Notes under the pieces: generated by a model
What the model was told of the DNA's origin: nothing
The model's database searches: none
Seen by the model: only the letters and a program-made list of their open reading frames with translations
Shown here: piece after piece, positions 1-64,000 of the stretch
How the letters are laid out: every line of letters begins with the position of its first letter
Position numbering within the stretch: position 1 is the stretch's first letter
Origin: Aequorivita antarctica
GTDB lineage: Bacteria; Bacteroidota; Bacteroidia; Flavobacteriales; Flavobacteriaceae
NCBI RefSeq assembly: GCF_007997155.1
Contig: NZ_VORT01000004.1
Coordinates: 124,001-188,000, forward strand
Direction of reading: 5' to 3'
Length of the DNA: 64,000 bases
Translations under genes and position numbers: made by a program

Positions 1-2226
1 GTTGCCACCGCCACAGGTGGAATTTTTAGAAGTTATGACCGCGGCGCAAACTGGACTCCTATTTTTGACGATGAAGCAAAGCTGTCCATTGGAGATATTG
101 CCATCGCATCTTCTAACTCGCAACGGATCTATGCAGGAACGGGTGAAGCAAATGGAAGTGCGACCGACGGTGCTTTTTTTGGCGATGGAATTTACAGAAG
201 TGACAACGCAGGCGATACGTGGACAAACATAGGTTTACCTGAAAGCAACCATATTGGTCGAATTGTAGTGGATCCCATAAACCCAGACCGTGTTTTTGTG
301 GCAGCCACAGGTCAATTATACGGTAAAAATAGCAATCGAGGAATTTATAGAACTCTAAACGGAGGTGGAAGTTGGGAACAGGTTTTGTTCGTAACTGATT
401 CTACATCCGCAATAGATGTTGCTATGAACGTGGCAAATACAAACATTATTTATGCTGCAATGTGGGAACGCACCCGTAAACCTTGGGAACGTGATTACGG
501 CGGGTTAAGCTCCGCGATCCATCGTTCAATGGATGGAGGATCTACTTGGACACAGTTGGGCGCGGTGAATGGACTGCCTGCCCCAAATGTGGATACAGGA
601 AGAATAGGAATTGCTGTTTCGGAATCCGATCCTTCCACAGTTTATGCGCGTTACACTACCAATAAAGTTACAAACGAATTCAATGGCTTGTACAAAAGCA
701 CCGACAATGGGAATAATTGGACACTGGTAACGCTAGCAGCTTCTTTAAGTGGCATTGATGCCAATTTTGGTTGGTATTTTGGAAATATTCGTGTAAACCC
801 AACCAACTCATCAGAAGTATATATTGTAGGTTTTGAGATTGCAAAGTCTGTTGATAGCGGTGACTCTTGGCAGATGTTGCAAGGCATGCACGTAGATCAT
901 CACGCGCTGGAATTTTCAAAGACGAACAGTGATTTTATGCTCTCTGGTAACGATGGCGGTGCTTATATTTCAAATAATGGAGGTAGCAATTGGACTAAGT
1001 TCTTAAATCTTCCCCTAACGCAGTTTTACAATATTGAAGTTGACAAAACCCAACCGGAAAGACTTTATGGCGGAACACAGGACAACAATACTATAAGGAC
1101 AATTACTGGTGGAGCAAGTGACTGGAGCTCAATATGGGGTGGTGATGGTTTTCATGTAAACGTTGACCCTTTAGACAATAGCTACATTTACGTGGAATCC
1201 CAATATGGAAACTTGGGCCGCAGTACAAATGGTGGAAACAGTTTTAATTACGCTACCAACGGAATTAGTGCAAGCGACAGGAATAACTGGAACACACCGG
1301 TAATCATTTCTCCTTTTGACCACGAAATTCTTTATTATGGAACGAATAGATTATATACTTCCAACAAGGCTTCAAACTGGTCTGTGATTAGTCCTGACTT
1401 GACGGATGGCGTTCATCCCAGCGGTTCTCTGGCATTCGGAACACTTACTGCAATAGCTTCTTCCTATAACAATATTGACGTAATTTATACAGGAAGCGAT
1501 GATGGAAACGTAAACGTAACGTTTGATGGCGGTGCCACTTGGGCAAACGTAAGCACTGGCCTGCCAGATCAATATGTCACTTCCATTGCGATGAGTCCAG
1601 ATGATGATATGATTGCTTATGTAACGGTTTCAGGTTTTAAAAATTTAGAGTATACTCCGCACGTTTTCAAAACCACGGATGGAGGAGAAAATTGGACGGA
1701 CATTTCCTCGAATTTACCAAGTATTCCTGTTAACGATATTATTACATATTCAGAAGAAAATATACTTTTTGTAGCGACAGATTTGAACGTATGGTTTTCC
1801 ATTAATGAGGGTGCAAGTTGGGATATTCTTGGCAATGGCCTACCTCTAACCGTTATTATGGACTTAAAATTGCACGAACCAACGCAAACACTCTACGCGG
1901 GAACTTTTGGACGGGGGATGTTTAGTATTGACAATGTGGTTAACATTTGTCTGGGCGTTGACGACAACGAACTTTCGGCTAGTTCAATCAAACTGTATCC
2001 TAATCCGGCAACCTCGGAATTTACAATTTCGCAAACTTTATCCTCGGAAGGAAGTATTCAGCTTTTTAATATTTCGGGAAAAATGATAAAGGATTTGTTT
2101 CATGGAGATTTTGGAATACACAAAAGCATTAAAATAAAAACTGACGGAATTGCCGCAGGAACCTATTTTATAATGGTAAGGAGCGGGAAGCAATCTGTTG
2201 CGAAGAAGCTTTTGATAAATAATTAA
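1..2226 (+). CDS. Secreted Asp-box (BNR/sortilin-like) repeat protein with type IX sorting domain, 5'-partial
   Basis: The reading frame is open from the first base of the window and ends at TAA 2224-2226, so 741 residues are visible and the start lies outside. It contains many Asp-box motifs of the form S-x-D-x-G-x-x-W, for example YRSDNAGDTW, YKSTDNGNNW and FKTTDGGENW, which are the hallmark of multi-bladed beta-propellers of the sortilin/BNR type. The last 75 or so residues (from about base 2000) match a type A Por secretion tail: LYPNPATSEF, a middle beta-strand region, and GTYFIMV near the end. The protein is therefore expected to cross the outer membrane by the type IX system and be anchored or released. 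Its substrate cannot be told. It is probably chromosomal DNA or cargo beside the conjugative element. Confidence 0.9.
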   Translation, partial: VATATGGIFRSYDRGANWTPIFDDEAKLSIGDIAIASSNSQRIYAGTGEANGSATDGAFFGDGIYRSDNAGDTWTNIGLPESNHIGRIVVDPINPDRVFVAATGQLYGKNSNRGIYRTLNGGGSWEQVLFVTDSTSAIDVAMNVANTNIIYAAMWERTRKPWERDYGGLSSAIHRSMDGGSTWTQLGAVNGLPAPNVDTGRIGIAVSESDPSTVYARYTTNKVTNEFNGLYKSTDNGNNWTLVTLAASLSGIDANFGWYFGNIRVNPTNSSEVYIVGFEIAKSVDSGDSWQMLQGMHVDHHALEFSKTNSDFMLSGNDGGAYISNNGGSNWTKFLNLPLTQFYNIEVDKTQPERLYGGTQDNNTIRTITGGASDWSSIWGGDGFHVNVDPLDNSYIYVESQYGNLGRSTNGGNSFNYATNGISASDRNNWNTPVIISPFDHEILYYGTNRLYTSNKASNWSVISPDLTDGVHPSGSLAFGTLTAIASSYNNIDVIYTGSDDGNVNVTFDGGATWANVSTGLPDQYVTSIAMSPDDDMIAYVTVSGFKNLEYTPHVFKTTDGGENWTDISSNLPSIPVNDIITYSEENILFVATDLNVWFSINEGASWDILGNGLPLTVIMDLKLHEPTQTLYAGTFGRGMFSIDNVVNICLGVDDNELSASSIKLYPNPATSEFTISQTLSSEGSIQLFNISGKMIKDLFHGDFGIHKSIKIKTDGIAAGTYFIMVRSGKQSVAKKLLINN

Positions 2227-2357
2227 CTGATGTGAGCAGAGTTAATGTGCTGTTTTTCAATTTCCACAGGATAATAAGTGTTTTCATGTCCTGCAGCCCA
2301 TTCCCCTATATTCCCCAGAAAAAGCTTTATTACGGGAAATGCGCCTCATTACAAAAG

Positions 2358-3148
2358 TCTTGGACATAACTCCAAAGCTTCCAATTTCCATTCCACCTTT
2401 CCGCTCATTCCTGGGAAAAAACAGGAAGCGATCAAACTCCATTTCAATCTACATCTTAGAAATTAAGCAGGCTTTAAATCCTGCTAAGAATCAGGTACAG
2501 TACTGATAACTCGTTCAGCTCTTTTCTCTGCCTTCCACGAAAAGAGCTTCATTAAATAAATCTTGGACACAACTCCAAAGCTTCCGATTTCCATTCCACT
2601 TGCTCGCTTATTCCCGAAAAAGTCGGGAACCGGCCAAACTCCATTCCATCTACGTCTTTAAAGTTACGTCCGCCTTAAATCCCGCTATGAATCAAGTTCG
2701 GTTCTTATAACCTATTCAGCACTTTACCCTGCTTTACGCGAAAAGCTTCATTCCGAGAAAAGAGCTTCTCTACAGAGATCTTGGACACCATCCCCAATTT
2801 CTGCTTTCCATTAAACTAACCCGATCCGCTGGGCTGGACCGGGACGCTACATTCCAAACTGAAATTGTGAACGGAGTCCGCTTTAAATCCTGCTGAGAAT
2901 CAAGTTCAGCACATTCCCCTGCATTCCGCGAAATGCTACATTCCGGGCAATGAGCTTCTCTACAAACCTCTTGGACACCATCCGCAATTTCTACTTTCCA
3001 TTCCACTAACCCGATCCGCTTCGCTGGAACGGTACACTTCATTCCAATCCGAAATCGTGAACGAAGTCCGCCTATTCGAAATTAACAATTCTGCATTTGT
3101 TCCACTTCCCTTGATTTAGTATTTCACATAAGTTTTTAGACATACTCC
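2358..3148. repeat. Degenerate tandem repeat, four copies plus a remnant, period about 190-218 bp
   Basis: The block beginning TCTTGGACA occurs at 2358, 2561, 2779 and 2969, each followed within 20 bases by a TTTCCATT motif (CCATTCCAC in three copies). A weaker fifth copy (TTTTAGACATACTCC) begins near 3134. A second shared block, CTTTAAATCC-TGCT-GAATCA, lies between copies near 2473, 2672 and 2881. Spacing is 203, 218 and 190 bp. Several short open frames run through the region but none is conserved between copies, so this looks non-coding. It fills the whole gap between the type IX protein and the first gene of the mobile element, which makes an element boundary, a regulatory array or decayed duplications possible. 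Confidence 0.75.
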
Positions 3149-3307
3149 CGCACCGGCGCTGTCCCTACCATTTTTTTGTAGGCAAAATACCAACATTCGG
3201 AAGTTAAACGGACTGCATAACCGGTCGTAAACTCCCTTTTATAAGTCCTTATTAATTCCAAATATTGAAATGTATCAGCAACAAAAAAAGGTAACAGCGA
3301 AGGCACT

Positions 3308-3493
3308 ATGGGAAGTAAATCTAAAACGAAAATTATGAAATCTTACGAAATCAATAAAAGGGAAGTGGAAACAAAGTTAAAAAAACAAAAAAAGGAAAAC
3401 GCTTTGGATATAATAAGTAAATCACTTCAAAAAAATATAAACGTAAACTATCTGAATGGTTCAGATAGCATTTTAATTAATCTTAAATCTTAA
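3308..3493 (+). CDS. Small lysine-rich hypothetical protein upstream of ssb
   Basis: A 61-residue frame starts at ATG 3308 and stops 4 bases before the ssb start, which suggests a shared transcript. The product is very basic in its first half (many K and few hydrophobic residues) and slightly more hydrophobic at the end (SDSILINLKS). An internal ATG at residue 10 (base 3335) could equally be the start. I do not recognise a family. The tight spacing to ssb and lack of a competing frame are the only reasons to call it a gene. It could be a small nucleic-acid-associated protein, but that is a guess from charge alone. Confidence 0.45.
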   Translation: MGSKSKTKIMKSYEINKREVETKLKKQKKENALDIISKSLQKNINVNYLNGSDSILINLKS

Positions 3494-3497
3494 CATC

Positions 3498-3851
3498 ATG
3501 AGTACATTAAAAAACAAAGTACAGTTAATCGGGAACGTAGGAAATGAACCCGAAATCAAGACCCTTGAAAGTGGTAAAAAAGTTGCCAATTTTTCATTAG
3601 CTACCAATGAATTTTATAAAAATTCAAATGGCGAGAAAGTGCAGAATACCCAATGGCATAATATAGTAGCCTGGGGTAAAACTGCTGAAATTGTTGAGAA
3701 TTATGTAGGCAAAGGAAAAGAGATTGCTATTGAGGGCAAATTGACCTCCCGTTCCTATGAAACCGAAGCAGGAGAGAAACGATATGTTACCGAAGTGGTG
3801 GCAGATGAAATTCTTTTGTTAGGAACGAAAACAGATGATAAAACTGAATAG
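3498..3851 (+). CDS. ssb: Single-stranded DNA-binding protein
   Basis: This 117-residue protein is a typical OB-fold SSB: it opens with KNKVQLIGNVGNEPEIK, has the central WHNIVAWGKTAE segment and continues with a GKGKEIAIEGKLTSRSY strand pair. The family coats single-stranded DNA during replication and transfer. It is short for an SSB and ends TKTDDKTE, without the acidic phenylalanine-ended tip (DDxPF) that recruits partner proteins in chromosomal SSBs. Such short SSBs are common on Bacteroidota conjugative elements, where they protect the transferred strand. A strong hairpin follows directly, so it ends a small operon with the 61-residue gene. Confidence 0.93.
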   Translation: MSTLKNKVQLIGNVGNEPEIKTLESGKKVANFSLATNEFYKNSNGEKVQNTQWHNIVAWGKTAEIVENYVGKGKEIAIEGKLTSRSYETEAGEKRYVTEVVADEILLLGTKTDDKTE

Positions 3852-3864
3852 TTTCAGTAAAAAT

Positions 3865-3900
3865 TAAGAGGGCGTTTCAGTCGAAAGTAGCGCCCTCTTA
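3865..3900 (+). terminator. Hairpin terminator after ssb
   Basis: A perfect 10-bp stem, TAAGAGGGCG (3865-3874) with CGCCCTCTTA (3891-3900), encloses a 16-base loop 14 bases after the ssb stop codon. It is followed by TCATTTAAT rather than a clean T-run, which is usual for weakly T-tailed terminators in this phylum. Confidence 0.7.
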
Positions 3901-3929
3901 TCATTTAATAACTTCAAAATAGAAATAAA

Positions 3930-4310
3930 ATGAAAGCACAAGTTAATGAAATAAAAGAAGGATTACAACATTTTCACGGAACGGAAATGTTCTATCAAAT
4001 CCCATTATTAAGAACACGATTTACAGACGGACTAAAATATCTAGCCAATGTGGCGGATTGCTTTTGGCTAATTACAGATACTTCAGTAATTGCTAAAAGT
4101 CTGATGAACCGAAGTGAATTTATAACTATAGACTTTAAAAGATTGTCCGAGGAAAAACAGGATTATACAGGTTATGAAGCCGAAATTACGTATACAGATG
4201 GAAACGATAACATTTTGGAAAAGCACGGCTATCGCGCAACCGATTTTCCATTGGATGAACTGCGATTATTTTTTGTAAATGACACGCTGATGTTACCAAG
4301 CGAATATTAA
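3930..4310 (+). CDS. DUF6876-like protein
   Basis: The 126-residue product has the layout I associate with the DUF6876 family of Bacteroidota mobile elements: an N-terminal FHGTEMFYQIPL segment, then FTDGLKYLANVADCFWLITD, and a central acidic beta-rich part with YTDGNDNILEKH. Function is unknown. The family is usually found next to ssb and mobilisation genes, as here, so a housekeeping role in transfer or maintenance is an inference from position only. There is no signal peptide or membrane segment, so the protein should be cytoplasmic. The family assignment is from memory of the motif. Confidence 0.7.
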   Translation: MKAQVNEIKEGLQHFHGTEMFYQIPLLRTRFTDGLKYLANVADCFWLITDTSVIAKSLMNRSEFITIDFKRLSEEKQDYTGYEAEITYTDGNDNILEKHGYRATDFPLDELRLFFVNDTLMLPSEY

Positions 4311-4330
4311 GAAATCTAAATCCAAATGTT

Positions 4331-4528
4331 ATGATTTATCTTAATTATTCAAACTTGAACGAGGAAACCCAAACACAACTTTTGAAAAATTCCAAAGAGG
4401 AAATACAAGAACGGTTTGGAGATGATATCCGAAACTATGCAGACGAACATCATATTGATTTTAATACGATGCTCGAAGAGGAAGCACAGCGAAATCTTTA
4501 CAGTTATGATTTTGTATTTGTTATTTGA
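4331..4528 (+). CDS. Small acidic hypothetical protein
   Basis: A 65-residue frame starts 20 bases after the DUF6876-like gene and ends just before a rho-independent terminator, which supports it as the last gene of that operon. It is acidic (many E and D), predicted mostly helical, with a hydrophobic end (YDFVFVI). I do not recognise a family. Small genes of this kind are common between ssb and the mob genes of Bacteroidota conjugative elements. No catalytic motif is visible. Confidence 0.55.
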   Translation: MIYLNYSNLNEETQTQLLKNSKEEIQERFGDDIRNYADEHHIDFNTMLEEEAQRNLYSYDFVFVI

Positions 4529-4545
4529 ATCTTAGAACAGTAACC

Positions 4546-4582
4546 AAAAGACCTTTGAAAATCTCAAGGGTCTTTTCTTTTT
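4546..4582 (+). terminator. Rho-independent terminator
   Basis: AAAAGACC (4546-4553) pairs with GGTCTTTT (4569-4576), loop about 15 bases, followed by CTTTTTG. It closes the ssb-side operon. Confidence 0.75.
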
Positions 4583-4726
4583 GTGAATAATTCATTGAAC
4601 AATCCGCAACCGAATGAATGCTTTGTTGAAGAAAATTTTGATTGTTAAAATTGAATTTCATAAAAATTGATAATCAATTCTAAATTTCAAATAGGACACT
4701 TAATTTTCTATAAAAGGTTCTAAAAT

Positions 4727-4783
4727 TTTGTCCGTGCGCGGACAAATTGGAGAAGCAAGAGGGTAACACGCTGCGCGGTGTTA
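4727..4783. other. Candidate origin of transfer (oriT): two adjacent hairpins upstream of the mob genes
   Basis: Two GC-rich inverted repeats stand out in an AT-rich gap. The first is a perfect 8-bp stem, TTTGTCCG (4727-4734) with CGGACAAA (4739-4746), loop TGCG. The second is TAACAC (4764-4769) with GTGTTA (4778-4783), loop GCTGCGCG. They lie 140-195 bases before the relaxosome accessory gene and relaxase, which is where oriT sits in mobilisable Bacteroidota elements. The nick site cannot be placed by eye. The remaining DNA in this 393-base gap is AT-rich with no gene. Confidence 0.5.
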
Positions 4784-4921
4784 ATGTTCCAATTAATTTT
4801 ACAAATCGCTGATTTATAGAACTTTGTATTTTTAAAATAGTTTGAAAGAGTGAAGTTTAAGAATGTTTTTCACGAAAAAACTTTTCCGAAGTAGCAAAAT
4901 CAACAAATATTTCACGAAAAA

Positions 4922-5308
4922 ATGGATAAAGGATATGAAAAGGAACGATTTGAAAGCTTAAGCATAAAGCGATCTGTAGCCAAAAAATTCAGAAGCTATT
5001 GTAAGTCGATTTCCAAATCGCAGTCAATAACGCTATTGTTGATGTTAGAGTTTTTTCGTGACCACGGCATTTCTCCTATGGATTCGTTAGGCCCACATCT
5101 GATGGCATCGGAAGTACGGATTCTAAAAAGGATCAATGCTGTGATAGCTATAATGAGAGATATGGAAAAAACACAAACAAAACCAACGGCAGCTATGATA
5201 CTTTCTCTGTTTGAGGAGTCAGCCCCGAATGAAAAGCCACTCATTTTGGAAAAGAAATTGACGGAAGAAAAACCATTGAAATACAGGGAAGGACAGGATG
5301 AAAATTAA
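4922..5308 (+). CDS. BfmA/BtgA-like mobilisation accessory protein
   Basis: The 128-residue protein begins with a strand-helix-helix stretch (ESLSIKRSVAKKFRSYCKS, then SITLLLMLEFF) of the kind found in BfmA/BtgA mobilisation proteins of Bacteroidota elements. In that family the small protein binds oriT and helps the relaxase nick. It is followed 11 bases later by the relaxase gene and preceded by the hairpin-rich oriT candidate, which fits. The C-terminal 30 residues are charged and probably disordered. Assignment rests on size, motif and context. Confidence 0.75.
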   Translation: MDKGYEKERFESLSIKRSVAKKFRSYCKSISKSQSITLLLMLEFFRDHGISPMDSLGPHLMASEVRILKRINAVIAIMRDMEKTQTKPTAAMILSLFEESAPNEKPLILEKKLTEEKPLKYREGQDEN

Positions 5309-5319
5309 AATTAGTAGTA

Positions 5320-6348
5320 ATGTATATAACAATCACGCCCCAAAAGTTGGGAGATAACTATTCACAAAGTGCGGCTGATTTTGTGGAATATCTTGAAAAG
5401 GAAAATCTAATTCTGGAAGGTGAAAATGAGGAATTCTTTTTCAATCAATATGAGGATAAAATATCGGCAAAGGAAGTGGTGCGGGATATTGATGGCAATA
5501 CGGGCAAACTTAAAAAGATAGAACCTAAATTTTACTCAATTACCGTTAGCCCGTCGAAATATGAACTGAAGCGTCTGCAAAATAGTAGCGAAGATTTAAA
5601 AAGATATACCAGGGAATTGATGAAGGATTATGTGGCCTGTTTCAACCGTGAAATAAACGGCAAGCCCATAAGTATTGATGATATAAAATATTATGCAAAA
5701 ATTGAACACCAACGTACTTTTAAAGGGTCGGATATTCAGATTCGGGAGAATCAACCTTTTGCTACTAAAATAATGGAACTTCAAAAAGAAATAAGGACTA
5801 TTCAATCTGGAGAAAAGGAGGGAGGTATCAAAGATTTAGAAAAACAAATAGTGAAATTGGAACGGGAAGCTCCTCATCAGCAAAATGGAAAGCGGATTGT
5901 CAGAGGAATGCAAAAAGAAGGTAATCAAAGCCACATCCATATTATAGTGAGCCGGAAGGATGCATCAAATTCTTTAAGTCTTTCTCCAGGGAGCAAATAC
6001 AAATCGTCTGAGGTAATGATGAAAGGTAAGTTAGTAAAACGAGGATTTGACCGGGACCAGTTTTTTACGAAATCAGAGAAAACTTTTGATGGGACATTTG
6101 GCTATAAACGAAATTATGTGGAAATATACCGAGCTAGAAAGGAATTTATAAAAAATCCCAATTTCTATTTTTCGGCTTTATTGCAATTACCGACCAATGA
6201 AAAAGCTATAGCGTTTAAATTGATGCGGGAATCTGGAATGCCAATCCAAAGCATTCCAACAAGCTCGGCACAATTGGCACTAAAAGTATTCAATAGACTG
6301 AGGCGGGGAGTGGAAGTCGCTATCAAATCCAGTTCAATAGGAATCTAA
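5320..6348 (+). CDS. MobB-type relaxase (DUF5712-like)
   Basis: This 342-residue protein lies between the accessory protein and the coupling ATPase. It has an N-terminal YITITPQKLG strand, a central helical region with a charged coiled-coil part (about residues 150-190), and the metal-binding motif SHIHIIVSRKD at about residues 204-214, the HxH signature expected of rolling-circle relaxases. Relaxases nick oriT, stay bound to the 5' end through a tyrosine, and guide the strand to the T4SS. The catalytic tyrosine cannot be pinned down by eye. The C-terminus ends in a basic segment. Family naming is from memory; the relaxase role is well supported by motif and gene order. Confidence 0.8.
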   Translation: MYITITPQKLGDNYSQSAADFVEYLEKENLILEGENEEFFFNQYEDKISAKEVVRDIDGNTGKLKKIEPKFYSITVSPSKYELKRLQNSSEDLKRYTRELMKDYVACFNREINGKPISIDDIKYYAKIEHQRTFKGSDIQIRENQPFATKIMELQKEIRTIQSGEKEGGIKDLEKQIVKLEREAPHQQNGKRIVRGMQKEGNQSHIHIIVSRKDASNSLSLSPGSKYKSSEVMMKGKLVKRGFDRDQFFTKSEKTFDGTFGYKRNYVEIYRARKEFIKNPNFYFSALLQLPTNEKAIAFKLMRESGMPIQSIPTSSAQLALKVFNRLRRGVEVAIKSSSIGI

Positions 6349-6358
6349 TTTTAAAAAT

Positions 6359-7939
6359 ATGGACTTTAATAATCCGATAATAATTATTTCTGTCATCGCT
6401 ACCGCCAGCTTCATTTTTTATCTCTTATTCCGGTTGATAAGATTGGCATTTTGGATAAACCTGATTTTGATTGTTTGGATGCTGTATTATATTTCGGATT
6501 CGTTTGGTTTGTCAAATTCATTACTTTATTTTGGATGTCCCATTTTGTTAATAAACACTATTCTGTATGTCTTCTTTCAAAAAGAGGATAATACGAATGA
6601 AGCTGGTTCCAAATACGAAGTCCATTTTAAATTAAATCGAGGTGATTTCAAAATTCAAAATATCAGGAGAGGTGCGTCAATAATTGGAGCAGCAGGTAGC
6701 GGAAAGACTGAAAGCGTAGTTTATGGGTTTCTGAAACATTTCAAAAAGCATTCTTTTTGTGGAGTGATCCACGACTATAAGGATTTCGAGATTACTGAAA
6801 TGGCTTATCCACTTTTTAAAGATTCGGAAATTCCTTTTTATATAATTTCATTCGATAAAATAATACATCGGGTAAATCCCATTGCTCCGAGGTATCTTGA
6901 AAATGAAGAAAGCGTAAATGAAGTTTCCCGAGTTCTTATTGAAAATCTTCTGGAACAACGGGAATCGGGCGCCACAGGAAGCAATAAATTCTTCAATGAT
7001 GCTGCTGAGGGGTTGATCGGTGGGCTTATTTGGAAACTTCGAACCTCCTATCCACAATTCTGTACACTGCCGCATCTTATTGCAATTTATCAATATCTCG
7101 ATACAGAAAGCTTGGTTACTTTTTTAAGCTCAAACACTACTTCCCGCGCAATGGCTGATGCCTTTATTAGTGGAAAGGATTCCGAGAGACAAACGGCAGC
7201 GGTAAAGAGTACCTTGGCCAATGCCTTAAAGCGCCTCAGCACCCAACGGATATTTATGGCACTCTCAGCGGATGAGGTCCCTCTGAATATAAACAACAGA
7301 AATAACCCGGCGGTGATCTCTGTGGTGAACAACCCGAAATTTGAAACCGCATATTCTCCCGTAATTGCTACAATAATTCATACCATTACCAAACAGATGA
7401 GCGTTCGTAATTCATTGCCTTCATTTTTGATGATGGAGGAAGCCCCAACAATACGGTTATTAAATATGCATCGCATTCCAGCCACCTTGCGGAGTTATGA
7501 TATTGCGACTATTTATGTAATGCAGGATAAGATACAGAACGATATGATGTATGGAGATAAGGCGAGCAAGGCTATTTTGAGCAATCTATCCTATCAATTC
7601 TTTGGAAAAGTGAATGACCCCGACACGGCTAAATACTACGAACGGTTTTTTGAAATAGTAAAAGATCCCACCAAGAGTATAAGCCGTGGCCACAACCTAG
7701 ATTTTGATACCCGAATTACAACAGGGGAGAAGGAGATTCCAAAAATTCGGGCAGATGTATTTTTTCGTTTAAAGCAAGGGGAGTTTATTACCTATGCTGA
7801 TGGGAAGGATAAGAAGGTGCAATTTAAACTTTCGAAAATTGAAAGATATTTTTCCAATAAAATCCGCAATTATACAGAAGCTGATTTGGAAGAAAATTTT
7901 GAGAGGATATATCGAGAGGTCAGGTCTATCTTTAAATAG
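6359..7939 (+). CDS. VirD4/TraG-type type IV coupling ATPase (MobC-like)
   Basis: The 526-residue protein starts 10 bases after the relaxase. Residues 8-73 form two or three membrane segments. A Walker A motif GAAGSGKTES lies at about 110-119, and a Walker B with FLMMEEAP at about 356-363. This is the plan of type IV coupling proteins, which sit in the inner membrane, receive the relaxase-DNA complex and pump DNA into the secretion channel. It completes a standard accessory protein-relaxase-coupling protein operon. The matching T4SS genes are 20 kb away on the other strand, separated by the defence genes. Confidence 0.9.
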   Translation: MDFNNPIIIISVIATASFIFYLLFRLIRLAFWINLILIVWMLYYISDSFGLSNSLLYFGCPILLINTILYVFFQKEDNTNEAGSKYEVHFKLNRGDFKIQNIRRGASIIGAAGSGKTESVVYGFLKHFKKHSFCGVIHDYKDFEITEMAYPLFKDSEIPFYIISFDKIIHRVNPIAPRYLENEESVNEVSRVLIENLLEQRESGATGSNKFFNDAAEGLIGGLIWKLRTSYPQFCTLPHLIAIYQYLDTESLVTFLSSNTTSRAMADAFISGKDSERQTAAVKSTLANALKRLSTQRIFMALSADEVPLNINNRNNPAVISVVNNPKFETAYSPVIATIIHTITKQMSVRNSLPSFLMMEEAPTIRLLNMHRIPATLRSYDIATIYVMQDKIQNDMMYGDKASKAILSNLSYQFFGKVNDPDTAKYYERFFEIVKDPTKSISRGHNLDFDTRITTGEKEIPKIRADVFFRLKQGEFITYADGKDKKVQFKLSKIERYFSNKIRNYTEADLEENFERIYREVRSIFK

Positions 7940-8027
7940 ATTAATTTTTTTTAATGATTGGGCGCAATTTAAAATAATTGATTAAAATAAATCATTTGGA
8001 TCTGGTTCCTATGACTTCTCCTTTTTT

Positions 8028-8240
8028 ATGCTTTTATTTAACTGCTGGGACAAAGCCGGAAAACCCGAATTCAGAAACTTTTTGTTATCCCGACATTTAT
8101 AGTTACAGTTATTCAGGAATGCTCGTTGGCGAAAACCAGTTGACAAAAGCAAGGATTATAAATATTGGAAAGAGTTTTGGAACGAAAATAAAAACTCGCT
8201 AACTTGGGATAATAAAAAAGGACATTTCGTAGCTGACTGA
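8028..8240 (+). pseudogene. Decayed small ORF with one in-frame stop
   Basis: The frame from ATG 8028 to TGA 8238-8240 reads as 70 sense codons interrupted by a TAG at 8100-8102. The two halves look coding (WDKAGKPEFRNFLLS, then DKSKDYKYWKEFWNENKNS), being rich in W, K, E and N without low-complexity runs. I do not recognise the family. It lies in the 450-base gap after the coupling ATPase, which otherwise holds nothing visible apart from the promoter of the next gene. It may be a gene lost since the accessory region was inserted. Confidence 0.35.
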
Positions 8241-8361
8241 AAAAAGTAGCGTTTTCCAACAACGCATCCTATGAAAAGTACTAATCCCGTTTCTAAAATA
8301 ATATTCTTATTTTATTTATCTTATTCAAATGAATCTGCTGCTACTATTATTATAATTTCGG

Positions 8362-8369
8362 TAATTTTG
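8362..8369 (+). promoter_or_regulatory. Minus-7 box (TAATTTTG) for the secreted-protein operon
   Basis: TAATTTTG fits the Bacteroidota TAnnTTTG consensus and lies 20 bases before the ATG at 8390. No convincing minus-33 TTTG was seen. Confidence 0.4.
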
Positions 8370-8389
8370 CGCTTCAAAATTACTGAATT

Positions 8390-8947
8390 ATGAAATATAC
8401 AATTTTAGTTATCTTTTTAACAATAAGCGCCTTTGCACAAGGACAGGACTACAAAATTTCCCAATATTATGAAGGTTATATCATCAAAAAGGACGGCACC
8501 AAGGAACGAGGCTACATTTTATATGACGATGAATCTGTTAGGTATGAAAGCGTAACCTTTAAGAAAGAACAAAAAGGCAAAAAAGAGCGATTTAAACCAA
8601 AGGATATCGCTGGTTATAAAGTTTCCGACAAGGTGTATCACACAGTGCAATTTCAGGATATTCCTTTTAAAAATACTAAATTTTTGATGTTGGAAAAAGA
8701 GGGTTGCTTAAATATGTATTCTTACAGAACGCTTTCTGAGGGAGCATGGTCTACTGTAATGATTTTGAAAAATGACGAAAAGGCCATAAATACACAGAAC
8801 TTTATTATGGGTTATGCAGATAAAATGGCAGACCTCGTAAAAGACGATCAGGAATTAGCCGCTAAAATTAAGAATAAGGAAAAAGGCTATTCGTTGTTAA
8901 ATATAGAGGCAATTGTAGATGAATATAACAGCAATTGTAAAAAATAG
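8390..8947 (+). CDS. Secreted hypothetical protein
   Basis: The 185-residue protein begins with a clear signal peptide (KYTILVIFLTISAFAQGQ), so it is exported to the periplasm or beyond. The mature part starts YKISQYYEGYIIKKDGTKERGY and is rich in lysine, tyrosine and beta-strand patterns. It ends with a helical tail ending SNCKK. I do not recognise a family or any catalytic motif. It is followed after 6 bases by another secreted protein, so the two probably act together. No lipobox is visible. This pair is cargo inside the conjugative element, between the mob genes and the defence island. Confidence 0.7.
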   Translation: MKYTILVIFLTISAFAQGQDYKISQYYEGYIIKKDGTKERGYILYDDESVRYESVTFKKEQKGKKERFKPKDIAGYKVSDKVYHTVQFQDIPFKNTKFLMLEKEGCLNMYSYRTLSEGAWSTVMILKNDEKAINTQNFIMGYADKMADLVKDDQELAAKIKNKEKGYSLLNIEAIVDEYNSNCKK

Positions 8948-8953
8948 AACCAG

Positions 8954-10459
8954 ATGAAAGTATTTACTTTTTTTACTTTAGTTTTTATTTCACTCAATGC
9001 CACTGCACAAAGTTTTTCTTGGGGTTTTCCCTTTGGGAGAGCCGATGAAACAGAAAAAGACATAACTCATGTAGTGACCGAGGACAAGATTTATAGGATT
9101 TCTTCAAAATATGATTTAGGCACTTTTAACCAAAAAATAACGGTGGATCAGTTTTCATTGAATGATTTGGAAAAAAGCGGAAGCATTGATTTATCTGTAG
9201 AGCAGCCTATGATGGGCGTGGCAAGTTTGACCTTTAACAGTATGTTTCAAAAAGAAGGTTCAGCATTTATCTTTTTCTACACAGATTATGACCGAAAAAC
9301 CAAAAAGAACAACTTGCTTTTTCGGGAAGTGGACATCAATTCTGGAAAGTTGGGCGAGCTACAGACAGTAATGGAAATGGATACGAACGATGGTAGGTTC
9401 GTGATCTCCCAAAGTGATAATAAACAATATTTTGCCGTTTTAAAAGAGCTTCCGTATGCCAAAAAATCCAATGAAAAAGTGGAGTTATTTCTATTGGATG
9501 ACAAAGCAGGAATTCTAAAGGAAACAACCCAGGAATTTGAATTTGAGGACAAACGCGACAAACAGCACTCACTCTATGTTTCCAATGAAGGGCAGGTAAT
9601 TTTGGTGAAAAAAGTTGATGAGAAAAAGGAAAAGCCTTACCTCAATTTATATACTTGGAACACAGCCGAAAACACGGTTTCCTCTATTTCCCTAAAACAG
9701 CAGGACGATTATCAAATCCCACAATTTGAAGGGAAATTTCACGAAAGCAATTTTTACTTTTTAGCAATTTTGACATATGAAAAATCAAGCAACTTCGGTC
9801 TGAAGATAGATATGAATGGTAGAAACTCCGGCGTTGGTGCTAATGGTATCTTGGCCTTAAAAATAGATAGTATGGGAAAGGTGGTCTTTAATCAAAGAAA
9901 TGATTTTGAGAAAATAATTGCCAACTTAAATCTAAAGGATTTTCTTTTTGATAGTACTGGAATATGGGCTATTTATGATCGTATGTATGTTGAAAAAAAA
10001 TCAAAATCCAGCAATTTGACCGATGGTGATTTCAGTTATGATTACAGTTATTTGAATAATGGATTTGTAATAAACAAACTTGATATAAATACTGGGAAAT
10101 TGGAGTGGTCAAAAACTATTGATACTGCAGAGCCCAATACAACAAATGACAATGGCGATTTTCTCTCCACGCTATTTTATCTTGATGGCTCCAATTTGGT
10201 TTTGCTTTACAACGAAACAATGGATTTGAACAAGGCAAAAGTTCATGTTATTTTCAATCGTCGCTTTCCCATTAAAGAAGTCATTTCCGCTTCAGGCGAA
10301 ACAGTGTCCCGCGAGGCATTGCTTTCAGCAGGTATTGGTGTTACTAAAGAGGAAGAATTTGAACTTAACACACAATTCCTCATTCCAGTTTCAAAAAACA
10401 CTTTTATTCTTCGCGCCAGTAATAGAGCGGAATATAAATATGGAAAGATGAAGTTTTAA
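8954..10459 (+). CDS. Secreted hypothetical protein, possible beta-propeller
   Basis: The 501-residue protein has an N-terminal signal peptide ending around LNATAQ and a long mature region made of repeated strand-like units (DINSGKLGELQ, DINTGKLEWSKT, LYTWNTAENTVS), suggesting a beta-propeller-like or WD/PQQ-like fold. No catalytic residues are apparent. It starts 6 bases after the other secreted protein, so they are co-transcribed. Function is unknown. A broken small frame follows immediately (10465-10674), which suggests that the operon once had a third gene. Confidence 0.7.
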   Translation: MKVFTFFTLVFISLNATAQSFSWGFPFGRADETEKDITHVVTEDKIYRISSKYDLGTFNQKITVDQFSLNDLEKSGSIDLSVEQPMMGVASLTFNSMFQKEGSAFIFFYTDYDRKTKKNNLLFREVDINSGKLGELQTVMEMDTNDGRFVISQSDNKQYFAVLKELPYAKKSNEKVELFLLDDKAGILKETTQEFEFEDKRDKQHSLYVSNEGQVILVKKVDEKKEKPYLNLYTWNTAENTVSSISLKQQDDYQIPQFEGKFHESNFYFLAILTYEKSSNFGLKIDMNGRNSGVGANGILALKIDSMGKVVFNQRNDFEKIIANLNLKDFLFDSTGIWAIYDRMYVEKKSKSSNLTDGDFSYDYSYLNNGFVINKLDINTGKLEWSKTIDTAEPNTTNDNGDFLSTLFYLDGSNLVLLYNETMDLNKAKVHVIFNRRFPIKEVISASGETVSREALLSAGIGVTKEEEFELNTQFLIPVSKNTFILRASNRAEYKYGKMKF

Positions 10460-10464
10460 GGAAG

Positions 10465-10674
10465 ATGAGATTCTTCTCGTTTATTGCTTTAATTATCAGG
10501 TATTATGACGAGGACTACATAATTTAAAGATATAGCCAAAGCTTGCCAAAGCTCGTTCAGGAGCTATCAAGTCCTCTAAGAAATGAATATTTTGACGAAT
10601 TAGAAAACTGGATATTATCTATTGAATCTATGGTGATTTTTAAAACAAGACCTGAGGTTAGAATCTTGAGGTAA
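10465..10674 (+). pseudogene. Broken third ORF of the secreted-protein operon
   Basis: An ATG at 10465, five bases after the previous stop, opens a frame starting MRFFSFIALIIRYYDEDYII. It stops at TAA 10525-10527 but stays open in the same frame to TAA 10672-10674 (SLPKLVQELSSPLRNEYFDE and onward). The sequence beyond the stop looks coding. A single nonsense mutation in a roughly 69-codon gene would explain it, but chance cannot be ruled out. The remaining 130 bases before hipB contain no gene. Confidence 0.35.
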
Positions 10675-10807
10675 TGATTTTTTTTCGTTTGCAATTCTGT
10701 GGACGAAACAAAAATAATTTTCACCTATGTTTTCGATTGAGTAGCAAGACTATAGATGTTGCTTATTAAATACAAAATAACTATATTTGTTGTAAATAAG
10801 CATCATT

Positions 10808-11095
10808 ATGAGTTCTAAAAAAGCAATAGTCCTTCCAAAGTATCGAAAAATATTCGCACAAATAGGAGAAAATATAAAGCTTGCACGTAAAAGAAGGAAA
10901 CTCACCGCCGAACAGGTTTCGGAACGAGCAGGGATTCACAGGACTACTTTATACCGAATCGAGAAAGGCGATCCAGCAGTTGCCCTTGGATTATATTTTA
11001 ATGTTTTTAGAGTACTTAACCTACAGGATGATTTTCTTAAATTGGCGGTAGATGATACGTTTGGTAGAAAATTGCAAGATCTTGATCTATTATAA
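10808..11095 (+). CDS. HipB-like XRE antitoxin
   Basis: This 95-residue protein is an XRE helix-turn-helix regulator: the DNA-binding core runs from about residue 14 to 70 (IGENIKLARKRRKLTAEQVSERAG, then HRTTLYRIEKG). It lies 5 bases before a HipA-type kinase gene, the standard antitoxin-toxin order. The family binds and neutralises its HipA partner and represses the operon. The gene begins about 20 bases after a TTTGTTGTAAATAAG stretch that may hold the promoter. The fit is good for motif and context, although HipB proteins vary. Confidence 0.88.
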   Translation: MSSKKAIVLPKYRKIFAQIGENIKLARKRRKLTAEQVSERAGIHRTTLYRIEKGDPAVALGLYFNVFRVLNLQDDFLKLAVDDTFGRKLQDLDLL

Positions 11096-11100
11096 ATATT

Positions 11101-12351
11101 ATGGCGAAAGGAAAATTTGACATATACGTGTTTGCAGATTGGGCGGCACTTGAGAATCCAACTTTGGTCGGAATCCTTTCCGCTCATTTTGCCAAGGGCA
11201 AAAAAGCTTTTAGTTTTGAGTATGATAAAGATTGGTTGAAAACTGATGCGCAACGATTACTAGATCCAGATATTGAATTCTATCCAGGGCCCCAATACCC
11301 AACCAACAAAGAGAATTTCGGAATCTTTTTGGACAGTATGCCCGATACTTGGGGGAAAACTTTAATGAAACGTCGAGCGGCACAAGACGCTAGGACTAGG
11401 GGAGAGAAGGCAAAGAAGCTGTATGAAATAGATTACCTTCTTGGGGTCTATGATGAGAGTAGGATGGGGGCTTTACGCTTTAAAACAACACTGAACGGTC
11501 CCTTTTTGGACAATGACGATCAAAGTCCGACACCGCCTTGGTCCTCGCTAGGGGAGCTTCAGGAAGCGGTTAATCAATTGGAAGGTGATGATCAAAGTGA
11601 TGCTATTAGAAAATGGCTGGCTGTCTTGATTGCGCCTGGTTCCTCTTTAGGTGGGGCCCGACCCAAAGCAAATATTCTGGACGCCAATAAAAATCTATGG
11701 ATTGCGAAGTTTCCATCAAAAGCGGATACGATAGACAAAGCTGCTTGGGAATTTCTGGCTTATAAACTTGCCATAGCCGCAGGGATTGAAATGGCGGAAT
11801 CTTGTATAGAGCAGGTGAGTGGCCAATACCACACTTTTATGACCAAACGTTTTGATAGGGACAACGGAAAACGCGTTCATTTTGCCTCGGCAATGACAAT
11901 GACAGGGAAGACTGAAGATTCTATCAAGGATAGCGCGCCCAGTTATTTGGAAATTGTTGAGTTTATAGAGAATTACGGAGTTGATGTAAAAGCCAATCTA
12001 CATCAACTATGGCGCCGTATAGTATTTAATATTGCTATTTCTAATACGGATGATCATTTAGGGAATCACGGGTTTATCCTTAAAGAAAAGGGTTGGGTAT
12101 TATCACCTGCTTATGATTTAAATCCGTCTGTAGAGAAGGATGGCTTATCCCTGAATATTGATATGGAAGATAATGCCTTAGATTTTGAACTGGCGAAAAG
12201 TGTGGGGGCGTATTTTCGATTGAATGAAGCTGAAATGGAAAATATTTTGAATGAGATGAGGACTGTGGTTAAGGATTGGGAACAAGTTGCTATTGGAATT
12301 GGTATTAAAAGACGGGAGATTGAGATAATGGAGGGGGCTTTTAGGGGGTGA
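11101..12351 (+). CDS. HipA-like serine/threonine kinase toxin
   Basis: The 416-residue protein has the HipA layout: an N-terminal subdomain 1, the glycine-rich loop GSSLGGARPKA near residue 180, the lysine strand LWIAKFPS, the segment FMTKRFDRD, the catalytic loop SNTDDHLGNHG around 313-323 and the metal-binding motif SPAYDLNPS around 335-343. HipA kinases phosphorylate aminoacyl-tRNA synthetases or similar targets and stop growth. Since both key motifs are intact it is probably active. It forms a toxin-antitoxin pair with the preceding XRE gene and may stabilise the element or act in defence. Confidence 0.92.
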   Translation: MAKGKFDIYVFADWAALENPTLVGILSAHFAKGKKAFSFEYDKDWLKTDAQRLLDPDIEFYPGPQYPTNKENFGIFLDSMPDTWGKTLMKRRAAQDARTRGEKAKKLYEIDYLLGVYDESRMGALRFKTTLNGPFLDNDDQSPTPPWSSLGELQEAVNQLEGDDQSDAIRKWLAVLIAPGSSLGGARPKANILDANKNLWIAKFPSKADTIDKAAWEFLAYKLAIAAGIEMAESCIEQVSGQYHTFMTKRFDRDNGKRVHFASAMTMTGKTEDSIKDSAPSYLEIVEFIENYGVDVKANLHQLWRRIVFNIAISNTDDHLGNHGFILKEKGWVLSPAYDLNPSVEKDGLSLNIDMEDNALDFELAKSVGAYFRLNEAEMENILNEMRTVVKDWEQVAIGIGIKRREIEIMEGAFRG

Positions 12352-12516
12352 GAGCTCAAAGTCGGGAGACTTTATTCAGCAGGGTCTTTGACGGTCCAAG
12401 CATGACAGTTTCGGTTTCAAAGGATCGCCGCCAAAGGAGAGTGAAATAATAAAACGCTCTTTCTAAATAGTCTTTTACGGATGAATTGAGAAAAACATTA
12501 AGATTTTCTAGAGGGG

Positions 12517-12536
12517 TTTTATCTTTAAAGATAAAA
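12517..12536. promoter_or_regulatory. Perfect 20-bp palindrome upstream of the HEPN gene
   Basis: TTTTATCTTTAAAGATAAAA is self-complementary and lies 40 bases before the ATG at 12576 and 165 bases after hipA. It may be an operator for the following gene or part of a terminator for hipA; there is no clear T-run. Confidence 0.35.
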
Positions 12537-12575
12537 TGTAAAGCCAACTCAACATTAAGAAATACTATAATAAAA

Positions 12576-13364
12576 ATGGATAAAAAAAATGAAATACCGA
12601 ATTGGGAATTAGAACCATATCAAGAATTTGGTACGGATATACGTAACCTTTATAATTACTTTAATCAGTTTAAGAATTGTATCACTTTTAATTCAAATTT
12701 ACCACAGCTTTTTGATGTTTTAAATGAAGCCGCGAGTTTAATCGATACAGAAGTTGATAGTTTAGATAGGGATTCAGCACAAACTACCGCAGACTTTGCC
12801 CAAATTGAATTAGAGAATGACTTTTCATTTATTCATGGGCAGTGGTCCATTTTATTATACACGAATTTAGAGGCTTTAGTAAAGAAATTGGTAATAAATA
12901 ATATCATTCACACAGATTTTGAGGAATTAGATGTTTTTAAGAAAATTAAATTAGGAAAATTTTCAGACCTCAGTTTGCCAATGAGATATGATTCAATTTA
13001 TCGTCATTACGAATTTAAAGTTTCAAGTGGCAAAGGTTATGGAATAAAAAGGTTCGAAGCCATATTAAGACCGTTTGGGTATGATTGGGAATCAAGAGAT
13101 ATAACTTGTGAAAAAATTAATGAGTTGGCACAAGTTAGAAATCTTTTATTACATCGAAATGGAGTTGTCGATAGTTCTTTCATCGAGAAATGTCCCTGGC
13201 TTAAATTTTCACAAAGAGAAAAGATCAATGTTAGCTATGAAATGTATTTATCTTATTTTAGGGCAATAACAGATTTTGCAGTTTGTTTACGTCATAGGAT
13301 AAGAGAGCGAAATGGTGAGAACATAGAACTTATCAAGAATGAATACGAAAAAAACTTTATCTAA
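12576..13364 (+). CDS. HEPN-domain protein, probable RNase
   Basis: I chose ATG 12576 (262 residues); the frame is open further upstream to 12486, but that part overlaps the palindrome and does not look coding. The protein is helical, and at about residues 188-193 carries RNLLLH, the R-x4-H motif of HEPN ribonucleases, within INELAQVRNLLLHRNGVV. HEPN RNases cut RNA in abortive infection, toxin-antitoxin and CRISPR effectors. It may belong to the MAE_28990/MAE_18760-like HEPN group, but that is from memory. No antitoxin partner is adjacent; it stands between HipBA and an ApeA-like protein, so a solo defence role is likely. Confidence 0.65.
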   Translation: MDKKNEIPNWELEPYQEFGTDIRNLYNYFNQFKNCITFNSNLPQLFDVLNEAASLIDTEVDSLDRDSAQTTADFAQIELENDFSFIHGQWSILLYTNLEALVKKLVINNIIHTDFEELDVFKKIKLGKFSDLSLPMRYDSIYRHYEFKVSSGKGYGIKRFEAILRPFGYDWESRDITCEKINELAQVRNLLLHRNGVVDSSFIEKCPWLKFSQREKINVSYEMYLSYFRAITDFAVCLRHRIRERNGENIELIKNEYEKNFI

Positions 13365-13458
13365 AATCTTTTGAAAATCATTTGAGATTAAAGAACTCTG
13401 TAGCACAAGAAATTTACAAAATAGACAATTTCAATTATTACAGGTTTTCTATGGAAAA

Positions 13459-13622
13459 CATCTTTTAAAAAGATTGAAACTAAAATTTGCCTGTTGCGTA
13501 TTGTTATAGGAGGCTTATATGTAGTGCTTACTTTCTTACTAATATTGTTTGCATTGTATGCAGCTGATAATATTCAGTGGATTGATTTATCATCTTGGAT
13601 AACTTGGATATATTTTATCTAG
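13459..13622 (+). CDS. Possible small membrane protein without ATG start
   Basis: A frame of about 50 codons ends at TAG 13620-13622 and contains one strong membrane segment (VIGGLYVVLTFLLILFALYA) followed by an amphipathic WIDLSSWITWIYFI tail. No ATG is present; a TTG would have to be used. It overlaps the end of the ApeA-like gene tail to tail. It could be a true small membrane protein or a chance hydrophobic frame in AT-rich DNA. Confidence 0.2.
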
Positions 13623-15060
13623 GAATTTGTCTATTAATATCTGGATTAGAGTCGATTCTGTCTGCGATTTGGGTATGTTCCATACCAATAGAATCCAAGA
13701 TGCATATACAAAGTAGCGCCTGCGAAAATCCATATAATGAGTTCAAGTCTTCTCCTTGAAAGGTCTTGTTTATTTTACCGTGAGAAAGTTTATGTCTGTA
13801 CTCTTTTGCCTTATAAGGGTATGATTTAATTAAAGCCTTGTTTGCTCTAAGACTTATTAAAATATCTAAATATTTATCACATAGAAATTTAAGTTTATAT
13901 GACAAATTTGCCTGTTTCGGGAATCTTAAGTGATTGCCTACCCATTGTTTTAATTCCTTTGATTCTATGGCATTATAAACCTTTTGTCTTTCTGCTATGA
14001 AAGTCTCGTTTATATATTTGTATTCTGGATTCAAGTAATCATAATAGGCCTCTAAACCTTGTATCAAGTTCAAATAACGGTTATTAAAATTAACATTAGA
14101 AATAGCACCATCCTTGCCCCAGTCTATTGTATCAAGATAAAAATCATATATAGGTTGTAAATTTTGGTTTTGAAACCAATTTTTCATAAAATTATTTAAA
14201 GAATCTTCAGACTCTGTCCAACCACTAAAAAGTAACCAGTTTTGATTTAATTTACGTCGATTTTCAAATGGCTTTTGATTTAAGGTAAGACGACTGTAAA
14301 TATAAGTGTGCCCCATATTTTTCTCTACGTCATCTGATTTTTGAAGTATTAAATTTGTGTGTTGATGATGATTCTTGATGTTCTCAAAATCAATTTTCGC
14401 ACTTTTAATGATGAAGGCTAATTTCCTACGTGAAGAAAACTCCATCATTTTTTGAAGTGTGACACAATCTTGATATATCCTATCAATATCAACAGTTTTA
14501 TTATAGTTGAACTTAAGGTGGTTGCTGTGCTTGACTTCATAATTTTTGCTCATTGAAAATGTATGTCTTTTTGAGTCAACAATATCAATGCTCAGTTCAT
14601 CATCAATTCTAAACGTATTTGAAATTTTCACATATTCATTTCTTGGATTCTCCTCTTCATAATTCCTACTATTCCATCCGTTGTAGAAATTATCAGAATT
14701 TGGATATAAAACTTCAATATGATTAAACTTCAAATGAGTTCTTTGTAAGATATGAACATAATTAAAAACAAATTGAACACTGTAATGCAACTGGTATAAA
14801 TCCCCACCTATGGGTGCTAATTTTGAAAATGAGCAAGCAAAAAGAGTTATGTCGCCTAAGGGACTATTACTTGTATCGCCCAAGATAAGCTCAACATTAT
14901 TATCTTCTCGTTTTGTATTTGCAAACTCAAATTTGTTACCACTCAAATAGGAAGTAGTAAATAATTGTAGGGTTATCGTACTTTTATTGTCCTCCAGAAA
15001 TAATTTACCGGGTATCTTATTTTCTGAATTTGGTAAATACCAGAGACCCGATTCTTTCAT
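13615..15060 (-). CDS. ApeA-like HEPN abortive-infection protein
   Basis: The 481-residue protein starts with GLWYLPNSENKIPGKLFLED, which matches the N-terminal domain described for ApeA-type proteins, and has the HEPN active-site motif RHKLSH at about residues 422-427, inside a C-terminal helical domain. ApeA is a single-gene anti-phage protein in which HEPN nuclease activity is thought to stop infected cells. The middle region is mixed alpha/beta with no recognised domain. The gene stands alone on the minus strand inside the defence island. The motif is intact. The family match is from memory, but layout and length agree well. Confidence 0.8.
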   Translation of the reverse strand: MKESGLWYLPNSENKIPGKLFLEDNKSTITLQLFTTSYLSGNKFEFANTKREDNNVELILGDTSNSPLGDITLFACSFSKLAPIGGDLYQLHYSVQFVFNYVHILQRTHLKFNHIEVLYPNSDNFYNGWNSRNYEEENPRNEYVKISNTFRIDDELSIDIVDSKRHTFSMSKNYEVKHSNHLKFNYNKTVDIDRIYQDCVTLQKMMEFSSRRKLAFIIKSAKIDFENIKNHHQHTNLILQKSDDVEKNMGHTYIYSRLTLNQKPFENRRKLNQNWLLFSGWTESEDSLNNFMKNWFQNQNLQPIYDFYLDTIDWGKDGAISNVNFNNRYLNLIQGLEAYYDYLNPEYKYINETFIAERQKVYNAIESKELKQWVGNHLRFPKQANLSYKLKFLCDKYLDILISLRANKALIKSYPYKAKEYRHKLSHGKINKTFQGEDLNSLYGFSQALLCICILDSIGMEHTQIADRIDSNPDINRQIPR

Positions 15061-15571
15061 ATTTGTAACTTTTATAGCTGAAGCATTATTCAGAGATTAG
15101 TATTATTCAAATATGCCGAAATAAAATTTAACGTTATTGAGGAATCCCTCAAAAGAATGACTTTTTCTTTTTGTAATATTAGACTTTGTTAAGTTTTTTG
15201 GATTGACCCATTCCGTCAGCCAGCGGTGTTTTTATGCCGATTAAGATTTCTTTCTGCGACCATTTTCCTCTTAATTATTAATTGGCGGTTTGATTTAAAA
15301 TTGTTGCTAGGGGAAAGGGCTCTTGATTCTTTAAAATATCCTTATTATTATATAGTTAATTATGTTTTCATTTATTTCCCGTTAATCTCTTAATGTTGCA
15401 TAATACAGACAAGTTTTCATTTCTCTTAATTCCAGATTTAGGAAAACTGTTAAAATCCCCTTAAAATAAACTGTATATTTGAGGGAATTTACAAGGCTTT
15501 CACCCGTTTACGGAATCCCTCAAAGAAGTGAAGTGGCATTAATATATATTTGAAGGTTAATCAAATTGTCT
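15061..15571. other. Intergenic region between the ApeA-like gene and hsdR
   Basis: No gene is seen in these 511 bases. It holds a small hairpin, TTGAGG (15138-15143) with CCTCAA (15148-15153), and the 13-base sequence GGAATCCCTCAAA twice, at 15141 and 15512. A TATATTTG minus-7 box at 15545-15552 lies 20 bases before the hsdR ATG and probably drives the restriction operon. Confidence 0.5.
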
Positions 15572-17950
15572 ATGAAGAAAAAAGACTTATCAGAATCCGA
15601 CATAAAAGCAAAGTTTATCACTCCTGCCATCTTGAAGGCTGGATGGGATGAGCATACGCAGCTAGGTCGCGAGATTTTCTTCACTGACGGTCGGATCTAT
15701 GTGAAAGGTAAACTGACCGCAAGAGGAAAGCGAAAGTTTGCAGATTACATTCTGTTTTATAAACCCAATGTTCCTATTGCGGTAATTGAGGCAAAAGACA
15801 ATAAACACTCTGTTAGAGGTGGCATTCAACAAGCACTTGGATATGGAAATACTTTAGATATTCCCTTTGTCTTCAGTAGTAATGGAGATGGGTTTTATTT
15901 TCACGACAAAACAGCCACCGATGGCGAAATAGAAAGAGAGATTACTTTAGATGAATTTCCGAGTCCCGAAGAATTATGGACCAAGTACAAAAGATATAAG
16001 GGAATAGAAGCTGAGGAAGTTCAAGAAATAATTTCCCAAGATTATTTTCAAGATGGTTCTGGCTGTTCGCCACGATACTATCAACAAAATGCAGTAAACA
16101 GAACTATTGAGGCAGTTGCGAAGAAACAGCAACGAATCATTCTAGTGATGGCAACTGGAACAGGAAAAACATATACTGCGTTTCAGATCATTTATAGATT
16201 GTGGAAAAGTGGCGCAAAAAAGCGCATTTTGTTTTTAGCAGATCGTACGGCATTAATCGACCAAACCGCAAGAGGAGATTTTAGGCACTTTAAGGATGCT
16301 ATGACCATCATCAAACACAAGCAGATTGATACTGCCTACAATGTTTATTTAGCACTCTATCAAGGTCTGTCGGACAGTTATGGTACTGATGCTTATAAAC
16401 AATTTAGTCGTGAGTTTTTCGACTTGGTGATTATTGACGAATGCCACAGAGGAAGTGCGAAAGAAGATAGCAAATGGAGAGAAATATTAGAATACTTTAA
16501 TACTGCAACACATATTGGTTTAACCGCCACTCCAAAGGAAACAACAGAAGTTTCTAGTACAGAATACTTTGGAGAACCGATTTACACCTATTCCTTAAAA
16601 CAGGGAATTGACGACGGGTTTTTAGCGCCTTACAAAGTGGTTAAAGTAACATTGGACATAGATGCCGAAGGATGGCGACCACCGAAAGGATTTTTAGATA
16701 AGGAAGGCAATCCTGTGGAAGATAGGATTTACAATAGAACAGATTTTGATAAAAATATTGTTGTAGAAGAAAGACGAAAAGTAGTCGCTGCGAAAATCAC
16801 CGAATTTCTAAAAGGCTATGATCGTTTTGCAAAAAGTATTGTTTTCTGTATTGACATAGAGCACGCGGAAGGAATGCGAACCGCTCTGGTGAATGCAAAC
16901 GCTGATTTATTTGCGGAAAACAACAAATACATAATGCAAATCACTGGCGACAATCAAGAAGGAAAACGAGAGCTGGACAACTTTATCAATCCAAGTGAAA
17001 CGTATCCTGTTATCGCCACAACCTCGAAATTAATGACCACTGGTATTGATGCCCAAACCTGTAAATTAATTGTTTTGGATAGCAATATTGGTTCAATGAC
17101 CGAATTCAAACAGATTATTGGCCGAGGTACTAGAATCAATGAAGAATATGGCAAGACCTATTTTACAATAATAGATTTTAGAAATGTCACCAATCTTTTT
17201 GCCGACCCTGATTTTGATGGAGATCCAGTAATGATAAAAGTTGTAAGTGAAGATGAAGATCTATCAGGAACAGAAGATGAAACAGATGACAATCCAATTA
17301 TTGACATAGATGGAGAAGAGGTTGAATTTCCTGAAACACCTGATTATCCTGAAATTCAAGGTGGCGGTGATATTGCAGAAGAGCCAAGAGCTAAAATACG
17401 TGTTGATGGTGTACTAGTGAAGATTGTAAATGAAAGAGTTCAGTATTTAGGCTCGGATGGAAAAATCATTACAGAATCATTAAAAGATTACACCAAAAAG
17501 AGCATTACCAAACAATACAAAACCTTAGAGTCTTTCTTAAACACGTGGAACAATGCGGATAAGAAGAAAGTCATTGTAAGAGAATTGGAAGAACAAGGCA
17601 TCTTCTTTGAAGCGTTACAAGAAGAGGTAGGGAAAGAGTTTGATCCGTTCGATTTGATATGTCATGTAGCTTTTGAATCAAAACCCTTGACAAGAAAGGA
17701 AAGGGCTGAAAATGTGAAAAAACGCAACTATTTTACCAAATATGGCGATCAAGCCCAATTGGTGTTAAACAGCCTATTGGATAAATATGCCCAAGATGGT
17801 TTAATTACGATAGGTAGCACAGAGGTATTAAAACTCGATCCATTAAATAAATTAGGCACTGCAATGGAGTTAGTAAAAGCCTTCGGTGGTAAAACACAGT
17901 ATATGGAAGCATTAAAAGAATTAGAACAAGAACTATACAAATTAGCATAA
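15572..17950 (+). CDS. hsdR: Type I restriction enzyme subunit R (EcoEI-like)
   Basis: I chose ATG 15572 (792 residues) rather than an upstream TTG. The N-terminal nuclease domain has FADYILFYKPNVPIAVIEAKDNK (acidic-ExK core near residue 74). The helicase part has Walker A ATGTGKT at about 193-199, the DECH box at about 289, and TATP near 318. The C-terminal third fits the EcoEI R family. HsdR translocates and cuts unmethylated DNA in complex with M and S. The gene stops directly before hsdM. All key motifs are present, so the enzyme is probably functional. Confidence 0.95.
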   Translation: MKKKDLSESDIKAKFITPAILKAGWDEHTQLGREIFFTDGRIYVKGKLTARGKRKFADYILFYKPNVPIAVIEAKDNKHSVRGGIQQALGYGNTLDIPFVFSSNGDGFYFHDKTATDGEIEREITLDEFPSPEELWTKYKRYKGIEAEEVQEIISQDYFQDGSGCSPRYYQQNAVNRTIEAVAKKQQRIILVMATGTGKTYTAFQIIYRLWKSGAKKRILFLADRTALIDQTARGDFRHFKDAMTIIKHKQIDTAYNVYLALYQGLSDSYGTDAYKQFSREFFDLVIIDECHRGSAKEDSKWREILEYFNTATHIGLTATPKETTEVSSTEYFGEPIYTYSLKQGIDDGFLAPYKVVKVTLDIDAEGWRPPKGFLDKEGNPVEDRIYNRTDFDKNIVVEERRKVVAAKITEFLKGYDRFAKSIVFCIDIEHAEGMRTALVNANADLFAENNKYIMQITGDNQEGKRELDNFINPSETYPVIATTSKLMTTGIDAQTCKLIVLDSNIGSMTEFKQIIGRGTRINEEYGKTYFTIIDFRNVTNLFADPDFDGDPVMIKVVSEDEDLSGTEDETDDNPIIDIDGEEVEFPETPDYPEIQGGGDIAEEPRAKIRVDGVLVKIVNERVQYLGSDGKIITESLKDYTKKSITKQYKTLESFLNTWNNADKKKVIVRELEEQGIFFEALQEEVGKEFDPFDLICHVAFESKPLTRKERAENVKKRNYFTKYGDQAQLVLNSLLDKYAQDGLITIGSTEVLKLDPLNKLGTAMELVKAFGGKTQYMEALKELEQELYKLA

Positions 17951-19393
17951 ATGGCAAACGTAGGCGCTGTAATAAGCAGCATCAGAAATATAATGAGGCA
18001 AGACAGAGGAATCTCTGGCGATGCCCAACGATTGGAGCAACTGGGATGGATGTTGTTTCTGAAAATTATTGACGATAAAGATCAAGAATTAGAAATACTA
18101 AAAGACAATTATGTTTCTGTAATTCCGGAGAGATTTCAATGGAGATCCTGGGCTACAGATATCGAAGGGATTACAGGCGATGAACTCTTAGAGTTTATAG
18201 ATAGCAACGCACACGACAACAAAGGCTTGTTTGCTACACTTCGTGATTTGACAAGTATAACCAACCCAAAAAGGGCTGCTATTGTAAAAGAGGTTTTTGA
18301 AGGTTCAAACAACTATATGAAGTCAGGTTATGAAATGCGGAAAGTTATTAATAAACTAAATGAAGTTGACTTTAATAATTCCGAAGACAAACATGTTTTT
18401 GGAGATATCTACGAAAGTATTTTGGTGGAACTGCGTGATGCAGGAAACAAAGGCGAATACTATACGCCAAGAGCTGTTACGCAGTTAATGACCCAAGTGA
18501 TTGACCCAAAACTAGGTGAAAAGGTTTTAGACCCAGCAGCAGGTACGGGAGGGTTTTTAACCGCAGCAATTGATCACGTAAGAGAAAACTATGTTCATAC
18601 AGTAGCTGACGAACGTATATTACAGCAAAGCATTACCGGTTGGGAATTTAAACCTGTGGCTTATGTATTGGGATTGACAAATTTGATATTGCACGAAATG
18701 GATGTTCCCGACTATCATTATACGGATAGTTTAAAAAAGGAATACAACAGCATTGGCGCAAAAGACCGCGTAGATGTTATTTTGGCAAATCCACCTTTTG
18801 GCGCAAGCATTGCCGATGGCGTAGAAACCAACTTTCCAGCCACCTACCGATGCAAGGAATCTGCCGATTTGTTTGTTATATTGATGTTGCAACTATTAAA
18901 ACCAAGAGGACGTTGGGCTATTGTTTTGCCCGATGGGTCCATTACAGGCGATGGCGTAAAAGCAAGAATAAGAGAAAAACTATTGACCGATGCTAATTTA
19001 CATACCATTATACGTTTACCACAAAGCACCTTCTTTCCTGCTACGGTAAGTACCAACTTATTGTTTTTTGAAAAAGGAAGTAAAACCAAGGATATATGGT
19101 ATTACGAACACAAACTACCCGAAGGACAAAAATCGTATTCTAAAACTAAGCCTATTCAGTTTAATGAGTTTAAACCTATTATTGAATGGTGGAATGATAG
19201 AAAGGAAAGTGATGTTGCTTGGAAGGTGAATGTAAAGGATTTAAAAGATTGGGATTTGGATATTAAGAATCCTATCGTTGAGGTTGAAGAAGAGATGAAA
19301 TCTTCTGAAGAAATTATACAGCTAATGAATAAGTCTTTGATAGATGAAGAAAAGATAATTAGAGGAATTGAAAAAATACTAAAATCATTTTAA
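17951..19393 (+). CDS. hsdM: Type I DNA adenine methyltransferase subunit M
   Basis: The 480-residue protein begins immediately after the hsdR stop. It has the N-terminal HsdM helical domain, the SAM-binding motif DPAAGTGGF at about residues 194-202, and the catalytic NPPFG at about 279-283, the standard N6-adenine methyltransferase pair. With two HsdS-bound copies it protects host sites by methylation. The C-terminal 30 residues form a coiled-coil segment that may contact HsdS. Its stop codon overlaps the hsdS start by one base, so translation is coupled. There is no sign of damage. Confidence 0.96.
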   Translation: MANVGAVISSIRNIMRQDRGISGDAQRLEQLGWMLFLKIIDDKDQELEILKDNYVSVIPERFQWRSWATDIEGITGDELLEFIDSNAHDNKGLFATLRDLTSITNPKRAAIVKEVFEGSNNYMKSGYEMRKVINKLNEVDFNNSEDKHVFGDIYESILVELRDAGNKGEYYTPRAVTQLMTQVIDPKLGEKVLDPAAGTGGFLTAAIDHVRENYVHTVADERILQQSITGWEFKPVAYVLGLTNLILHEMDVPDYHYTDSLKKEYNSIGAKDRVDVILANPPFGASIADGVETNFPATYRCKESADLFVILMLQLLKPRGRWAIVLPDGSITGDGVKARIREKLLTDANLHTIIRLPQSTFFPATVSTNLLFFEKGSKTKDIWYYEHKLPEGQKSYSKTKPIQFNEFKPIIEWWNDRKESDVAWKVNVKDLKDWDLDIKNPIVEVEEEMKSSEEIIQLMNKSLIDEEKIIRGIEKILKSF

Positions 19394-21102
19394 TGAGAGC
19401 TTCGAAAAAACAAAACACTGAAGCTAATTTGAAAAAAGGTCAATATTTTCAATTTATAGTTTCTAAGCTTTCAAAAAACAAACCATTGTCAGATGAAAGT
19501 GCACAGATCAATTTTGATAATTTAAATAACGTTCGTTCTGAAAAATATAAGGGATCAAAAAAATTAAAACCCATAACAACATTACCGAAAAATCAAATAC
19601 CATTTGACATTCCTAAAAATTGGATTTGGTTGACTATTAAAGATGTAACCAAGTTAACAGACAATCTAAATATTCAAAAAGAGTTAAGACCAAATGACTT
19701 AGTTAACTATGTGGATATTTCCTGTATTGATAACAACAACCTAAAAATAAAGGAAGTTAAAACTAGTCAGGTAGATGAATTATCTTCAAGAGCGAGAAGA
19801 ATTTTAAAAAAGGATTTTTTTCTTTATTCGCTTGTTAGACCATATCTAAATAATATGGCTATTGTTGAAAAGGAAAAAGAATTGATGATTGGTTCAACTG
19901 GTTTTGCTGTTTTCGAAAGTTTCTATTTGCAGAATGAATTTTTAAAATCTTGGCTTCTTTCTCCATTTATCAAAGATTATTTTCTTGAAATGATTTCTGG
20001 ATTTAATTCTCCAAGTATTTCAATGAATCAGTTTTTGGATACTCCAATTCCTGTTGCACCGATTGAAGAACAAAAAGCAATAGTTTCTTTTTTTAACTCG
20101 TTAGAATCAAATAATAACGAAGAATTTAATACTCTGCCAAATGACCTTATTGATGGAATAGTTAAATTAGATAAACTGGAAGAATTTTCAAGTGTTTTAT
20201 TTGAAAATATAGAAAATCGTAAATTATTAATACCACAACTCAAACAATCCATACTTCAAGAAGCGATTCAAGGAAGGTTAACGGCAGATTGGCGAGCATC
20301 CCGAAAGCTTTCGGGACCAGATACAGAAGCTGCAATCGAATTGCTAAAAAGAATAAAGGCAGAGAAAGAACAATTAGTTAAAGACAAGAAAATTAAAAAG
20401 GAAAAAACTCTTCCACCTATTGGCGAAGAAGAAATTCCTTTTGAATTACCTGATGGTTGGGTTTGGTGTAGGTTGGGGGATTTATGTTCAAAAACGGGAG
20501 CAGGAAGTACTCCAAAAGGAGGTAGAGCTGCTTATCCTAATTATGGCATTAAGTTTTTAAGGTCACAAAATATTTATGATGAAGGTATAAGGTATGATGG
20601 AATAGTTTTCATTTCTAAAACAACTCATGAAAAAATGAAAGGTACAAAAGTCCAAGCAGAAGATTTATTACTAAATATTACTGGCGGTTCAATTGGAAGA
20701 TGTTGTATCGTTCCGAAGGATTTTGACACTGCAAATATTAATCAGCACGTAACAATAATTAGATCTGTTATTTTAGAAACTGGCTATTATCTGCATAAAA
20801 TAATTGGCTCTCCATATTTTCAAAATATGATTCTTGAAGTCCAAACTGGGGCAGGGAGAGAAGGACTTGCTAAAAATAAAATGGATAATATTTTAATAGC
20901 CTTTCCTCCTCTCGAAGAACAAAAAGCAATCGTAGAAAAAGTGGAAAGCTTAATCCAAAAATGCCAAGTTTTAGGGCAAGAAATAGAACGCAGTGAGGCC
21001 AATGCTCAAATGCTTATGCAGGCTGTTTTGAAGGAGGCTTTCCTGCCAGCCGAAGCGTCAGCGCAGGCAGGTGAGGGTGAGGTGGAAGTTGTTGAAGTTT
21101 GA
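19393..21102 (+). CDS. hsdS: Type I specificity subunit S, with two in-frame palindrome insertions
   Basis: The 569-residue protein has two target-recognition domains, each opening with a P-F-[DE]-[IL]-P-x-[NG]-W motif (about residues 70-78 and 346-354) and closing with the conserved EEQKAIV helix (about 225-231 and 515-521). The central linker contains a perfect 18-bp palindrome (20299-20316) translated as SRKLSG within RASRKLSGPD. The C-terminus (PAEASAQAGEGEVEVVEV) is encoded by a second imperfect palindrome (21042-21071). Both look like dispersed repeats that inserted without breaking the frame. The subunit sets the sequence recognised by the restriction complex. It is probably still functional. 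Confidence 0.93.
   Translation: MRASKKQNTEANLKKGQYFQFIVSKLSKNKPLSDESAQINFDNLNNVRSEKYKGSKKLKPITTLPKNQIPFDIPKNWIWLTIKDVTKLTDNLNIQKELRPNDLVNYVDISCIDNNNLKIKEVKTSQVDELSSRARRILKKDFFLYSLVRPYLNNMAIVEKEKELMIGSTGFAVFESFYLQNEFLKSWLLSPFIKDYFLEMISGFNSPSISMNQFLDTPIPVAPIEEQKAIVSFFNSLESNNNEEFNTLPNDLIDGIVKLDKLEEFSSVLFENIENRKLLIPQLKQSILQEAIQGRLTADWRASRKLSGPDTEAAIELLKRIKAEKEQLVKDKKIKKEKTLPPIGEEEIPFELPDGWVWCRLGDLCSKTGAGSTPKGGRAAYPNYGIKFLRSQNIYDEGIRYDGIVFISKTTHEKMKGTKVQAEDLLLNITGGSIGRCCIVPKDFDTANINQHVTIIRSVILETGYYLHKIIGSPYFQNMILEVQTGAGREGLAKNKMDNILIAFPPLEEQKAIVEKVESLIQKCQVLGQEIERSEANAQMLMQAVLKEAFLPAEASAQAGEGEVEVVEV
20299..20316. repeat. Palindromic repeat inserted in hsdS
   Basis: TCCCGAAAGCTTTCGGGA is a perfect 18-bp palindrome inside the hsdS linker. 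This palindrome is, from memory, frequent between genes in Flavobacteriaceae. Its occurrence in frame inside a gene is unusual. Confidence 0.7.
21042..21071. repeat. Second imperfect palindrome at the hsdS 3' end
   Basis: CCTGCC (21042-21047) pairs with GGCAGG (21066-21071) around an 18-base middle that is partly complementary. It encodes the odd alanine-rich end of HsdS and resembles dispersed intergenic repeats of this group. Confidence 0.5.
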
Positions 21103-21416
21103 AAACACGCTAAAATTATTAATAAGGTTTCCTAGTTGTAGCTCTCCAAGAACAATGGAATAAACACTTTATATAAGTTGTGTATACTCAATAACGGTAA
21201 AGTGAAAAGCTGAATTATTTTATAAATTTAGCGTCCATGCCATATCAAACTTCAGTGCTTGTAGCTCTCACCAAACTGGGCATACAGGAAGTAGTTATCA
21301 GTAACTTAAACACAACTTCATCAAAAAACATAACTGATTTTCAGAGTTTTTAAATAATTCCCTATATTCAAAAAAATATAATCTGTTTTTTTATTAACTG
21401 TCTGCTATATTTTATG
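21103..21416. other. Intergenic region between hsdS and the retron
   Basis: No gene is visible. TTGTAGCTCTC occurs twice (near 21136 and 21259), too few and too short for a CRISPR array. The region is otherwise AT-rich and ends at the retron promoter. Confidence 0.4.
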
Positions 21417-21424
21417 TATATTTG
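21417..21424 (+). promoter_or_regulatory. Minus-7 box of the retron transcript
   Basis: TATATTTG matches the TAnnTTTG consensus exactly. Transcription should start near 21430, just before the structured leader. Confidence 0.5.
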
Positions 21425-21429
21425 TATCA

Positions 21430-21715
21430 ATAAATAGTTCTTTGAAAAGATGTTTCGAAGTCGAATTGCTAAATGGAGTTCACTTGACAGCCTGAAAAGG
21501 CAACCCAATTGGGTATTTTAACGGCACACATACCTCGCCCTAGATATCAACAGATACGTTAGGAGAGATTTTAACTGCGGTTAACTATTGCTACTTTATT
21601 TTAAGGAGCAGGGAATTTTAAGTGAGTGTAAGAGAACATTGTTTACACATTTAGTAACAGGCAAGATTTAGGCGAAGGAGCAGGGCCAACAATAATGTTG
21701 ACCTGTAACTAAATT
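21430..21715 (+). ncRNA. Candidate retron ncRNA (msr-msd)
   Basis: About 290 non-coding bases between a promoter box and the first retron gene are full of hairpins: GCCT-GAAA-AGGC (21490-21501), CCCAATTGGG (21504-21513), TTAAC-TGCG-GTTAA (21571-21584), GTGTAA (21626-21631) with TTACAC (21643-21648), TTTAGTAACAGG (21650-21661) with CCTGTAACTAAA (21702-21713, one mismatch), and CAACAATAATGTTG (21687-21700). The last long stem ends in a T-run. GGAGCAGGG occurs twice (21605 and 21677). Retron RTs use such an RNA, transcribed just upstream, as both primer and template. I could not place the a1/a2 repeats or the branching G with confidence. Confidence 0.6.
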
Positions 21716-21722
21716 TTTTTAT

Positions 21723-21941
21723 ATGTCTAGATTAAAACAATATCGAAACATTGATAGTTTGATACAAAGTATTAAGACTATTAGAAAGAGCCAGTGTTCT
21801 CTTTCGGAGGAAGACTTAAATGTCTTGAATGAAGCATTAGAAATTCTATCTGTGCTTAAAAGGAAAAAGGGTAGAACGAATGAGCAAGTCCTAACGGAAA
21901 TTGTGAAAGTCGTCGAATTATTATCTAAATTTTTCCTTTAA
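21723..21941 (+). CDS. Small helical protein of the retron operon
   Basis: This 72-residue frame starts 10 bases after the last ncRNA hairpin. The product (SRLKQYRNIDSLIQSIKT, then LNVLNEALEILSVLKRK) is predicted to be two or three amphipathic helices with heptad-like leucines, suggesting a coiled coil or small bundle. No family is recognised. Since it lies between the ncRNA and the XRE gene, on the same strand, it may be a third protein of the retron, but its 5' end could also be an artefact of open DNA at the msd end. It would be the least certain part of the system. Confidence 0.5.
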   Translation: MSRLKQYRNIDSLIQSIKTIRKSQCSLSEEDLNVLNEALEILSVLKRKKGRTNEQVLTEIVKVVELLSKFFL

Positions 21942-22010
21942 AACAGATGCTATGAACGTACAATGTAAATTAACAATCCGAACACTCCTTAATTTTTCAC
22001 ACTAAACAAA

Positions 22011-22301
22011 ATGGATTTAGGTATAACTATAAAAAATATCAGAAAGCAAAAAAAGCAAACTCAAACCGAGTTTGCTTTAGCTTGTGGTATTACTCAAACT
22101 TATCTTTCCCAAATAGAAAGTAATCAAAGAGAACCTAATCTTTCAACTTTGAAATTAATAAGTATTGAACTGAATGTTCCATTGCCTATTTTATTTTTTT
22201 TATCACTCGACAAAGAAGATGTGGAAGAGAATAAGAGAGAGGCTTTTGAAATTATTGATCCTTCAATAAAATCTCTTGTGAATGAATTCTTTGCAGTTTA
22301 A
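22011..22301 (+). CDS. XRE-type helix-turn-helix protein of the retron
   Basis: The 96-residue protein is an XRE/Cro regulator (DLGITIKNIRKQKKQTQTEFAL, then ITQTYLSQIESNQREPNLSTL) with a hydrophobic tail ending SLVNEFFAV. It overlaps the RT start by 20 bases, so the two are translationally coupled. One published class of retrons carries exactly such an HTH protein as its accessory component (called type VI in the classification I recall). It could act as repressor or as the toxic effector guarded by the RT-msDNA complex. The motif is clear; the role is inferred from context. Confidence 0.85.
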   Translation: MDLGITIKNIRKQKKQTQTEFALACGITQTYLSQIESNQREPNLSTLKLISIELNVPLPILFFLSLDKEDVEENKREAFEIIDPSIKSLVNEFFAV

Positions 22302-23145
22302 AAAAAATGAATTCAAAAAACTATGTGCTACAATAGGATTTAAGCCTACAATAGTCTCAGATGTAATTTCTAATGTTGATAAATTCTATTACGAAAAGGT
22401 TGAAATCAAAAAAGACAAAAAAACTGGAGAAGTCAAAAAGTATAAGGATGGAACGGTCAAGAAAAGAACGCTTCATCCTTCTACAAAGGAATTAAAGGCA
22501 ATACAAAAATCTCTAAAAAAGAATATTCTCGCTCCAATCTCATTACCAATTGAAGTACACGGGGGAGTGAAAAAGAGAAGCAATATTACCAACGCTAAAC
22601 CTCACAAAGGCAATAAATTCATTTTCACTACAGACTTACAAGACTTTTATCCGAATATTAGCAATAGCCATGTCAATGAAACATTTTTGAGTTTAGGCTT
22701 TTCAAATCACTTTTCAAATTCTTTAACAAAGTTAACTACTTGGAAATATGCTCTTCCCCAAGGAACACCAACTAGTACACATATATCAAATTTGGTTTTC
22801 CTCAAAACAGATTTTGAATTAATCCAATTGTGTAACGCTAATAATATAACATACACAAGATATGTAGATGACTTAACTTTTTCATCTCCTATTGACTTTA
22901 GACATCTTCTAAATATAATTCTTGAAATAATTAAAAAAAACAACTTCAAAATAAGTTATCGAAAAACGAAGTACAAAGGAAATCAAACAGTAACAGGAAT
23001 TAATATTTTCCTAAACAAAATAGAAGCACCAGAACATATTAAGGAAAAATCCAAAATAGAAATAGAGAATAATACTGAAATGAAACCATACTCTATCTAT
23101 TTGGAAAATATACAAAAGGAAAACAAACGAAAGGGTAGCCGCTAA
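22282..23145 (+). CDS. Retron reverse transcriptase
   Basis: This 287-residue RT has the standard finger-palm motifs: FIFTTDLQDFYPNIS at 113-127, LPQGTPTS at 158-165, and the catalytic YVDD at 194-197. It also carries both retron hallmarks: the NAxxH motif as NAKPH at 104-108 and VTG at 237-239. Retron RTs copy part of their own ncRNA into msDNA linked to the RNA and work as anti-phage systems together with an effector. Basic residues fill the C-terminal thumb. The gene is part of an ncRNA-72-aa-XRE-RT locus in the middle of a defence island. Length is somewhat short, but all palm motifs are intact. Confidence 0.93.
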   Translation: MNSLQFKKNEFKKLCATIGFKPTIVSDVISNVDKFYYEKVEIKKDKKTGEVKKYKDGTVKKRTLHPSTKELKAIQKSLKKNILAPISLPIEVHGGVKKRSNITNAKPHKGNKFIFTTDLQDFYPNISNSHVNETFLSLGFSNHFSNSLTKLTTWKYALPQGTPTSTHISNLVFLKTDFELIQLCNANNITYTRYVDDLTFSSPIDFRHLLNIILEIIKKNNFKISYRKTKYKGNQTVTGINIFLNKIEAPEHIKEKSKIEIENNTEMKPYSIYLENIQKENKRKGSR

Positions 23146-23359
23146 AGTGCTACATGAAATATATCTAGTAAAGAAAACATAGCTATTAAAGATTTACCGA
23201 GAAGTTTGTGTTTATTTGGGAAGACTTTCAACTTTGATTTTTGATATATTTATAAAATGAAAATACATAGAAATTAAAAATTCGTTTCTGTTTTACTTTA
23301 TAAATGTAGTGTCTTTTTATACGCTACGTTCCTTATAACAACTAGCTAAAATTACAACA

Positions 23360-24073
23360 ATGACTAAATATAAAAGGAGACTACCTTCAGAAGTACTTAA
23401 CTCTCGACCTGAGATTAGAGAAACTGAAACGGCCATTTTAAAAGGTTTGATAGGAAGTATTCCAGCGGTAGGAACCTTGATAAATGAAATTTTATTTGAA
23501 AGTGCGAACAGAGTATATCAATCAAGAGTAAATGAAACAGTAGAAATCTTGAAGGAGAAAATTTCAAATATTGAAACAACACAAGTAAATAGAGAATATT
23601 TGAATAGTCCAGATTTTTTTGATTATACTAATGAGCTTTTCAAAAATATACTAAAAGCTAGATCAAGAGAAAAGAAGGAAGCTCTATCAAAAATGTATAT
23701 TGAATCATTTGTGAAAGAATCTCAATTTGAAACAGATACTATTCGTTTATTTATGAATTTTGTAACAGAATTAAATTTAGTTCAAATCAATATTTTAAAA
23801 TTTGTAAAAGAAAATCAGGACGAATTAATGGGTGTTGCTTCCTTTTTAAATTTTCACGGAAAATATTCATCCTTTCAAGGCGCATATAAATTAAGCAGAT
23901 TTGAATTTAAATATTATTCCTCTGATTTAGAAAGCAAATCTCTTTTAAGCTTTGGGGCTGGATTGTCTGACTATTTCGATACTTCAAAAACTCTGGCTTT
24001 AGAGGATCACCACGATCCTTCTGCAATTCTAACTGAATTAGGAAGAGAATTTATAACTTATTTAACCAACTAA
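23360..24073 (+). CDS. Unknown helical protein, possible membrane-acting effector
   Basis: The 237-residue protein begins with a basic stretch, then a hydrophobic segment ILKGLIGSIPAVGTLINEIL at about residues 27-46, followed by a long helical region and a C-terminal winged-helix-like end with LTELGREFITYL. Small proteins with an N-terminal IP-x-G-type hydrophobic segment are found near phage-defence genes, but I cannot name a family. It starts 214 bases after the RT and has its own leader, so it may be an additional retron effector or an independent defence gene. Its function is not known. Confidence 0.6.
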   Translation: MTKYKRRLPSEVLNSRPEIRETETAILKGLIGSIPAVGTLINEILFESANRVYQSRVNETVEILKEKISNIETTQVNREYLNSPDFFDYTNELFKNILKARSREKKEALSKMYIESFVKESQFETDTIRLFMNFVTELNLVQINILKFVKENQDELMGVASFLNFHGKYSSFQGAYKLSRFEFKYYSSDLESKSLLSFGAGLSDYFDTSKTLALEDHHDPSAILTELGREFITYLTN

Positions 24074-24118
24074 CTTTGAGTAACCCAAAACTGAGATAAA
24101 AAAGTACTCTTTTCTTCA

Positions 24119-24335
24119 TCAATACCCTCTTCCAATATCAACCACTTCTATCAGTTCCTCGCCATCCTTCATCGCTTAATAATTCCGCAAGATTTTTTGC
24201 ACAGGCGATTCTGGATGAACGTTTCCAGCAGTATGTGGCGTAATCATAATCTCCTCGCCTTACCAAAAAGAATGATCCTTGGTCAGAGGTTCATAGCGGA
24301 TTGTGAGCACACGTTTCAGATATGCGAGGGCAATA
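24119..24335 (-). pseudogene. Remnant of a D-2-hydroxyacid dehydrogenase C-terminus
   Basis: Read on the minus strand in one frame, this stretch gives EPLTKDHSFW, stop, then EEIMITPHTAGNVHPESPVQ, a second in-frame stop, and KDGEELIEVVDIGRGY before the natural stop at 24119-24121. ITPHTAG followed by an EEL-EVVD-GY tail is the C-terminal signature of NAD-dependent D-2-hydroxyacid dehydrogenases. Only about 65 codons survive, and two stops break them. It is therefore a fossil of a normal metabolic gene among defence genes, presumably part of DNA displaced when the island was built. The rest of this 360-base gap holds nothing else. Confidence 0.7.
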
Positions 24336-24433
24336 GTTTTATATCTACTAATAATCAGAATGGTTATAACAGATAGTGATGGATAGTCCAATAAAAATTA
24401 TTAGATGGCACTTTTAATTGATAATTTTGTAAA

Positions 24434-25318
24434 ATGTTTTATAGAAGAAAATTGGTGTTTGCTTTATTAGAGAATTTTGAAAACGGTCTTGAAAAGACTC
24501 GTCTTCAAAAATTAATTTTTTTATTAACTAAAAAGCAAAAAAATCCTAATTACGATTTTGTTCCTTACCGCTTTGGGTGTTACTCTTACTCTTTAAAAGC
24601 AGATTTACAAGCAATGGTAAAAAGAGATTGGATTACAATTTCTGAAAGAGGTTATGAATTAAAAACTGAAAAGAAGTATTACAATGAGTTACGTACAGAC
24701 GATAAAAAAATTGTTGATGATACTATCTCACTTTATGGGAAAATGAATACTGAACAAATAACTAAGCATACTTATTTAAATTTCCCTTATCACGCCATTA
24801 ATAGTACAATTGCAAAAAATATTCTGCCTGAAAAATATTATCTGCGCGTTGAAGAAGCTAAACCTAAAACTGATGAAACTATATTGTTTACTATTGGGTA
24901 TGAAGGTATATCCTTAGAAGAGTATCTTAATAGGCTAATAAAAAATGATGTGAAGCTCTTGGTAGATGTTAGAAGAAATCCACTAAGTCAAAAGTTTGGT
25001 TTTAGTAAAAAACTATTAAGCGGTTTCTGTGATAATTTAGGAATTGATTATTTACATATTCCAGAAGTTGGCATTGACTCGAGTAAAAGAAGAGAATTGA
25101 ATACTCAAAAAGATTACGATATCTTATTCGATGAGTACAATAATACAGTACTTGAAGAAACAATAGAGAGTCAAGATCATATACTCCTACTGTTGAAAAA
25201 ACATAAAAGAATAGCACTCACTTGTTTTGAAGCGGAAACTTGTCAGTGTCATAGAACGCATTTAGCTGAGAAAATAGAAAAATCGCCTACATTTAAATAT
25301 AAATTACAACACATTTAA
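24434..25318 (+). CDS. DUF488 protein with an extra N-terminal domain
   Basis: The C-terminal half (from about residue 150) is a DUF488 domain with its conserved points: TIGYEG at about 154-159, DVRRNP at 178-183, and CFEAETCQCHR at 263-273. The N-terminal 140 residues (RRKLVFALLENF, LQKLIFLLTK, VPYRFGCYSYSL) look like an SocA/Panacea-type or winged-helix domain, a weak match from memory. DUF488 function is unknown, but it recurs in defence neighbourhoods. The stop lies 3 bases before the next gene, so the two form an operon. The fusion and pairing suggest a distinct two-gene system, possibly defence or toxin-antitoxin. Confidence 0.75.
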   Translation: MFYRRKLVFALLENFENGLEKTRLQKLIFLLTKKQKNPNYDFVPYRFGCYSYSLKADLQAMVKRDWITISERGYELKTEKKYYNELRTDDKKIVDDTISLYGKMNTEQITKHTYLNFPYHAINSTIAKNILPEKYYLRVEEAKPKTDETILFTIGYEGISLEEYLNRLIKNDVKLLVDVRRNPLSQKFGFSKKLLSGFCDNLGIDYLHIPEVGIDSSKRRELNTQKDYDILFDEYNNTVLEETIESQDHILLLLKKHKRIALTCFEAETCQCHRTHLAEKIEKSPTFKYKLQHI

Positions 25319-25321
25319 TGA

Positions 25322-26143
25322 ATGGCGATTACAAAAGTTCTTATAACCGTAAAGACCTATCCTTCTCTTTCGGCTAGATATGGAGAGCTAGTCTGTACTG
25401 CTGGATTTCTTGAAGATGGATCTTGGATAAGACTCTACCCAATTCCTTTTAGAAAACTCAAGTACGATGAAAAGTATAAGAAGTATCAATGGATTGAACT
25501 AGATATAGTTAAAAACAATAAAGATTTTAGACCGGAAAGTTTTAGACCTGCTACCATCGATACACCTATAACTTTATTAGATACTATTGACACCAAAGGA
25601 AACTGGTATAAGCGGAAGCAAGTTGCCCTCAATAATATTTATACAGATATAAAATCACTTATTGCCGAAGCACATAATAAAGAAATCTGCACCTCGCTCG
25701 CAGTTTTTAAGCCAACAAAAGTTTTGGACTTCAAAATTGAAAAAGTTTCCTCTGAATGGGATAAAAAAAAGATTGATCAACAAAAAGCTCTTAATGACCA
25801 GGGCAATCTTTTTGAAATGGAAGAATTGCCGTTTGAAGTTGTAGAAAAACTACCTTATAAGTTTTCTTATGTGATTGAAGATGAAAATGGTGTTTCTAGT
25901 ACTATGATGATTGAAGATTGGGAGATTGGACAATTATATAGAAACACATTGGCAGCTGCAGAAGGTAATGAAGCTATTGCTGTTCAAAAAGTAAAAGAAA
26001 AATACTTTGATTCTTTTGCTCTTAAAAAAGATTTACATCTGTATTTAGGAACTACAAAAGCTTTTCATTATCGATCTAAAAACCCTTTTATGATTATAGG
26101 CACATTTACGCCAAATATAGAAATTCAGATCTCTCTCTTTTAA
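25322..26143 (+). CDS. Conserved hypothetical partner of the DUF488 protein
   Basis: The 273-residue protein starts KVLITVKTYPSLSARYGELV, followed by CTAGFLEDGSWIRLYPIPFR, a distinctive opening with a strand-rich pattern that may be an OB-type fold (a dual-OB assignment is possible but from memory only). The C-terminus ends RSKNPFMIIGTFTP, also strand-like. No catalytic motif is apparent and there is no signal or membrane segment. It is separated from the DUF488 gene by 3 bases, and no other gene on this strand follows. The pair has the look of a nucleic-acid-recognising partner and an effector, but this is inference. Confidence 0.65.
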   Translation: MAITKVLITVKTYPSLSARYGELVCTAGFLEDGSWIRLYPIPFRKLKYDEKYKKYQWIELDIVKNNKDFRPESFRPATIDTPITLLDTIDTKGNWYKRKQVALNNIYTDIKSLIAEAHNKEICTSLAVFKPTKVLDFKIEKVSSEWDKKKIDQQKALNDQGNLFEMEELPFEVVEKLPYKFSYVIEDENGVSSTMMIEDWEIGQLYRNTLAAAEGNEAIAVQKVKEKYFDSFALKKDLHLYLGTTKAFHYRSKNPFMIIGTFTPNIEIQISLF

Positions 26144-26301
26144 TTATGCTTTGTATTTTTCTGTAAGCAAGACTATAGTGATTCATTATCTGAATTGAAA
26201 TTAAATTGTGTTTGTTGATGAAATACTCCAGACCGAAGGTCAGTTTGGGATTGAAGTAGTTAGGAAAGAGAATTGAAATTAAAGGAGTGAATAGGAACCT
26301 G

Positions 26302-27153
26302 CTATTTTTCATTTAACCCGTTAACTATGTTTTGAATACTCTGCAGCACCTCTTCATAGTAGATGGTTTTATGTGTTTCAATAATTTGATTGATGAGTAT
26401 GCTTTCTGCTTTTTTGTTTAGTTCTTCATTTAAAATCTCTAAAATTGATACTATGGTTTCGGGGTGATTTTTTAGGAGTTCTTTGATATCTATTCCTAGT
26501 AGAACTGCTGCTGCAGTAGTATTCTTAAACGGTTCGATTCCATATACCTGGTCGTAATAATTGGTGGCAGCTCTTTCTTCGTGAATGGATAAATAATTTC
26601 CAAGAATAAACCCTATATCATCTGCATCCTTATTGTTAGTCTGGTTTCGGTCTTTCCAAGCAATTATTTTTAATATGAAAATACCGGTGAGAGAGGCGAT
26701 TTTTATTTCGGTTTCATTGTCGATTTTCACTTTTAGCGCGGATTCATCGGCAGCGGAAAATCCTAGAACAGACATTGCTAGTTCTTCATTTGGTGGCCAA
26801 AATATCTTGTAATTACTTTTCATTATATCACCAAATGGCACAATATCTAATGGGAAGTTTCCACGATAGAGAAAGCGTTGTTTTTGATTTGGATCTTTGT
26901 TGAAGTTTTCAAGATTGATGATGTCGTCTTCCACTTTTTTCCATTGTTCCCAATCATTTACTGTGATGGCGATATCGAGATCGTAGGTTAATCGACCAGA
27001 AGTCTCATTATGCAATTCCATTATAATGTCTCTGGCTGTTGCACCTATTACAAAAAAGGAAATGCCTGCTTCTTTGAAGTAGGCGGTAAGCTCCAAAAGA
27101 ATTGGCTTTAATAACGGATGTGAAAAATTTGCACTAGATATGTTGTAACTCAT
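26302..27153 (-). CDS. AbiEii-like nucleotidyltransferase toxin
   Basis: The 283-residue protein is a nucleotidyltransferase of the AbiEii/DUF1814 kind: VIGATARDI at about 37-45 and TYDLDIAI at about 58-65 give the GS-like and DxD-type motifs, and a third conserved area with KDADDIGFIL follows near 195. AbiEii toxins transfer nucleotides to tRNA or another acceptor and stop growth. The gene overlaps the preceding antitoxin gene by 20 bases, the coupled arrangement typical of AbiE. Catalytic residues appear intact. Confidence 0.85.
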   Translation of the reverse strand: MSYNISSANFSHPLLKPILLELTAYFKEAGISFFVIGATARDIIMELHNETSGRLTYDLDIAITVNDWEQWKKVEDDIINLENFNKDPNQKQRFLYRGNFPLDIVPFGDIMKSNYKIFWPPNEELAMSVLGFSAADESALKVKIDNETEIKIASLTGIFILKIIAWKDRNQTNNKDADDIGFILGNYLSIHEERAATNYYDQVYGIEPFKNTTAAAVLLGIDIKELLKNHPETIVSILEILNEELNKKAESILINQIIETHKTIYYEEVLQSIQNIVNGLNEK

Positions 27154-28135
27154 TCTCTAGTATTTTTTTAGCGGTTTCGATATTTCTTCCATACCCACTA
27201 TTCATTAAATCGGCATATATTAAAAGTGGTGGTGCTGTTTGGCTACCATTTGTATCATTTCTCCAGAATTTTTGGAGGATTTCAATGTTCCCATCTTCAC
27301 TAGGAATCAGGTGTAATTTGCTGGCAACTTCTGATAGTTCTAGATTAGTAAAGACAGTAAACTCTTCAGGTCTTAGACTTTCCGTGAGAATTGCTGCTCC
27401 GGGTTCGCCTCCCCAAAGAATAAAGCCATTTTGGGAATGAATATCTATGTTACGCCAATTTTTTAATTGTTCTGGATCTATGAAACGCATTCGTTTTCTT
27501 AAGATTCGAGGCCTGAGCACCGCATTAAAATCTACCACCCAACGTTCTAAGAGATCTGAGGTATTCTTAAGAATTCGTTCATTATTTATTTTTAGTAGAT
27601 AGTGCAGTTCTTCTAGTTCTGCCATAACATTACTTACTGAACCAATAGATACGTTGGCCTGTTCTGCTATTACTCTGTAAGAATCTTGAAGATGCTCGGG
27701 ATTATTCAATAAGTGAAATAGAATTTTTAATCCGGTTTCTTGAAAAGCGCGAGATTGATTGGTTTTATCCTTTTTTGTGGTTTTTTGACCTTCGACGAAA
27801 ATTGCTAAATCTTTATATTTTATATACGCATTGCCCGCAACATCTATATAATTAATTCCTCGTTCTTTAAGTTCTTGAGTTGCTTTTTTAGAAATATATT
27901 CCGCTATTAAAACAATAGGCCTATTGCTATCGTTTTTGATTTCCTCCAATTGAGCTAAAACAAAACCTTGGTTAGATGTTCTAACAGTAGATTTGGTCTC
28001 TACAATAAATTGTAAATCATTTATAGTTAAGAGTGCATCATAATTGTTCCGATTGCTATCTACTTGTATAGGGATATCGATAAGTTGTTCTAACTTTGAA
28101 GTAGCTTCGTAAATAAAGTCATTGTTACGATACAT
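27134..28135 (-). CDS. AbiEi-like antitoxin and repressor
   Basis: The 333-residue protein has a nuclease-like N-terminal fold (YDALLTINDLQFIVETKST, then IVLIAEYISKKATQELKERG), a winged helix around residues 130-185 (SYRVIAEQANVSIGSVSNVM) and a C-terminal AbiEi-like part. The family binds inverted repeats in its own promoter and blocks the partner nucleotidyltransferase without direct contact (type IV). Just upstream lie four GTTCA-type half-sites (28144-28198), the expected operator. The coupled downstream toxin completes the module. The system can act as abortive infection or stabilise the element. Confidence 0.85.
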   Translation of the reverse strand: MYRNNDFIYEATSKLEQLIDIPIQVDSNRNNYDALLTINDLQFIVETKSTVRTSNQGFVLAQLEEIKNDSNRPIVLIAEYISKKATQELKERGINYIDVAGNAYIKYKDLAIFVEGQKTTKKDKTNQSRAFQETGLKILFHLLNNPEHLQDSYRVIAEQANVSIGSVSNVMAELEELHYLLKINNERILKNTSDLLERWVVDFNAVLRPRILRKRMRFIDPEQLKNWRNIDIHSQNGFILWGGEPGAAILTESLRPEEFTVFTNLELSEVASKLHLIPSEDGNIEILQKFWRNDTNGSQTAPPLLIYADLMNSGYGRNIETAKKILENELQHI

Positions 28136-28143
28136 AACTTTTT

Positions 28144-28198
28144 ATGTTCATTATTTTACACTGTTCAGTGACAATGAACATTCAAATATAATGAACAT
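28144..28198. promoter_or_regulatory. Operator with repeated TGTTCAtt half-sites upstream of AbiE
   Basis: ATGTTCATTAT (28144-28154) and ATAATGAACAT (28188-28198) form a perfect 11-bp inverted repeat. An AATGAACAT site lies between them (28173-28181) and a weaker CTGTTCAGTG at 28161-28170. They end 9 bases before the abiEi start, where autoregulation by AbiEi is expected. Confidence 0.75.
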
Positions 28199-28297
28199 AT
28201 TGAAATTGACAAGACTTAAATCAAAAAAATCGATGAAAAGAGTAATCTTTTAAATATTTGGGTCTATGAAGATCAAAAAGGGATTATAGCTTCTTTA

Positions 28298-28660
28298 TCA
28301 AAAAGGTGATTTCTCTCTCAGTCCCTTTAAAGCAACCTTCCATTGCCCATTTTCCTTTATAAGCTTAAAAGTCTCTGGCTTCTCATCATAGGAAGTAGTA
28401 AATTTTACCCAGGCAACATCTCCATCCACTTTTTCCTGTAAAACCTTAAAGTTGGATTTACCATAATTCTTCGTGGCTATCATATTTTGAATTAATAAAT
28501 AAGATTCATAATTCTCAGGAGTCGTGTATTCTTTTAATTTTTCATTGTCTTTACTATAAAAGCTTTCTACAACAACTTTGGCAGTTTCCGTAGAAGATAG
28601 GTTTTGTTGTGAGCAAGCAGCACCAACAAGAAGTAGGAGTATTAATGCTAAATTTTTCAT
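28298..28660 (-). CDS. Lipoprotein of the conjugation operon (DUF4878-like)
   Basis: The 120-residue protein starts with a lipoprotein signal: a hydrophobic LALILLLLVGAAC with the cysteine at about residue 16. The mature part (TAKVVVESFYSKDNEKLKEYT, then ENGQWKVALKG) resembles DUF4878 / NTF2-like lipoproteins. It is the last gene of the minus-strand conjugation operon, 7 bases after traN. It probably sits in the outer-membrane side of the secretion channel or acts in exclusion, but its exact role in Bacteroidota transfer systems is not established. No damage is seen. Confidence 0.8.
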   Translation of the reverse strand: MKNLALILLLLVGAACSQQNLSSTETAKVVVESFYSKDNEKLKEYTTPENYESYLLIQNMIATKNYGKSNFKVLQEKVDGDVAWVKFTTSYDEKPETFKLIKENGQWKVALKGLREKSPF

Positions 28661-28667
28661 ATCAGTT

Positions 28668-29501
28668 TCAATTTGGGTTATTGATATATTTATTTGATAC
28701 TTTCAATTTTAAGTTTCGCTCTCCATTTTTTTCATTCAGTTCCAAGACGACCATTTTGTCATTGCTTAATGAAAACTTGGGAAGAACATAAACCATTCTT
28801 TTAATCTCTTTCTCGGCAACTTTTCTTGGAACATCATATTTAAAATTTGGAAGCTGTGAAATGCGCTGTATTGACTTCTTTTTTCCTTGTTTTCTTGTCT
28901 GTGTCGAAATATCCAAGAAATTTAGATCGTAATCTAATGAAGACTTGTTTTCAATTTTGATTACGAAATAAAGTTCCTCCTTATCAAAAACTATGTTTTC
29001 CAAACTCAGAACAATACCATTCTTACGTTTTTGGATGCTCCCGATTTTTTGTTTCCTTGTTAACAGATATGAGCAAAACCTTTCGTAGTAAAAAGTTTTA
29101 TCTGTGAAAAGATTGGCAACATTAGTAGAATCGGAACTCTCTGTGAATTTTGGTTGTTCAAAGCCAATGCTTTCCGATTGGGGAACAAAATAATTCAGCT
29201 TTTCCAGTTGCTCTTTATAACTTACAATATACGAAAAAATTGAGCCATTTGCATTGATTATGAGTAAATTACTTGGCTTTCCTGGCTTTGCCTGTAGCAG
29301 TCCAAAGTATTGTTCTTTTTCCCGATTATAGGTAAAAACAAAATTCTGAGAACCTACTATCCCTTGACGAATTGGACTGGGAAAAAACAACGACACGTTC
29401 TTTTGATCGTTTGCAAAAATAGTATCCAGCGAGGAGCTGGTTTGAGCTTCTAAGATAAAGCTGGCAAGAATTAAACTGGCAAATAGAATTGAAGTTTTCA
29501 T
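28668..29501 (-). CDS. traN: Conjugation protein TraN (DUF4138)
   Basis: The 277-residue protein has an N-terminal signal peptide (TSILFASLILASFILEAQ) and a mature part that fits the TraN/DUF4138 family of Bacteroidota conjugative elements: FANDQKNVSLFFPSPIRQG, NREKEQYFGLLQAK, and a C-terminal KIENKSSLDYDLNFLD segment. TraN is thought to be an outer-membrane-associated part of the mating channel, corresponding to VirB9-like proteins. It overlaps traM by 4 bases in a coupled operon. Position and motifs agree well. Confidence 0.9.
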   Translation of the reverse strand: MKTSILFASLILASFILEAQTSSSLDTIFANDQKNVSLFFPSPIRQGIVGSQNFVFTYNREKEQYFGLLQAKPGKPSNLLIINANGSIFSYIVSYKEQLEKLNYFVPQSESIGFEQPKFTESSDSTNVANLFTDKTFYYERFCSYLLTRKQKIGSIQKRKNGIVLSLENIVFDKEELYFVIKIENKSSLDYDLNFLDISTQTRKQGKKKSIQRISQLPNFKYDVPRKVAEKEIKRMVYVLPKFSLSNDKMVVLELNEKNGERNLKLKVSNKYINNPN

Positions 29502-30421
29502 AACGTTGGTTTTAGAATAAGTTTGTAATTATTGGTAACGGTTACTTTGACCGTTCTATAGTTTTTTCGAAATATTTTTTGGACTCCGCTCACTTGCGGT
29601 ACTCCCGCAATATTGATGTCCCCAACAATATCATCCACTACCTCTCGGGTTGCATCCGCTCGAAAACTGTTCTCCACATAGATTCCTTCACTTCCGTCCT
29701 GAAGATCGAATGCCTTTAATTTGACGGGACGGTGATTAATATTTTCGATTTCAATCAAGGCCCGATTTGGCTTGAAGCTTATAAATCCAAAGACGGGTGT
29801 GTTTTTGGGGACTTTTACTCCATTTATTACAGCTTCCTTGAGTAAGCGCATTCGCAGGCGATAATTGATTTTTACCAATTGGTTTCCATCAACTTCCACA
29901 TAAATTTCAGCATCTGTATTTGCAATGCCCAACTTGGGGTTAGCAACTGGATCGGATGCAAAAAACAACTGCTGTTCCAGACCCAGTTCCTTGAGTTCGA
30001 TAGTTTCTTCTTTTTTCGTTGGAAGGGAATCCTCTTCAACCTTTTGTTTTCTTCGATAACGTTCGGGAACGACGTACTTGCTTTCCGTGTAATTGATCTT
30101 ATTGTGCTTGTAGATACTATCTACAATTCTTACTTTCTCTTTGTCCATAAAATCAGGATCATAAAAACCGAGGGAATCGATGTTCTTTTCATCATAAATA
30201 CTTGGCGCATTGGTTTCCCTTACTTCTTTTAGGGCATCGATCGCTTCCAGTTTGCTTTTGTACTCTTTCTGGTTTTCGTCCAGTTCTGGCACGGCAGTCT
30301 GTGTCAGGTTTTCGCTATCGGTTTCGTCGTTGGACATAACCATAATTGAGTATGTGATTATAAAAATCAGCACTACTAAAAGGACAGAACCGAATACTAT
30401 TTTGTTCTTTTCAATTTTCAT
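29498..30421 (-). CDS. traM: Conjugation protein TraM
   Basis: The 307-residue protein has one N-terminal membrane segment (IVFGSVLLVVLIFIITYSIM), a long charged periplasmic linker and a conserved C-terminal domain with LRMRLLKEAVINGVKVPKNT and the end VTVTNNYKLILKPTL. This is the layout of Bacteroidota TraM, the likely VirB10-like component bridging inner and outer membranes. It overlaps traK by 11 bases upstream and traN by 4 bases downstream. The C-terminal domain is complete, so transfer function is probably kept. Confidence 0.92.
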   Translation of the reverse strand: MKIEKNKIVFGSVLLVVLIFIITYSIMVMSNDETDSENLTQTAVPELDENQKEYKSKLEAIDALKEVRETNAPSIYDEKNIDSLGFYDPDFMDKEKVRIVDSIYKHNKINYTESKYVVPERYRRKQKVEEDSLPTKKEETIELKELGLEQQLFFASDPVANPKLGIANTDAEIYVEVDGNQLVKINYRLRMRLLKEAVINGVKVPKNTPVFGFISFKPNRALIEIENINHRPVKLKAFDLQDGSEGIYVENSFRADATREVVDDIVGDINIAGVPQVSGVQKIFRKNYRTVKVTVTNNYKLILKPTL

Positions 30422-31025
30422 TTGTCAGTTTTTTAAGGGATTTTTCAAAATAATTGGTAATCAAGAGACCGTGTGTGTTCTTGGGAAAGTTTCGGTCCAC
30501 AACAATCAAGTTTCCCGTGGAGATCATTTCATATCTGTCCACTACGGTTCCACGATTGATTTCAAATATTGTCCTGGATTGGAATGTATATGGATTGCTT
30601 TGAAGATCCAGTTGTGATTCAATGTTTATTACTTTCTGGACAAGGGAATACTGGAGCAATCTGTTATATACTCCATCCGCTTTCTTTTGTCGGTAAAGAT
30701 TATCGACAGAGCTATTTCCCAACCACAAAGCCTTCTCCAAATTCTTCTCATAATTGCTAGCGTCTATATTGTAGAAATAAGAGTGAAATAAGTCAAGGTG
30801 CGCCAATGCCTCTACTTTTAGGTTTTCCTTTTGCGCCACCCACTTTAAGGGAATAACAGACCCATCAGTATTAACAGCGAAGGCATTGTTCAATGCTTTG
30901 TTATTAATGCTAAAAACTGACCATACAGCAATACCACTCGAAAGAAAGGAAAAAGCCAACACCGCAATTACAATGAAGCGATTCGTCTTAAGGACGGCGT
31001 ATATATTTTTATAAGGTGTTTTCAT
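30411..31025 (-). CDS. traK: Conjugation protein TraK
   Basis: The 204-residue protein has a single N-terminal membrane segment (FIVIAVLAFSFLSSGIAVWSV) followed by a periplasmic domain, with LAHLDLFHSYFYNIDASNYE and IFEINRGTVVDRYEM segments typical of the Bacteroidota TraK family. The family has a VirB8-like position in the mating channel. It lies between traJ and traM in the usual gene order. The size matches the family's usual 200-210 residues. Assignment rests on sequence pattern and order. Confidence 0.92.
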   Translation of the reverse strand: MKTPYKNIYAVLKTNRFIVIAVLAFSFLSSGIAVWSVFSINNKALNNAFAVNTDGSVIPLKWVAQKENLKVEALAHLDLFHSYFYNIDASNYEKNLEKALWLGNSSVDNLYRQKKADGVYNRLLQYSLVQKVINIESQLDLQSNPYTFQSRTIFEINRGTVVDRYEMISTGNLIVVDRNFPKNTHGLLITNYFEKSLKKLTNEN

Positions 31026-31040
31026 AATTTAAAATCCGCA

Positions 31041-31883
31041 TTAAGCGGTAAAAAGTCTTAGAGTAAATGAAGTTGCACGTTTGTATAATCTGAATTTTAG
31101 AAAGACGATAAATCCTATAGAACCTAATTCCACAACCGGTGCAAAGAATCGACTTCCAACATCAGTCCCGAAAAGGTTTACCCAGAAGTTGGTGTTGATT
31201 TCCGTATAGATAGCATTGATAAAAACATTGACCAGAAAGAAGGCAGGTACCAACATATAAACAGCGGCATAGAGCTTAAAAAAGGTATAGGCGAGCGTGC
31301 GGAATTTTTCAAAAACAGCCAGACTGATTACAAGTGGAAAGAATGCCCGCATAATTCCCAAAAGGAAAAACCGTTCAGCCAAGAAAAGGGGATAGATGAA
31401 CAAATCCAAAATCCATAAAATTAGGCTTCCTATAAATGCAAATATTTTAAAGCCGTACAGAGGTGTAACTAATGCGTCATATAACAATGCCATTGCTTTT
31501 TTGGCGGCTTCCAATGCGCCCACATCCTCTTCCAATGGAATATCTTGCATTTGTAGCGGGAGGAGCGCAGGAGCCGTATTACGATATTGAGATTCAATGG
31601 CAACCAATATGCTATCAAAAACACCCAATACCTGTGTTGAGAAAATGACTAAGATTACTACAACAAAGTTTTTAATTAGCTCTCCAGGACTGAGTCCCCA
31701 AGTATAGCCGTCTTTATCCACCGCGCCCTCATTGTACTTTTTTAGAATATTGATCAAAAAGAACAGTACGGCAAGCGTTTTCATTCCACCAATAGTGTAT
31801 TGTGAAAAGTCGCTGTTCTGTATGGTCTGGTAGATGGTGTCAATATATTCCAGACCAATTCCCAATGAGATTGCGGCGGTCAT
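31041..31883 (-). CDS. traJ: Conjugation protein TraJ
   Basis: The 280-residue protein has several membrane segments (TLAVLFFLINILKKY, ELIKNFVVVILVIFSTQVLG, FAFIGSLILWILDLFIYPLF, VYMLVPAFFLVNVFI and others). This agrees with TraJ, the polytopic inner-membrane protein with a VirB6-like role. It starts 1 base after the traI stop region and precedes traK by 15 bases. It is somewhat shorter than some TraJ proteins of human-gut elements, which is common in flavobacterial ones. No stop or frameshift is present. Confidence 0.9.
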   Translation of the reverse strand: MTAAISLGIGLEYIDTIYQTIQNSDFSQYTIGGMKTLAVLFFLINILKKYNEGAVDKDGYTWGLSPGELIKNFVVVILVIFSTQVLGVFDSILVAIESQYRNTAPALLPLQMQDIPLEEDVGALEAAKKAMALLYDALVTPLYGFKIFAFIGSLILWILDLFIYPLFLAERFFLLGIMRAFFPLVISLAVFEKFRTLAYTFFKLYAAVYMLVPAFFLVNVFINAIYTEINTNFWVNLFGTDVGSRFFAPVVELGSIGFIVFLKFRLYKRATSFTLRLFTA

Positions 31884-31884
31884 T

Positions 31885-32454
31885 TTAATATCCTGTTTCT
31901 CGATTATTTACTTTATCCTGCATTTTTCTGAAGGAAATAATATCCCGATAGCGCTCGGTCTTTTTTGTTATTTCGGCCACCATTTCCTTAGTTTGAAGTT
32001 CTTTGTCCTTTAAAATCGAAGCTCTTTCTGCGTCAGACATTTTCATATAATCGCTGGATAGAATCTGATCTATAAAATCAAGATTGTCCAAAGAGGTATC
32101 GATGATAGAATTGAAGGAATCGGAAATGCGAGTGATCTCATCTGGTTTGATAAATGGGGAATTCAGAATATCCCTTAAATCCTCATTTACAATGTCAATC
32201 AACCGTTGATTGTTTCGATTGATTTCCTGTACCGCTTTTAACTGTTTGATTACATCGTTTACCTTTTCCAGATTTTCTTTCTGTGTTTTTAAAAACTTGA
32301 CCGTTTTCATAAGATTGGAGGTCTGTTTTCCGGCTTCCAAAAGTTGCTTAATCAAACTGATAAAGTTTGTGTTGTCATAAACTGGCATTCCTTGAGCTCT
32401 AATATTGAGGCTAAACAATAATGCCATTGCTAGAATTAAAATTTTTGTTTTCAT
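31885..32454 (-). CDS. traI: Conjugation protein TraI-like
   Basis: I chose the start at 32454, since MKTKILILAMALLFSLNIRAQ from there is a proper signal peptide; an upstream ATG at 32514 would add 20 residues overlapping traG. The mature 189-residue protein is a helical rod with a heptad-rich part (ENLEKVNDVIKQLKAVQEIN), matching the periplasmic TraI of Bacteroidota transfer operons, comparable to VirB5-like minor pilins. It lies between traG and traJ in canonical order. Family name is from context and size. Confidence 0.8.
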   Translation of the reverse strand: MKTKILILAMALLFSLNIRAQGMPVYDNTNFISLIKQLLEAGKQTSNLMKTVKFLKTQKENLEKVNDVIKQLKAVQEINRNNQRLIDIVNEDLRDILNSPFIKPDEITRISDSFNSIIDTSLDNLDFIDQILSSDYMKMSDAERASILKDKELQTKEMVAEITKKTERYRDIISFRKMQDKVNNRETGY

Positions 32455-32464
32455 AATTTTTGTT

Positions 32465-34861
32465 TTAAGATGTATATTCAGTGATTGCTTTTTCCATATT
32501 TTGATGCTTTTCATAAAGCTTCATTATTTCTTCATTTTCCGCTCCGTCAGTTAGATATGCGGCATAAACTTTCTTGGGGACTTCAAGTCGGAAGATGTTG
32601 CTTTCCTTTCCTATTTTGATAAACATTTCGGTGTACTTTCTTGGTCCGGATAGATTGTTTTTGATTGATTTCAGTTGGTTTAGATCGTGGCTGGAGAGGT
32701 TCAGTCGTTTCTGAAGCTCATCATATCCTTTTTCATTATGAAGGCTGTAAATGACCTGTGTGTTCTCCAAAATACTTGCAGAAGTTGAATTATTTGGAAG
32801 CTGATTGATGGACTGAAGAATGATTCCAATAGCGCCATTCTGTTTTCTAATAGCTTGGTAGTAAAATTCAACACTTTCCAGAACGTTTTCGAATTTCAGC
32901 TGTTTTGCAAACTCATCAAATAAAATGATTCCTTTTTCAGCTCGGTTCTTCCAAATGGTTCGTTGGATGGCTGATTTTATGAGCTTCAACATTACGGAAA
33001 GGATTTCTTTATTATCCTTCACTTCATCCAGTTCAAAAACAATCAGCCTTTTATCCTCAATTTTATAGGTCTGATCTTCGCAAACCTCAAAAAGGAAACT
33101 GTACAGGCCATCTCCAACATATTCCGACATAATGTGTAGGAAGTTAGTAATGTTGAAATAATCAGAATGGATTTTTAGTTTCTTTAGAAGTGAATCCTGA
33201 TTGGTTTCTATGAAGTCATAGAAACTGCTAAGCGAATGATCGGTCTTGATTTGCCTATAATAGTATCGCAATATTTTCTTGACCGAAACCGATTGCGCTT
33301 TTGTCACTTTTAAATCGGAAGCGAACAGTTCAAAAAGGAATACAGAAAGATCTTCTAAGCGTTCAGGAGTCAAATCTTTAAGATCACTTATATAAAAAGG
33401 ATTAATACCAAGGTTCTTTCCACTTTCATAGCGGAGCACTGTATATTGCTCTGGATAAAGTTTTGCGAATTTGGTATAGGAGCCTCCCAAATCAATAATG
33501 ACAAGACGAACACCGCTTTCAAAATATTGACGAAGGATATTATTGGCCAAAAAGGATTTTCCCTCCCCAGTAGGAGCGAATATGGCGAAGTTTCTTGCCT
33601 TGATACGTTTCTTTTTATCGTCCCATACGTCTTTAAGAACAGGAATGTTATGTTCCCTGTCATTAAAAATTACCCCCGTAGCATCCGATTTATAATTGGT
33701 ATTGTTGACCAATAGGCACAAAGCGTGTTTTAAATCCGTTACGTACAGATCATCATTTGAAAAATTGGAAGAAAAGCAGCAATAGCTATTGAGTATATAA
33801 TTCTTGCGTTCCTCGCCACGTGGATAGTATGGGATGATATCCAGATCCTTGAATTCAGTCTTTATTTTGGAGCTGATTTTCTCAAGATTTTTCACTTCTT
33901 TGTCCCAATAAATAATATTGAGATGTCCTCGAATTACACGGGCATTGTCATCGGAATTTATCTGGTCTTGGATATATTGAATTTTCTTTAGGACTACTTT
34001 ATTTTGTGACCCAAAATTGGAGCTTTTGTTCAACTCTTCAATTTTCTTGTCGAGGATCTTGCGCCACTTCTGTTTGTCATCCAAATAGATTATTTGATTG
34101 ACAATGTGGTTCTCATTTAGAGTAAGTCCCAGTCCATCAATAAAACCTTGGTGGAACACAAAGTCGTCTGAAGTGAAGTGTTCATTGGTTTTACTGCTCT
34201 GTACGTTTTCGCCAAAACACAACTCGCTATTGATTGATAGTACATCAAAATAGTTTTCTCCAATATTTAATTCCTTTTTTTCGAGAATTATATCCGTGTC
34301 AAACCCTTCATTAAAGCCATTGAAATAACCGTTTGTTAAACTTTGTATTTCCTTTGAATCCAAAGCAGTGAATTCCATTTTTCTACTGTTGTTTATAAAT
34401 GAAACCGAATCGCTAACTGCCCCTATAAAACTGTGGATAGTATCATCTATTTCTGGTATAATTGTTTTGGTTACCTTTTTGAATGGATTGATATATTTTG
34501 CGTTGTTGAGTGCTTTGTTTTTTGTTAGAATAAAAAAGAGATAGCAGGTGTGCTCCATATATTCCCGTCCCTTGAAATGCGTGTGAGTAGCTTTTTCAAG
34601 AAAAGTTTTGTTCGGTAGATTTTCAGAAGTAAAACTTCTTTTTAGATAAACATCCTGTTTGTGGACTACACATCCAGTCGGTAAAGATTTAATAGCCTGA
34701 AACCAAGCTCCGTGAATATCCTCGAAATCTTTTTCTGATAGGGAATATATCTCGGGAAGATTGCCGGAATAGCAAATAACCACGTTGCCATTATTGGCAA
34801 AGACGACATTCTCTTGAATATCCACGATTGGGTGATATGCGGCCACGTTTATCTTTTTCAT
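32465..34861 (-). CDS. traG: Conjugation ATPase TraG (VirB4 family)
   Basis: The 798-residue protein is a VirB4-type ATPase: Walker A APTGEGKS at about residues 426-433 and a Walker B IILFDEFAKQ near 645, with a long N-terminal region that includes the IVDIQENVVFANNGNVVICYSG segment seen in Bacteroidota TraG. VirB4 ATPases power pilus assembly and substrate transfer from the inner membrane. Its start lies inside the end of traF (71-base overlap). Both nucleotide motifs are intact. It is the largest gene in the transfer operon. Confidence 0.95.
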   Translation of the reverse strand: MKKINVAAYHPIVDIQENVVFANNGNVVICYSGNLPEIYSLSEKDFEDIHGAWFQAIKSLPTGCVVHKQDVYLKRSFTSENLPNKTFLEKATHTHFKGREYMEHTCYLFFILTKNKALNNAKYINPFKKVTKTIIPEIDDTIHSFIGAVSDSVSFINNSRKMEFTALDSKEIQSLTNGYFNGFNEGFDTDIILEKKELNIGENYFDVLSINSELCFGENVQSSKTNEHFTSDDFVFHQGFIDGLGLTLNENHIVNQIIYLDDKQKWRKILDKKIEELNKSSNFGSQNKVVLKKIQYIQDQINSDDNARVIRGHLNIIYWDKEVKNLEKISSKIKTEFKDLDIIPYYPRGEERKNYILNSYCCFSSNFSNDDLYVTDLKHALCLLVNNTNYKSDATGVIFNDREHNIPVLKDVWDDKKKRIKARNFAIFAPTGEGKSFLANNILRQYFESGVRLVIIDLGGSYTKFAKLYPEQYTVLRYESGKNLGINPFYISDLKDLTPERLEDLSVFLFELFASDLKVTKAQSVSVKKILRYYYRQIKTDHSLSSFYDFIETNQDSLLKKLKIHSDYFNITNFLHIMSEYVGDGLYSFLFEVCEDQTYKIEDKRLIVFELDEVKDNKEILSVMLKLIKSAIQRTIWKNRAEKGIILFDEFAKQLKFENVLESVEFYYQAIRKQNGAIGIILQSINQLPNNSTSASILENTQVIYSLHNEKGYDELQKRLNLSSHDLNQLKSIKNNLSGPRKYTEMFIKIGKESNIFRLEVPKKVYAAYLTDGAENEEIMKLYEKHQNMEKAITEYTS

Positions 34862-35132
34862 AATTGAAAAGGGTTGGTTTTTTATTACTGATTATCTGTG
34901 GAAAGGGTTTTGAGAAATGAAACAATTGCGGATTGTTTGTAATTCTGATAAGTACTATAAACAAGCTCACATTCAAACTAATAACCCCTATGATAATTCC
35001 AAAGCTGAAAGAGAAAATGATTACCAAGAGTGATGCGATTATTGAAATCATCATTACAGCAAACAGGGAGATGGGCAGTCCAAATATGACTGCCCGTTTC
35101 CTGATGTTTTTATAGGTTTCGTACTGTTTCAT
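34791..35132 (-). CDS. traF: Conjugation protein TraF (DUF4133)
   Basis: The 113-residue protein carries two adjacent membrane segments (AVIFGLPISLFAVMMISIIA and IIGVISLNVSLFIVLI) after a short basic start, which is the plan of DUF4133/TraF, a VirB3-like inner-membrane protein. It lies between traE and traG and overlaps both neighbours. The C-terminal 25 residues overlap the traG start in another frame and may be poorly conserved. Confidence 0.9.
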   Translation of the reverse strand: MKQYETYKNIRKRAVIFGLPISLFAVMMISIIASLLVIIFSFSFGIIIGVISLNVSLFIVLIRITNNPQLFHFSKPFPQIISNKKPTLFNYEKDKRGRISPNRGYSRECRLCQ

Positions 35133-35419
35133 TACACCACGATTCCAATTAAATAAGTAAAGATTCCGACCACGGCTCCCGCAATCAATACGAAAATCAA
35201 AACTCTTGTAATTCCTTTTTTTAGATCTGCATTCTCGCCGAAGAAATGCCCAGCGTTGAAAAGGAACCCAACTAGAAAGATTACCCCAAGAATTATGGGG
35301 AAGACGGTTCGAATGGTATCGGAAACATCCTGTACGGAATCCTCAATACCGCCAATCTGTGCGAAGCTTTGTGAGACTGAAAACAAAAGAGTTGTTAAAA
35401 TGAAAATTGATCTTTTCAT
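35132..35419 (-). CDS. traE: Conjugation protein TraE (DUF4134)
   Basis: The 95-residue protein has a cleavable signal peptide (SIFILTTLLFSVSQSFAQ) and two membrane segments (VFPIILGVIFLVGFLFNAG and ITRVLIFVLIAGAVVGIFTYL). This is the DUF4134/TraE pattern, a VirB2-like pilin candidate. It is the first gene of the minus-strand transfer operon, and the promoter should lie in the 178-base divergent gap with the amidase gene. That gap contains two direct copies of TTAAACTTT (35507 and 35530). Confidence 0.92.
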   Translation of the reverse strand: MKRSIFILTTLLFSVSQSFAQIGGIEDSVQDVSDTIRTVFPIILGVIFLVGFLFNAGHFFGENADLKKGITRVLIFVLIAGAVVGIFTYLIGIVV

Positions 35420-35506
35420 AACTGTGCGTTTTTATAAACCTGAAATAGGTTAGTTATTGAAATTTTACGAAATCTATTATGAAAAGAAGGGAGGGGAAGA
35501 AATTTC

Positions 35507-35538
35507 TTAAACTTTAACGTGAACCAATGTTAAACTTT
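35507..35538. promoter_or_regulatory. Direct repeat TTAAACTTT in the divergent traE-amidase region
   Basis: TTAAACTTT occurs at 35507-35515 and 35530-35538, 23 bases apart, between the divergent traE and amidase genes. It could be a regulator site but may be chance in AT-rich DNA. Confidence 0.25.
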
Positions 35539-35597
35539 GGAGGATTGTTAGAAATGGAAATGAATCTTTGAATTTTGTTCAAAAGCAAGAAATTATT

Positions 35598-36239
35598 ATG
35601 GTTCAGTTCAAGATTTTATTTACCATCATTTTGGCCTTAAAAATAGCTGGCTTTCAAAATTCTTTGTTGGCACAAACAGACCAGAATACAAAACTGATAA
35701 TTATAATCGATCCAGGACATGGCGGAAAGGATTCTGGGGCGGTGGGTATAAATGGTATTCAGGAAAAGGATGTAGTTCTGAAAATCGCGAAGCAAATCGT
35801 AGAATTAAATGGCATCGTCTTTAAGAATCAGTACGAAATATTTCTCACTCGGTATAAGGACACGCTTATTTCATTAAGTGATAGAACTAAGATAGCCCAG
35901 GCGTTGCAAGCAGATATTTTTCTTTCGTTGCATTGTAATCATTCAGACAACCCAAATGCGCGGGGTGTAGAAGTTTATGTTTCTAAGAAACAAGGTAAAT
36001 ACTCCCGAGAATCAATATTGCTCGCTTACGAACTTCAAAAGGAGTTAAAGAATAATTTAGGATTTGAGAGTAGGGGAGTGAAGTTTGCTAATTTTCAGGT
36101 GTTAAGGGAAAACATTGAATTATTCCCTTCAATACTTATTGAAATAGGCTTTGTTAGCAATACCAATGAAGCTCGTTATTTTGTAGCACCTAAAAATATA
36201 AGAGCAATGGCTTTTGCTATTTTTAATGGAATTATGTAA
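35598..36239 (+). CDS. N-acetylmuramoyl-L-alanine amidase (amidase_3)
   Basis: I chose ATG 35598, which gives a signal peptide (FKILFTIILALKIAGF, ending near SLLAQ), over the ATG at 35568. The mature domain has IIIIDPGHGGKDSGAVG (zinc histidine), the glutamate in IQEKDVVLKIA, ADIFLSLHCNHSDN (second histidine) and a C-terminal ILIEIGFVSN with the catalytic glutamate. It cuts the peptide stem from peptidoglycan and probably opens the wall for the mating channel, since it is divergent to the transfer operon. All catalytic residues are present, so it should be active. Confidence 0.92.
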   Translation: MVQFKILFTIILALKIAGFQNSLLAQTDQNTKLIIIIDPGHGGKDSGAVGINGIQEKDVVLKIAKQIVELNGIVFKNQYEIFLTRYKDTLISLSDRTKIAQALQADIFLSLHCNHSDNPNARGVEVYVSKKQGKYSRESILLAYELQKELKNNLGFESRGVKFANFQVLRENIELFPSILIEIGFVSNTNEARYFVAPKNIRAMAFAIFNGIM

Positions 36240-36334
36240 CTATTTAAATGGATGATTATGAAAGAATTATATGTAAAAACATTTAAAATTCTAAAAAAAA
36301 TTCTAACATTGATTATAGCAAATAGAATTGTTGA

Positions 36335-37432
36335 TTAACTAGCTTCAAGTTTATTCATATCTGTTATGGTTGATCTTTTTCTATAGTATTCATTATATTC
36401 AAAACATACACGACCTCTAACAATACCTGGATGTATTTTATGTTTTCTTGAAAATTCTAAAATTATATCGTCTGTGAAATCTTCATTTAATGTTATGAAA
36501 TCACTCCATATACTTTGTTCAATTAAATTGTTTCTTGCATAATTATCAGCTTGAAACTCTACAATCTCCGTATTTGAACTATTTATAAAAAACTCCTCAT
36601 TTCTATATTCTGGTCTATCAGGATGGGTAAGGTGCTCAAAAACATGACCTAATTCATGGAATAGTGTAAAAGCAAAATTATCGAGTCTTTTATATTTCAA
36701 AGAAAGAACAATAGTTGGATTATTTTCAGACATAAAAGATTTTCCATCCGCAGGGGTTTGAGGTGGACGATTTAATGTAAAAAATTTGATGCCATACTTA
36801 TTCAATATATTCTTTGTTTTGTTAATTACATTTTCATTTATATAAAAACATTTCTTTAATTCTTTTAATAAAAAAGCCTCGTTTGAGCGTTTGAAAATAG
36901 TTACGTTTTCTTGGTTCGCTTGATATTTAGCCATTAAGGACCAAGCGACTACATTATTTTTATTTTCGGAGAATTTAGATGACTTCCTAAAATATGTTGG
37001 ATTAAATTCGTTTACCCTGTTTTTTAGGCTATTGTAATCTTTTACGTCATAAATGTCGTAAATTCTATCAATATCGTCTGATGTGTTAATTCCGATATTT
37101 TGTTTCTTAAAAAAGGACAAAGGAACTATTCCTTCTTCCTCGATGTCATTCCATTCCTTTATTGACTTTGTCTTTTTAATAACATCTTTATCATTATGGG
37201 CTTGATATAAATTAAACTTCATTTGTTCCATTAACCAATAATTAGCATCCTTAAATCCTGCTGATTCAAGCGCTATAGCTATATGAACATTAATATTTCT
37301 GTTACCTTTTAATATATTGTTGAGTAAAGAATGAGCTACGTCAATTCTTGAGGCTAGATCTCGTTGGCTTAAACTTCTTTCATTCAACATATTATCAAGT
37401 ATAACACCTGGGTGAATGATTTTGTTTTGCAT
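36335..37432 (-). CDS. HTH regulator fused to an ImmA/IrrE zinc metallopeptidase
   Basis: The 365-residue protein has a HigA-type HTH at residues 8-55 (HPGVILDNMLNERSLSQRDL), a linker, and an ImmA/IrrE peptidase domain with FHELGHVFEH near 258 and a downstream EFQADNYARN providing the third zinc ligand. Such proteins cleave or sense repressors and switch mobile elements on, as in ICEBs1-like systems. Position between the transfer operon and the Ubl operon suggests control of the element. A CAAATATA minus-7 box (minus strand) at 37460-37467 probably drives it. Confidence 0.9.
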   Translation of the reverse strand: MQNKIIHPGVILDNMLNERSLSQRDLASRIDVAHSLLNNILKGNRNINVHIAIALESAGFKDANYWLMEQMKFNLYQAHNDKDVIKKTKSIKEWNDIEEEGIVPLSFFKKQNIGINTSDDIDRIYDIYDVKDYNSLKNRVNEFNPTYFRKSSKFSENKNNVVAWSLMAKYQANQENVTIFKRSNEAFLLKELKKCFYINENVINKTKNILNKYGIKFFTLNRPPQTPADGKSFMSENNPTIVLSLKYKRLDNFAFTLFHELGHVFEHLTHPDRPEYRNEEFFINSSNTEIVEFQADNYARNNLIEQSIWSDFITLNEDFTDDIILEFSRKHKIHPGIVRGRVCFEYNEYYRKRSTITDMNKLEAS

Positions 37433-37459
37433 AAAAGAGTTTGATTTTTAAAAGTGTAC

Positions 37460-37467
37460 AAATATAG
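37460..37467 (-). promoter_or_regulatory. Minus-7 box for the HTH/ImmA gene
   Basis: CAAATATA on the plus strand reads TATATTTG on the minus strand, a TAnnTTTG match, 28 bases upstream of the start codon at 37432. Confidence 0.5.
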
Positions 37468-37666
37468 TTATTAACTCCTTATAATAAATAAAATGTTAAT
37501 AACTTTCCTGAAATTAGCTATAAAAGGATAATAATTTTTGATAATCAGATACTTCGTTTATATAAAATATATATAATCTTGTTTAAGAATTTTCAATATC
37601 ATTAAATTGTTAATAATGTTTAACAAATTTGTTATCAATTAAAAATAGACCAACAATAATTTATAG

Positions 37667-37674
37667 TATCTTTG
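37667..37674 (+). promoter_or_regulatory. Minus-7 box for the Ubl operon leader
   Basis: TATCTTTG matches TAnnTTTG. Transcription would start near 37681, about 35 bases before the long hairpin, giving a leader of about 300 bases before the first ATG. Confidence 0.4.
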
Positions 37675-37715
37675 TAATGTGTAATTTTAAATAAGTGCCG
37701 ACATGAAATAAAAAA

Positions 37716-37749
37716 AATCCAATTTGTTGTTAGAGCAACAAATTGGATT
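37716..37749 (+). promoter_or_regulatory. Perfect 14-bp stem-loop in the leader of the Ubl operon (attenuator or binding site)
   Basis: AATCCAATTTGTTG (37716-37729) and CAACAAATTGGATT (37736-37749) pair without mismatch around the loop TTAGAG. GAATTTTTAGG follows, so it could be a terminator or attenuator. It lies between the ImmA-type regulator and the Ubl operon, 240 bases before the first ATG. A second, 7-bp hairpin, CTTCAAA (37789-37795) with TTTGAAG (37811-37817), follows. Nothing else is seen in this 555-base gap. Confidence 0.6.
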
Positions 37750-37987
37750 AAGAATTTTTAGGAATATTTTTTAGTATGGTAAACTAATCTTCAAAAGGCT
37801 TGTCACCTAATTTGAAGGACTTCCTATTATTGTTTTGTTACTACAAATGTATAGATATATAAATTCTTAAGCAAGAGTATTAGCATAATGTTTTACCTGA
37901 ATAGTGCTTGACCCAAACTGTTTTAAAGAGAAGCGTGTCAAGGTAAATCCTAACCTACAATAGGGTGTTAATATTAAATAAATAAAG

Positions 37988-38653
37988 ATGAATTATACAT
38001 TCAAAATAAATAACAAGAGATTTGAGTCCAGCGAATCGAAAATAACTGGACGTGAATTATTAACTATAGCAGGATTATCTCCTGTTGAGGATTTTGAGTT
38101 GCTGTACAAAATCAATGAGAAGGGCTTTACCCCAATACAACTTGAAGAGATAGTGGACCTTAGAACAGCAGGTATCGAAGGCTTTAAGGCTAAACCTTAT
38201 AAAAGGCTAATAATAAAAGTTGATCGTAAACAATACGAAGTTGGAGAGTGCTTTATGACACCTATAGAGATTATGACTTTGGTTGGCATTAACATTGACC
38301 GATACTACTTGAAAGAGATTCGGAAAGGTAATATTGAAGTTACTTATAAAGATGATGTAGAGCACAAAATCGCGATTACTAAAAATTCTTGCTTTGTTTC
38401 TTGTGAAATTGAGGAAGTTATTGAATTTGTAATTGTTAACAGTAAACCAAAAGATTGGACGAAAGTTACAATATCTTTTGAAGAGGTTGTAATACTTGCC
38501 TATGGAAAGATTTCGACTGATCCTAATGTGATTTATACCGTAAATTACATTAATGGTGTACCGAGTAAGCCTGAAGGTAGTATGCTTAAAGGTGATGTTA
38601 TTTCAGTAAAAAATAAAATGATATTCAATGTTACTGAAACAAACAAATCATAG
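37988..38653 (+). CDS. Multi-ubiquitin-like protein (three Ubl domains)
   Basis: The 221-residue protein consists of three consecutive ubiquitin-like domains: about 2-70 (YTFKINNKRFESSESKITG), 72-143 (RLIIKVDRKQYEVGECFMTP) and 156-217. The third ends GSMLKGDVISVKNKMIFN, a pattern I associate with the Pfam multiubiquitin family (PF14452). Bacterial polyubiquitin-like proteins of this kind are the modifier in Ubl-conjugation operons with E1-like and E2-like partners. The C-terminus is TETNKS, without a visible Gly-Gly. It is the first gene of a three-gene operon and overlaps the E1 gene by 26 bases. Family membership is well supported; the substrate is unknown. Confidence 0.85.
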   Translation: MNYTFKINNKRFESSESKITGRELLTIAGLSPVEDFELLYKINEKGFTPIQLEEIVDLRTAGIEGFKAKPYKRLIIKVDRKQYEVGECFMTPIEIMTLVGINIDRYYLKEIRKGNIEVTYKDDVEHKIAITKNSCFVSCEIEEVIEFVIVNSKPKDWTKVTISFEEVVILAYGKISTDPNVIYTVNYINGVPSKPEGSMLKGDVISVKNKMIFNVTETNKS

Positions 38654-39785
38654 TCTTGGTATTAATGAACTTTGTAATGATAATTATGAAGTTGAGATAG
38701 TTGGAAACTTTCTCTTAATACACAGCATTCCATATTTAAATGCTAAAAAGGAATTGGTTTATGGCACGTTGGTTTCCAACGTGTCAACTCCAAGACCTAA
38801 TACTCATGTTGTTTATTTTATTGGAGAAACACCATGTGGTATTGACGGTAACCCAATGAGTCAATTAATTAACAATAGTAAAAGACAAGATTTGGGAAAT
38901 GGAATTATAATAGACCATTTATTTTCCCATAAACCAAACCCAATGTATCCTACATATTATGAGAAGATGACAACGTATGTGAATATTGTCTGTGGACAAG
39001 CTCAACATTATTTTCCAGAGGCAACGGCGAGAACTGGAAGAGTGGTTGAGTCAAATCCAGAAGATTCTGTATTGCGTTATAGTGATACCAACTCTTCCAG
39101 AGCCGAAATTGACGCTGTCAATGAAAAGCTATCAGGTCTAAAAATAGGAATTATTGGTTTGGGAGGTACAGGTTCTTACATTCTAGATAAAGTGGCAAAA
39201 ACTTTAGTTGGAGAAATTCATCTTTTTGACGGGGATAAGTTTAAGCAACATAATGCTTTTAGGGCACCTGGGGCAACAACCAAGGAAAGAATCGACTTAA
39301 ATGTTTTTAAGGTTGAGTATTTTACGGAAGTTTACTTACAGATGCATAAGAACATTATTTCTCATTCGATTTACATAAATGAGACTAATTTAGGTTTATT
39401 AAATAAGTTGGATTTTGTTTTTATTGCTATTGACGTTGGGGAAGTTAAAAAGAAGATATTTAAAAAACTAGAAAACTTAAACATTCCATTTATTGATTGT
39501 GGACTCGGTATTGAAAGAGAAGGTAATGAGTTGATGGGAATAGTGAGAACAACATTGAGCACTCCTGATAAAAGAGAGCACGTATACAATGGATTGGTAA
39601 GCTTCTCTAATGGTGAAGGTGATGATTATAAAACGAATATTCAGATAGCTGATTTGAATGATTTAAATGCCATTTTTGCTGTGATTAAGTGGAAGAAGTA
39701 CTACGGTTTTTTCAATGATCAGAGATTGGAATATGATAGTAATTATTCAGTCAATGTAAATACTATTTTCAATAATGAAATTTAA
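38628..39785 (+). CDS. ThiF/E1-like activating enzyme with N-terminal DUF6791-like domain
   Basis: The 385-residue protein has an N-terminal domain of about 135 residues (SNVSTPRPNTHVVYFIGETP, matching DUF6791 from memory, and possibly E2-like) and a ThiF/E1 adenylation domain from about 170: the nucleotide motif GLGGTG at 177-182, DGDKFKQHNAFR at 201-212, and a possible acceptor cysteine at 291 in IDCGLGIE. E1 enzymes adenylate the C-terminus of the Ubl and pass it on. The E1 gene overlaps both neighbours (26 bases with the Ubl gene, 11 with DUF6527), a compact unit. There is no separate E2 gene, so the N-terminal domain may fill that role. Confidence 0.87.
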   Translation: MLLKQTNHSLGINELCNDNYEVEIVGNFLLIHSIPYLNAKKELVYGTLVSNVSTPRPNTHVVYFIGETPCGIDGNPMSQLINNSKRQDLGNGIIIDHLFSHKPNPMYPTYYEKMTTYVNIVCGQAQHYFPEATARTGRVVESNPEDSVLRYSDTNSSRAEIDAVNEKLSGLKIGIIGLGGTGSYILDKVAKTLVGEIHLFDGDKFKQHNAFRAPGATTKERIDLNVFKVEYFTEVYLQMHKNIISHSIYINETNLGLLNKLDFVFIAIDVGEVKKKIFKKLENLNIPFIDCGLGIEREGNELMGIVRTTLSTPDKREHVYNGLVSFSNGEGDDYKTNIQIADLNDLNAIFAVIKWKKYYGFFNDQRLEYDSNYSVNVNTIFNNEI

Positions 39786-40212
39786 ACATCAATTTGTTGA
39801 GTTCATGCCGGATGATATTCAAGAGGGGATAATTTATATTTCTCTAGAATATAAGTCGGTCATCCATAAATGTGCATGTGGGTGTGGAAAAGAGGTCAAT
39901 ACACCACTGCATTCCACAGGATGGAAAATGATTTATAATGGAGAAACTATCAGTTTAAAACCATCTGTAGGTAATTGGAGTTTTGATTGTAAATCACATT
40001 ATTGGATTATTAATAATGATGTTCAATGGTCATCAAAGTGGTCTGACGAGAAGATTCGTAAGGTCAGGAAGATGGAAAACTCCGAAAGGCAAGAGTATTA
40101 TAAAAATAAAAACTTTGAAAATATAGATAATGATTCTAGTGATTTAATAGATATACCAGTTTCAAAACCTATAAAGAAGAGTTGGTTTCAAAAACTAGTC
40201 TTTTGGAAGTAG
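39775..40212 (+). CDS. DUF6527-like zinc-binding protein
   Basis: The 145-residue protein has a dense cysteine motif, CACGCGKE, at residues 33-40, and FDCKSHYWI at about 70-78, likely forming a zinc site. It resembles the DUF6527 family found as the third gene in Ubl/ThiF operons (family from memory). Such a protein might process the Ubl, deconjugate it or act as the E2/E3-like partner, but none of these can be decided here. The C-terminal 50 residues are charged. A terminator follows, closing the operon. Confidence 0.82.
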   Translation: MKFKHQFVEFMPDDIQEGIIYISLEYKSVIHKCACGCGKEVNTPLHSTGWKMIYNGETISLKPSVGNWSFDCKSHYWIINNDVQWSSKWSDEKIRKVRKMENSERQEYYKNKNFENIDNDSSDLIDIPVSKPIKKSWFQKLVFWK

Positions 40213-40217
40213 ATTTA

Positions 40218-40248
40218 AACCCTAGTTGAAAGACTGGGGTTATTTTTT
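40218..40248 (+). terminator. Rho-independent terminator after the Ubl operon
   Basis: AACCCTAGT (40218-40226) pairs with ACTGGGGTT (40233-40241) with one G-T wobble, loop TGAAAG, followed by ATTTTTT. Confidence 0.75.
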
Positions 40249-40414
40249 CATAGAGCTATGAATTATTCAGTCATCCAAATCTGAACATCGTTTACATAAT
40301 ATTCTTCCAGTTATTCAGCATCAGAGTTGTGGTAGCGGTGATATAAATAATATCTAATAACTGTTATGTTTATGCTAGGAGATAGCATAATTTAAATTAA
40401 TCAAAGACACTTCG

Positions 40415-41527
40415 TTAAAAATTCAATTTGAACCAAACCCCAGGATGCCCACTAGCCGCCTGATTCTTATTTTGAATAGTCGAATATATACCCCAATTAG
40501 GCCGCTTCTCCGGCCAAACGCCTTTCCGATTTAGTCCACTACTCTTTACATTAGAAAAAAGCTCAGGAGATAATAACAAATAATCTTGTTGTTTAATATT
40601 CACCCCCATTCTATAAGCGCCCAAACGAAAATAAGTGGCATCTATCCCCTCATCAAAATCGACATTAAAAGTTTGGTTTTTGCTGATGTCTTTTAGGTCT
40701 GTTTCCTGTAATAATGGAAATAAGGAATTGCAGTAGGAGGGAGCGTTCAAAGTTCCAACAACTATAATATTTGTTTTGCCTTGCATCTGTAACATTTTAT
40801 AAATTATCGAAACTTGATAAGCCTGGTTCTTTCTTATCTCAAAAGCTATGTCTTTATCGATAATATTTCCATAAAAATAGGCAGAGAGTAAATGAATATT
40901 TTTTCCTTTTGGAGTTTGAATTTCGTATTCCAATAATTCTTGAGTTGCATTTTCAGAATCATCGATTTTATGAACTTTAATGGATTCCAGTTGATATCCA
41001 TTCTTCAATAACAATGCTTGATTACGGCCTTTCCCTTCAGAGTTTGGGATCAAAAAACTGTCCGAAAAAGACTCGCAATGAAATTTTGGCAAGATGAAAT
41101 TATTAAACTCATCTAAGGACATTCTATCCTCAACCTCTTGCAGTACCAAGATATCAGGGTCAATCTCTGAAATCACCATAGCTTTATGGTTTGTGGCTTC
41201 TGGATCAATGGGTACCGTTTGAACTTTAATCCAACCATTCCAATCAGTCAGCTCTCCAGATTTGAGCTCTTTGGAACAGTTCATTCCCTTCAAGTAAAGT
41301 TCTCCCGCTTTTTTTCGCATTGCAACGTATGGGTTTTGATAAGTTTTATCAAAATCCAACAAAAATGACAATTCCTTTAACCGCTCGGTATTGGAGGCAC
41401 ATTTATCTTTTTTGAGCAGGGTGTCAAATTCAACGATCCAATCGGAGACACATTTGCCGCGGGTTTGTTGAATCAAACTTCTATCCCTGTGAAATAGGTT
41501 TTGAACATTAAAGGTTGCTATTTTCAT
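40415..41527 (-). CDS. Endonuclease/exonuclease/phosphatase-family protein
   Basis: The 370-residue protein has the DNase I-like fold motifs: KIATFNVQNLFH at the start, DILVLQEVED near residue 125-134 with the metal-binding glutamate, and a central GTLNAPSY, which corresponds to the GDFN-type motif although the aspartate position reads T, so metal binding may be altered. The substrate may be nucleic acid or phosphoester. It is the last gene of a minus-strand group with a DnaC-like ATPase and replication-type protein, 11 bases after the ATPase gene. Such genes recur in flavobacterial ICEs with unknown roles. Confidence 0.8.
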   Translation of the reverse strand: MKIATFNVQNLFHRDRSLIQQTRGKCVSDWIVEFDTLLKKDKCASNTERLKELSFLLDFDKTYQNPYVAMRKKAGELYLKGMNCSKELKSGELTDWNGWIKVQTVPIDPEATNHKAMVISEIDPDILVLQEVEDRMSLDEFNNFILPKFHCESFSDSFLIPNSEGKGRNQALLLKNGYQLESIKVHKIDDSENATQELLEYEIQTPKGKNIHLLSAYFYGNIIDKDIAFEIRKNQAYQVSIIYKMLQMQGKTNIIVVGTLNAPSYCNSLFPLLQETDLKDISKNQTFNVDFDEGIDATYFRLGAYRMGVNIKQQDYLLLSPELFSNVKSSGLNRKGVWPEKRPNWGIYSTIQNKNQAASGHPGVWFKLNF

Positions 41528-41538
41528 AATTCCAGTTT

Positions 41539-42195
41539 TTATTTTCGTTTGTCCTTGGCATTTGTATCAAAAGCAATGAGGTTGAACATCTCACGCATTC
41601 TGCTCCGAACCCTGTTTCCATATCTTTCTTCCAATTCCTCTGCATTAAGATTTGTTGTTGCGTGTGTTTTCAACTTGCTTTTCAGAGAAAGCTCATAACG
41701 GGAAAGTAGAATCTCACCCATCACATTACAGTCCTGTCCGTAGTGTCTTCCAATAGGCTCCACACCCAGATCATCAAAACAGAAGAAACTCCCATTTCCA
41801 TAATCCTCAATGACTTTAAATCCAAGATGGTTGAACCCAAAAACAATGTTCCGGCAGGGAATTACGGAATATGGGCGCTGAAGGGGAACAATGAATTGCA
41901 ATAATTTCATCAATGAAGTTTTTCCGCATCCCACTGGGCCAGTTATTAAGAGCCCCTTATCAGGATCTATTTCTGCTTTTTCACACTTTTCAGTATCCTT
42001 TATAAAATAGTTGCTTAGTTTATAGATGATATCCCTGTCATCATCATAGATTTTGAACTGTTTGCCAAACATCAATTTACCTTTGGCATCCAGATAAGTC
42101 AATATTTTTGGAAAATCATAGAACATTTCAATTCCATTGAATCTGCCAATTGAATACTCAATGCCACCTTCGGTTATTTTAGAGGGGTTGACCAT
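41539..42195 (-). CDS. DnaC/IstB-like AAA+ ATPase
   Basis: I chose the start at 42195 (218 residues), since the upstream ATG at 42258 would lie deep inside the preceding gene. The protein has Walker A GPVGCGKTS near residue 76-84 and a Walker B FCFDDLG around 124-130, and the C-terminal RSRMREMFNLI contains an arginine finger-like residue. Such ATPases load replicative helicase or support ICE replication. It overlaps the upstream protein by 17 bases. Placement with a DnaD-like neighbour suggests a replication module of the element. Confidence 0.8.
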   Translation of the reverse strand: MVNPSKITEGGIEYSIGRFNGIEMFYDFPKILTYLDAKGKLMFGKQFKIYDDDRDIIYKLSNYFIKDTEKCEKAEIDPDKGLLITGPVGCGKTSLMKLLQFIVPLQRPYSVIPCRNIVFGFNHLGFKVIEDYGNGSFFCFDDLGVEPIGRHYGQDCNVMGEILLSRYELSLKSKLKTHATTNLNAEELEERYGNRVRSRMREMFNLIAFDTNAKDKRK

Positions 42196-42841
42196 AATTT
42201 TTGATTTTACTGGTTTTAAGGTTGTCCCGTTTTTGGGATACTGCTTTTGATGTTTCAATTTCTTTGGATTTTAACATCCAGTTTTCGGCTGTGGAATGCC
42301 AATCCGTAATTTCTATTTTTCCACCAATCTTCCAACCGATGCCATTGTAATGGTTAAAGAATTTTTCTCCTTCCAGAGAAGACCATTTTTGTTTTTCAAA
42401 AAAAATTAAAACTTCATTTTTATCTTTTGGTAGCTTAGCTTTATTAATGTTTGTTATATGTTTATTAATGTTTGTATTAGATACCAATGCTTGTTCCTGT
42501 AGTTGTTCAAAGGTTGTCTTGGTAGTTGTCCCGTCACTTGTTTCAGTACTTGTATCTAATTTGGGTAACCTAATTTTGCTTCCTTTGTACGGATTGTGGG
42601 AAGGGAGATAACAGATATATTTCCAACCGTGCAGGTTCTTTAAGCAACGATGATAGGTTGCCTTTGAACCTATTTTAGACATCTTCATAATATCTTCGCG
42701 GTTAATATAAAATTCATCTGGAAACCTATTAATGTTCCAGTATTGAAACAAAGCCATATACAGACTTATATGCGTAGGATTCAATCGGGAATCCATCGAA
42801 AATTTCTGGAACACAGCATTGAGATGTTTTATATAGTTCAT
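42179..42841 (-). CDS. DnaD/replication-initiation-like protein
   Basis: The 220-residue protein opens with a winged-helix region (LNPTHISLYMALFQYWNI, then YINREDIMKMSKIGSKATYH) as in replication initiators and DnaD-like proteins, followed by a linker and a C-terminal helix-rich domain with EGEKFFNHYNGIGW. It pairs with the DnaC-like ATPase. The linker is encoded by two direct copies of TTTATTAATGTTTGT (42440-42454 and 42461-42475; minus-strand coding of the NINKHI/NINK segment), a short repeat that might serve as an iteron. Role is inferred from context. Confidence 0.65.
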   Translation of the reverse strand: MNYIKHLNAVFQKFSMDSRLNPTHISLYMALFQYWNINRFPDEFYINREDIMKMSKIGSKATYHRCLKNLHGWKYICYLPSHNPYKGSKIRLPKLDTSTETSDGTTTKTTFEQLQEQALVSNTNINKHITNINKAKLPKDKNEVLIFFEKQKWSSLEGEKFFNHYNGIGWKIGGKIEITDWHSTAENWMLKSKEIETSKAVSQKRDNLKTSKIKNYGQPL

Positions 42842-42847
42842 ACATAA

Positions 42848-43129
42848 TTATTCTTCAATATGGTGAACACGATTGTTACGCATTACTTTTTGAATATCAT
42901 CAGAATCGTAATAAATGATCCCGCCCATCTTGCTATACGGCAAGGTTCCATTTATACGTAAATTTTGAAGGGTACCAGGACTTATCTGAAGCACTTCCAT
43001 TACCTCTGAGGATTTCAGATATTTTTTTAGAGTGCCAGAAGATTGTTTGGAAAGAATTTTTTTAATGTCATCGAGTAATTCCATTTTGAATTCCCGAAGA
43101 TCGTCGGTGGTAATAATACTTGTTGGCAT
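42848..43129 (-). CDS. Helix-turn-helix protein (excisionase-like)
   Basis: The 93-residue protein has an N-terminal helix and a MerR-like HTH_17 domain from about residue 40: KYLKSSEVMEVLQISPGTLQNLRINGTLPYSKMGGIIYYDSDDI. This is typical of excisionase-like regulators found beside RteC and replication genes in Bacteroidota elements, where they control excision. It is the first gene of the minus-strand replication group, and an 8-bp inverted repeat (43153-43186) lies just upstream. It probably regulates its own operon. Confidence 0.85.
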   Translation of the reverse strand: MPTSIITTDDLREFKMELLDDIKKILSKQSSGTLKKYLKSSEVMEVLQISPGTLQNLRINGTLPYSKMGGIIYYDSDDIQKVMRNNRVHHIEE

Positions 43130-43152
43130 AATAGAACGGTTTTAAAGAAAGG

Positions 43153-43186
43153 GACTATCATACACTTATCATCTAATTTGATAGTC
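43153..43186. promoter_or_regulatory. Inverted repeat upstream of the HTH gene
   Basis: GACTATCA (43153-43160) and TGATAGTC (43179-43186) form a perfect 8-bp inverted repeat with an 18-base spacer. It is likely an operator or promoter region of the HTH/replication operon. Confidence 0.5.
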
Positions 43187-43401
43187 TCTAACTAGATTTG
43201 ACTTTCGTTCTACAAATTTGGTAGTCTTTGTTGAGATATATTCAATAGTCAATCCATAGGTGGGAAAGATTTTTAGAAATAAATTTTGGTGGATTTTGAG
43301 ATAAAACGAAATTTATAAAGTCAAGAATTGTTGTCAATTCGACCTAAATTTAATGGGAAATTTTGAGAAAGTCGATTTCCCAACTTGGGGATAGGTTGGG
43401 A

Positions 43402-44241
43402 TTATACATCAGATTCCTCAAACCGTCTTGTTAGAGCTTCCTCTAATTTGTCTATAAACTTTGTTCTACTACCTTTTCTTGCTCTAATCTCTATAAAAGT
43501 GTGGTAATAATTGCCGAGATCTATATTGAAAATTTGTTCAAATAAAGATGCCATTTCTTTAATATCGGCTGTTCCACTATTAATAGCTCCACTGCTCTGT
43601 AGCGCATAAATTAATTCTATCAGTTCCGTTTTGTTGCCTGTCCAAAAAAGTTTTGATGATTCCTTCATTAAGTTTGTGTTTTGGTTGTCGGTGTTGTTTT
43701 CAAGTTTTTCAATTTCCTGTTGCAAATAGACAATCAACATATCATAAGCCATAATTGTGGCTACGGTACCGTCCTGGCATGTCGAAAAGTTTTCATCAAC
43801 GTAAAAGTGAAAAAAATCGGTAGAGGAGCGAAGGTCAGATTTTCCCCGAACAAAATATTGTTCGTCAAGAGTTGTTGCTCCTCTGCGGTAATAATGGTAG
43901 AACTCCAAATTATCATTGAAGAAGATCTGTAATTTGTTAATTTGACTATTTAGATATTTGATCTGAAATTTGGAGCTGCTTCTTGGTCTTTTGCTCTCAA
44001 TGTTAAAAAGTTTTACATAATAGATTAGCTTACTGAAAAGTTGTGGCTTGATATGTTTGAAAAAGAATATCTCTTCCTGTATGGAATTAAAACCGTTTTC
44101 ATCTACTTCATTTCTAAGAATTTTGATCCATCTTTCACTATAGCCTATACCAGTTTCTGCCCTGTATAAAATATCTTCCGTACAAGATTCGAGAGACTCC
44201 AATTTGGCCTCAAATTCTGATATCAAGTTCTGATATGTCAT
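43402..44241 (-). CDS. RteC-family excision regulator
   Basis: The 279-residue helical protein matches the RteC domain: the YQNLISEFEAKLESLES opening, AIEIGY-like NGFNSIQEEIFFFKHIKPQ, and a C-terminal helix-turn-helix-like part with NKTELIELIYALQSSGAIN. In CTnDOT, RteC activates the excision genes in response to RteAB. Here the partner two-component genes are not seen. It stands 273 bases before the HTH gene. RteC marks this window as part of a CTnDOT-like conjugative element. Confidence is high for family, lower for the regulon. Confidence 0.88.
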   Translation of the reverse strand: MTYQNLISEFEAKLESLESCTEDILYRAETGIGYSERWIKILRNEVDENGFNSIQEEIFFFKHIKPQLFSKLIYYVKLFNIESKRPRSSSKFQIKYLNSQINKLQIFFNDNLEFYHYYRRGATTLDEQYFVRGKSDLRSSTDFFHFYVDENFSTCQDGTVATIMAYDMLIVYLQQEIEKLENNTDNQNTNLMKESSKLFWTGNKTELIELIYALQSSGAINSGTADIKEMASLFEQIFNIDLGNYYHTFIEIRARKGSRTKFIDKLEEALTRRFEESDV

Positions 44242-44266
44242 ACATCTGTAAACCTTTACTTTGTGG

Positions 44267-46681
44267 TTAACTGGATTCCATTACACCCATTAGCTCTAAA
44301 GTATAATTATCTGCTGTTTGAATGTAGGCATATTTTTCATGGACACTTGCACCCAATTTTCGTTTTTCAAATGCGGCGGTTAGACCCATTGCAATGTGCA
44401 ACGAGTTAATTTCAATTGCTCGTTTAATTGTTTGATATAATAATTGTCTATAAATATGAAATTCGTTGAGGTAACTATAATCTATACCCACGTAGGCTGG
44501 AACGTAGGTTCTATGGATATTTTTAAAGCACAGCATGACACCAATCATTTTATCGGGGTCTGTAAGTGGATAAATAGTAATAAACTCCCAATTGGGATGT
44601 AATGACATATTTTCAAACAATTTTACTGGAAAAGAAAAAGTGTTCAGGCCTAGATTATTTTGATGGACGTTGGAATAAAGCTCGTGAATCTGTATCAATT
44701 GGTCTTTGGAGCAACTATTTAGAATAGCTATTTTGAGCAATGGCTCCGTCCCTAAAATTTCTTTTCGTAAATGTCTCCTGTTTCTTGAAGAAAGCTGAGA
44801 TATATATGCTTCGATGTCTCCTGTTTCCTTTAGATCAATTCCGCAGGATTCTGGCATTTTGATTCTAACAAAACCTTGTCCCTGAAAATAAGAATGCAAA
44901 TCAATTTCTTCTGAAAAATCGCGCAGGACGATCATTTTTGCTTTTAATGTTTGCTCCCAGTTTTCTAAGGTTTGCAGCATAATACCCAAGGCCTCTTTTT
45001 TTGAGGGGTGCTCAATATCAAGATATAAATGGTCTCCTTCGGTAAAAAGAGAACCAATACTCAAAACTTTGGACGTTAAATAATAGGGATCAGATTGTCG
45101 ATCCGCTTCGATAGTTTGAGATGCACCAACATTTGCTAACATATCGTCCTTCCACAGTGAATTGGTCAAGAAAGTTGCCAGGATAGGAGTTTTCTGCTTG
45201 TCAAATATGATAAGATATTTAAACTTCCAATTGTGTTCCTTTAAAGGATTATCGCTAAACGTCTGTTCCAAAAACTTTAGCCCATCCCAATCAAATACAC
45301 CATTTCTGCCCAATAGGCCATTCCAAAGCCCTTTTTCAATGTTTAAAATGGAATCTTCAGTTCGAATGATTAAATCAGAATTTACAATTTCCTTTTTAAG
45401 CGGTCTTGTGGTTAATTTAGAATCTAACTTAAACGCCTGAAAGACCCGGCTTGGATTTGTGTGTGTATCTTCAAGCGCCTTGGGGAAATGATATTCCATG
45501 GCCTCTACTAATCCTTTAATTTCCTCTTTTTGGTTGTGCCTAGAAATAGTAATTCGAACTCCGGTATTCTTAACAGGAACGGCGGGAAAGATTCCTAGAT
45601 TCACGTAAAAACCCTCTTTCATAAGTCGGTTCACAAAATTATAGCCAGTTTTTGGCATTCCCGTTCCTATATAGAAAACTGGGGAGATGTTGTGGTCTAT
45701 CAAGGGGAGCTCTGTTTGTTGTAGCAACTCATTGAAATATTCAATACGTTCCCTCAGTTCCTGTTGCAGGGTATATATTTCTGGTGAAAGATGTATTTTG
45801 GCTGAGGCAGTTGCGGCGGCCACAGAAGCGGGCTCCAATTGTGCCGAGAAGGTCAATGGCCCTCCAAAGGTCTTTAGCTCGTGGTACATTTTTTTATTGG
45901 AACACACCAACACGGCTCCACTTGCTCCGAATGTTTTGCTCAATGTACCGAACAACAATATGTTTTCTGAGAGTTCCTTGAGTACGCTTAGCACATAACC
46001 TGTCCCGTTTTTACCGATCCAGCTCATTCCGTGCACGTCATCATAATAAAAGTTCAATTGGGGATATTTTTGGCTCAAGGTCTTGAGGTCGGCAACAGGT
46101 GCAAGATCTCCATACATGGAATAAATACCATCGGCCATATACCATATCTTTTTTCGTTTGTCGGAATAGGATTTTATTTTATCCTCCAACATATTCAGGT
46201 CATTGTGTCGGATCATATCAATAGGTACACTTCTATTTTTTAATACTTTGGCGGCACTTTGCACGCTCCAATGTACTTGGTGATCTAATATTATAGCATC
46301 CTGATCCTTTACCGCGCTGGGAATTACCCCCATATGCCCCAAAGTACTGTTCTTGGTGATGATAACTGGGTTTCCATACATCTCGGTAACCTTTTCCTCC
46401 AACTCTCTATATAAAGGATTGGATATATAGGATTTGGATAGCGGAAATTGAGTGCCGTATTTCCTTATTGCATCGATCGCTGCTTCCTTCAACCTGTTGT
46501 CTTGTTCAAGTCCCAAATATCCAGTAGTTCCAAAATGAAACAGCTTTCGGTTTTTAATTCCAATGGTCCTTCCGGAAAAATCTTCGCCTTCCGCATATAA
46601 ATGTAAAACGCCTTCATTTTTGGCATCGGTGAAAACCTCATTTACTGTGTCCAAAAAATTGTTGTGCTTTATTTTTGCCAT
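44267..46681 (-). CDS. Alpha-oxoamine synthase fused to a GNAT acyltransferase
   Basis: I chose ATG 46681 (804 residues) over an upstream ATG at 46738. Residues 1-400 are a fold-type I PLP enzyme of the AONS/BioF family: FGTTGYLGL, DHQVHWS, YDDVHGMSW and the PLP lysine at about 249 in GTLSKTFGASGA. Residues from about 450 resemble a BioF2-like GNAT/FemAB acyltransferase. AONS enzymes condense acyl-CoA with an amino acid to make an alpha-aminoketone; the C-terminal domain could then N-acylate it. The combination is seen in some Bacteroidota proteins, with unknown product. It is divergent from the STAS/AraC genes. Confidence 0.85.
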   Translation of the reverse strand: MAKIKHNNFLDTVNEVFTDAKNEGVLHLYAEGEDFSGRTIGIKNRKLFHFGTTGYLGLEQDNRLKEAAIDAIRKYGTQFPLSKSYISNPLYRELEEKVTEMYGNPVIITKNSTLGHMGVIPSAVKDQDAIILDHQVHWSVQSAAKVLKNRSVPIDMIRHNDLNMLEDKIKSYSDKRKKIWYMADGIYSMYGDLAPVADLKTLSQKYPQLNFYYDDVHGMSWIGKNGTGYVLSVLKELSENILLFGTLSKTFGASGAVLVCSNKKMYHELKTFGGPLTFSAQLEPASVAAATASAKIHLSPEIYTLQQELRERIEYFNELLQQTELPLIDHNISPVFYIGTGMPKTGYNFVNRLMKEGFYVNLGIFPAVPVKNTGVRITISRHNQKEEIKGLVEAMEYHFPKALEDTHTNPSRVFQAFKLDSKLTTRPLKKEIVNSDLIIRTEDSILNIEKGLWNGLLGRNGVFDWDGLKFLEQTFSDNPLKEHNWKFKYLIIFDKQKTPILATFLTNSLWKDDMLANVGASQTIEADRQSDPYYLTSKVLSIGSLFTEGDHLYLDIEHPSKKEALGIMLQTLENWEQTLKAKMIVLRDFSEEIDLHSYFQGQGFVRIKMPESCGIDLKETGDIEAYISQLSSRNRRHLRKEILGTEPLLKIAILNSCSKDQLIQIHELYSNVHQNNLGLNTFSFPVKLFENMSLHPNWEFITIYPLTDPDKMIGVMLCFKNIHRTYVPAYVGIDYSYLNEFHIYRQLLYQTIKRAIEINSLHIAMGLTAAFEKRKLGASVHEKYAYIQTADNYTLELMGVMESS

Positions 46682-46877
46682 GATCTTAAGTTTTAGAACA
46701 TAAAATTTAGTGGCAATTGGTGGAATATAAAAATACAAAGATGTTATAATACCTTACGGATAAGGATTATTACCTGATAGGCAAGAAAAACTACGAGGTT
46801 TTGGATTCCCTAATGTTAATAAATGAATAGTCCTTGATTATTTCGTAAATTTAAATAGAATTACCAGTTTTCTAATT

Positions 46878-47252
46878 ATGTTAAACTATATCGAAAATAG
46901 TTACGCGTCTTATAAATTTATGGATGACATTGTTTATATCCGATATCATATCGGAATAACAATAGACCGTAAAGCAGCAGTGAAAATTGTGGAGGATCGA
47001 CTTATTCTTCAAGAAGGGCAAACTTTTCCTGTATTATGTGATATTCGTGGTGTAAAAGACATCAATAAATCTGCAAGGGATTATTTAGCCATAGAAGGTT
47101 CAATGCTTATAAAGGCTGTCGCATTTATTGTAGAACCACCCCTTTCGGAAATAATGTCCAAATTTTATCTCAAGGCAAGTAAACCTCCTATTCCCTCTAG
47201 GGCTTTTCAGACCATGGAGGAAGCAAAAGAGTTTTTAAACGAATATATTTAA
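46878..47252 (+). CDS. STAS/SpoIIAA-like protein
   Basis: The 124-residue protein has alternating strands and helices (VYIRYHIGITIDRKAAVKIV, TFPVLCDIRGVKDINKSARD, VAFIVEPPLSEIMSKFYLK), consistent with a STAS/SEC14-like fold and, from memory, with the DUF7793 group. It is followed by an AraC regulator after 71 bases and is divergent to the oxoamine synthase fusion. No signal peptide is present. It may act as a switch or ligand-binding regulator for the AraC gene, but this is inference. Confidence 0.65.
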   Translation: MLNYIENSYASYKFMDDIVYIRYHIGITIDRKAAVKIVEDRLILQEGQTFPVLCDIRGVKDINKSARDYLAIEGSMLIKAVAFIVEPPLSEIMSKFYLKASKPPIPSRAFQTMEEAKEFLNEYI

Positions 47253-47323
47253 GCAGTATAAAATCCTACTGTTTTATATATTTTTTGCAATATCAGAATC
47301 AAATTATATTAAGCAAGCAAATT

Positions 47324-48307
47324 ATGTCCCAATCAAAAAAGAAGCGGCTTAAGCAAATAAGGAATATGCTATTGGAAATAGGCTCCGGAAATTTTTTTTA
47401 TCGGGTTGAACGTTCTGTGAAAAATGATAATATGGAAGCATTGGTGATGGCCATTAATATGATGTCTGAGGAAATCGAGGCAGCTATGGTTCATCAAGGG
47501 TATGCCAATGCAAACGAAACTATAAAGCATATAGTCATAATGAGTTTTATTCTTGATTTTAAGGGTTACGTGGAAATGGTAAATCAACAAACCTGTATTA
47601 TTTTATCATATCTATGTGAAGATATTATTGGACAACCATTAGAAAGCTTTTTGGATGAAATTTCGTCTAAAAAATGGCGAAAATCCTTAAAAACGCTTCA
47701 GAGGAAAGAGTTTTACGATACTTCCGAGGAACTTACGTTTAAAACAAAAGAAGGACTTTTAGTTCCAAGTGCATGTTATATAACGACCTACATGGAGCAT
47801 AAAGGAGCAAAAGGAAAGACTCTCTTGACAGTAGTAAAACATTCCAAAAATAATGTTGAAGCAGAATCAGATCCAAAACAAAGTTTTGTTCAATTTAAGA
47901 ATTCATCTGAGGAAAGTCTGTATCAGTCTTCCCAGCATCCTACAAAACAAAAAGTTCGACTGAGTTATGAAGATATAAGTAAAATAAGGGAAGCCCGCGA
48001 TATTTTGATTAACAATCTCGAAAAGGATTTTCCATCTATTAAGGATTTCGCGCTTCAAATTGGAACCAATACTTTTAAATTAAAGTATGGCTTCAAGGAA
48101 CTTTATGGAATAAGTGTTTATCGCTTTTTAAAAAATGAACGACTAAGGAAAGCGAAAATGCTTGTTCAGTATGGTGATAGATCTTTCAAATCTATCGCCC
48201 ATATGACGGGTTTTAAAAGCGTACCCCATTTTACTAGAACTTTTAAAAAACAGTTTGGATATACTCCTACCGAACTTAGAAAAAGGTCCTCTAAAGATGA
48301 TAAATAG
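47324..48307 (+). CDS. AraC-family regulator with PAS-like domain
   Basis: I chose ATG 47324 (327 residues) over an upstream TTG. A PAS-like domain covers roughly residues 65-165 (SFILDFKGYVEMVNQQTCII, then GQPLESFLDE). The C-terminal 105 residues are an AraC DNA-binding region with both HTHs: DFPSIKDFALQIGTNTFKLK and SFKSIAHMTGFKSVPHFTRT. It most likely senses a small molecule through the PAS-like part and controls the neighbouring secretion, peptidase and SusCD genes. It lies between the STAS-like and MauE-like genes on the same strand. Confidence 0.87.
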   Translation: MSQSKKKRLKQIRNMLLEIGSGNFFYRVERSVKNDNMEALVMAINMMSEEIEAAMVHQGYANANETIKHIVIMSFILDFKGYVEMVNQQTCIILSYLCEDIIGQPLESFLDEISSKKWRKSLKTLQRKEFYDTSEELTFKTKEGLLVPSACYITTYMEHKGAKGKTLLTVVKHSKNNVEAESDPKQSFVQFKNSSEESLYQSSQHPTKQKVRLSYEDISKIREARDILINNLEKDFPSIKDFALQIGTNTFKLKYGFKELYGISVYRFLKNERLRKAKMLVQYGDRSFKSIAHMTGFKSVPHFTRTFKKQFGYTPTELRKRSSKDDK

Positions 48308-48406
48308 TATTTTTTTTTGAATCTTTAAAGTAATACCTCTGGGGCAAGAACTACTCCCGAATGCACAAATTTTAATGTCGAATTTTATCATATCAAACTA
48401 AATGGT

Positions 48407-49927
48407 ATGATTCAAAATATTAAATATACCCATCTAACAATCAAATCTATAAGTTTGCTATATGTGCTATTATTTGTGTATGCAGCAGTCAGTAAGCTTT
48501 TGGATTTTGAAACATTCACACTACAATTGGCGCAATCCCCATTACTGAGTACTTATGCAGGATTTATATCTTGGGGAGTGCCAGCTACGGAAATTGTGAT
48601 TGCCATTTTCTTAATAATTCCACAGTTTAGGATATTCGCATTATATGCTTCTTTTCTATTGATGATTATGTTTACGGCCTATATTTATATCATTCTTAAT
48701 TTCTCTGATTTTATTCCTTGTTCCTGCGGTGGGGTACTCGAAAAACTTAACTGGACACAGCACTTAATTTTTAATATCGTTTTCATTGTATTGGCGGGAA
48801 CTGCAATCCTTTTATCAGGAAATTGGACTAATAAAATGAAACTTCTGCTCCTTGCAATACTAACAATCATTGGAGTTGGCCTTCTCACCATGGTTTTTGC
48901 CTTTTCGGAGAAAAAAATATTTCGGAATGAAGCTTTTCAGAGAAAGTACATTCCCAATGCCTTGGAATACATTGGTAACTATGAGTTGGGTTCAAAAAAT
49001 TTCTATATAGCGGGCTTTAAAAAGAATATAATATACTTCGGTAATTACCAAAATCCTCTTTATTTAAAAACACTTACCACACAACTTGGCGCTCAGGAAG
49101 ATTTTCCGGTTTCAATAAGTGATATGGAACTTCCTTACAGGCGTGTGCGAATACTGGTGGAGCCACCATATTTTTTTGTTGGCGATGGTACTGTACCTGT
49201 AATTTTTAGAGGTAACCTTAAAGATTGGGATGCTTCAGTATTTAGCTACGATAAAGCACATTTTAAGCAATTTGAAATATCAGATTCCAACAGAGTCGGA
49301 CTTACAACTATTTCGAGTACTACCTCAAGCACTACCTTAGGGCTATTAACCAAATCATCCTTAGAAGACAGTTTAATTTATAATGATGGCATTCTAATAA
49401 AACAACTGGATGGAATTTTTGATACTGATGGTTTACTGCTTTGGAATGGAGAACATAGACTGTTTCTCTATATCTATTTTTATCGCAATAGCTACGAGGT
49501 AACAGATGAAAACCTTAATTATTGGTTCTCAGGAAAAACAATTGACACCATAAGCAAGGCCGTTTTGGATATCGCCCATTACAGCAGGCTTGATAAATTT
49601 AAAAAGGGAGGGAATTCTATTTTAGTCAATAGGTATTCCGCAACCTTTGGCGACTATTTATATATAAACAGCGATCGATTGGGTCGCTACGAAGATAAGA
49701 CGGCACTCGATTCCGCCGCAATTATCGATGTTTACAATATTATTGATAACACCTATAAATTCAGTTTTTATCTTGGTCATCAGCCCCATAAAAAATTAGA
49801 TGGCATGCGTATTGACAAGAATTATTTCGTCGCTCTTGTTGATGGAAGAATATGGATTTACAAGTTAAAGCCAGAGTATTTTAACTCTGGCTCTAACACA
49901 ACACATACTGGCCAGTATCAGGAATAA
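48407..49927 (+). CDS. MauE/DoxX-like redox membrane protein with C-terminal propeller-like domain
   Basis: The first 160 residues form four membrane segments of MauE/DoxX type, with the cysteine motif PCSCGG at about 104-109 and VSKLLDFETF near residue 30. MauE-like proteins help form disulfide bonds. The remaining 340 residues are a soluble domain, probably beta-propeller-like (repeated YIGNYELGSKNFYI, DGILIKQLDGIFDTDG), presumably periplasmic. It is followed 55 bases later by a small secreted protein with four cysteines, so a role in its oxidation is a reasonable inference. Assignment of the N-terminal domain is good; the C-terminal domain is unassigned. Confidence 0.8.
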   Translation: MIQNIKYTHLTIKSISLLYVLLFVYAAVSKLLDFETFTLQLAQSPLLSTYAGFISWGVPATEIVIAIFLIIPQFRIFALYASFLLMIMFTAYIYIILNFSDFIPCSCGGVLEKLNWTQHLIFNIVFIVLAGTAILLSGNWTNKMKLLLLAILTIIGVGLLTMVFAFSEKKIFRNEAFQRKYIPNALEYIGNYELGSKNFYIAGFKKNIIYFGNYQNPLYLKTLTTQLGAQEDFPVSISDMELPYRRVRILVEPPYFFVGDGTVPVIFRGNLKDWDASVFSYDKAHFKQFEISDSNRVGLTTISSTTSSTTLGLLTKSSLEDSLIYNDGILIKQLDGIFDTDGLLLWNGEHRLFLYIYFYRNSYEVTDENLNYWFSGKTIDTISKAVLDIAHYSRLDKFKKGGNSILVNRYSATFGDYLYINSDRLGRYEDKTALDSAAIIDVYNIIDNTYKFSFYLGHQPHKKLDGMRIDKNYFVALVDGRIWIYKLKPEYFNSGSNTTHTGQYQE

Positions 49928-49982
49928 GACCGAACACCTGTAGAAAAAAGTAGGTCGCTAATTAAATTTAAATTTTATTAAA

Positions 49983-50240
49983 ATGAAAACAAAAATTTTA
50001 AAATTCGGTATGCCCTTGATGGCATTTTTACTGGCAATAGTGTTTGCTTTTGCTACTGAAAAAAGTGGCCCAATAGAGGAGGACACTTTAATTACAGGCT
50101 ATATTCAAGGCACTTGCCAACCTGTATCCGTAAACTGTGACATCACTGGTAGTGTTGTTTGCCAATATGGCACCAAAAACGTGACCCGGTTTAAAAACGG
50201 TAGTAATTGCCATACATTTTTGTATGAGTTGATGCCCTGA
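49983..50240 (+). CDS. Small secreted four-cysteine protein (DUF6520-like)
   Basis: The 85-residue protein has an N-terminal signal peptide (LKFGMPLMAFLLAIVFAFAT) and a mature part of about 57 residues with four cysteines (TCQPVSVNCDI, VVCQYG, SNCHTF). It resembles the DUF6520 family of Bacteroidota (from memory). The gene is the last of the STAS-AraC-MauE group and is followed by a strong terminator. The pairing with a MauE-like oxidase suggests two disulfide bonds. It could be a signal peptide, bacteriocin-like peptide or structural protein; nothing in the sequence decides. Confidence 0.75.
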   Translation: MKTKILKFGMPLMAFLLAIVFAFATEKSGPIEEDTLITGYIQGTCQPVSVNCDITGSVVCQYGTKNVTRFKNGSNCHTFLYELMP

Positions 50241-50250
50241 CAGACAGGGG

Positions 50251-50290
50251 AGGTTTCCCGGTTTTTAATCGGGAAACCTTTTTGTTTTTT
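50251..50290 (+). terminator. Strong rho-independent terminator after the four-cysteine peptide gene
   Basis: AGGTTTCCCG (50251-50260) pairs with CGGGAAACCT (50270-50279), loop GTTTTTAAT, followed by TTTTTGTTTTTT. It separates the plus-strand operon from the convergent S9 peptidase gene. Confidence 0.9.
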
Positions 50291-52881
50291 CATTCTTTTA
50301 AATATGTTTCCATCCACTGATAGATTGTACTGGTTAAATGTATTTGGTTTTCCTTTTTTAATAGTGTATGAGCCTCGTCCTCATATAACAGTAACTCTGC
50401 TTCCTTTCCCAATCTCTTTAAAGCTAAAAACATGTTCACACTTTGGTTCCAATTAATATTTGTATCCATCTTCCCGGTCCAAAGCAATAGGGGTGTGGTT
50501 ATTCGCTCTACATTGGTAAGAGGGGAATTCGCATAATAATTCTCTTTCATCCTATAAAAGGAATCTCCCATTCGAAATTGTTGGTTTTCAATTCGCCACA
50601 TTTGCGTAAGGCTCCATTCCCAATTAACATCATGATAATAGTTGACAAAATCTGTAACAGGAGCTCCTGTTACGGCAGCCGCAAACAAATCGGTCTGGGT
50701 TACAATGAATGCTGTTTCATATCCACCAAAAGAGTGCCCTATCAGTCCAATCCTCCTTTTATCAATCTTTTCCTTTTTAAGAACCTCCGTAACGGCGGCG
50801 GTAACAGAATTGAATGCTGAAATTCCCGGATTTCCAATAGCGTACGAAATATCGGGTAATAGCACAAAGTAATCATTCAAAATAAAATTCATTAAATTAA
50901 AGCCAACATCCATAAAATCCGATGGGGGCTCGAACTTGTTTATATTACGGGACTCCCTTTCATATATTTTGACAATCAATGGATATTTTTTCTGGGGATT
51001 GTAGTTGGCGGGGTATATTAAACAACCACGCAATCCGGTTCCATCGCTTAGTGTGTAATCTATAAATTCTGAATTGCCCAAATCATATTGCAGTAATTCT
51101 TTGTTTGTTTGATATATGAGGTGTGATTTCTTTTTCTTTAAATCAAAACTATTTATGGTAATTGGCTGATCAAAGCGTTGTTGTCTATAAAATATTTTTC
51201 CTGCGGAGGCGTCGATAAATGTTTGGTCCATTTTTCCTTCAACCCAAAAAAGGGGCTTAACTTCCTGATTATCCTTCCATATTGCAATGCCGCTTTTATA
51301 GGTTTCATTATCAAAAACGGTTAATGCTATTCCATTAGTCAAACTGTAAACTTGAGTTGGAAATATAGGATTTATCTCGAGGGAATTTTTAAAATCCTGT
51401 GCCTGATTTTTTAGTATTCTGTATGTCTTATTTGTTTCCCGACCTTTGGTTATTCTTTTTTTACTTTTTCCGTCCGAACTCATTAACCAAATGTCAAATT
51501 CGTCGTAAAAAATCATTCTTTCGCTATTTTTCAACCATCCAGGATTCCCCCATGGAGAATTGTTTTCCGTATTTTCAAAGTGTTCCTCTAAGTCACTGGT
51601 GAGGTTGAGAGTGCGCCCATTGAAGCTGGTATAAAGCCACCAATCATTATTTTTAAAATAAGATATATATTGTCCATTTGGGGAGATAACCACGAAATTA
51701 TTATTCATATATTGGTCTTTGGAGACCAAAGTCGTATCGCCTGTTTGAATATTTTTCCAGAACAAATCCACATTCGAATAAAACTTATATAAGGGTTCAT
51801 ACTTCAATTGATCGTAAACCAGAGCAAACTCATGGTCTTTATCCAAAGCAGATGAGGGAAGTTTTTCTGTTTCAATAGGCGAGACTTTTCCGTTAACGGG
51901 AAACCATGCGCTCAATAAATAATTTGCCTCATTTTCACGATACATTTGCATTCTGGGTTCGATCCATGGATCAGTCGACTTCCATTTTTGGACGTTCGCA
52001 TCCAATTCTTTGTATGGCGGGTCGGTTTTTTTTATATAAAAAAGAACTTTACTATCATTATCTGTAATGTAGCATTTTCTTGTACTGAGGGTATAACCAG
52101 GATAATTTTCTAAAATGGTTTTTTCACTTAATACTTTCAAGTTATCTTCAACCAAGTTGTAGTGATATAAATTAATAATACCTTCCTGGGTACTTTGAAA
52201 TATTAGGGAATTTCCGGAAGCGCTTATATCTAAATTTTCAATAGATCCAGAACTTTCAATAAGTAACTTCTCATTGTGGAGGTTAATAGCATCGTGTTGA
52301 ATCAATTGAGTGTTTTCTGGTTTTTTTATCACCATAAAAAGTTGATTTTTTATGGGATGCCATCTAAAGGTTTCAAGATTGGAAAAATGCTCTATTCCTT
52401 CGTTGCTTAGGTTTAATAACAGTAATTCCTTGTCCTGTGCTCCAGTTTGTTGGATCATTGCCAAATAAGTTCCGTCACTGGAAAAATTATAGGATAGTAT
52501 ATTGGAATATCTTTTTTCCTGAATTTTTTTTAAATTGATAAGTAGTAATTTATTCCTCTTGGTTATACCGGCAAACCACTCATTATTCAAGGAAAAATTT
52601 AAATAATCACTATCTGGAAGCTTAAACTTTTTGGATCCATTAGAAGCCATTACCCATAAACATTGTTCGTTTTCAGAAAAGAATTCTGAAAAGGCGACCC
52701 ATTCCCCATTATTGGATATACTTTGAATACTGGTCCCCTTGCTCCACTGTGAATTAAGTTCAGGCGAATATTGAAGTCTTTGGGATACCTGTGCTCCTAC
52801 AGCTTCAATAAACATTATTGAAAGGAACGTTGGTATTAAAAGGACCATTTCAATTTTATAGCCTAGTCTGTTTAAATTCAT
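50290..52881 (-). CDS. S9-family (prolyl oligopeptidase-like) peptidase, exported
   Basis: The 863-residue protein has an N-terminal signal (MVLLIPTFLSIMFIEAVGAQ), a WD-like propeller (from about 30 to 560) and an alpha/beta hydrolase catalytic domain with GHSFGGYE (Ser near residue 717), TGKMDTN (Asp near 805) and EDEAH (His near 838), the complete triad of family S9. Such peptidases act on short peptides in the periplasm. It lies downstream of SusD in the same orientation and 11 bases away, and is convergent with the small-peptide gene. It probably degrades peptides brought in by the SusCD pair. Confidence 0.9.
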   Translation of the reverse strand: MNLNRLGYKIEMVLLIPTFLSIMFIEAVGAQVSQRLQYSPELNSQWSKGTSIQSISNNGEWVAFSEFFSENEQCLWVMASNGSKKFKLPDSDYLNFSLNNEWFAGITKRNKLLLINLKKIQEKRYSNILSYNFSSDGTYLAMIQQTGAQDKELLLLNLSNEGIEHFSNLETFRWHPIKNQLFMVIKKPENTQLIQHDAINLHNEKLLIESSGSIENLDISASGNSLIFQSTQEGIINLYHYNLVEDNLKVLSEKTILENYPGYTLSTRKCYITDNDSKVLFYIKKTDPPYKELDANVQKWKSTDPWIEPRMQMYRENEANYLLSAWFPVNGKVSPIETEKLPSSALDKDHEFALVYDQLKYEPLYKFYSNVDLFWKNIQTGDTTLVSKDQYMNNNFVVISPNGQYISYFKNNDWWLYTSFNGRTLNLTSDLEEHFENTENNSPWGNPGWLKNSERMIFYDEFDIWLMSSDGKSKKRITKGRETNKTYRILKNQAQDFKNSLEINPIFPTQVYSLTNGIALTVFDNETYKSGIAIWKDNQEVKPLFWVEGKMDQTFIDASAGKIFYRQQRFDQPITINSFDLKKKKSHLIYQTNKELLQYDLGNSEFIDYTLSDGTGLRGCLIYPANYNPQKKYPLIVKIYERESRNINKFEPPSDFMDVGFNLMNFILNDYFVLLPDISYAIGNPGISAFNSVTAAVTEVLKKEKIDKRRIGLIGHSFGGYETAFIVTQTDLFAAAVTGAPVTDFVNYYHDVNWEWSLTQMWRIENQQFRMGDSFYRMKENYYANSPLTNVERITTPLLLWTGKMDTNINWNQSVNMFLALKRLGKEAELLLYEDEAHTLLKKENQIHLTSTIYQWMETYLKE

Positions 52882-52892
52882 AATTATTGATT

Positions 52893-54284
52893 TTAATACC
52901 CGGGGTTTTGTACAAGATTTGGGTTCATTAACAGCTCATTCTCTGGAATCGGCAATAATAAATCCGTTGGCTTCCAACCCGGTTTTATGGGCGAGAGGAC
53001 TTCATTGGTAAGGTCAAATCTTTTAAGATCAAACCATCTGTGACCGAACTCAGAAAAGAGTTCATGGTAACGTTCTAAAATAATGGAATCCATAATTCCA
53101 TTTTCGGTGGTCCCTTCAAAATCCATTAAACCGGCCCTGTTGCGAACGTGGTTGAGGTCTTCCAATGCGCCGGAAAAGTTACCAAGTTTCAACCGTGCCT
53201 CGGCGCGTATTAAATATTGTTCCGCTAGTCGTAAAACCACAGAATATTCAATGCTTGTGCCTGTATTGGCTTCAATCTTATACTTGTTTGGGTAATACCA
53301 TGTCTGGTTTCCGTCTGTAACAATACCAATCCAATTTTCCTTTCTTAGATCATTAGGTTCCATGCTCTCATATATTTTTGGGTTTAACGATACCAAAGGA
53401 GGAGGGCCGGACTCAAAAAGGAATATGGAAGCTTCCTGGCTATTTTCCCCTTCCGATTTTGGCTTAAACTGAAGTATGGCAGAGGTGCTTTCCCTTAAAA
53501 ATACATTCGCAACTTCTATATCCAAATCGAATAATGTGGTATTGCTGATTAATGATGTTGCTTCCAAAGCTGCCAATTCCCATTGTTCTCTATATAAATG
53601 AATTCTTGCGAGTAGGGCGGCCACAACAAATTCGTTGGCACGGACACGTTCGCCTGAAATATAATTTGTAGGTAATATCGCTTTGGCCTCTATTAAATCG
53701 TTGACTATGCTGTCATAAACTTTTGAAGCGGACATTCGGGAAAGAATACTGTTTGTCTTATAGTCCGTGGTCGTGGCATACGGTATATCGCCAAAAAGCT
53801 GTACCAGATAAAAATAGGTCAATCCCCTGATAAAAAGTGTCTCCCCGCGTAGTTGCTCCTTGGTTTCAAGGCTAAGCTTATCAGATTTATCCAGACTTTC
53901 CAGAATGGCATTTCCCGAATGAATCAGCGAATATGAACCATTCCATATTCCTTCAATTATTGGATCATCAGAAAAGACATAATGCTGATATAAACTGTTC
54001 ATTGGCTCCACTCCCAATCCATAGAAGTCCAATTCGTCTGAATAAACACCCATTAGGGCGCCGAGACCTTGGGTATTGCCTGTTAGTAATACTTCATCCC
54101 TCAATTTTGCATAAAGGGAGGTAACAGCGGCAGTAGCCGTAATTTCATCCTCAAAAACTTCGGGAGTGTTTATTTGGCCGAAGGGTTCATTTACTTCTAA
54201 AAAATCCTCACATCCCAGTAAAAAGAGCGGGAAAATAAGCAGGTAAATAAATTTCTTGTTAACTTGTTTGAATATAGTTTTCAT
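52893..54284 (-). CDS. SusD/RagB-like outer-membrane lipoprotein
   Basis: The 463-residue protein has a lipoprotein signal with cysteine in LFLLGCEDFLEV, and the helical TPR-like SusD core: TAAVTSLYAKLRDEVLLTG, LFIRGLTYFYLVQLFGDIPY and a C-terminal EYRHELFSEFGHRWFDLKRF pattern (here ERYHELFSEFGHRWFDLKRF) that is highly conserved. SusD-like proteins hold ligand over a SusC transporter. It follows the SusC gene by 15 bases. The ligand, probably a peptide or glycan, cannot be read from the sequence. Confidence 0.95.
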   Translation of the reverse strand: MKTIFKQVNKKFIYLLIFPLFLLGCEDFLEVNEPFGQINTPEVFEDEITATAAVTSLYAKLRDEVLLTGNTQGLGALMGVYSDELDFYGLGVEPMNSLYQHYVFSDDPIIEGIWNGSYSLIHSGNAILESLDKSDKLSLETKEQLRGETLFIRGLTYFYLVQLFGDIPYATTTDYKTNSILSRMSASKVYDSIVNDLIEAKAILPTNYISGERVRANEFVVAALLARIHLYREQWELAALEATSLISNTTLFDLDIEVANVFLRESTSAILQFKPKSEGENSQEASIFLFESGPPPLVSLNPKIYESMEPNDLRKENWIGIVTDGNQTWYYPNKYKIEANTGTSIEYSVVLRLAEQYLIRAEARLKLGNFSGALEDLNHVRNRAGLMDFEGTTENGIMDSIILERYHELFSEFGHRWFDLKRFDLTNEVLSPIKPGWKPTDLLLPIPENELLMNPNLVQNPGY

Positions 54285-54299
54285 TGGTCTCTTTTTTAA

Positions 54300-57284
54300 T
54301 TATAAATAAAATTGTGCCCCAAAAGTGATTCTCCGAAGGGGCGGAATAAAACTCTTAAGCTGTTCGGGATCCCCACCTTCAAAATTGGTAAAGGTTAGCA
54401 GATTGAGACCCTGCAGGAAAATGCGACAGGCAGCTCCGCTGTTCTTATTGACCGTCAATTTATAGGCAAGTTCCAAGGAGCGTAGCCTAAGGAAGGAAGC
54501 ATCAGATATCACTCCGTTACTTTGTATAAACTGTGAATATGCCAAATATGCCTCAGGGTTTTCTCCCGTGGTAAATCGCTGCATGGCCGCTTGGTCTCCT
54601 GGCTTTTGCCACCGATCCAAAACGCTTACGCTTTGATTTGATAAGGTGCCTGGAGGGGAAGTGAAACGGTATTGGTTGTACCCTTTTTTCTTGGCGAACT
54701 GGAAGAGAAAATTCAATGACCATTCTTTATATTGCAAGGTATTCGAAAGCCCGCCATAGAATTTTGGGGTCAGATCTACAGCGTACTGTTTGTCCTTATC
54801 ACTACTTATAACCCCATCGCCATCAAAATCTGTAAATTCGAAAATTCCAGTTTCTGGGTCAACTCCTTGTAATTCATAGAGCTTCACCATATTTAATGGT
54901 TCTCCGATAACATACCTATTAACGTAGGTTGAGTTTTCTAGGCCCGGAAATTTGAGTAGTTTGTTGCGTGGCAATGAAAAATTGATGGAACTGGACCATG
55001 AAAAATTGTCCCTATGCCCAATTATTGCATTCAGTTCAAATTCAAATCCTGAGTTTTCAACCACGGCATCCAGGTTGGATTGAATACTAGTGAAACCTGT
55101 GGTGCCCGGTAAGGAATAATTTACCAATTGATTGGACGAACGGTTATTGTAATAGGCTGCAGAAAAATTGATTTTGCCTTCCCACAAGCCCATCTCTATG
55201 GCTACCTCGCGTTTTAGAATCTTTTCCCATTTAAAGTTTGGATTGTAAAGGCGTGCAGGTAACAACCCTATATTGCCATCATACGGATAATCTTGAAGGC
55301 TGTAGGTCTGGAGATATTGATAATCACCTATTTGGTCGTTTCCCGCAATACCGTAACTGCCCCTCAGTTTTCCAAAGTTTATCCATTGTATTTCCTTTCC
55401 TTCAGTAAAAATCCACGCGGCGCCAAAAGCACCAAAATTGCCATATTTATTATTGGGGCCGAATCGGCTGGAACCATCACGTCTGCCTGTGGCATTTAGA
55501 TACAGTCTTTTATTATAATTGTAATTGATTCTCCCAAAAATGGAATGGTACTTATAATTGGTTTTATTTTCATCCAACACTATCAAAGTACCGGCGGCGC
55601 TCATATTATTTATGAATTGATTGGTCGGAAAACCTATTCCAATAATGCTGCCCTGCTCAGTGTTGCTTTCCTGAAAAGTCGTCCCAATTAAAATATCCCA
55701 TTCACTCATAATACCAGATTTATTCCACCTCAGTTGGGGTTCGCTTATCCAGTAAGTTCGTGTCCCGTCACTCGTGGTTAGCATGGATGCACCACTGTCC
55801 AGTCCATAGGCGGGATCAAAAGTAGTATGGGGGGTTGTGGTTACTCCGTTTAAATGGGATAATCCATAGCCCACATTCACTTTAAATTCTAAATTTTTTA
55901 AGAATGCATAGGAGGCGACCGTATTTGATATGAGATTATTGGAACTCTCAGTGTATATACTTTCTGCACTTGCCAATGGATTGGTCCATGTGCTGCTCTC
56001 CCAATTAAGATTTCCTTCGTCGTCATAAAGGGTAGGAGCATTGGGGGAAAGACTCAGGGCATCAGAAGAAAAGTCCCTGTTCGGTAAAAAATTCTTTTCC
56101 AAGGCATATGCGGCCGTGAACACTATATTAAACCGCTCATTTTTGCTTTGATGGTTTAAATTAGTGTTTACTGTAATTCGATCATAATTATAATCTGCGG
56201 GAAATATGGTGGTCTCTTCCTGGTATTGACCACTGAGTAGGAACTGGGTATTGGAAGATCCTCCGGAAACCTGTGCCATTAGTTTACGGGTATTGGCTGT
56301 GCCGCCTATAAGTTCCTCTTGCCAGTCGGTATAGCGATCCATATCCCATGTGCCGTTTACATCGTAAGCCGTAGCGGGATATTCCGTGATTTCGTCATTG
56401 GCAAAAGCTTCCCGCCGCATTTCTAAATATTGCTCGGTATTCAGAAGTTTTGCTTTTCTATTGATATGGGCTATACCCGTGCTGCTGCTCACTATCATTT
56501 TGGTTTTTCCCTCCTTACCTTTTTTGGTAGTGATAAGTACAACACCATTTGCTCCACGGGAGCCATAAATAGCGGTAGCATCTGCATCCTTGAGAATTTC
56601 AATGGACTCAATGCTCTCTGGATTAATGGCATTTAAGGGACTCACATCAGCACCAGGGATAACTCCTCCCGAGGTATTGCGAGAACCCAGACTTTGGGTA
56701 TCATAAGGCACCCCATCAATAATATAGAGCGGTTCATTCCCGGCCATCAAACTGTTTTGGCCACGAATGCGCACTTTAAATCCTCCTCCCGGCACCCCGG
56801 AATTTTGGACTATATCTACTCCTGTAACCCTTCCCTGTAAGGCCTCAAGAGGATTATTGATAGGCTGTTTGTCGATTTCAGCAGCGGTTACACGCCCTAT
56901 ACTTCCTGTGCGTTCTTTGTCTGTCGTGGCATAATACCCGGCATTAATAACCACCGCGTCCAAAGCAGTTGCATCAGGTAGCATAGTAACATTCAAAATA
57001 CTGCCACTGCCCACGGCAACTTCCTGTACCTTATACCCCAAATAGCTGAAAACAAGCGTATCTGTACTCTTGGCGGTTAAGGCATACTGCCCATCCATAT
57101 CGCTTTGGGTGCCGTGGGAGGTGTTTTTTACCATAATATTTACCCCGGCCAAAGGCCCGTTGGCATCTGTAACAATGCCTGAGATAGGAGGGGAGCCGTT
57201 TTGTGAGGTTAGTGTAGTGCTTAATGCCCAAAGAAGGGCAAAAGATAAGGGTAGGACATAGTAGCCCCTGTACTTATTTTTCAT
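54300..57284 (-). CDS. SusC/RagA-family TonB-dependent transporter
   Basis: The 994-residue protein has an N-terminal signal (around LPLSFALLWALSTTLTSQ), a carboxypeptidase-like domain (SGIVTDANGPLAGVNIMVKN), a plug with LEALQGRVTGVDIVQNSG and GNEPLYIIDGVPYD, and a long beta-barrel ending in RRITFGAQFYL. SusC proteins import ligands caught by SusD across the outer membrane using TonB energy. Together with SusD and the S9 peptidase it forms an uptake operon transcribed from the right. The 5' leader may include a structured repeat (57534-57684). Confidence 0.95.
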   Translation of the reverse strand: MKNKYRGYYVLPLSFALLWALSTTLTSQNGSPPISGIVTDANGPLAGVNIMVKNTSHGTQSDMDGQYALTAKSTDTLVFSYLGYKVQEVAVGSGSILNVTMLPDATALDAVVINAGYYATTDKERTGSIGRVTAAEIDKQPINNPLEALQGRVTGVDIVQNSGVPGGGFKVRIRGQNSLMAGNEPLYIIDGVPYDTQSLGSRNTSGGVIPGADVSPLNAINPESIESIEILKDADATAIYGSRGANGVVLITTKKGKEGKTKMIVSSSTGIAHINRKAKLLNTEQYLEMRREAFANDEITEYPATAYDVNGTWDMDRYTDWQEELIGGTANTRKLMAQVSGGSSNTQFLLSGQYQEETTIFPADYNYDRITVNTNLNHQSKNERFNIVFTAAYALEKNFLPNRDFSSDALSLSPNAPTLYDDEGNLNWESSTWTNPLASAESIYTESSNNLISNTVASYAFLKNLEFKVNVGYGLSHLNGVTTTPHTTFDPAYGLDSGASMLTTSDGTRTYWISEPQLRWNKSGIMSEWDILIGTTFQESNTEQGSIIGIGFPTNQFINNMSAAGTLIVLDENKTNYKYHSIFGRINYNYNKRLYLNATGRRDGSSRFGPNNKYGNFGAFGAAWIFTEGKEIQWINFGKLRGSYGIAGNDQIGDYQYLQTYSLQDYPYDGNIGLLPARLYNPNFKWEKILKREVAIEMGLWEGKINFSAAYYNNRSSNQLVNYSLPGTTGFTSIQSNLDAVVENSGFEFELNAIIGHRDNFSWSSSINFSLPRNKLLKFPGLENSTYVNRYVIGEPLNMVKLYELQGVDPETGIFEFTDFDGDGVISSDKDKQYAVDLTPKFYGGLSNTLQYKEWSLNFLFQFAKKKGYNQYRFTSPPGTLSNQSVSVLDRWQKPGDQAAMQRFTTGENPEAYLAYSQFIQSNGVISDASFLRLRSLELAYKLTVNKNSGAACRIFLQGLNLLTFTNFEGGDPEQLKSFIPPLRRITFGAQFYL

Positions 57285-57384
57285 AATTTTGCATCAGTTA
57301 AGTTTGAATTTATTTTAACTTCTGGCCTGCTCCAACGGTCTGCAAAAACTAGGAGCGGGTCATTTTTTTTGTACTGAGACGAAT

Positions 57385-57431
57385 GTCAGGTCGAACACTG
57401 TTCCAGTGTCCGGTCGAGTGCAGTCGAGACC
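57385..57431. repeat. Palindromic intergenic repeat upstream of SusC
   Basis: ACACTG (57395-57400) and CAGTGT (57404-57409) form a hairpin with loop TTC, next to GGTCGAGTGCAGTCGAGACC (57412-57431), a near-palindrome that is common between genes in Flavobacteriaceae (from memory). It is non-coding. Confidence 0.5.
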
Positions 57432-57533
57432 TCCTTAGAAGTTCAAACCACTCAATACCAACTACTCAATTCTCAATACTAAATACAATTGCAAAAATTC
57501 ATAAACAAAACCGAAAAAACGCTTTAAAAGAAA

Positions 57534-57684
57534 GTTGAGGAGAAAAAACCGACCAAGCCCCATACAAAAGGGCGCGGAACTCAACTTACCGACTTGGGGT
57601 ACTGGTATACCTGACAACGATAAGAGAGCCCACGCCCGGGTCGTGAGCAATCTGCTTATCATCTCGTTGTCTAAAAATTACCAG
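57534..57684. repeat. Structured intergenic element, candidate dispersed repeat or leader RNA
   Basis: Several long-range pairs nest or cross: ACTGGTA (57600-57606) with TACCAGT (57678-57684), ACAAC (57613-57617) with GTTGT (57665-57669), GATAAG (57618-57623) with CTTATC (57654-57659), GTTGAG (57534-57539) with CTCAAC (57579-57584), and CCAAG (57552-57556) with CTTGG (57592-57596). The last two cross, allowing a pseudoknot. A reading frame on the minus strand (57462-57662) exists, but the pairing suggests RNA or repeat function. Two CAAAnnTA boxes upstream (57741 and 57760) could transcribe it leftwards into SusC. Confidence 0.5.
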
Positions 57685-57781
57685 TTTTCAAGTCGAGATT
57701 CAAAGCGAAAGCTTCTAATGTTTTGCTCTTAGAAGAATCGCAAATTTATATTATAAAAACAAATATAGTAAAAATAATTTA

Positions 57782-57805
57782 ATCATGGTGATATATCACC
57801 ATGAT
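57782..57805. promoter_or_regulatory. Perfect 24-bp palindromic operator
   Basis: Half-site ATCATGGTGATA (57782-57793) is followed by its exact complement TATCACCATGAT (57794-57805). It lies 45 bases before the XRE regulator ATG and next to two minus-strand minus-7 boxes, so it is the likely operator of that regulator. Confidence 0.7.
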
Positions 57806-57849
57806 ATTATTCATTGGATTTGCAAAATTGTTTTCCAAAGTTAAAAGTT

Positions 57850-58110
57850 ATGGATAGTAAAGAGGTTTTGGAAATTTACATGAAAGAGTTTGCTCAGCAT
57901 TTAAGCAGATTAAGAGAGCAGAAATTTAAAACGATGGATAATATAGCTACTAATTCTTCATATGACGCTAGTAACTATAATAAATATGAAAAAGGTAAAG
58001 GGAATCCAACTTTAGAAACCATATTAAAGATTGCTAGTCTACTTGAAATACCACCGAAGGAACTTTTTAATTTTGATTTTGATATAAGAAAACACAGGAT
58101 AAAAATGTGA
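57850..58110 (+). CDS. XRE-family regulator
   Basis: I chose ATG 57850 (86 residues) over an upstream TTG at 57814. The protein is an XRE HTH: EFAQHLSRLREQKFKTMDNIATNSS, SNYNKYEKGKGNPTLETILK, ending with a FNFDFDI tail. A perfect 24-bp palindrome lies just upstream as its probable binding site. The gene is followed after 78 bases by an unknown 216-residue gene on the same strand; they may be a regulator-effector or toxin-antitoxin pair. The HTH assignment is firm. Confidence 0.85.
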   Translation: MDSKEVLEIYMKEFAQHLSRLREQKFKTMDNIATNSSYDASNYNKYEKGKGNPTLETILKIASLLEIPPKELFNFDFDIRKHRIKM

Positions 58111-58188
58111 TACAGAGTGTTCCGATTTTCCTTAGAGGATGGGTTTAGGTTACCTTTATATAAAACCCTAAGATTTTTTAATTAAAAC

Positions 58189-58839
58189 ATGGAATACAAA
58201 TATTTTATTGGCAAAAATCGAAATTTTGGTTCCCAAGATTTACAAACAGATAAACATATCTTTAAAACTGCTGGCGAATATCCACCCATAGGTGTGGGTG
58301 GTGATTTTGAAGGGCCTTTTAAAAGTGTCCATGAATTAACCGAAAAATCAAACTTTTATTCTGACCTTAAAAAACAAAATCCGCGGACTGCAAGTAAACT
58401 ACTTTACCCAAAGCATATTAGAGATGTTGAAAACTTCCTTTTAATACCTAAGGGAAAATCCTACAATAAGGAATTGTTTAAAACAATACAACACGCCTTA
58501 AAACCAGACTTCAAAAATGGACAAGTGCTAGGACTCCATTTTTATAATCTAAAAGACACTAAAATTCTAGAAATTTACCAAACAAATAGTAAAGGTGTAG
58601 TTCGGGCTAAAATACTAAAGCAAGATTTTAAAACTAAAGAGTGGTATCAAAAAGAAACCACATTATTTCCTCTCCACTGGCATATTGGTAATTTGTTTGA
58701 TGAATTGGATATAGCGTTTCTATATCGATTTTTAATTGCAGAAACAAAAAATAAATATGGGTCAGTAACCCCTAGTGGAATAAAAGTTATTTTCGTTATT
58801 GTAAATGGAATAGGTAAAACGGTATATCCGATAATTTAA
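58189..58839 (+). CDS. Unknown protein, possibly EndoU-like
   Basis: The 216-residue protein has no signal or membrane segment. Conserved-looking parts are VGGDFEGPFKSVHELTEKSN (about 35-54), FLLIPKGKSYNKELFKTIQ (about 83-101) and KEWYQKETTLFPLHWHIGNL (about 149-168). The last stretch resembles the FP-x-W pattern of bacterial EndoU toxins, a weak match. It lies directly after an XRE regulator and before a terminator-like module. If EndoU-like, it would be an RNase toxin. I cannot name its family with confidence. Confidence 0.5.
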   Translation: MEYKYFIGKNRNFGSQDLQTDKHIFKTAGEYPPIGVGGDFEGPFKSVHELTEKSNFYSDLKKQNPRTASKLLYPKHIRDVENFLLIPKGKSYNKELFKTIQHALKPDFKNGQVLGLHFYNLKDTKILEIYQTNSKGVVRAKILKQDFKTKEWYQKETTLFPLHWHIGNLFDELDIAFLYRFLIAETKNKYGSVTPSGIKVIFVIVNGIGKTVYPII

Positions 58840-58891
58840 GAGCTAAATTTCATTGTCTTATCGAAAGATTTAATTGATTATATTTGATAAT

Positions 58892-58945
58892 CTCCCCAGT
58901 TAATTAAGCCCCCTTTACGGTTTTCCGTAATGTGTGGGTTTGAGT
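58892..58945 (+). terminator. Terminator-like module, copy 1 (shared with 61.8 kb)
   Basis: TTACGG-TTTT-CCGTAA forms a perfect inner stem (58916-58931 region), flanked by AAGCCCCC and GTGTGGGTTT, then GAGTTTGTTTTATATTTGG. The same core GGTTTTCCGTAATG-GTGGGTTTG recurs at 61839. It follows the 216-residue gene. Confidence 0.65.
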
Positions 58946-59067
58946 TTGTTTTATATTTGGTAAAATTATACAAAGATATTTTTAATAACTTGGGCATTGC
59001 CAAAGCTGTTGAAGGGATAAACCCAATAAAGGAAGAAGTATAAATAAGTTGGCAATAATTAAAAAAA

Positions 59068-60756
59068 ATGGAGAGAACTGAAAATCTTTTAAATGCTAAT
59101 ACAATTTCATTCGGAGATATAATATCTGGAGATAATGTTTACCAAGTGCCTTTATTTCAAAGAGATTATTCTTGGAAAGAAGATAACTGGGATGACCTAT
59201 GGTTAGATATTAATAATGCAATATCCTCAAACACACGGCATTACATGGGCTCTATAGTCCTAATTAGAAAGAGCAAAAAAAATCTAGAGATTATTGATGG
59301 ACAGCAAAGATTAACAACACTCAGTATATTGGCACTTAGTTGTATTCGTTTTATAAATGAGTTAATTGAATCAGGAATAGATAAGGAAGAAAACGAAGAA
59401 CGTAAAGACATTTTAATGCGCAAATTTGTGGGGTTTAAATCTGCAAAATCTTTAATGTTTTCGCCCAAACTACAGCTTAATAAATTAAACAATCCAATTT
59501 ATACTTCCTATTTAATTCAATTTCATAGGGTTCCCAATGTTTCAAAATTAGTCAAAACCAATAAAGCTTTAGTTGAGGCCTATGAATATTTTTATAAACT
59601 AATAAAAGAAGATATATATAAGCAAGGTTCAACTGATGAGCTGATTGATTTTATTGAATTTGTTGGAGATAATTTACAGTTTATCCAAATAACAGTTGTT
59701 GACGAATTAAATGCATACTTGGTCTTTGAAACTCTTAACGACAGGGGAATACCACTTACAGTTACTGACTTATTTAAAAACTATCTATTTTCACGGGTTG
59801 ATGAAAATGACCACCATCACATAAAGAATAAATGGGATAGCATTTTAAAGTTTATAAATTACAAAGACTTTTCTAATTTTTTAAGATATTATTGGATTTC
59901 GAGAAATAAATTAATTACAGAAAAAGAGCTTTTTAAAGCAATTAAACGATCGGTAACCAATCAGCAAGAAGTTATAAATATTATTTCAGATTTAGAATTA
60001 CACGCTGAAGTATTCAACGCATTATCTGAACCAACCGATGATTTATGGAAAGGTAATCAAGATGTAATTAAATATTTAACAGAACTTCAAATATTTGGTA
60101 TAAAACAACCATTTGCATTGTTATTAGCTGCGTATGAAAAATTTGAAATTAACGATTTTGCGAAAGTCGTTAAAATATGCTCTATTATTTCATTTAGATA
60201 TTCTGTTATTTCGGGTTTAAGAACAAATGTTTTGGAACAAGTTTATAGTAGAGCCGCAAATAATATCATAAGTGGCAAAAGCGCCAACCCTACAAGTGTT
60301 TTTAAAGACGTTAGTCAATTATATGTAAATGATGAAATTTTTACAAATCAATTTACACTTAAATCAATTAAAACAAGTTCCAAAAATAGATTAGCAAGAT
60401 ACATCGTTTATGCAATAGAAAATAAAATGGGAAATAGTTCATATCAATTTGATAATGATTCTGGAACTGTTGAACATATTCTACCCGAAAATCCATCTGA
60501 TGATTGGAATAATGCTTTTGTAAAGGATACACAATTAGAATTTATATTTAGAATTGGGAATTACGCAATTCTAGAAAAAAAGCTTAATAAAGAATGTGAG
60601 AATAAATCTATAGAACATAAAATACCTTTTTTCAAAAAATCAAAATACTTACTATCTAATGAATTTGAATATGAAGAATGGAACCCAAATAGGCTGAAAC
60701 AAAGACAGGCGAAAATGGCCAAAATAGCAAAGCAGGTATGGAGACTTGATTACTGA
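59068..60756 (+). CDS. DUF262/DUF1524 protein (GmrSD-like modification-dependent restriction)
   Basis: The 562-residue protein has an N-terminal DUF262 domain with YQVPLFQRDYSW (about 26-37) and the catalytic IDGQQRLTTL (about 75-84), and a C-terminal DUF1524 domain with VEHILPENP and GNYAILEKKLNKECENKSI, an HNH-like nuclease. Proteins with this pair belong to the GmrSD family, which restricts modified phage DNA in an NTP-dependent way; they also occur in other defence systems. Length is typical. It is a solo gene preceded by a terminator-like module. Both active-site motifs are intact. Confidence 0.92.
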   Translation: MERTENLLNANTISFGDIISGDNVYQVPLFQRDYSWKEDNWDDLWLDINNAISSNTRHYMGSIVLIRKSKKNLEIIDGQQRLTTLSILALSCIRFINELIESGIDKEENEERKDILMRKFVGFKSAKSLMFSPKLQLNKLNNPIYTSYLIQFHRVPNVSKLVKTNKALVEAYEYFYKLIKEDIYKQGSTDELIDFIEFVGDNLQFIQITVVDELNAYLVFETLNDRGIPLTVTDLFKNYLFSRVDENDHHHIKNKWDSILKFINYKDFSNFLRYYWISRNKLITEKELFKAIKRSVTNQQEVINIISDLELHAEVFNALSEPTDDLWKGNQDVIKYLTELQIFGIKQPFALLLAAYEKFEINDFAKVVKICSIISFRYSVISGLRTNVLEQVYSRAANNIISGKSANPTSVFKDVSQLYVNDEIFTNQFTLKSIKTSSKNRLARYIVYAIENKMGNSSYQFDNDSGTVEHILPENPSDDWNNAFVKDTQLEFIFRIGNYAILEKKLNKECENKSIEHKIPFFKKSKYLLSNEFEYEEWNPNRLKQRQAKMAKIAKQVWRLDY

Positions 60757-61098
60757 AAACTATGGGCAATACCTAAACATTCGTGTGGTCGGAACGATCC
60801 AACATGAATTCAGTGATGACTGAACCGTTGTTTGTCGGTCAGCCTTATGAGGAATGGTCTGGTTTAAATATTTAGGTGTTGGTTTTCCCTCTAAGGCGCT
60901 TTTGGAAAATGTGTCTATTTATTGCGTTTGCAATTTAATAAGCTGGCGTTAACTCAATTAAATTTTATATACTCGCCAATTTAAAAGTCAATCATGCCAT
61001 AAGTTTTTTTGTGGTTTTGTGGGTAGCTTTACGTTAATATTATAAAATTGCAAAGCATACACGGTTTGAATACCATCAATATAGCAAAATAGCACCAG
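60757..61098. other. Intergenic region before the HExxH gene
   Basis: No gene is visible. A hairpin, TTCAGT (60809-60814) with ACTGAA (60819-60824), lies near the start, and 60965-61025 (TTTAAAAGTCAATCATGCC, then GTGGTTTTGTGGGT) looks like a degenerate third copy of the terminator module at 58.9 and 61.8 kb. Confidence 0.35.
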
Positions 61099-61713
61099 AT
61101 GAAAACAAATTTAGAGATTGTTTTTTTCCATGAAGTTGGGCATTTAGTAGCACAGCAATTAAACTCAAAATTGTTTGGAACTGGGGAGGTTGAAGAAATT
61201 TTATTAATTGAATATAATATTTCAGGTGTTCAAAATTTCTTAGGAAAAACAATTTCTAAAGTGCCGCAGGGTAAATCTCAGAATACTCCTTTAATTAATT
61301 TACCAGAAAAAATAGCTGAACTAATATATGGCTGTTATTTTCAATCATTGTATTTAAATCAGGAGTTAAATAAGTGCTTTGACTGTTATAATCAATTTGT
61401 GAAAGGTAAACAAGATTGTGATGATTTAGTCGCTGCTTTAACAATGTTTAAAGTACCAATAGAAACTCGGAAGAGATTATATCCATATTTGCTAGTTGAA
61501 TATTTCGAGTTTCTCCAATCGCATAAAAACGACTTTAAAGAAGTATTACAAGAAAACCCAAAGAATTTTTTGTTTTTCACTACTGATGGTTATAGAGTTG
61601 ATATTGGTGAACTACAGATTAAGCTACAGAAATTCTTTATTGATCATGAGAAAACATATAAGAACTTTGTACAGGAAATTAAAAGAATTTTAGATTGGAA
61701 GAATATTTATTGA
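61099..61713 (+). CDS. HExxH zinc metalloprotease-like protein
   Basis: The 204-residue protein has HEVGH at residues 11-15 inside a helix (FFHEVGHLVAQQLNSKLFG), the HExxH zinc motif of M41/M50-like or related peptidases. A third zinc ligand cannot be picked out with certainty. The rest is helical (AELIYGCYFQSLYLNQELNK, LYPYLLVEYFEFLQSH). There is no signal peptide. Solo genes like this in accessory regions may act as toxins or regulators. It lies between two copies of the repeated terminator module. Family is not assigned beyond the motif. Confidence 0.65.
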   Translation: MKTNLEIVFFHEVGHLVAQQLNSKLFGTGEVEEILLIEYNISGVQNFLGKTISKVPQGKSQNTPLINLPEKIAELIYGCYFQSLYLNQELNKCFDCYNQFVKGKQDCDDLVAALTMFKVPIETRKRLYPYLLVEYFEFLQSHKNDFKEVLQENPKNFLFFTTDGYRVDIGELQIKLQKFFIDHEKTYKNFVQEIKRILDWKNIY

Positions 61714-61801
61714 CTTCTTGCTTATAATACACTTTTTTAATGAATTGGAAAATTTTTTTGTTTTATTTATTGGCCTTACGTTCTCAAATTAGAATTATTA
61801 T

Positions 61802-61880
61802 ATTTGGTATTCTCCCCCGATTTAAAAGCCCATCCTTATGGTTTTCCGTAATGGGTGGGTTTGTTTTATTTTTGTAAACT
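61802..61880 (+). terminator. Terminator-like module, copy 2 (shared with 58.9 kb)
   Basis: AAGCCCATCC-TTATGG, loop TTTT, CCGTAA-TGGGTGGGTTT gives a stem of about 16 bp with one bulge, followed by GTTTTATTTTTG. It shares the core GGTTTTCCGTAATG-GTGGGTTTG with 58918-58942. A separate 9-bp hairpin follows at 61885-61912 (GAAGGAAAA with TTTTCCTTC). Confidence 0.75.
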
Positions 61881-61884
61881 TTGT

Positions 61885-61912
61885 GAAGGAAAATTTTATA
61901 AACTTTTCCTTC
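61885..61912. other. Hairpin in the gap before the 220-aa gene
   Basis: GAAGGAAAA (61885-61893) pairs perfectly with TTTTCCTTC (61904-61912), loop of 10 bases. It may be part of the leader of the next gene. The rest of the 301-base gap (to 62014) contains no gene. Confidence 0.4.
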
Positions 61913-62014
61913 GCCAAACATATAATGTATATATGCTGGTAAAGTTGGGAATATAAAACAGTTAGTGGCAAGGCTGCCAAACCTAACTACAGACGAAATA
62001 AAATTGACAAGAAT

Positions 62015-62677
62015 ATGAAATTTACCGACAAAAAAAATCCAGAAACCATATTGACTGAACTTGAAAATTTTCATCCTCAATTTATTCAAAGCTCTCAACG
62101 AATTATGGAAGCAGGAAACTCTAAACTTTTTACTCTTGATTTTTTGGCATTGTCTGTTAACAATAGAGCAATTTCTTTAATAAATAGCTACGTCACATTA
62201 GTCAAATCTAAAAACTATTTGACAGCAGTTTCTCTTATTAGACTTCAACTTGATAATGCACTAAGATTTTTTGCTTCAACTCTTGTGGAAAATTCAAATG
62301 AATTTGCTATGCACTTTATTGACGGAAAACCAATTAAAGATTACGAGGATATAAATGGTAAAAAATTAAGTGATAATTATTTAGCAAAAAAGTTAGATGT
62401 CTATTTTAATGGAACTCAAAAATTGTATAATGACACTTGTGGCTACATACATTTAAGCGATAAGCATTTCTTCCCGACAGTTTCAAAAAAGAAAAGAGAA
62501 GATTTAAAATTTGGAATACAAATAGGAAGTTCAGATAATTTTAGAATGGATGATAAATTTAAATTTACAAATACAATGCTAGAAGTTTCAAAACTTGTTT
62601 TAATAGTAGTCGAACAATGGAAGCACGAAAAAATTAAGTTAAGTGAAATTCACGACAAACAAAATGTACTAAAATGA
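62015..62677 (+). CDS. Unknown helical protein, possible HEPN/DUF5677-like
   Basis: The 220-residue protein is helical: IQSSQRIMEAGNSKLFTLDF, NYLTAVSLIRLQLDNALRFF, and CGYIHLSDKHFFPT near residue 142-155. The last segment resembles the YxHxS pattern of DUF5677/HEPN-like proteins, but the R-x4-H motif is absent. It starts after a repeated terminator module, without an obvious partner. Function is unknown; a role in defence is possible from its neighbours only. No signal or membrane segment is present. Confidence 0.5.
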   Translation: MKFTDKKNPETILTELENFHPQFIQSSQRIMEAGNSKLFTLDFLALSVNNRAISLINSYVTLVKSKNYLTAVSLIRLQLDNALRFFASTLVENSNEFAMHFIDGKPIKDYEDINGKKLSDNYLAKKLDVYFNGTQKLYNDTCGYIHLSDKHFFPTVSKKKREDLKFGIQIGSSDNFRMDDKFKFTNTMLEVSKLVLIVVEQWKHEKIKLSEIHDKQNVLK

Positions 62678-62845
62678 AAAAATAACCTAAAGAAAAACAA
62701 AAAGAAATTTTTAAGAAACAATACAAAATTGCCCCTTTCTGGCGCGGGCGTCTCACCAGTGCCTTCCGCGCTGTCTCGTCCAATATAAGGTTGTATTATA
62801 GCCTATCCAAAACCTAGGATCGCATAAATAGCTCAATAGTGCCGA

Positions 62846-64000
62846 TTACTTATCATTGCCAATAATCGCAAGAAGTATTTGGCCTTTGAGGGTTAGTATG
62901 TATTGTTGGTCTTGGTGGGTAGGGGTGTTAGGGATAGTCATTGTTATCCATCCTAACTTTAATAGTGGGTCTAAATATTTTGCTCTATTGGTACTGTGGT
63001 TTGAGAGTCCTAGCTTCTCCATTAATTCCACCCTTTTAATAGGCCGTTGTACAGCTTTAAGTGTAGCAATGACTTTTTCGTGAACTTCAGTATTAACTAC
63101 AGCAAGAGCTTGGTCATTAGCTTGGTCACTAAGTTGGGATATTTGTATTGTTATATCTTGTGGTATACTATTATCATTAGGTTTAGCTTGGTCATTAGCT
63201 TGGTCATTAAGTTGATCTATAAAGTGACTAAGCTCACTAATATTATTAAAAGAAATCTTTGTATTACTAGTTACAAACAATGGATTAATGTGTAGCACTG
63301 TGAGGAAATAAGTACTTTGTTCATCCGTTTCAAATATAGGCTCAGGAGAACCATTTAACTGCATTGCGTTACGAATGGTAGGAAAACCTGTTCCTCTTCC
63401 TTCTGTGAGATGAAGTTCCTTTAAAAAGTCGCCGATACGCCTATTGCGATAATCTCTAGCCACTATATTTTTATTCTCCTTAAGAATCTGTGCGTTCACT
63501 GGAGGCACTGGTCCAGGAAAGCTAAGTATTTCAATTCTATCAACATGGACTTGGATTTCTATGGGTTTGGCGAGCTCGTAGCCTTTATGGTAAATAGCAT
63601 TTGCCAATGCTTCCTCTATTGCATCAAAAGGATAATTATAGACTCTTTGTGCTTCTGCTTTCCCTTTAATCTTTGTAACAGATTCTTTTATAACATAGGT
63701 ATTTAAATAGGCCAAAGCATTCGTTAATTGTCTATTTAAAGAGCCTTTAAAATACTTTTCTTGAAATTGCTTTCCATCTTCATCTTCTCTTATTACAAGT
63801 TCGATCCAAGAACGATTCATAAAGTTCTCTGGATTTTTTGAAAAAAACAATAGACCGACATTAGTAGGCCTTAAGAATTCCTCAGGACCTTTAGCTATTT
63901 GCATGCGTAAGCATAATTCACTAAAGGATAATGAAGTAGATTCGTTGAACAGCTCACTTCCTATTTCATTTAAATAGGCTTGGATGAGACCCAAGTTTAA
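62846..64000 (-). CDS. AlbA/RecG-like ATP-binding regulator, 5'-partial
   Basis: The frame is open to the window edge, so the N-terminal AlbA domain lies outside; 384 residues are visible. The visible part has the GHKL-like ATP-binding pattern of the AlbA_2/HATPase family (DAIEEALANAIYHKGYE, LSFPGPVPP, RGTGFPTIRNAM) and a C-terminal winged helix (LKAVQRPIKRVELMEKLGLS). The linker has the repeat DQANDQA twice, encoded by near-identical AGCTTGGTCATTAGCTTGGT blocks (63107 and 63183 regions). The family includes transcription regulators often annotated as RecG-like. It is in an accessory region and may be a defence or regulatory gene. Confidence 0.88.
   Translation of the reverse strand, partial: LNLGLIQAYLNEIGSELFNESTSLSFSELCLRMQIAKGPEEFLRPTNVGLLFFSKNPENFMNRSWIELVIREDEDGKQFQEKYFKGSLNRQLTNALAYLNTYVIKESVTKIKGKAEAQRVYNYPFDAIEEALANAIYHKGYELAKPIEIQVHVDRIEILSFPGPVPPVNAQILKENKNIVARDYRNRRIGDFLKELHLTEGRGTGFPTIRNAMQLNGSPEPIFETDEQSTYFLTVLHINPLFVTSNTKISFNNISELSHFIDQLNDQANDQAKPNDNSIPQDITIQISQLSDQANDQALAVVNTEVHEKVIATLKAVQRPIKRVELMEKLGLSNHSTNRAKYLDPLLKLGWITMTIPNTPTHQDQQYILTLKGQILLAIIGNDK

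Follow-up and report, generated by a model that had tools for sequence, protein, structure and literature searches.

Complementarity between the putative msd RNA and the small-protein cistron of a type VI retron points to a candidate switch operated by reverse transcription

The putative msd RNA of a type VI retron in Aequorivita antarctica carries two adjoining elements, A and B, that are complementary to two sites in and just behind the cistron of the retron's small protein (SP). In our opinion, the balance of the evidence tips in favor of a clamp, in which the msd RNA would hold the SP cistron shut and reverse transcription would open it. The pairing is computational; repression, release and the toxicity of SP are what we infer from it. 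All coordinates refer to the 64,000-nucleotide stretch of DNA that was analysed (the window), and all features of the retron lie on its forward strand.

Sequence inspection confirms the layout of the locus (21417–23145) that had been proposed in a first-pass annotation of this DNA: a promoter-like box and a structured leader are followed by a 72-aa ORF, an XRE gene and, last, the gene for a retron RT. The box, TATATTTG at 21417–21424, is of the TAnnTTTG type, and we take it to be a promoter −7-like box of the Bacteroidota consensus; it reads TATATTTG, TATATTTA or TATTTTTG in an alignment of six sequences (A1). Upstream of it, inspection by eye revealed no clear −33 box. Directly past the box, GTTCTTTGA (21437–21445), which we presume may be a boxA-type antitermination site, is invariant in A1 and visible too in several distant leaders. 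The non-coding leader extends to 21722 and is followed by the genes for SP (72 aa, 21723–21941), the XRE/HTH protein (96 aa, 22011–22301) and the RT (287 aa, 22282–23145), the last two of which overlap by 20 bases. Leader and genes are close-set on the same strand, and a single transcript probably serves as both retron RNA and SP-HTH-RT mRNA. The order SP-HTH-RT was found again in relatives; thus, the arrangement is not due to chance. The genome itself (3.84 Mb) contains one match to the window RT.

Each of the three proteins matches a type-specific PADLOC model: SP matches SP_VI (7.1e-26, residues 1–72 on 1–68 of 68), the XRE protein HTH_VI (1.7e-28; Pfam HTH_3, 2.5e-15) and the RT RT_VI (1e-68; Pfam RVT_1, 1.5e-15). 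For this reason the locus is assigned to type VI, and the earlier claim of a complete HTH-bearing retron is confirmed. The 72-aa ORF that the first-pass annotation had listed as unrecognised is indeed present, and it is the known small protein of this type, matched over its full length. Retron RTs are characterized by the motifs NAxxH, YxDD and VTG, and the NAKPH and VTG previously read in this RT are there, as is YVDD. In an alignment of 19 RTs, the window's included, N104, A105, H108, D196, D197 and T238 do not vary, and G239 hardly does. By PADLOC model scores, the RT falls within retrons, RT_VI (229.6 bits) being 51 bits ahead of the next-best model, RT_III-A (178.3 bits, 5e-53). All 19 aligned RTs match RT_VI at 1e-10, as well as models for other retron RTs; in each of the six RTs that were inspected singly, RT_VI scored best. 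To judge by its sequence, the locus is an ordinary type VI retron of known architecture and a probable anti-phage system.

Defence-type genes (R-M, AbiE-like, ApeA-like and HipA-like) occur nearby. An XRE gene followed by a gene for a HipA-like kinase (HipA_C, 4.6e-50) forms a HipBA-type pair at 10808–12351, and the protein encoded at 13615–15060 (reverse strand) combines an ApeA N-terminal domain (Pfam 4.7e-18) and an ApeA-like HEPN domain (8.9e-11), which make its gene a likely defence gene. A type I restriction-modification operon (15566–21102; HsdR, HsdM and HsdS by Pfam) lies directly upstream of the retron; in its HsdS frame, a palindrome, CCCGAAAGCTTTCGGG, was noticed by eye at 20300–20315. 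Downstream, the 237-aa ORF at 23360–24073 matches just the window's own copies among the fetched loci, plus 19 residues at E 8.3; lacking matches in relatives, it is probably outside the system. Next come a DUF488 gene and its partner (24434–26143), which are full-length PADLOC PDC-M19A/B matches (1.5e-125 and 8.6e-124) and a candidate defence pair, an AbiEi/AbiEii-like pair (26302–28135, reverse strand; Pfam 1.2e-22 and 2.8e-5), and a gene for a TraG-type conjugation ATPase (32465–34861, reverse strand; 1.9e-62), for two neighbours of which Pfam gave no match. It is possible that the defence genes are carried by a conjugative element.

The leader is able to adopt a retron RNA fold. The segment 21430–21750 folds at −80.1 kcal/mol (z = −4.2), with none of 100 shuffles as stable. 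The retron inverted repeat is formed by a1 (21466–21475) and a2 (21648–21657), with the branching G presumably adjoining a1, and a consensus fold of five close sequences places two msr hairpins, GCCTGAAAAGGC and ACCCAATTGGGT, at 21490–21514. In that fold, two pairs of the first hairpin and three of the ten pairs of the a1:a2 stem are altered on both sides, and the overall covariation term is slightly unfavorable (+1.22). Across 15 loci, a1 x a2 pairing scores 23.1 in native combinations versus 17.7 in swapped ones (sd 0.85), with 0 of 20,000 swaps as high; the Riemerella plasmid locus L036 is excluded from this count because no a1 was found in its 330-nt leader. The first-pass annotation had called the leader structured and had expected a conserved stem in homologues. 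Both expectations hold, the a1/a2 stem being conserved and covarying by consensus fold and permutation; complementarity between the template and the SP cistron did not figure in that reading. The borders of msd are inferred. An Rfam scan of 21100–24500 returned four matches (E up to 5), none of which reached its family's cut-off.

Related loci were drawn from several collections. The closest RT relatives (86–87%) are those of Saonia flava and Allomuricauda taeanensis and of two further genomes of the window's family, which may be of the same species. Of 395 genomes of the phylum, the one that holds the window among them, 18 contain a match to the RT at 1e-30, and a match to SP_VI at 1e-3 occurs in 11. 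Plasmids yielded eight matching records, of which five were taken and three used (L036, L037 and L038). A search of viral contigs, reaching close relatives only, found no relative. In a phage collection, the window RT matched two Staphylococcus phages (49% coverage, 1e-20), and the RT of L008 led to 27 phage records; nine were taken and six used, L046 having been dropped because no regulator gene is annotated before its RT and L048 and L049 because they come without annotation. Seven other candidates (L017–L021, L039, L040) were dropped for want of a BLAST match to the window HTH or SP. Four loci (L009, L011, L012 and L037) have related RTs and a small ORF with both antisense elements, and no HTH ORF was found in them. 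RT_VI is the best RT model in both L011 and L037, and the small proteins of these two have no SP_VI match; the HTH-less loci are possibly a subtype. L036 has SP, HTH, RT and both antisense elements, and the start of a gene for an IS30-family transposase lies some 295 bases upstream of its SP.

The near-identical loci L001, L002, L005 and L033 were excluded from the tests of elements A and B, of a1 x a2 and a2 x a3 pairing and against the same operon; some of the remaining loci are related to each other (the window, L003, L025 and L036; also L007 and L010). L016 and L034 are included in the swapped-pair test of element B and in the same-operon tests, and are left out of the covariation analysis of B, the 21-locus test of A, the a1 x a2 and a2 x a3 tests and whole-region folding; the 18-locus ungapped test of A includes L016 and excludes L034. 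L043, which is close to L042, is counted among the 24 loci for B and left out for A, for whole-region folding and for the same-operon tests. Registers and search windows were chosen after seeing the data, except for four loci of a later set. That set comprised 13 loci: L051, L053 and L054 repeat earlier ones, L057, L059, L060 and L062 lie in long frames and were unused, and of the six inspected, L061 has no clear SP and the SP of L052 is apparently truncated, leaving four that were scored. Of these, L050 was scored with phage-type windows because its SP is short. By eye, the SP of L052 seems to be without start and leader, and its RT match contains a stop; from these signs, it is probably a decayed copy.

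Element B of the putative msd, AAGAGAACATTG at 21630–21641, is complementary, with one G-U pair, to CAGTGTTCTCTT at 21792–21803, i.e., to SP codons 24–27, and the element and its target vary together among relatives. In 14 Bacteroidota loci, the native score is 23.3 versus 18.3 for swapped pairs (sd 0.9; 0 of 20,000 as high) and versus 17.4 for synonymous recodings of the target (0 of 300), a control that falls below 0.05 in only 5 of the 14 loci taken singly. The target starts at the same codon position in 12 of 14 loci, the exceptions being L016 and L034; these two, of 18 Bacteroidota loci, keep SP-HTH-RT and have no element B in register. In L014, the SP motif is very different, and element B carries the matching change. 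When the four HTH-less RT relatives and the six phage loci are added (24 loci), 0 of 50,000 swaps score as high, or 1 of 50,000 after removal of four redundant loci. The HTH-less loci alone give 75/2,000. The phage loci alone give 2,588/50,000; therefore, the support from phages is suggestive only.

With duplex B held to a fixed 11-bp register in 16 Bacteroidota loci, 168 of 176 cells are paired (95.5%), a figure that leans towards structure because the register was picked by best match; the swapped-pair tests are free of this fault, since every swapped pair was also given its best match. Compensatory changes affect 10 of the 11 pairs, in 40 cells versus 10.1 after shuffling, and covariation is 0.764 versus 0.231 shuffled and 0.075–0.197 when the register is slid. 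Measured against other windows of the same operon, which have the operon's own base composition, element B reaches p<0.05 in 15/18 Bacteroidota and 3/5 phage loci. Three of the four later loci do so as well (L058, 0.003; L050, 0.023; L056, 0.026; L055, 0.091).

Element A, TTAAGTGAGTGT at 21618–21629, is complementary, with a 1-nt bulge, to ACACTCCTTAA at 21982–21992, between the SP stop and the HTH start. The target lies partly inside a stretch conserved in A1; in relatives, it precedes the HTH gene, or the RT gene in loci without HTH. Element A adjoins B on its 5′ side; of 21 loci, 18 have a spacing between −2 and 6 nt. When the leader takes the retron fold, some bases of element A are paired with 21480–21487 instead. 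The ungapped score over 18 loci is 24.2 versus 19.6 swapped (sd 0.92; 0/20,000), and 1/20,000 for the 13 Bacteroidota loci alone. With bulges allowed, 21 loci score 25.4 versus 18.6 (sd 0.9; 0/50,000), the four HTH-less loci giving 88/2,000 and five phage loci 433/50,000. In the same-operon control, p<0.05 is reached in 12/18 Bacteroidota and 2/5 phage loci, and among the later loci in two of four (L058, 0.003; L055, 0.042; L056, 0.72; L050, 0.84), so that in L058 both elements are below this level. The window's own match is weak, with an ungapped same-operon p of 0.21, and 11 of the 21 element A targets score at least equally high against the window leader; the gapless match in L025, by comparison, spans 18 nt. 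It is thus from the sequences of relatives, and not from the window's own match, that the support for element A comes.

These patterns bear on whether the matches have a function at all. The msd could be a recent copy of SP sequence and the complementarity its relic, as might be suggested by element B being, one G-U aside, the reverse complement of a piece of SP. Two facts speak against such an origin: both sites differ across loci yet remain paired, and two separate sites are matched. We therefore consider it very improbable indeed.

We favor the clamp. As the helices that A and B form with their targets are nested, a single transcript can close round the SP cistron. The clamp, formed in cis or through another copy in trans, would block translation of SP and perhaps of the next gene. 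An RT priming at a1/a2 would copy B first and A next; element B lies 6 nt into the predicted copy in the window, and the distance is 5–12 nt in eight other loci whose a1 is credible. RNase H might strip away the RNA once it has been copied, or that RNA might be held by the DNA, whose sense is that of the target; in either case the clamp would open. The RT-DNA itself would have mRNA sense and be unable to bind the mRNA. Since copying, with RNase H, would remove the antisense, we propose that reverse transcription opens SP translation. SP would then be made and would stop the infected cell. Its place under the control of the clamp, together with an amphipathic C-terminal helix, is what suggests SP as the effector. 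Moreover, element A sits over the leader of HTH-RT (in loci without HTH, over that of RT), and opening may thus raise RT too, in a positive loop. The HTH protein would probably repress the promoter.

The a2 arm has a second possible partner near the SP start. The inverted repeat I3 pairs an arm at 21649–21661, which overlaps a2, with a3 (CCTGTAACTAAAT, 21702–21714), which ends 8 nt upstream of the SP ATG; a2 can thus be used by a1 or by a3. The a2 x a3 score over 16 loci is 17.7 native versus 14.5 swapped (1 of 20,000 as high), and the best a1 and a3 arms compete for overlapping a2 bases in 7 of the 22 loci listed. When the whole region is folded without constraints, duplex B has a mean probability of at least 0.78 in 17 of 21 loci; the duplex is absent from this fold in L010, L037, L038 and L047, and in L014 it varies with the folded length (0.88 vs 0.06). 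Seven loci were folded at three lengths, ending at a2, just past the ATG, or with the full region. In the window, a1:a2 has a probability of just 0.23 when the leader ends at a2 and 0.87 when it extends to just past the ATG; the full region gives 0.73 for a2:a3, 0.93 for B and 0.01 for a1:a2. L012 depends on length as the window does, L025 shifts partially, and in L009 a2:a3 is formed already in the leader. With the full region, L011 forms B and neither a1:a2 nor a2:a3, L037 forms none of the three, and L014 favors a1:a2, the opposite direction to the window. Since a clean switch is predicted in two of seven loci (the window and L012), we put forward the two-state picture as a hypothesis.

A different role for the DNA would follow if the locus worked as retrons are described to work in passages of two reviews, one of them PMC13158370, for Ec86, Ec83 and Eco8. 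In such a tripartite system, the RT-msDNA would hold a protein effector (SP, perhaps with HTH) that is freed when a phage attacks the msDNA, and the pairing of template and SP cistron would do no more than help the RNA to keep its shape or shield it. The locus does have an RT, an RNA and accessory proteins. This account gives no reason for the complementarity of the template to two separate sites of the SP cistron, for the compensatory changes between distant loci, or for the a2:a3 alternative at the SP start; we think it unlikely to be the right one. If the switch reading is true, the msDNA is a translation activator, not a sequestering antitoxin.

The complementarity could also be real with the protein roles exchanged, SP being a neutraliser or adaptor, HTH the effector or regulator, and the RNA switch setting their ratio. 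Such an exchange agrees with the position of element A, which falls in the leader of HTH or, in loci without HTH, in that of RT. AlphaFold2 predicts SP as a compact protein of three helices (3–22, 29–47 and 53–68; mean pLDDT 82), not an obvious pore former. The C-terminal helix is amphipathic by computation. A structure search of PDB returned 88 matches with E up to 10, all of them above 0.001 and none informative. However, four loci keep the small ORF and both elements with no HTH ORF found upstream, and HTH therefore seems dispensable; in phage loci, moreover, the small proteins are short, net positive and amphipathic. We regard the exchange of roles as distinctly improbable. If the clamp reading is correct, the template sequence itself tells what the retron controls, the roles of SP and DNA in type VI become testable by a few synonymous or compensatory changes, and caution is due in replacing msd freely in retron-based DNA-writing tools.

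Among known systems, the proposed clamp has a functional counterpart in type I toxin-antitoxin pairs, in which a complementary RNA covers the message for a small protein of hydrophobic or amphipathic character. The likeness would lie in an RNA complementary to a small-protein mRNA and in repression; the difference is that the complementary RNA is here part of the upstream leader, encoded in the orientation of the mRNA itself, and would serve the RT as its template. A preprint titled 'Reverse transcribed ssDNA derepresses translation of a retron antiviral protein' reportedly exists and may already describe the same principle. In the literature searched, which covered few subscription papers or preprints and included parts of PMC8541194, PMC8934634, PMC12948488, PMC12548924, PMC13405049, PMC10264812 and PMC13158370, we found no description of template sequences complementary to the SP cistron.

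Type VI retrons are described in the same terms as this locus in a section of PMC8541194, citing Mestre et al. 2020. The locus shares with them three proteins that match the type-specific models, a regulator gene ahead of that for the RT, and a leader that carries a retron repeat. We see no difference in content between them and the locus. The same section compares type VI retron-like elements of the phages Escherichia virus P2_2H1, Klebsiella ST147-VIM1phi7.1, Shewanella MuM16-1 and Burkholderia KS5, to which our search adds two, in Yersinia vB_YenM_56.17 and Pasteurella Pmp14. The phage elements resemble the locus in having a related RT (with an RT_VI match in five, that of Klebsiella not being among those scored), a regulator-sized gene before the RT and a short ORF before that, and weaker traces of both antisense elements. 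They differ in that SP is 48–67 aa long (with starts as called here) and net positive, and in that the target of B is at nt 18–32 of the ORF rather than at 51–92. Whether type VI retrons as a class, in Bacteroidota and in phages of Proteobacteria, are RT-operated RNA switches, in which a bipartite antisense clamp is opened by DNA synthesis that turns on SP and HTH/RT and amplifies itself, is a question on which we find the scales level. The locus is, then, one more type VI retron, and the candidate general switch is the less expected part of it.
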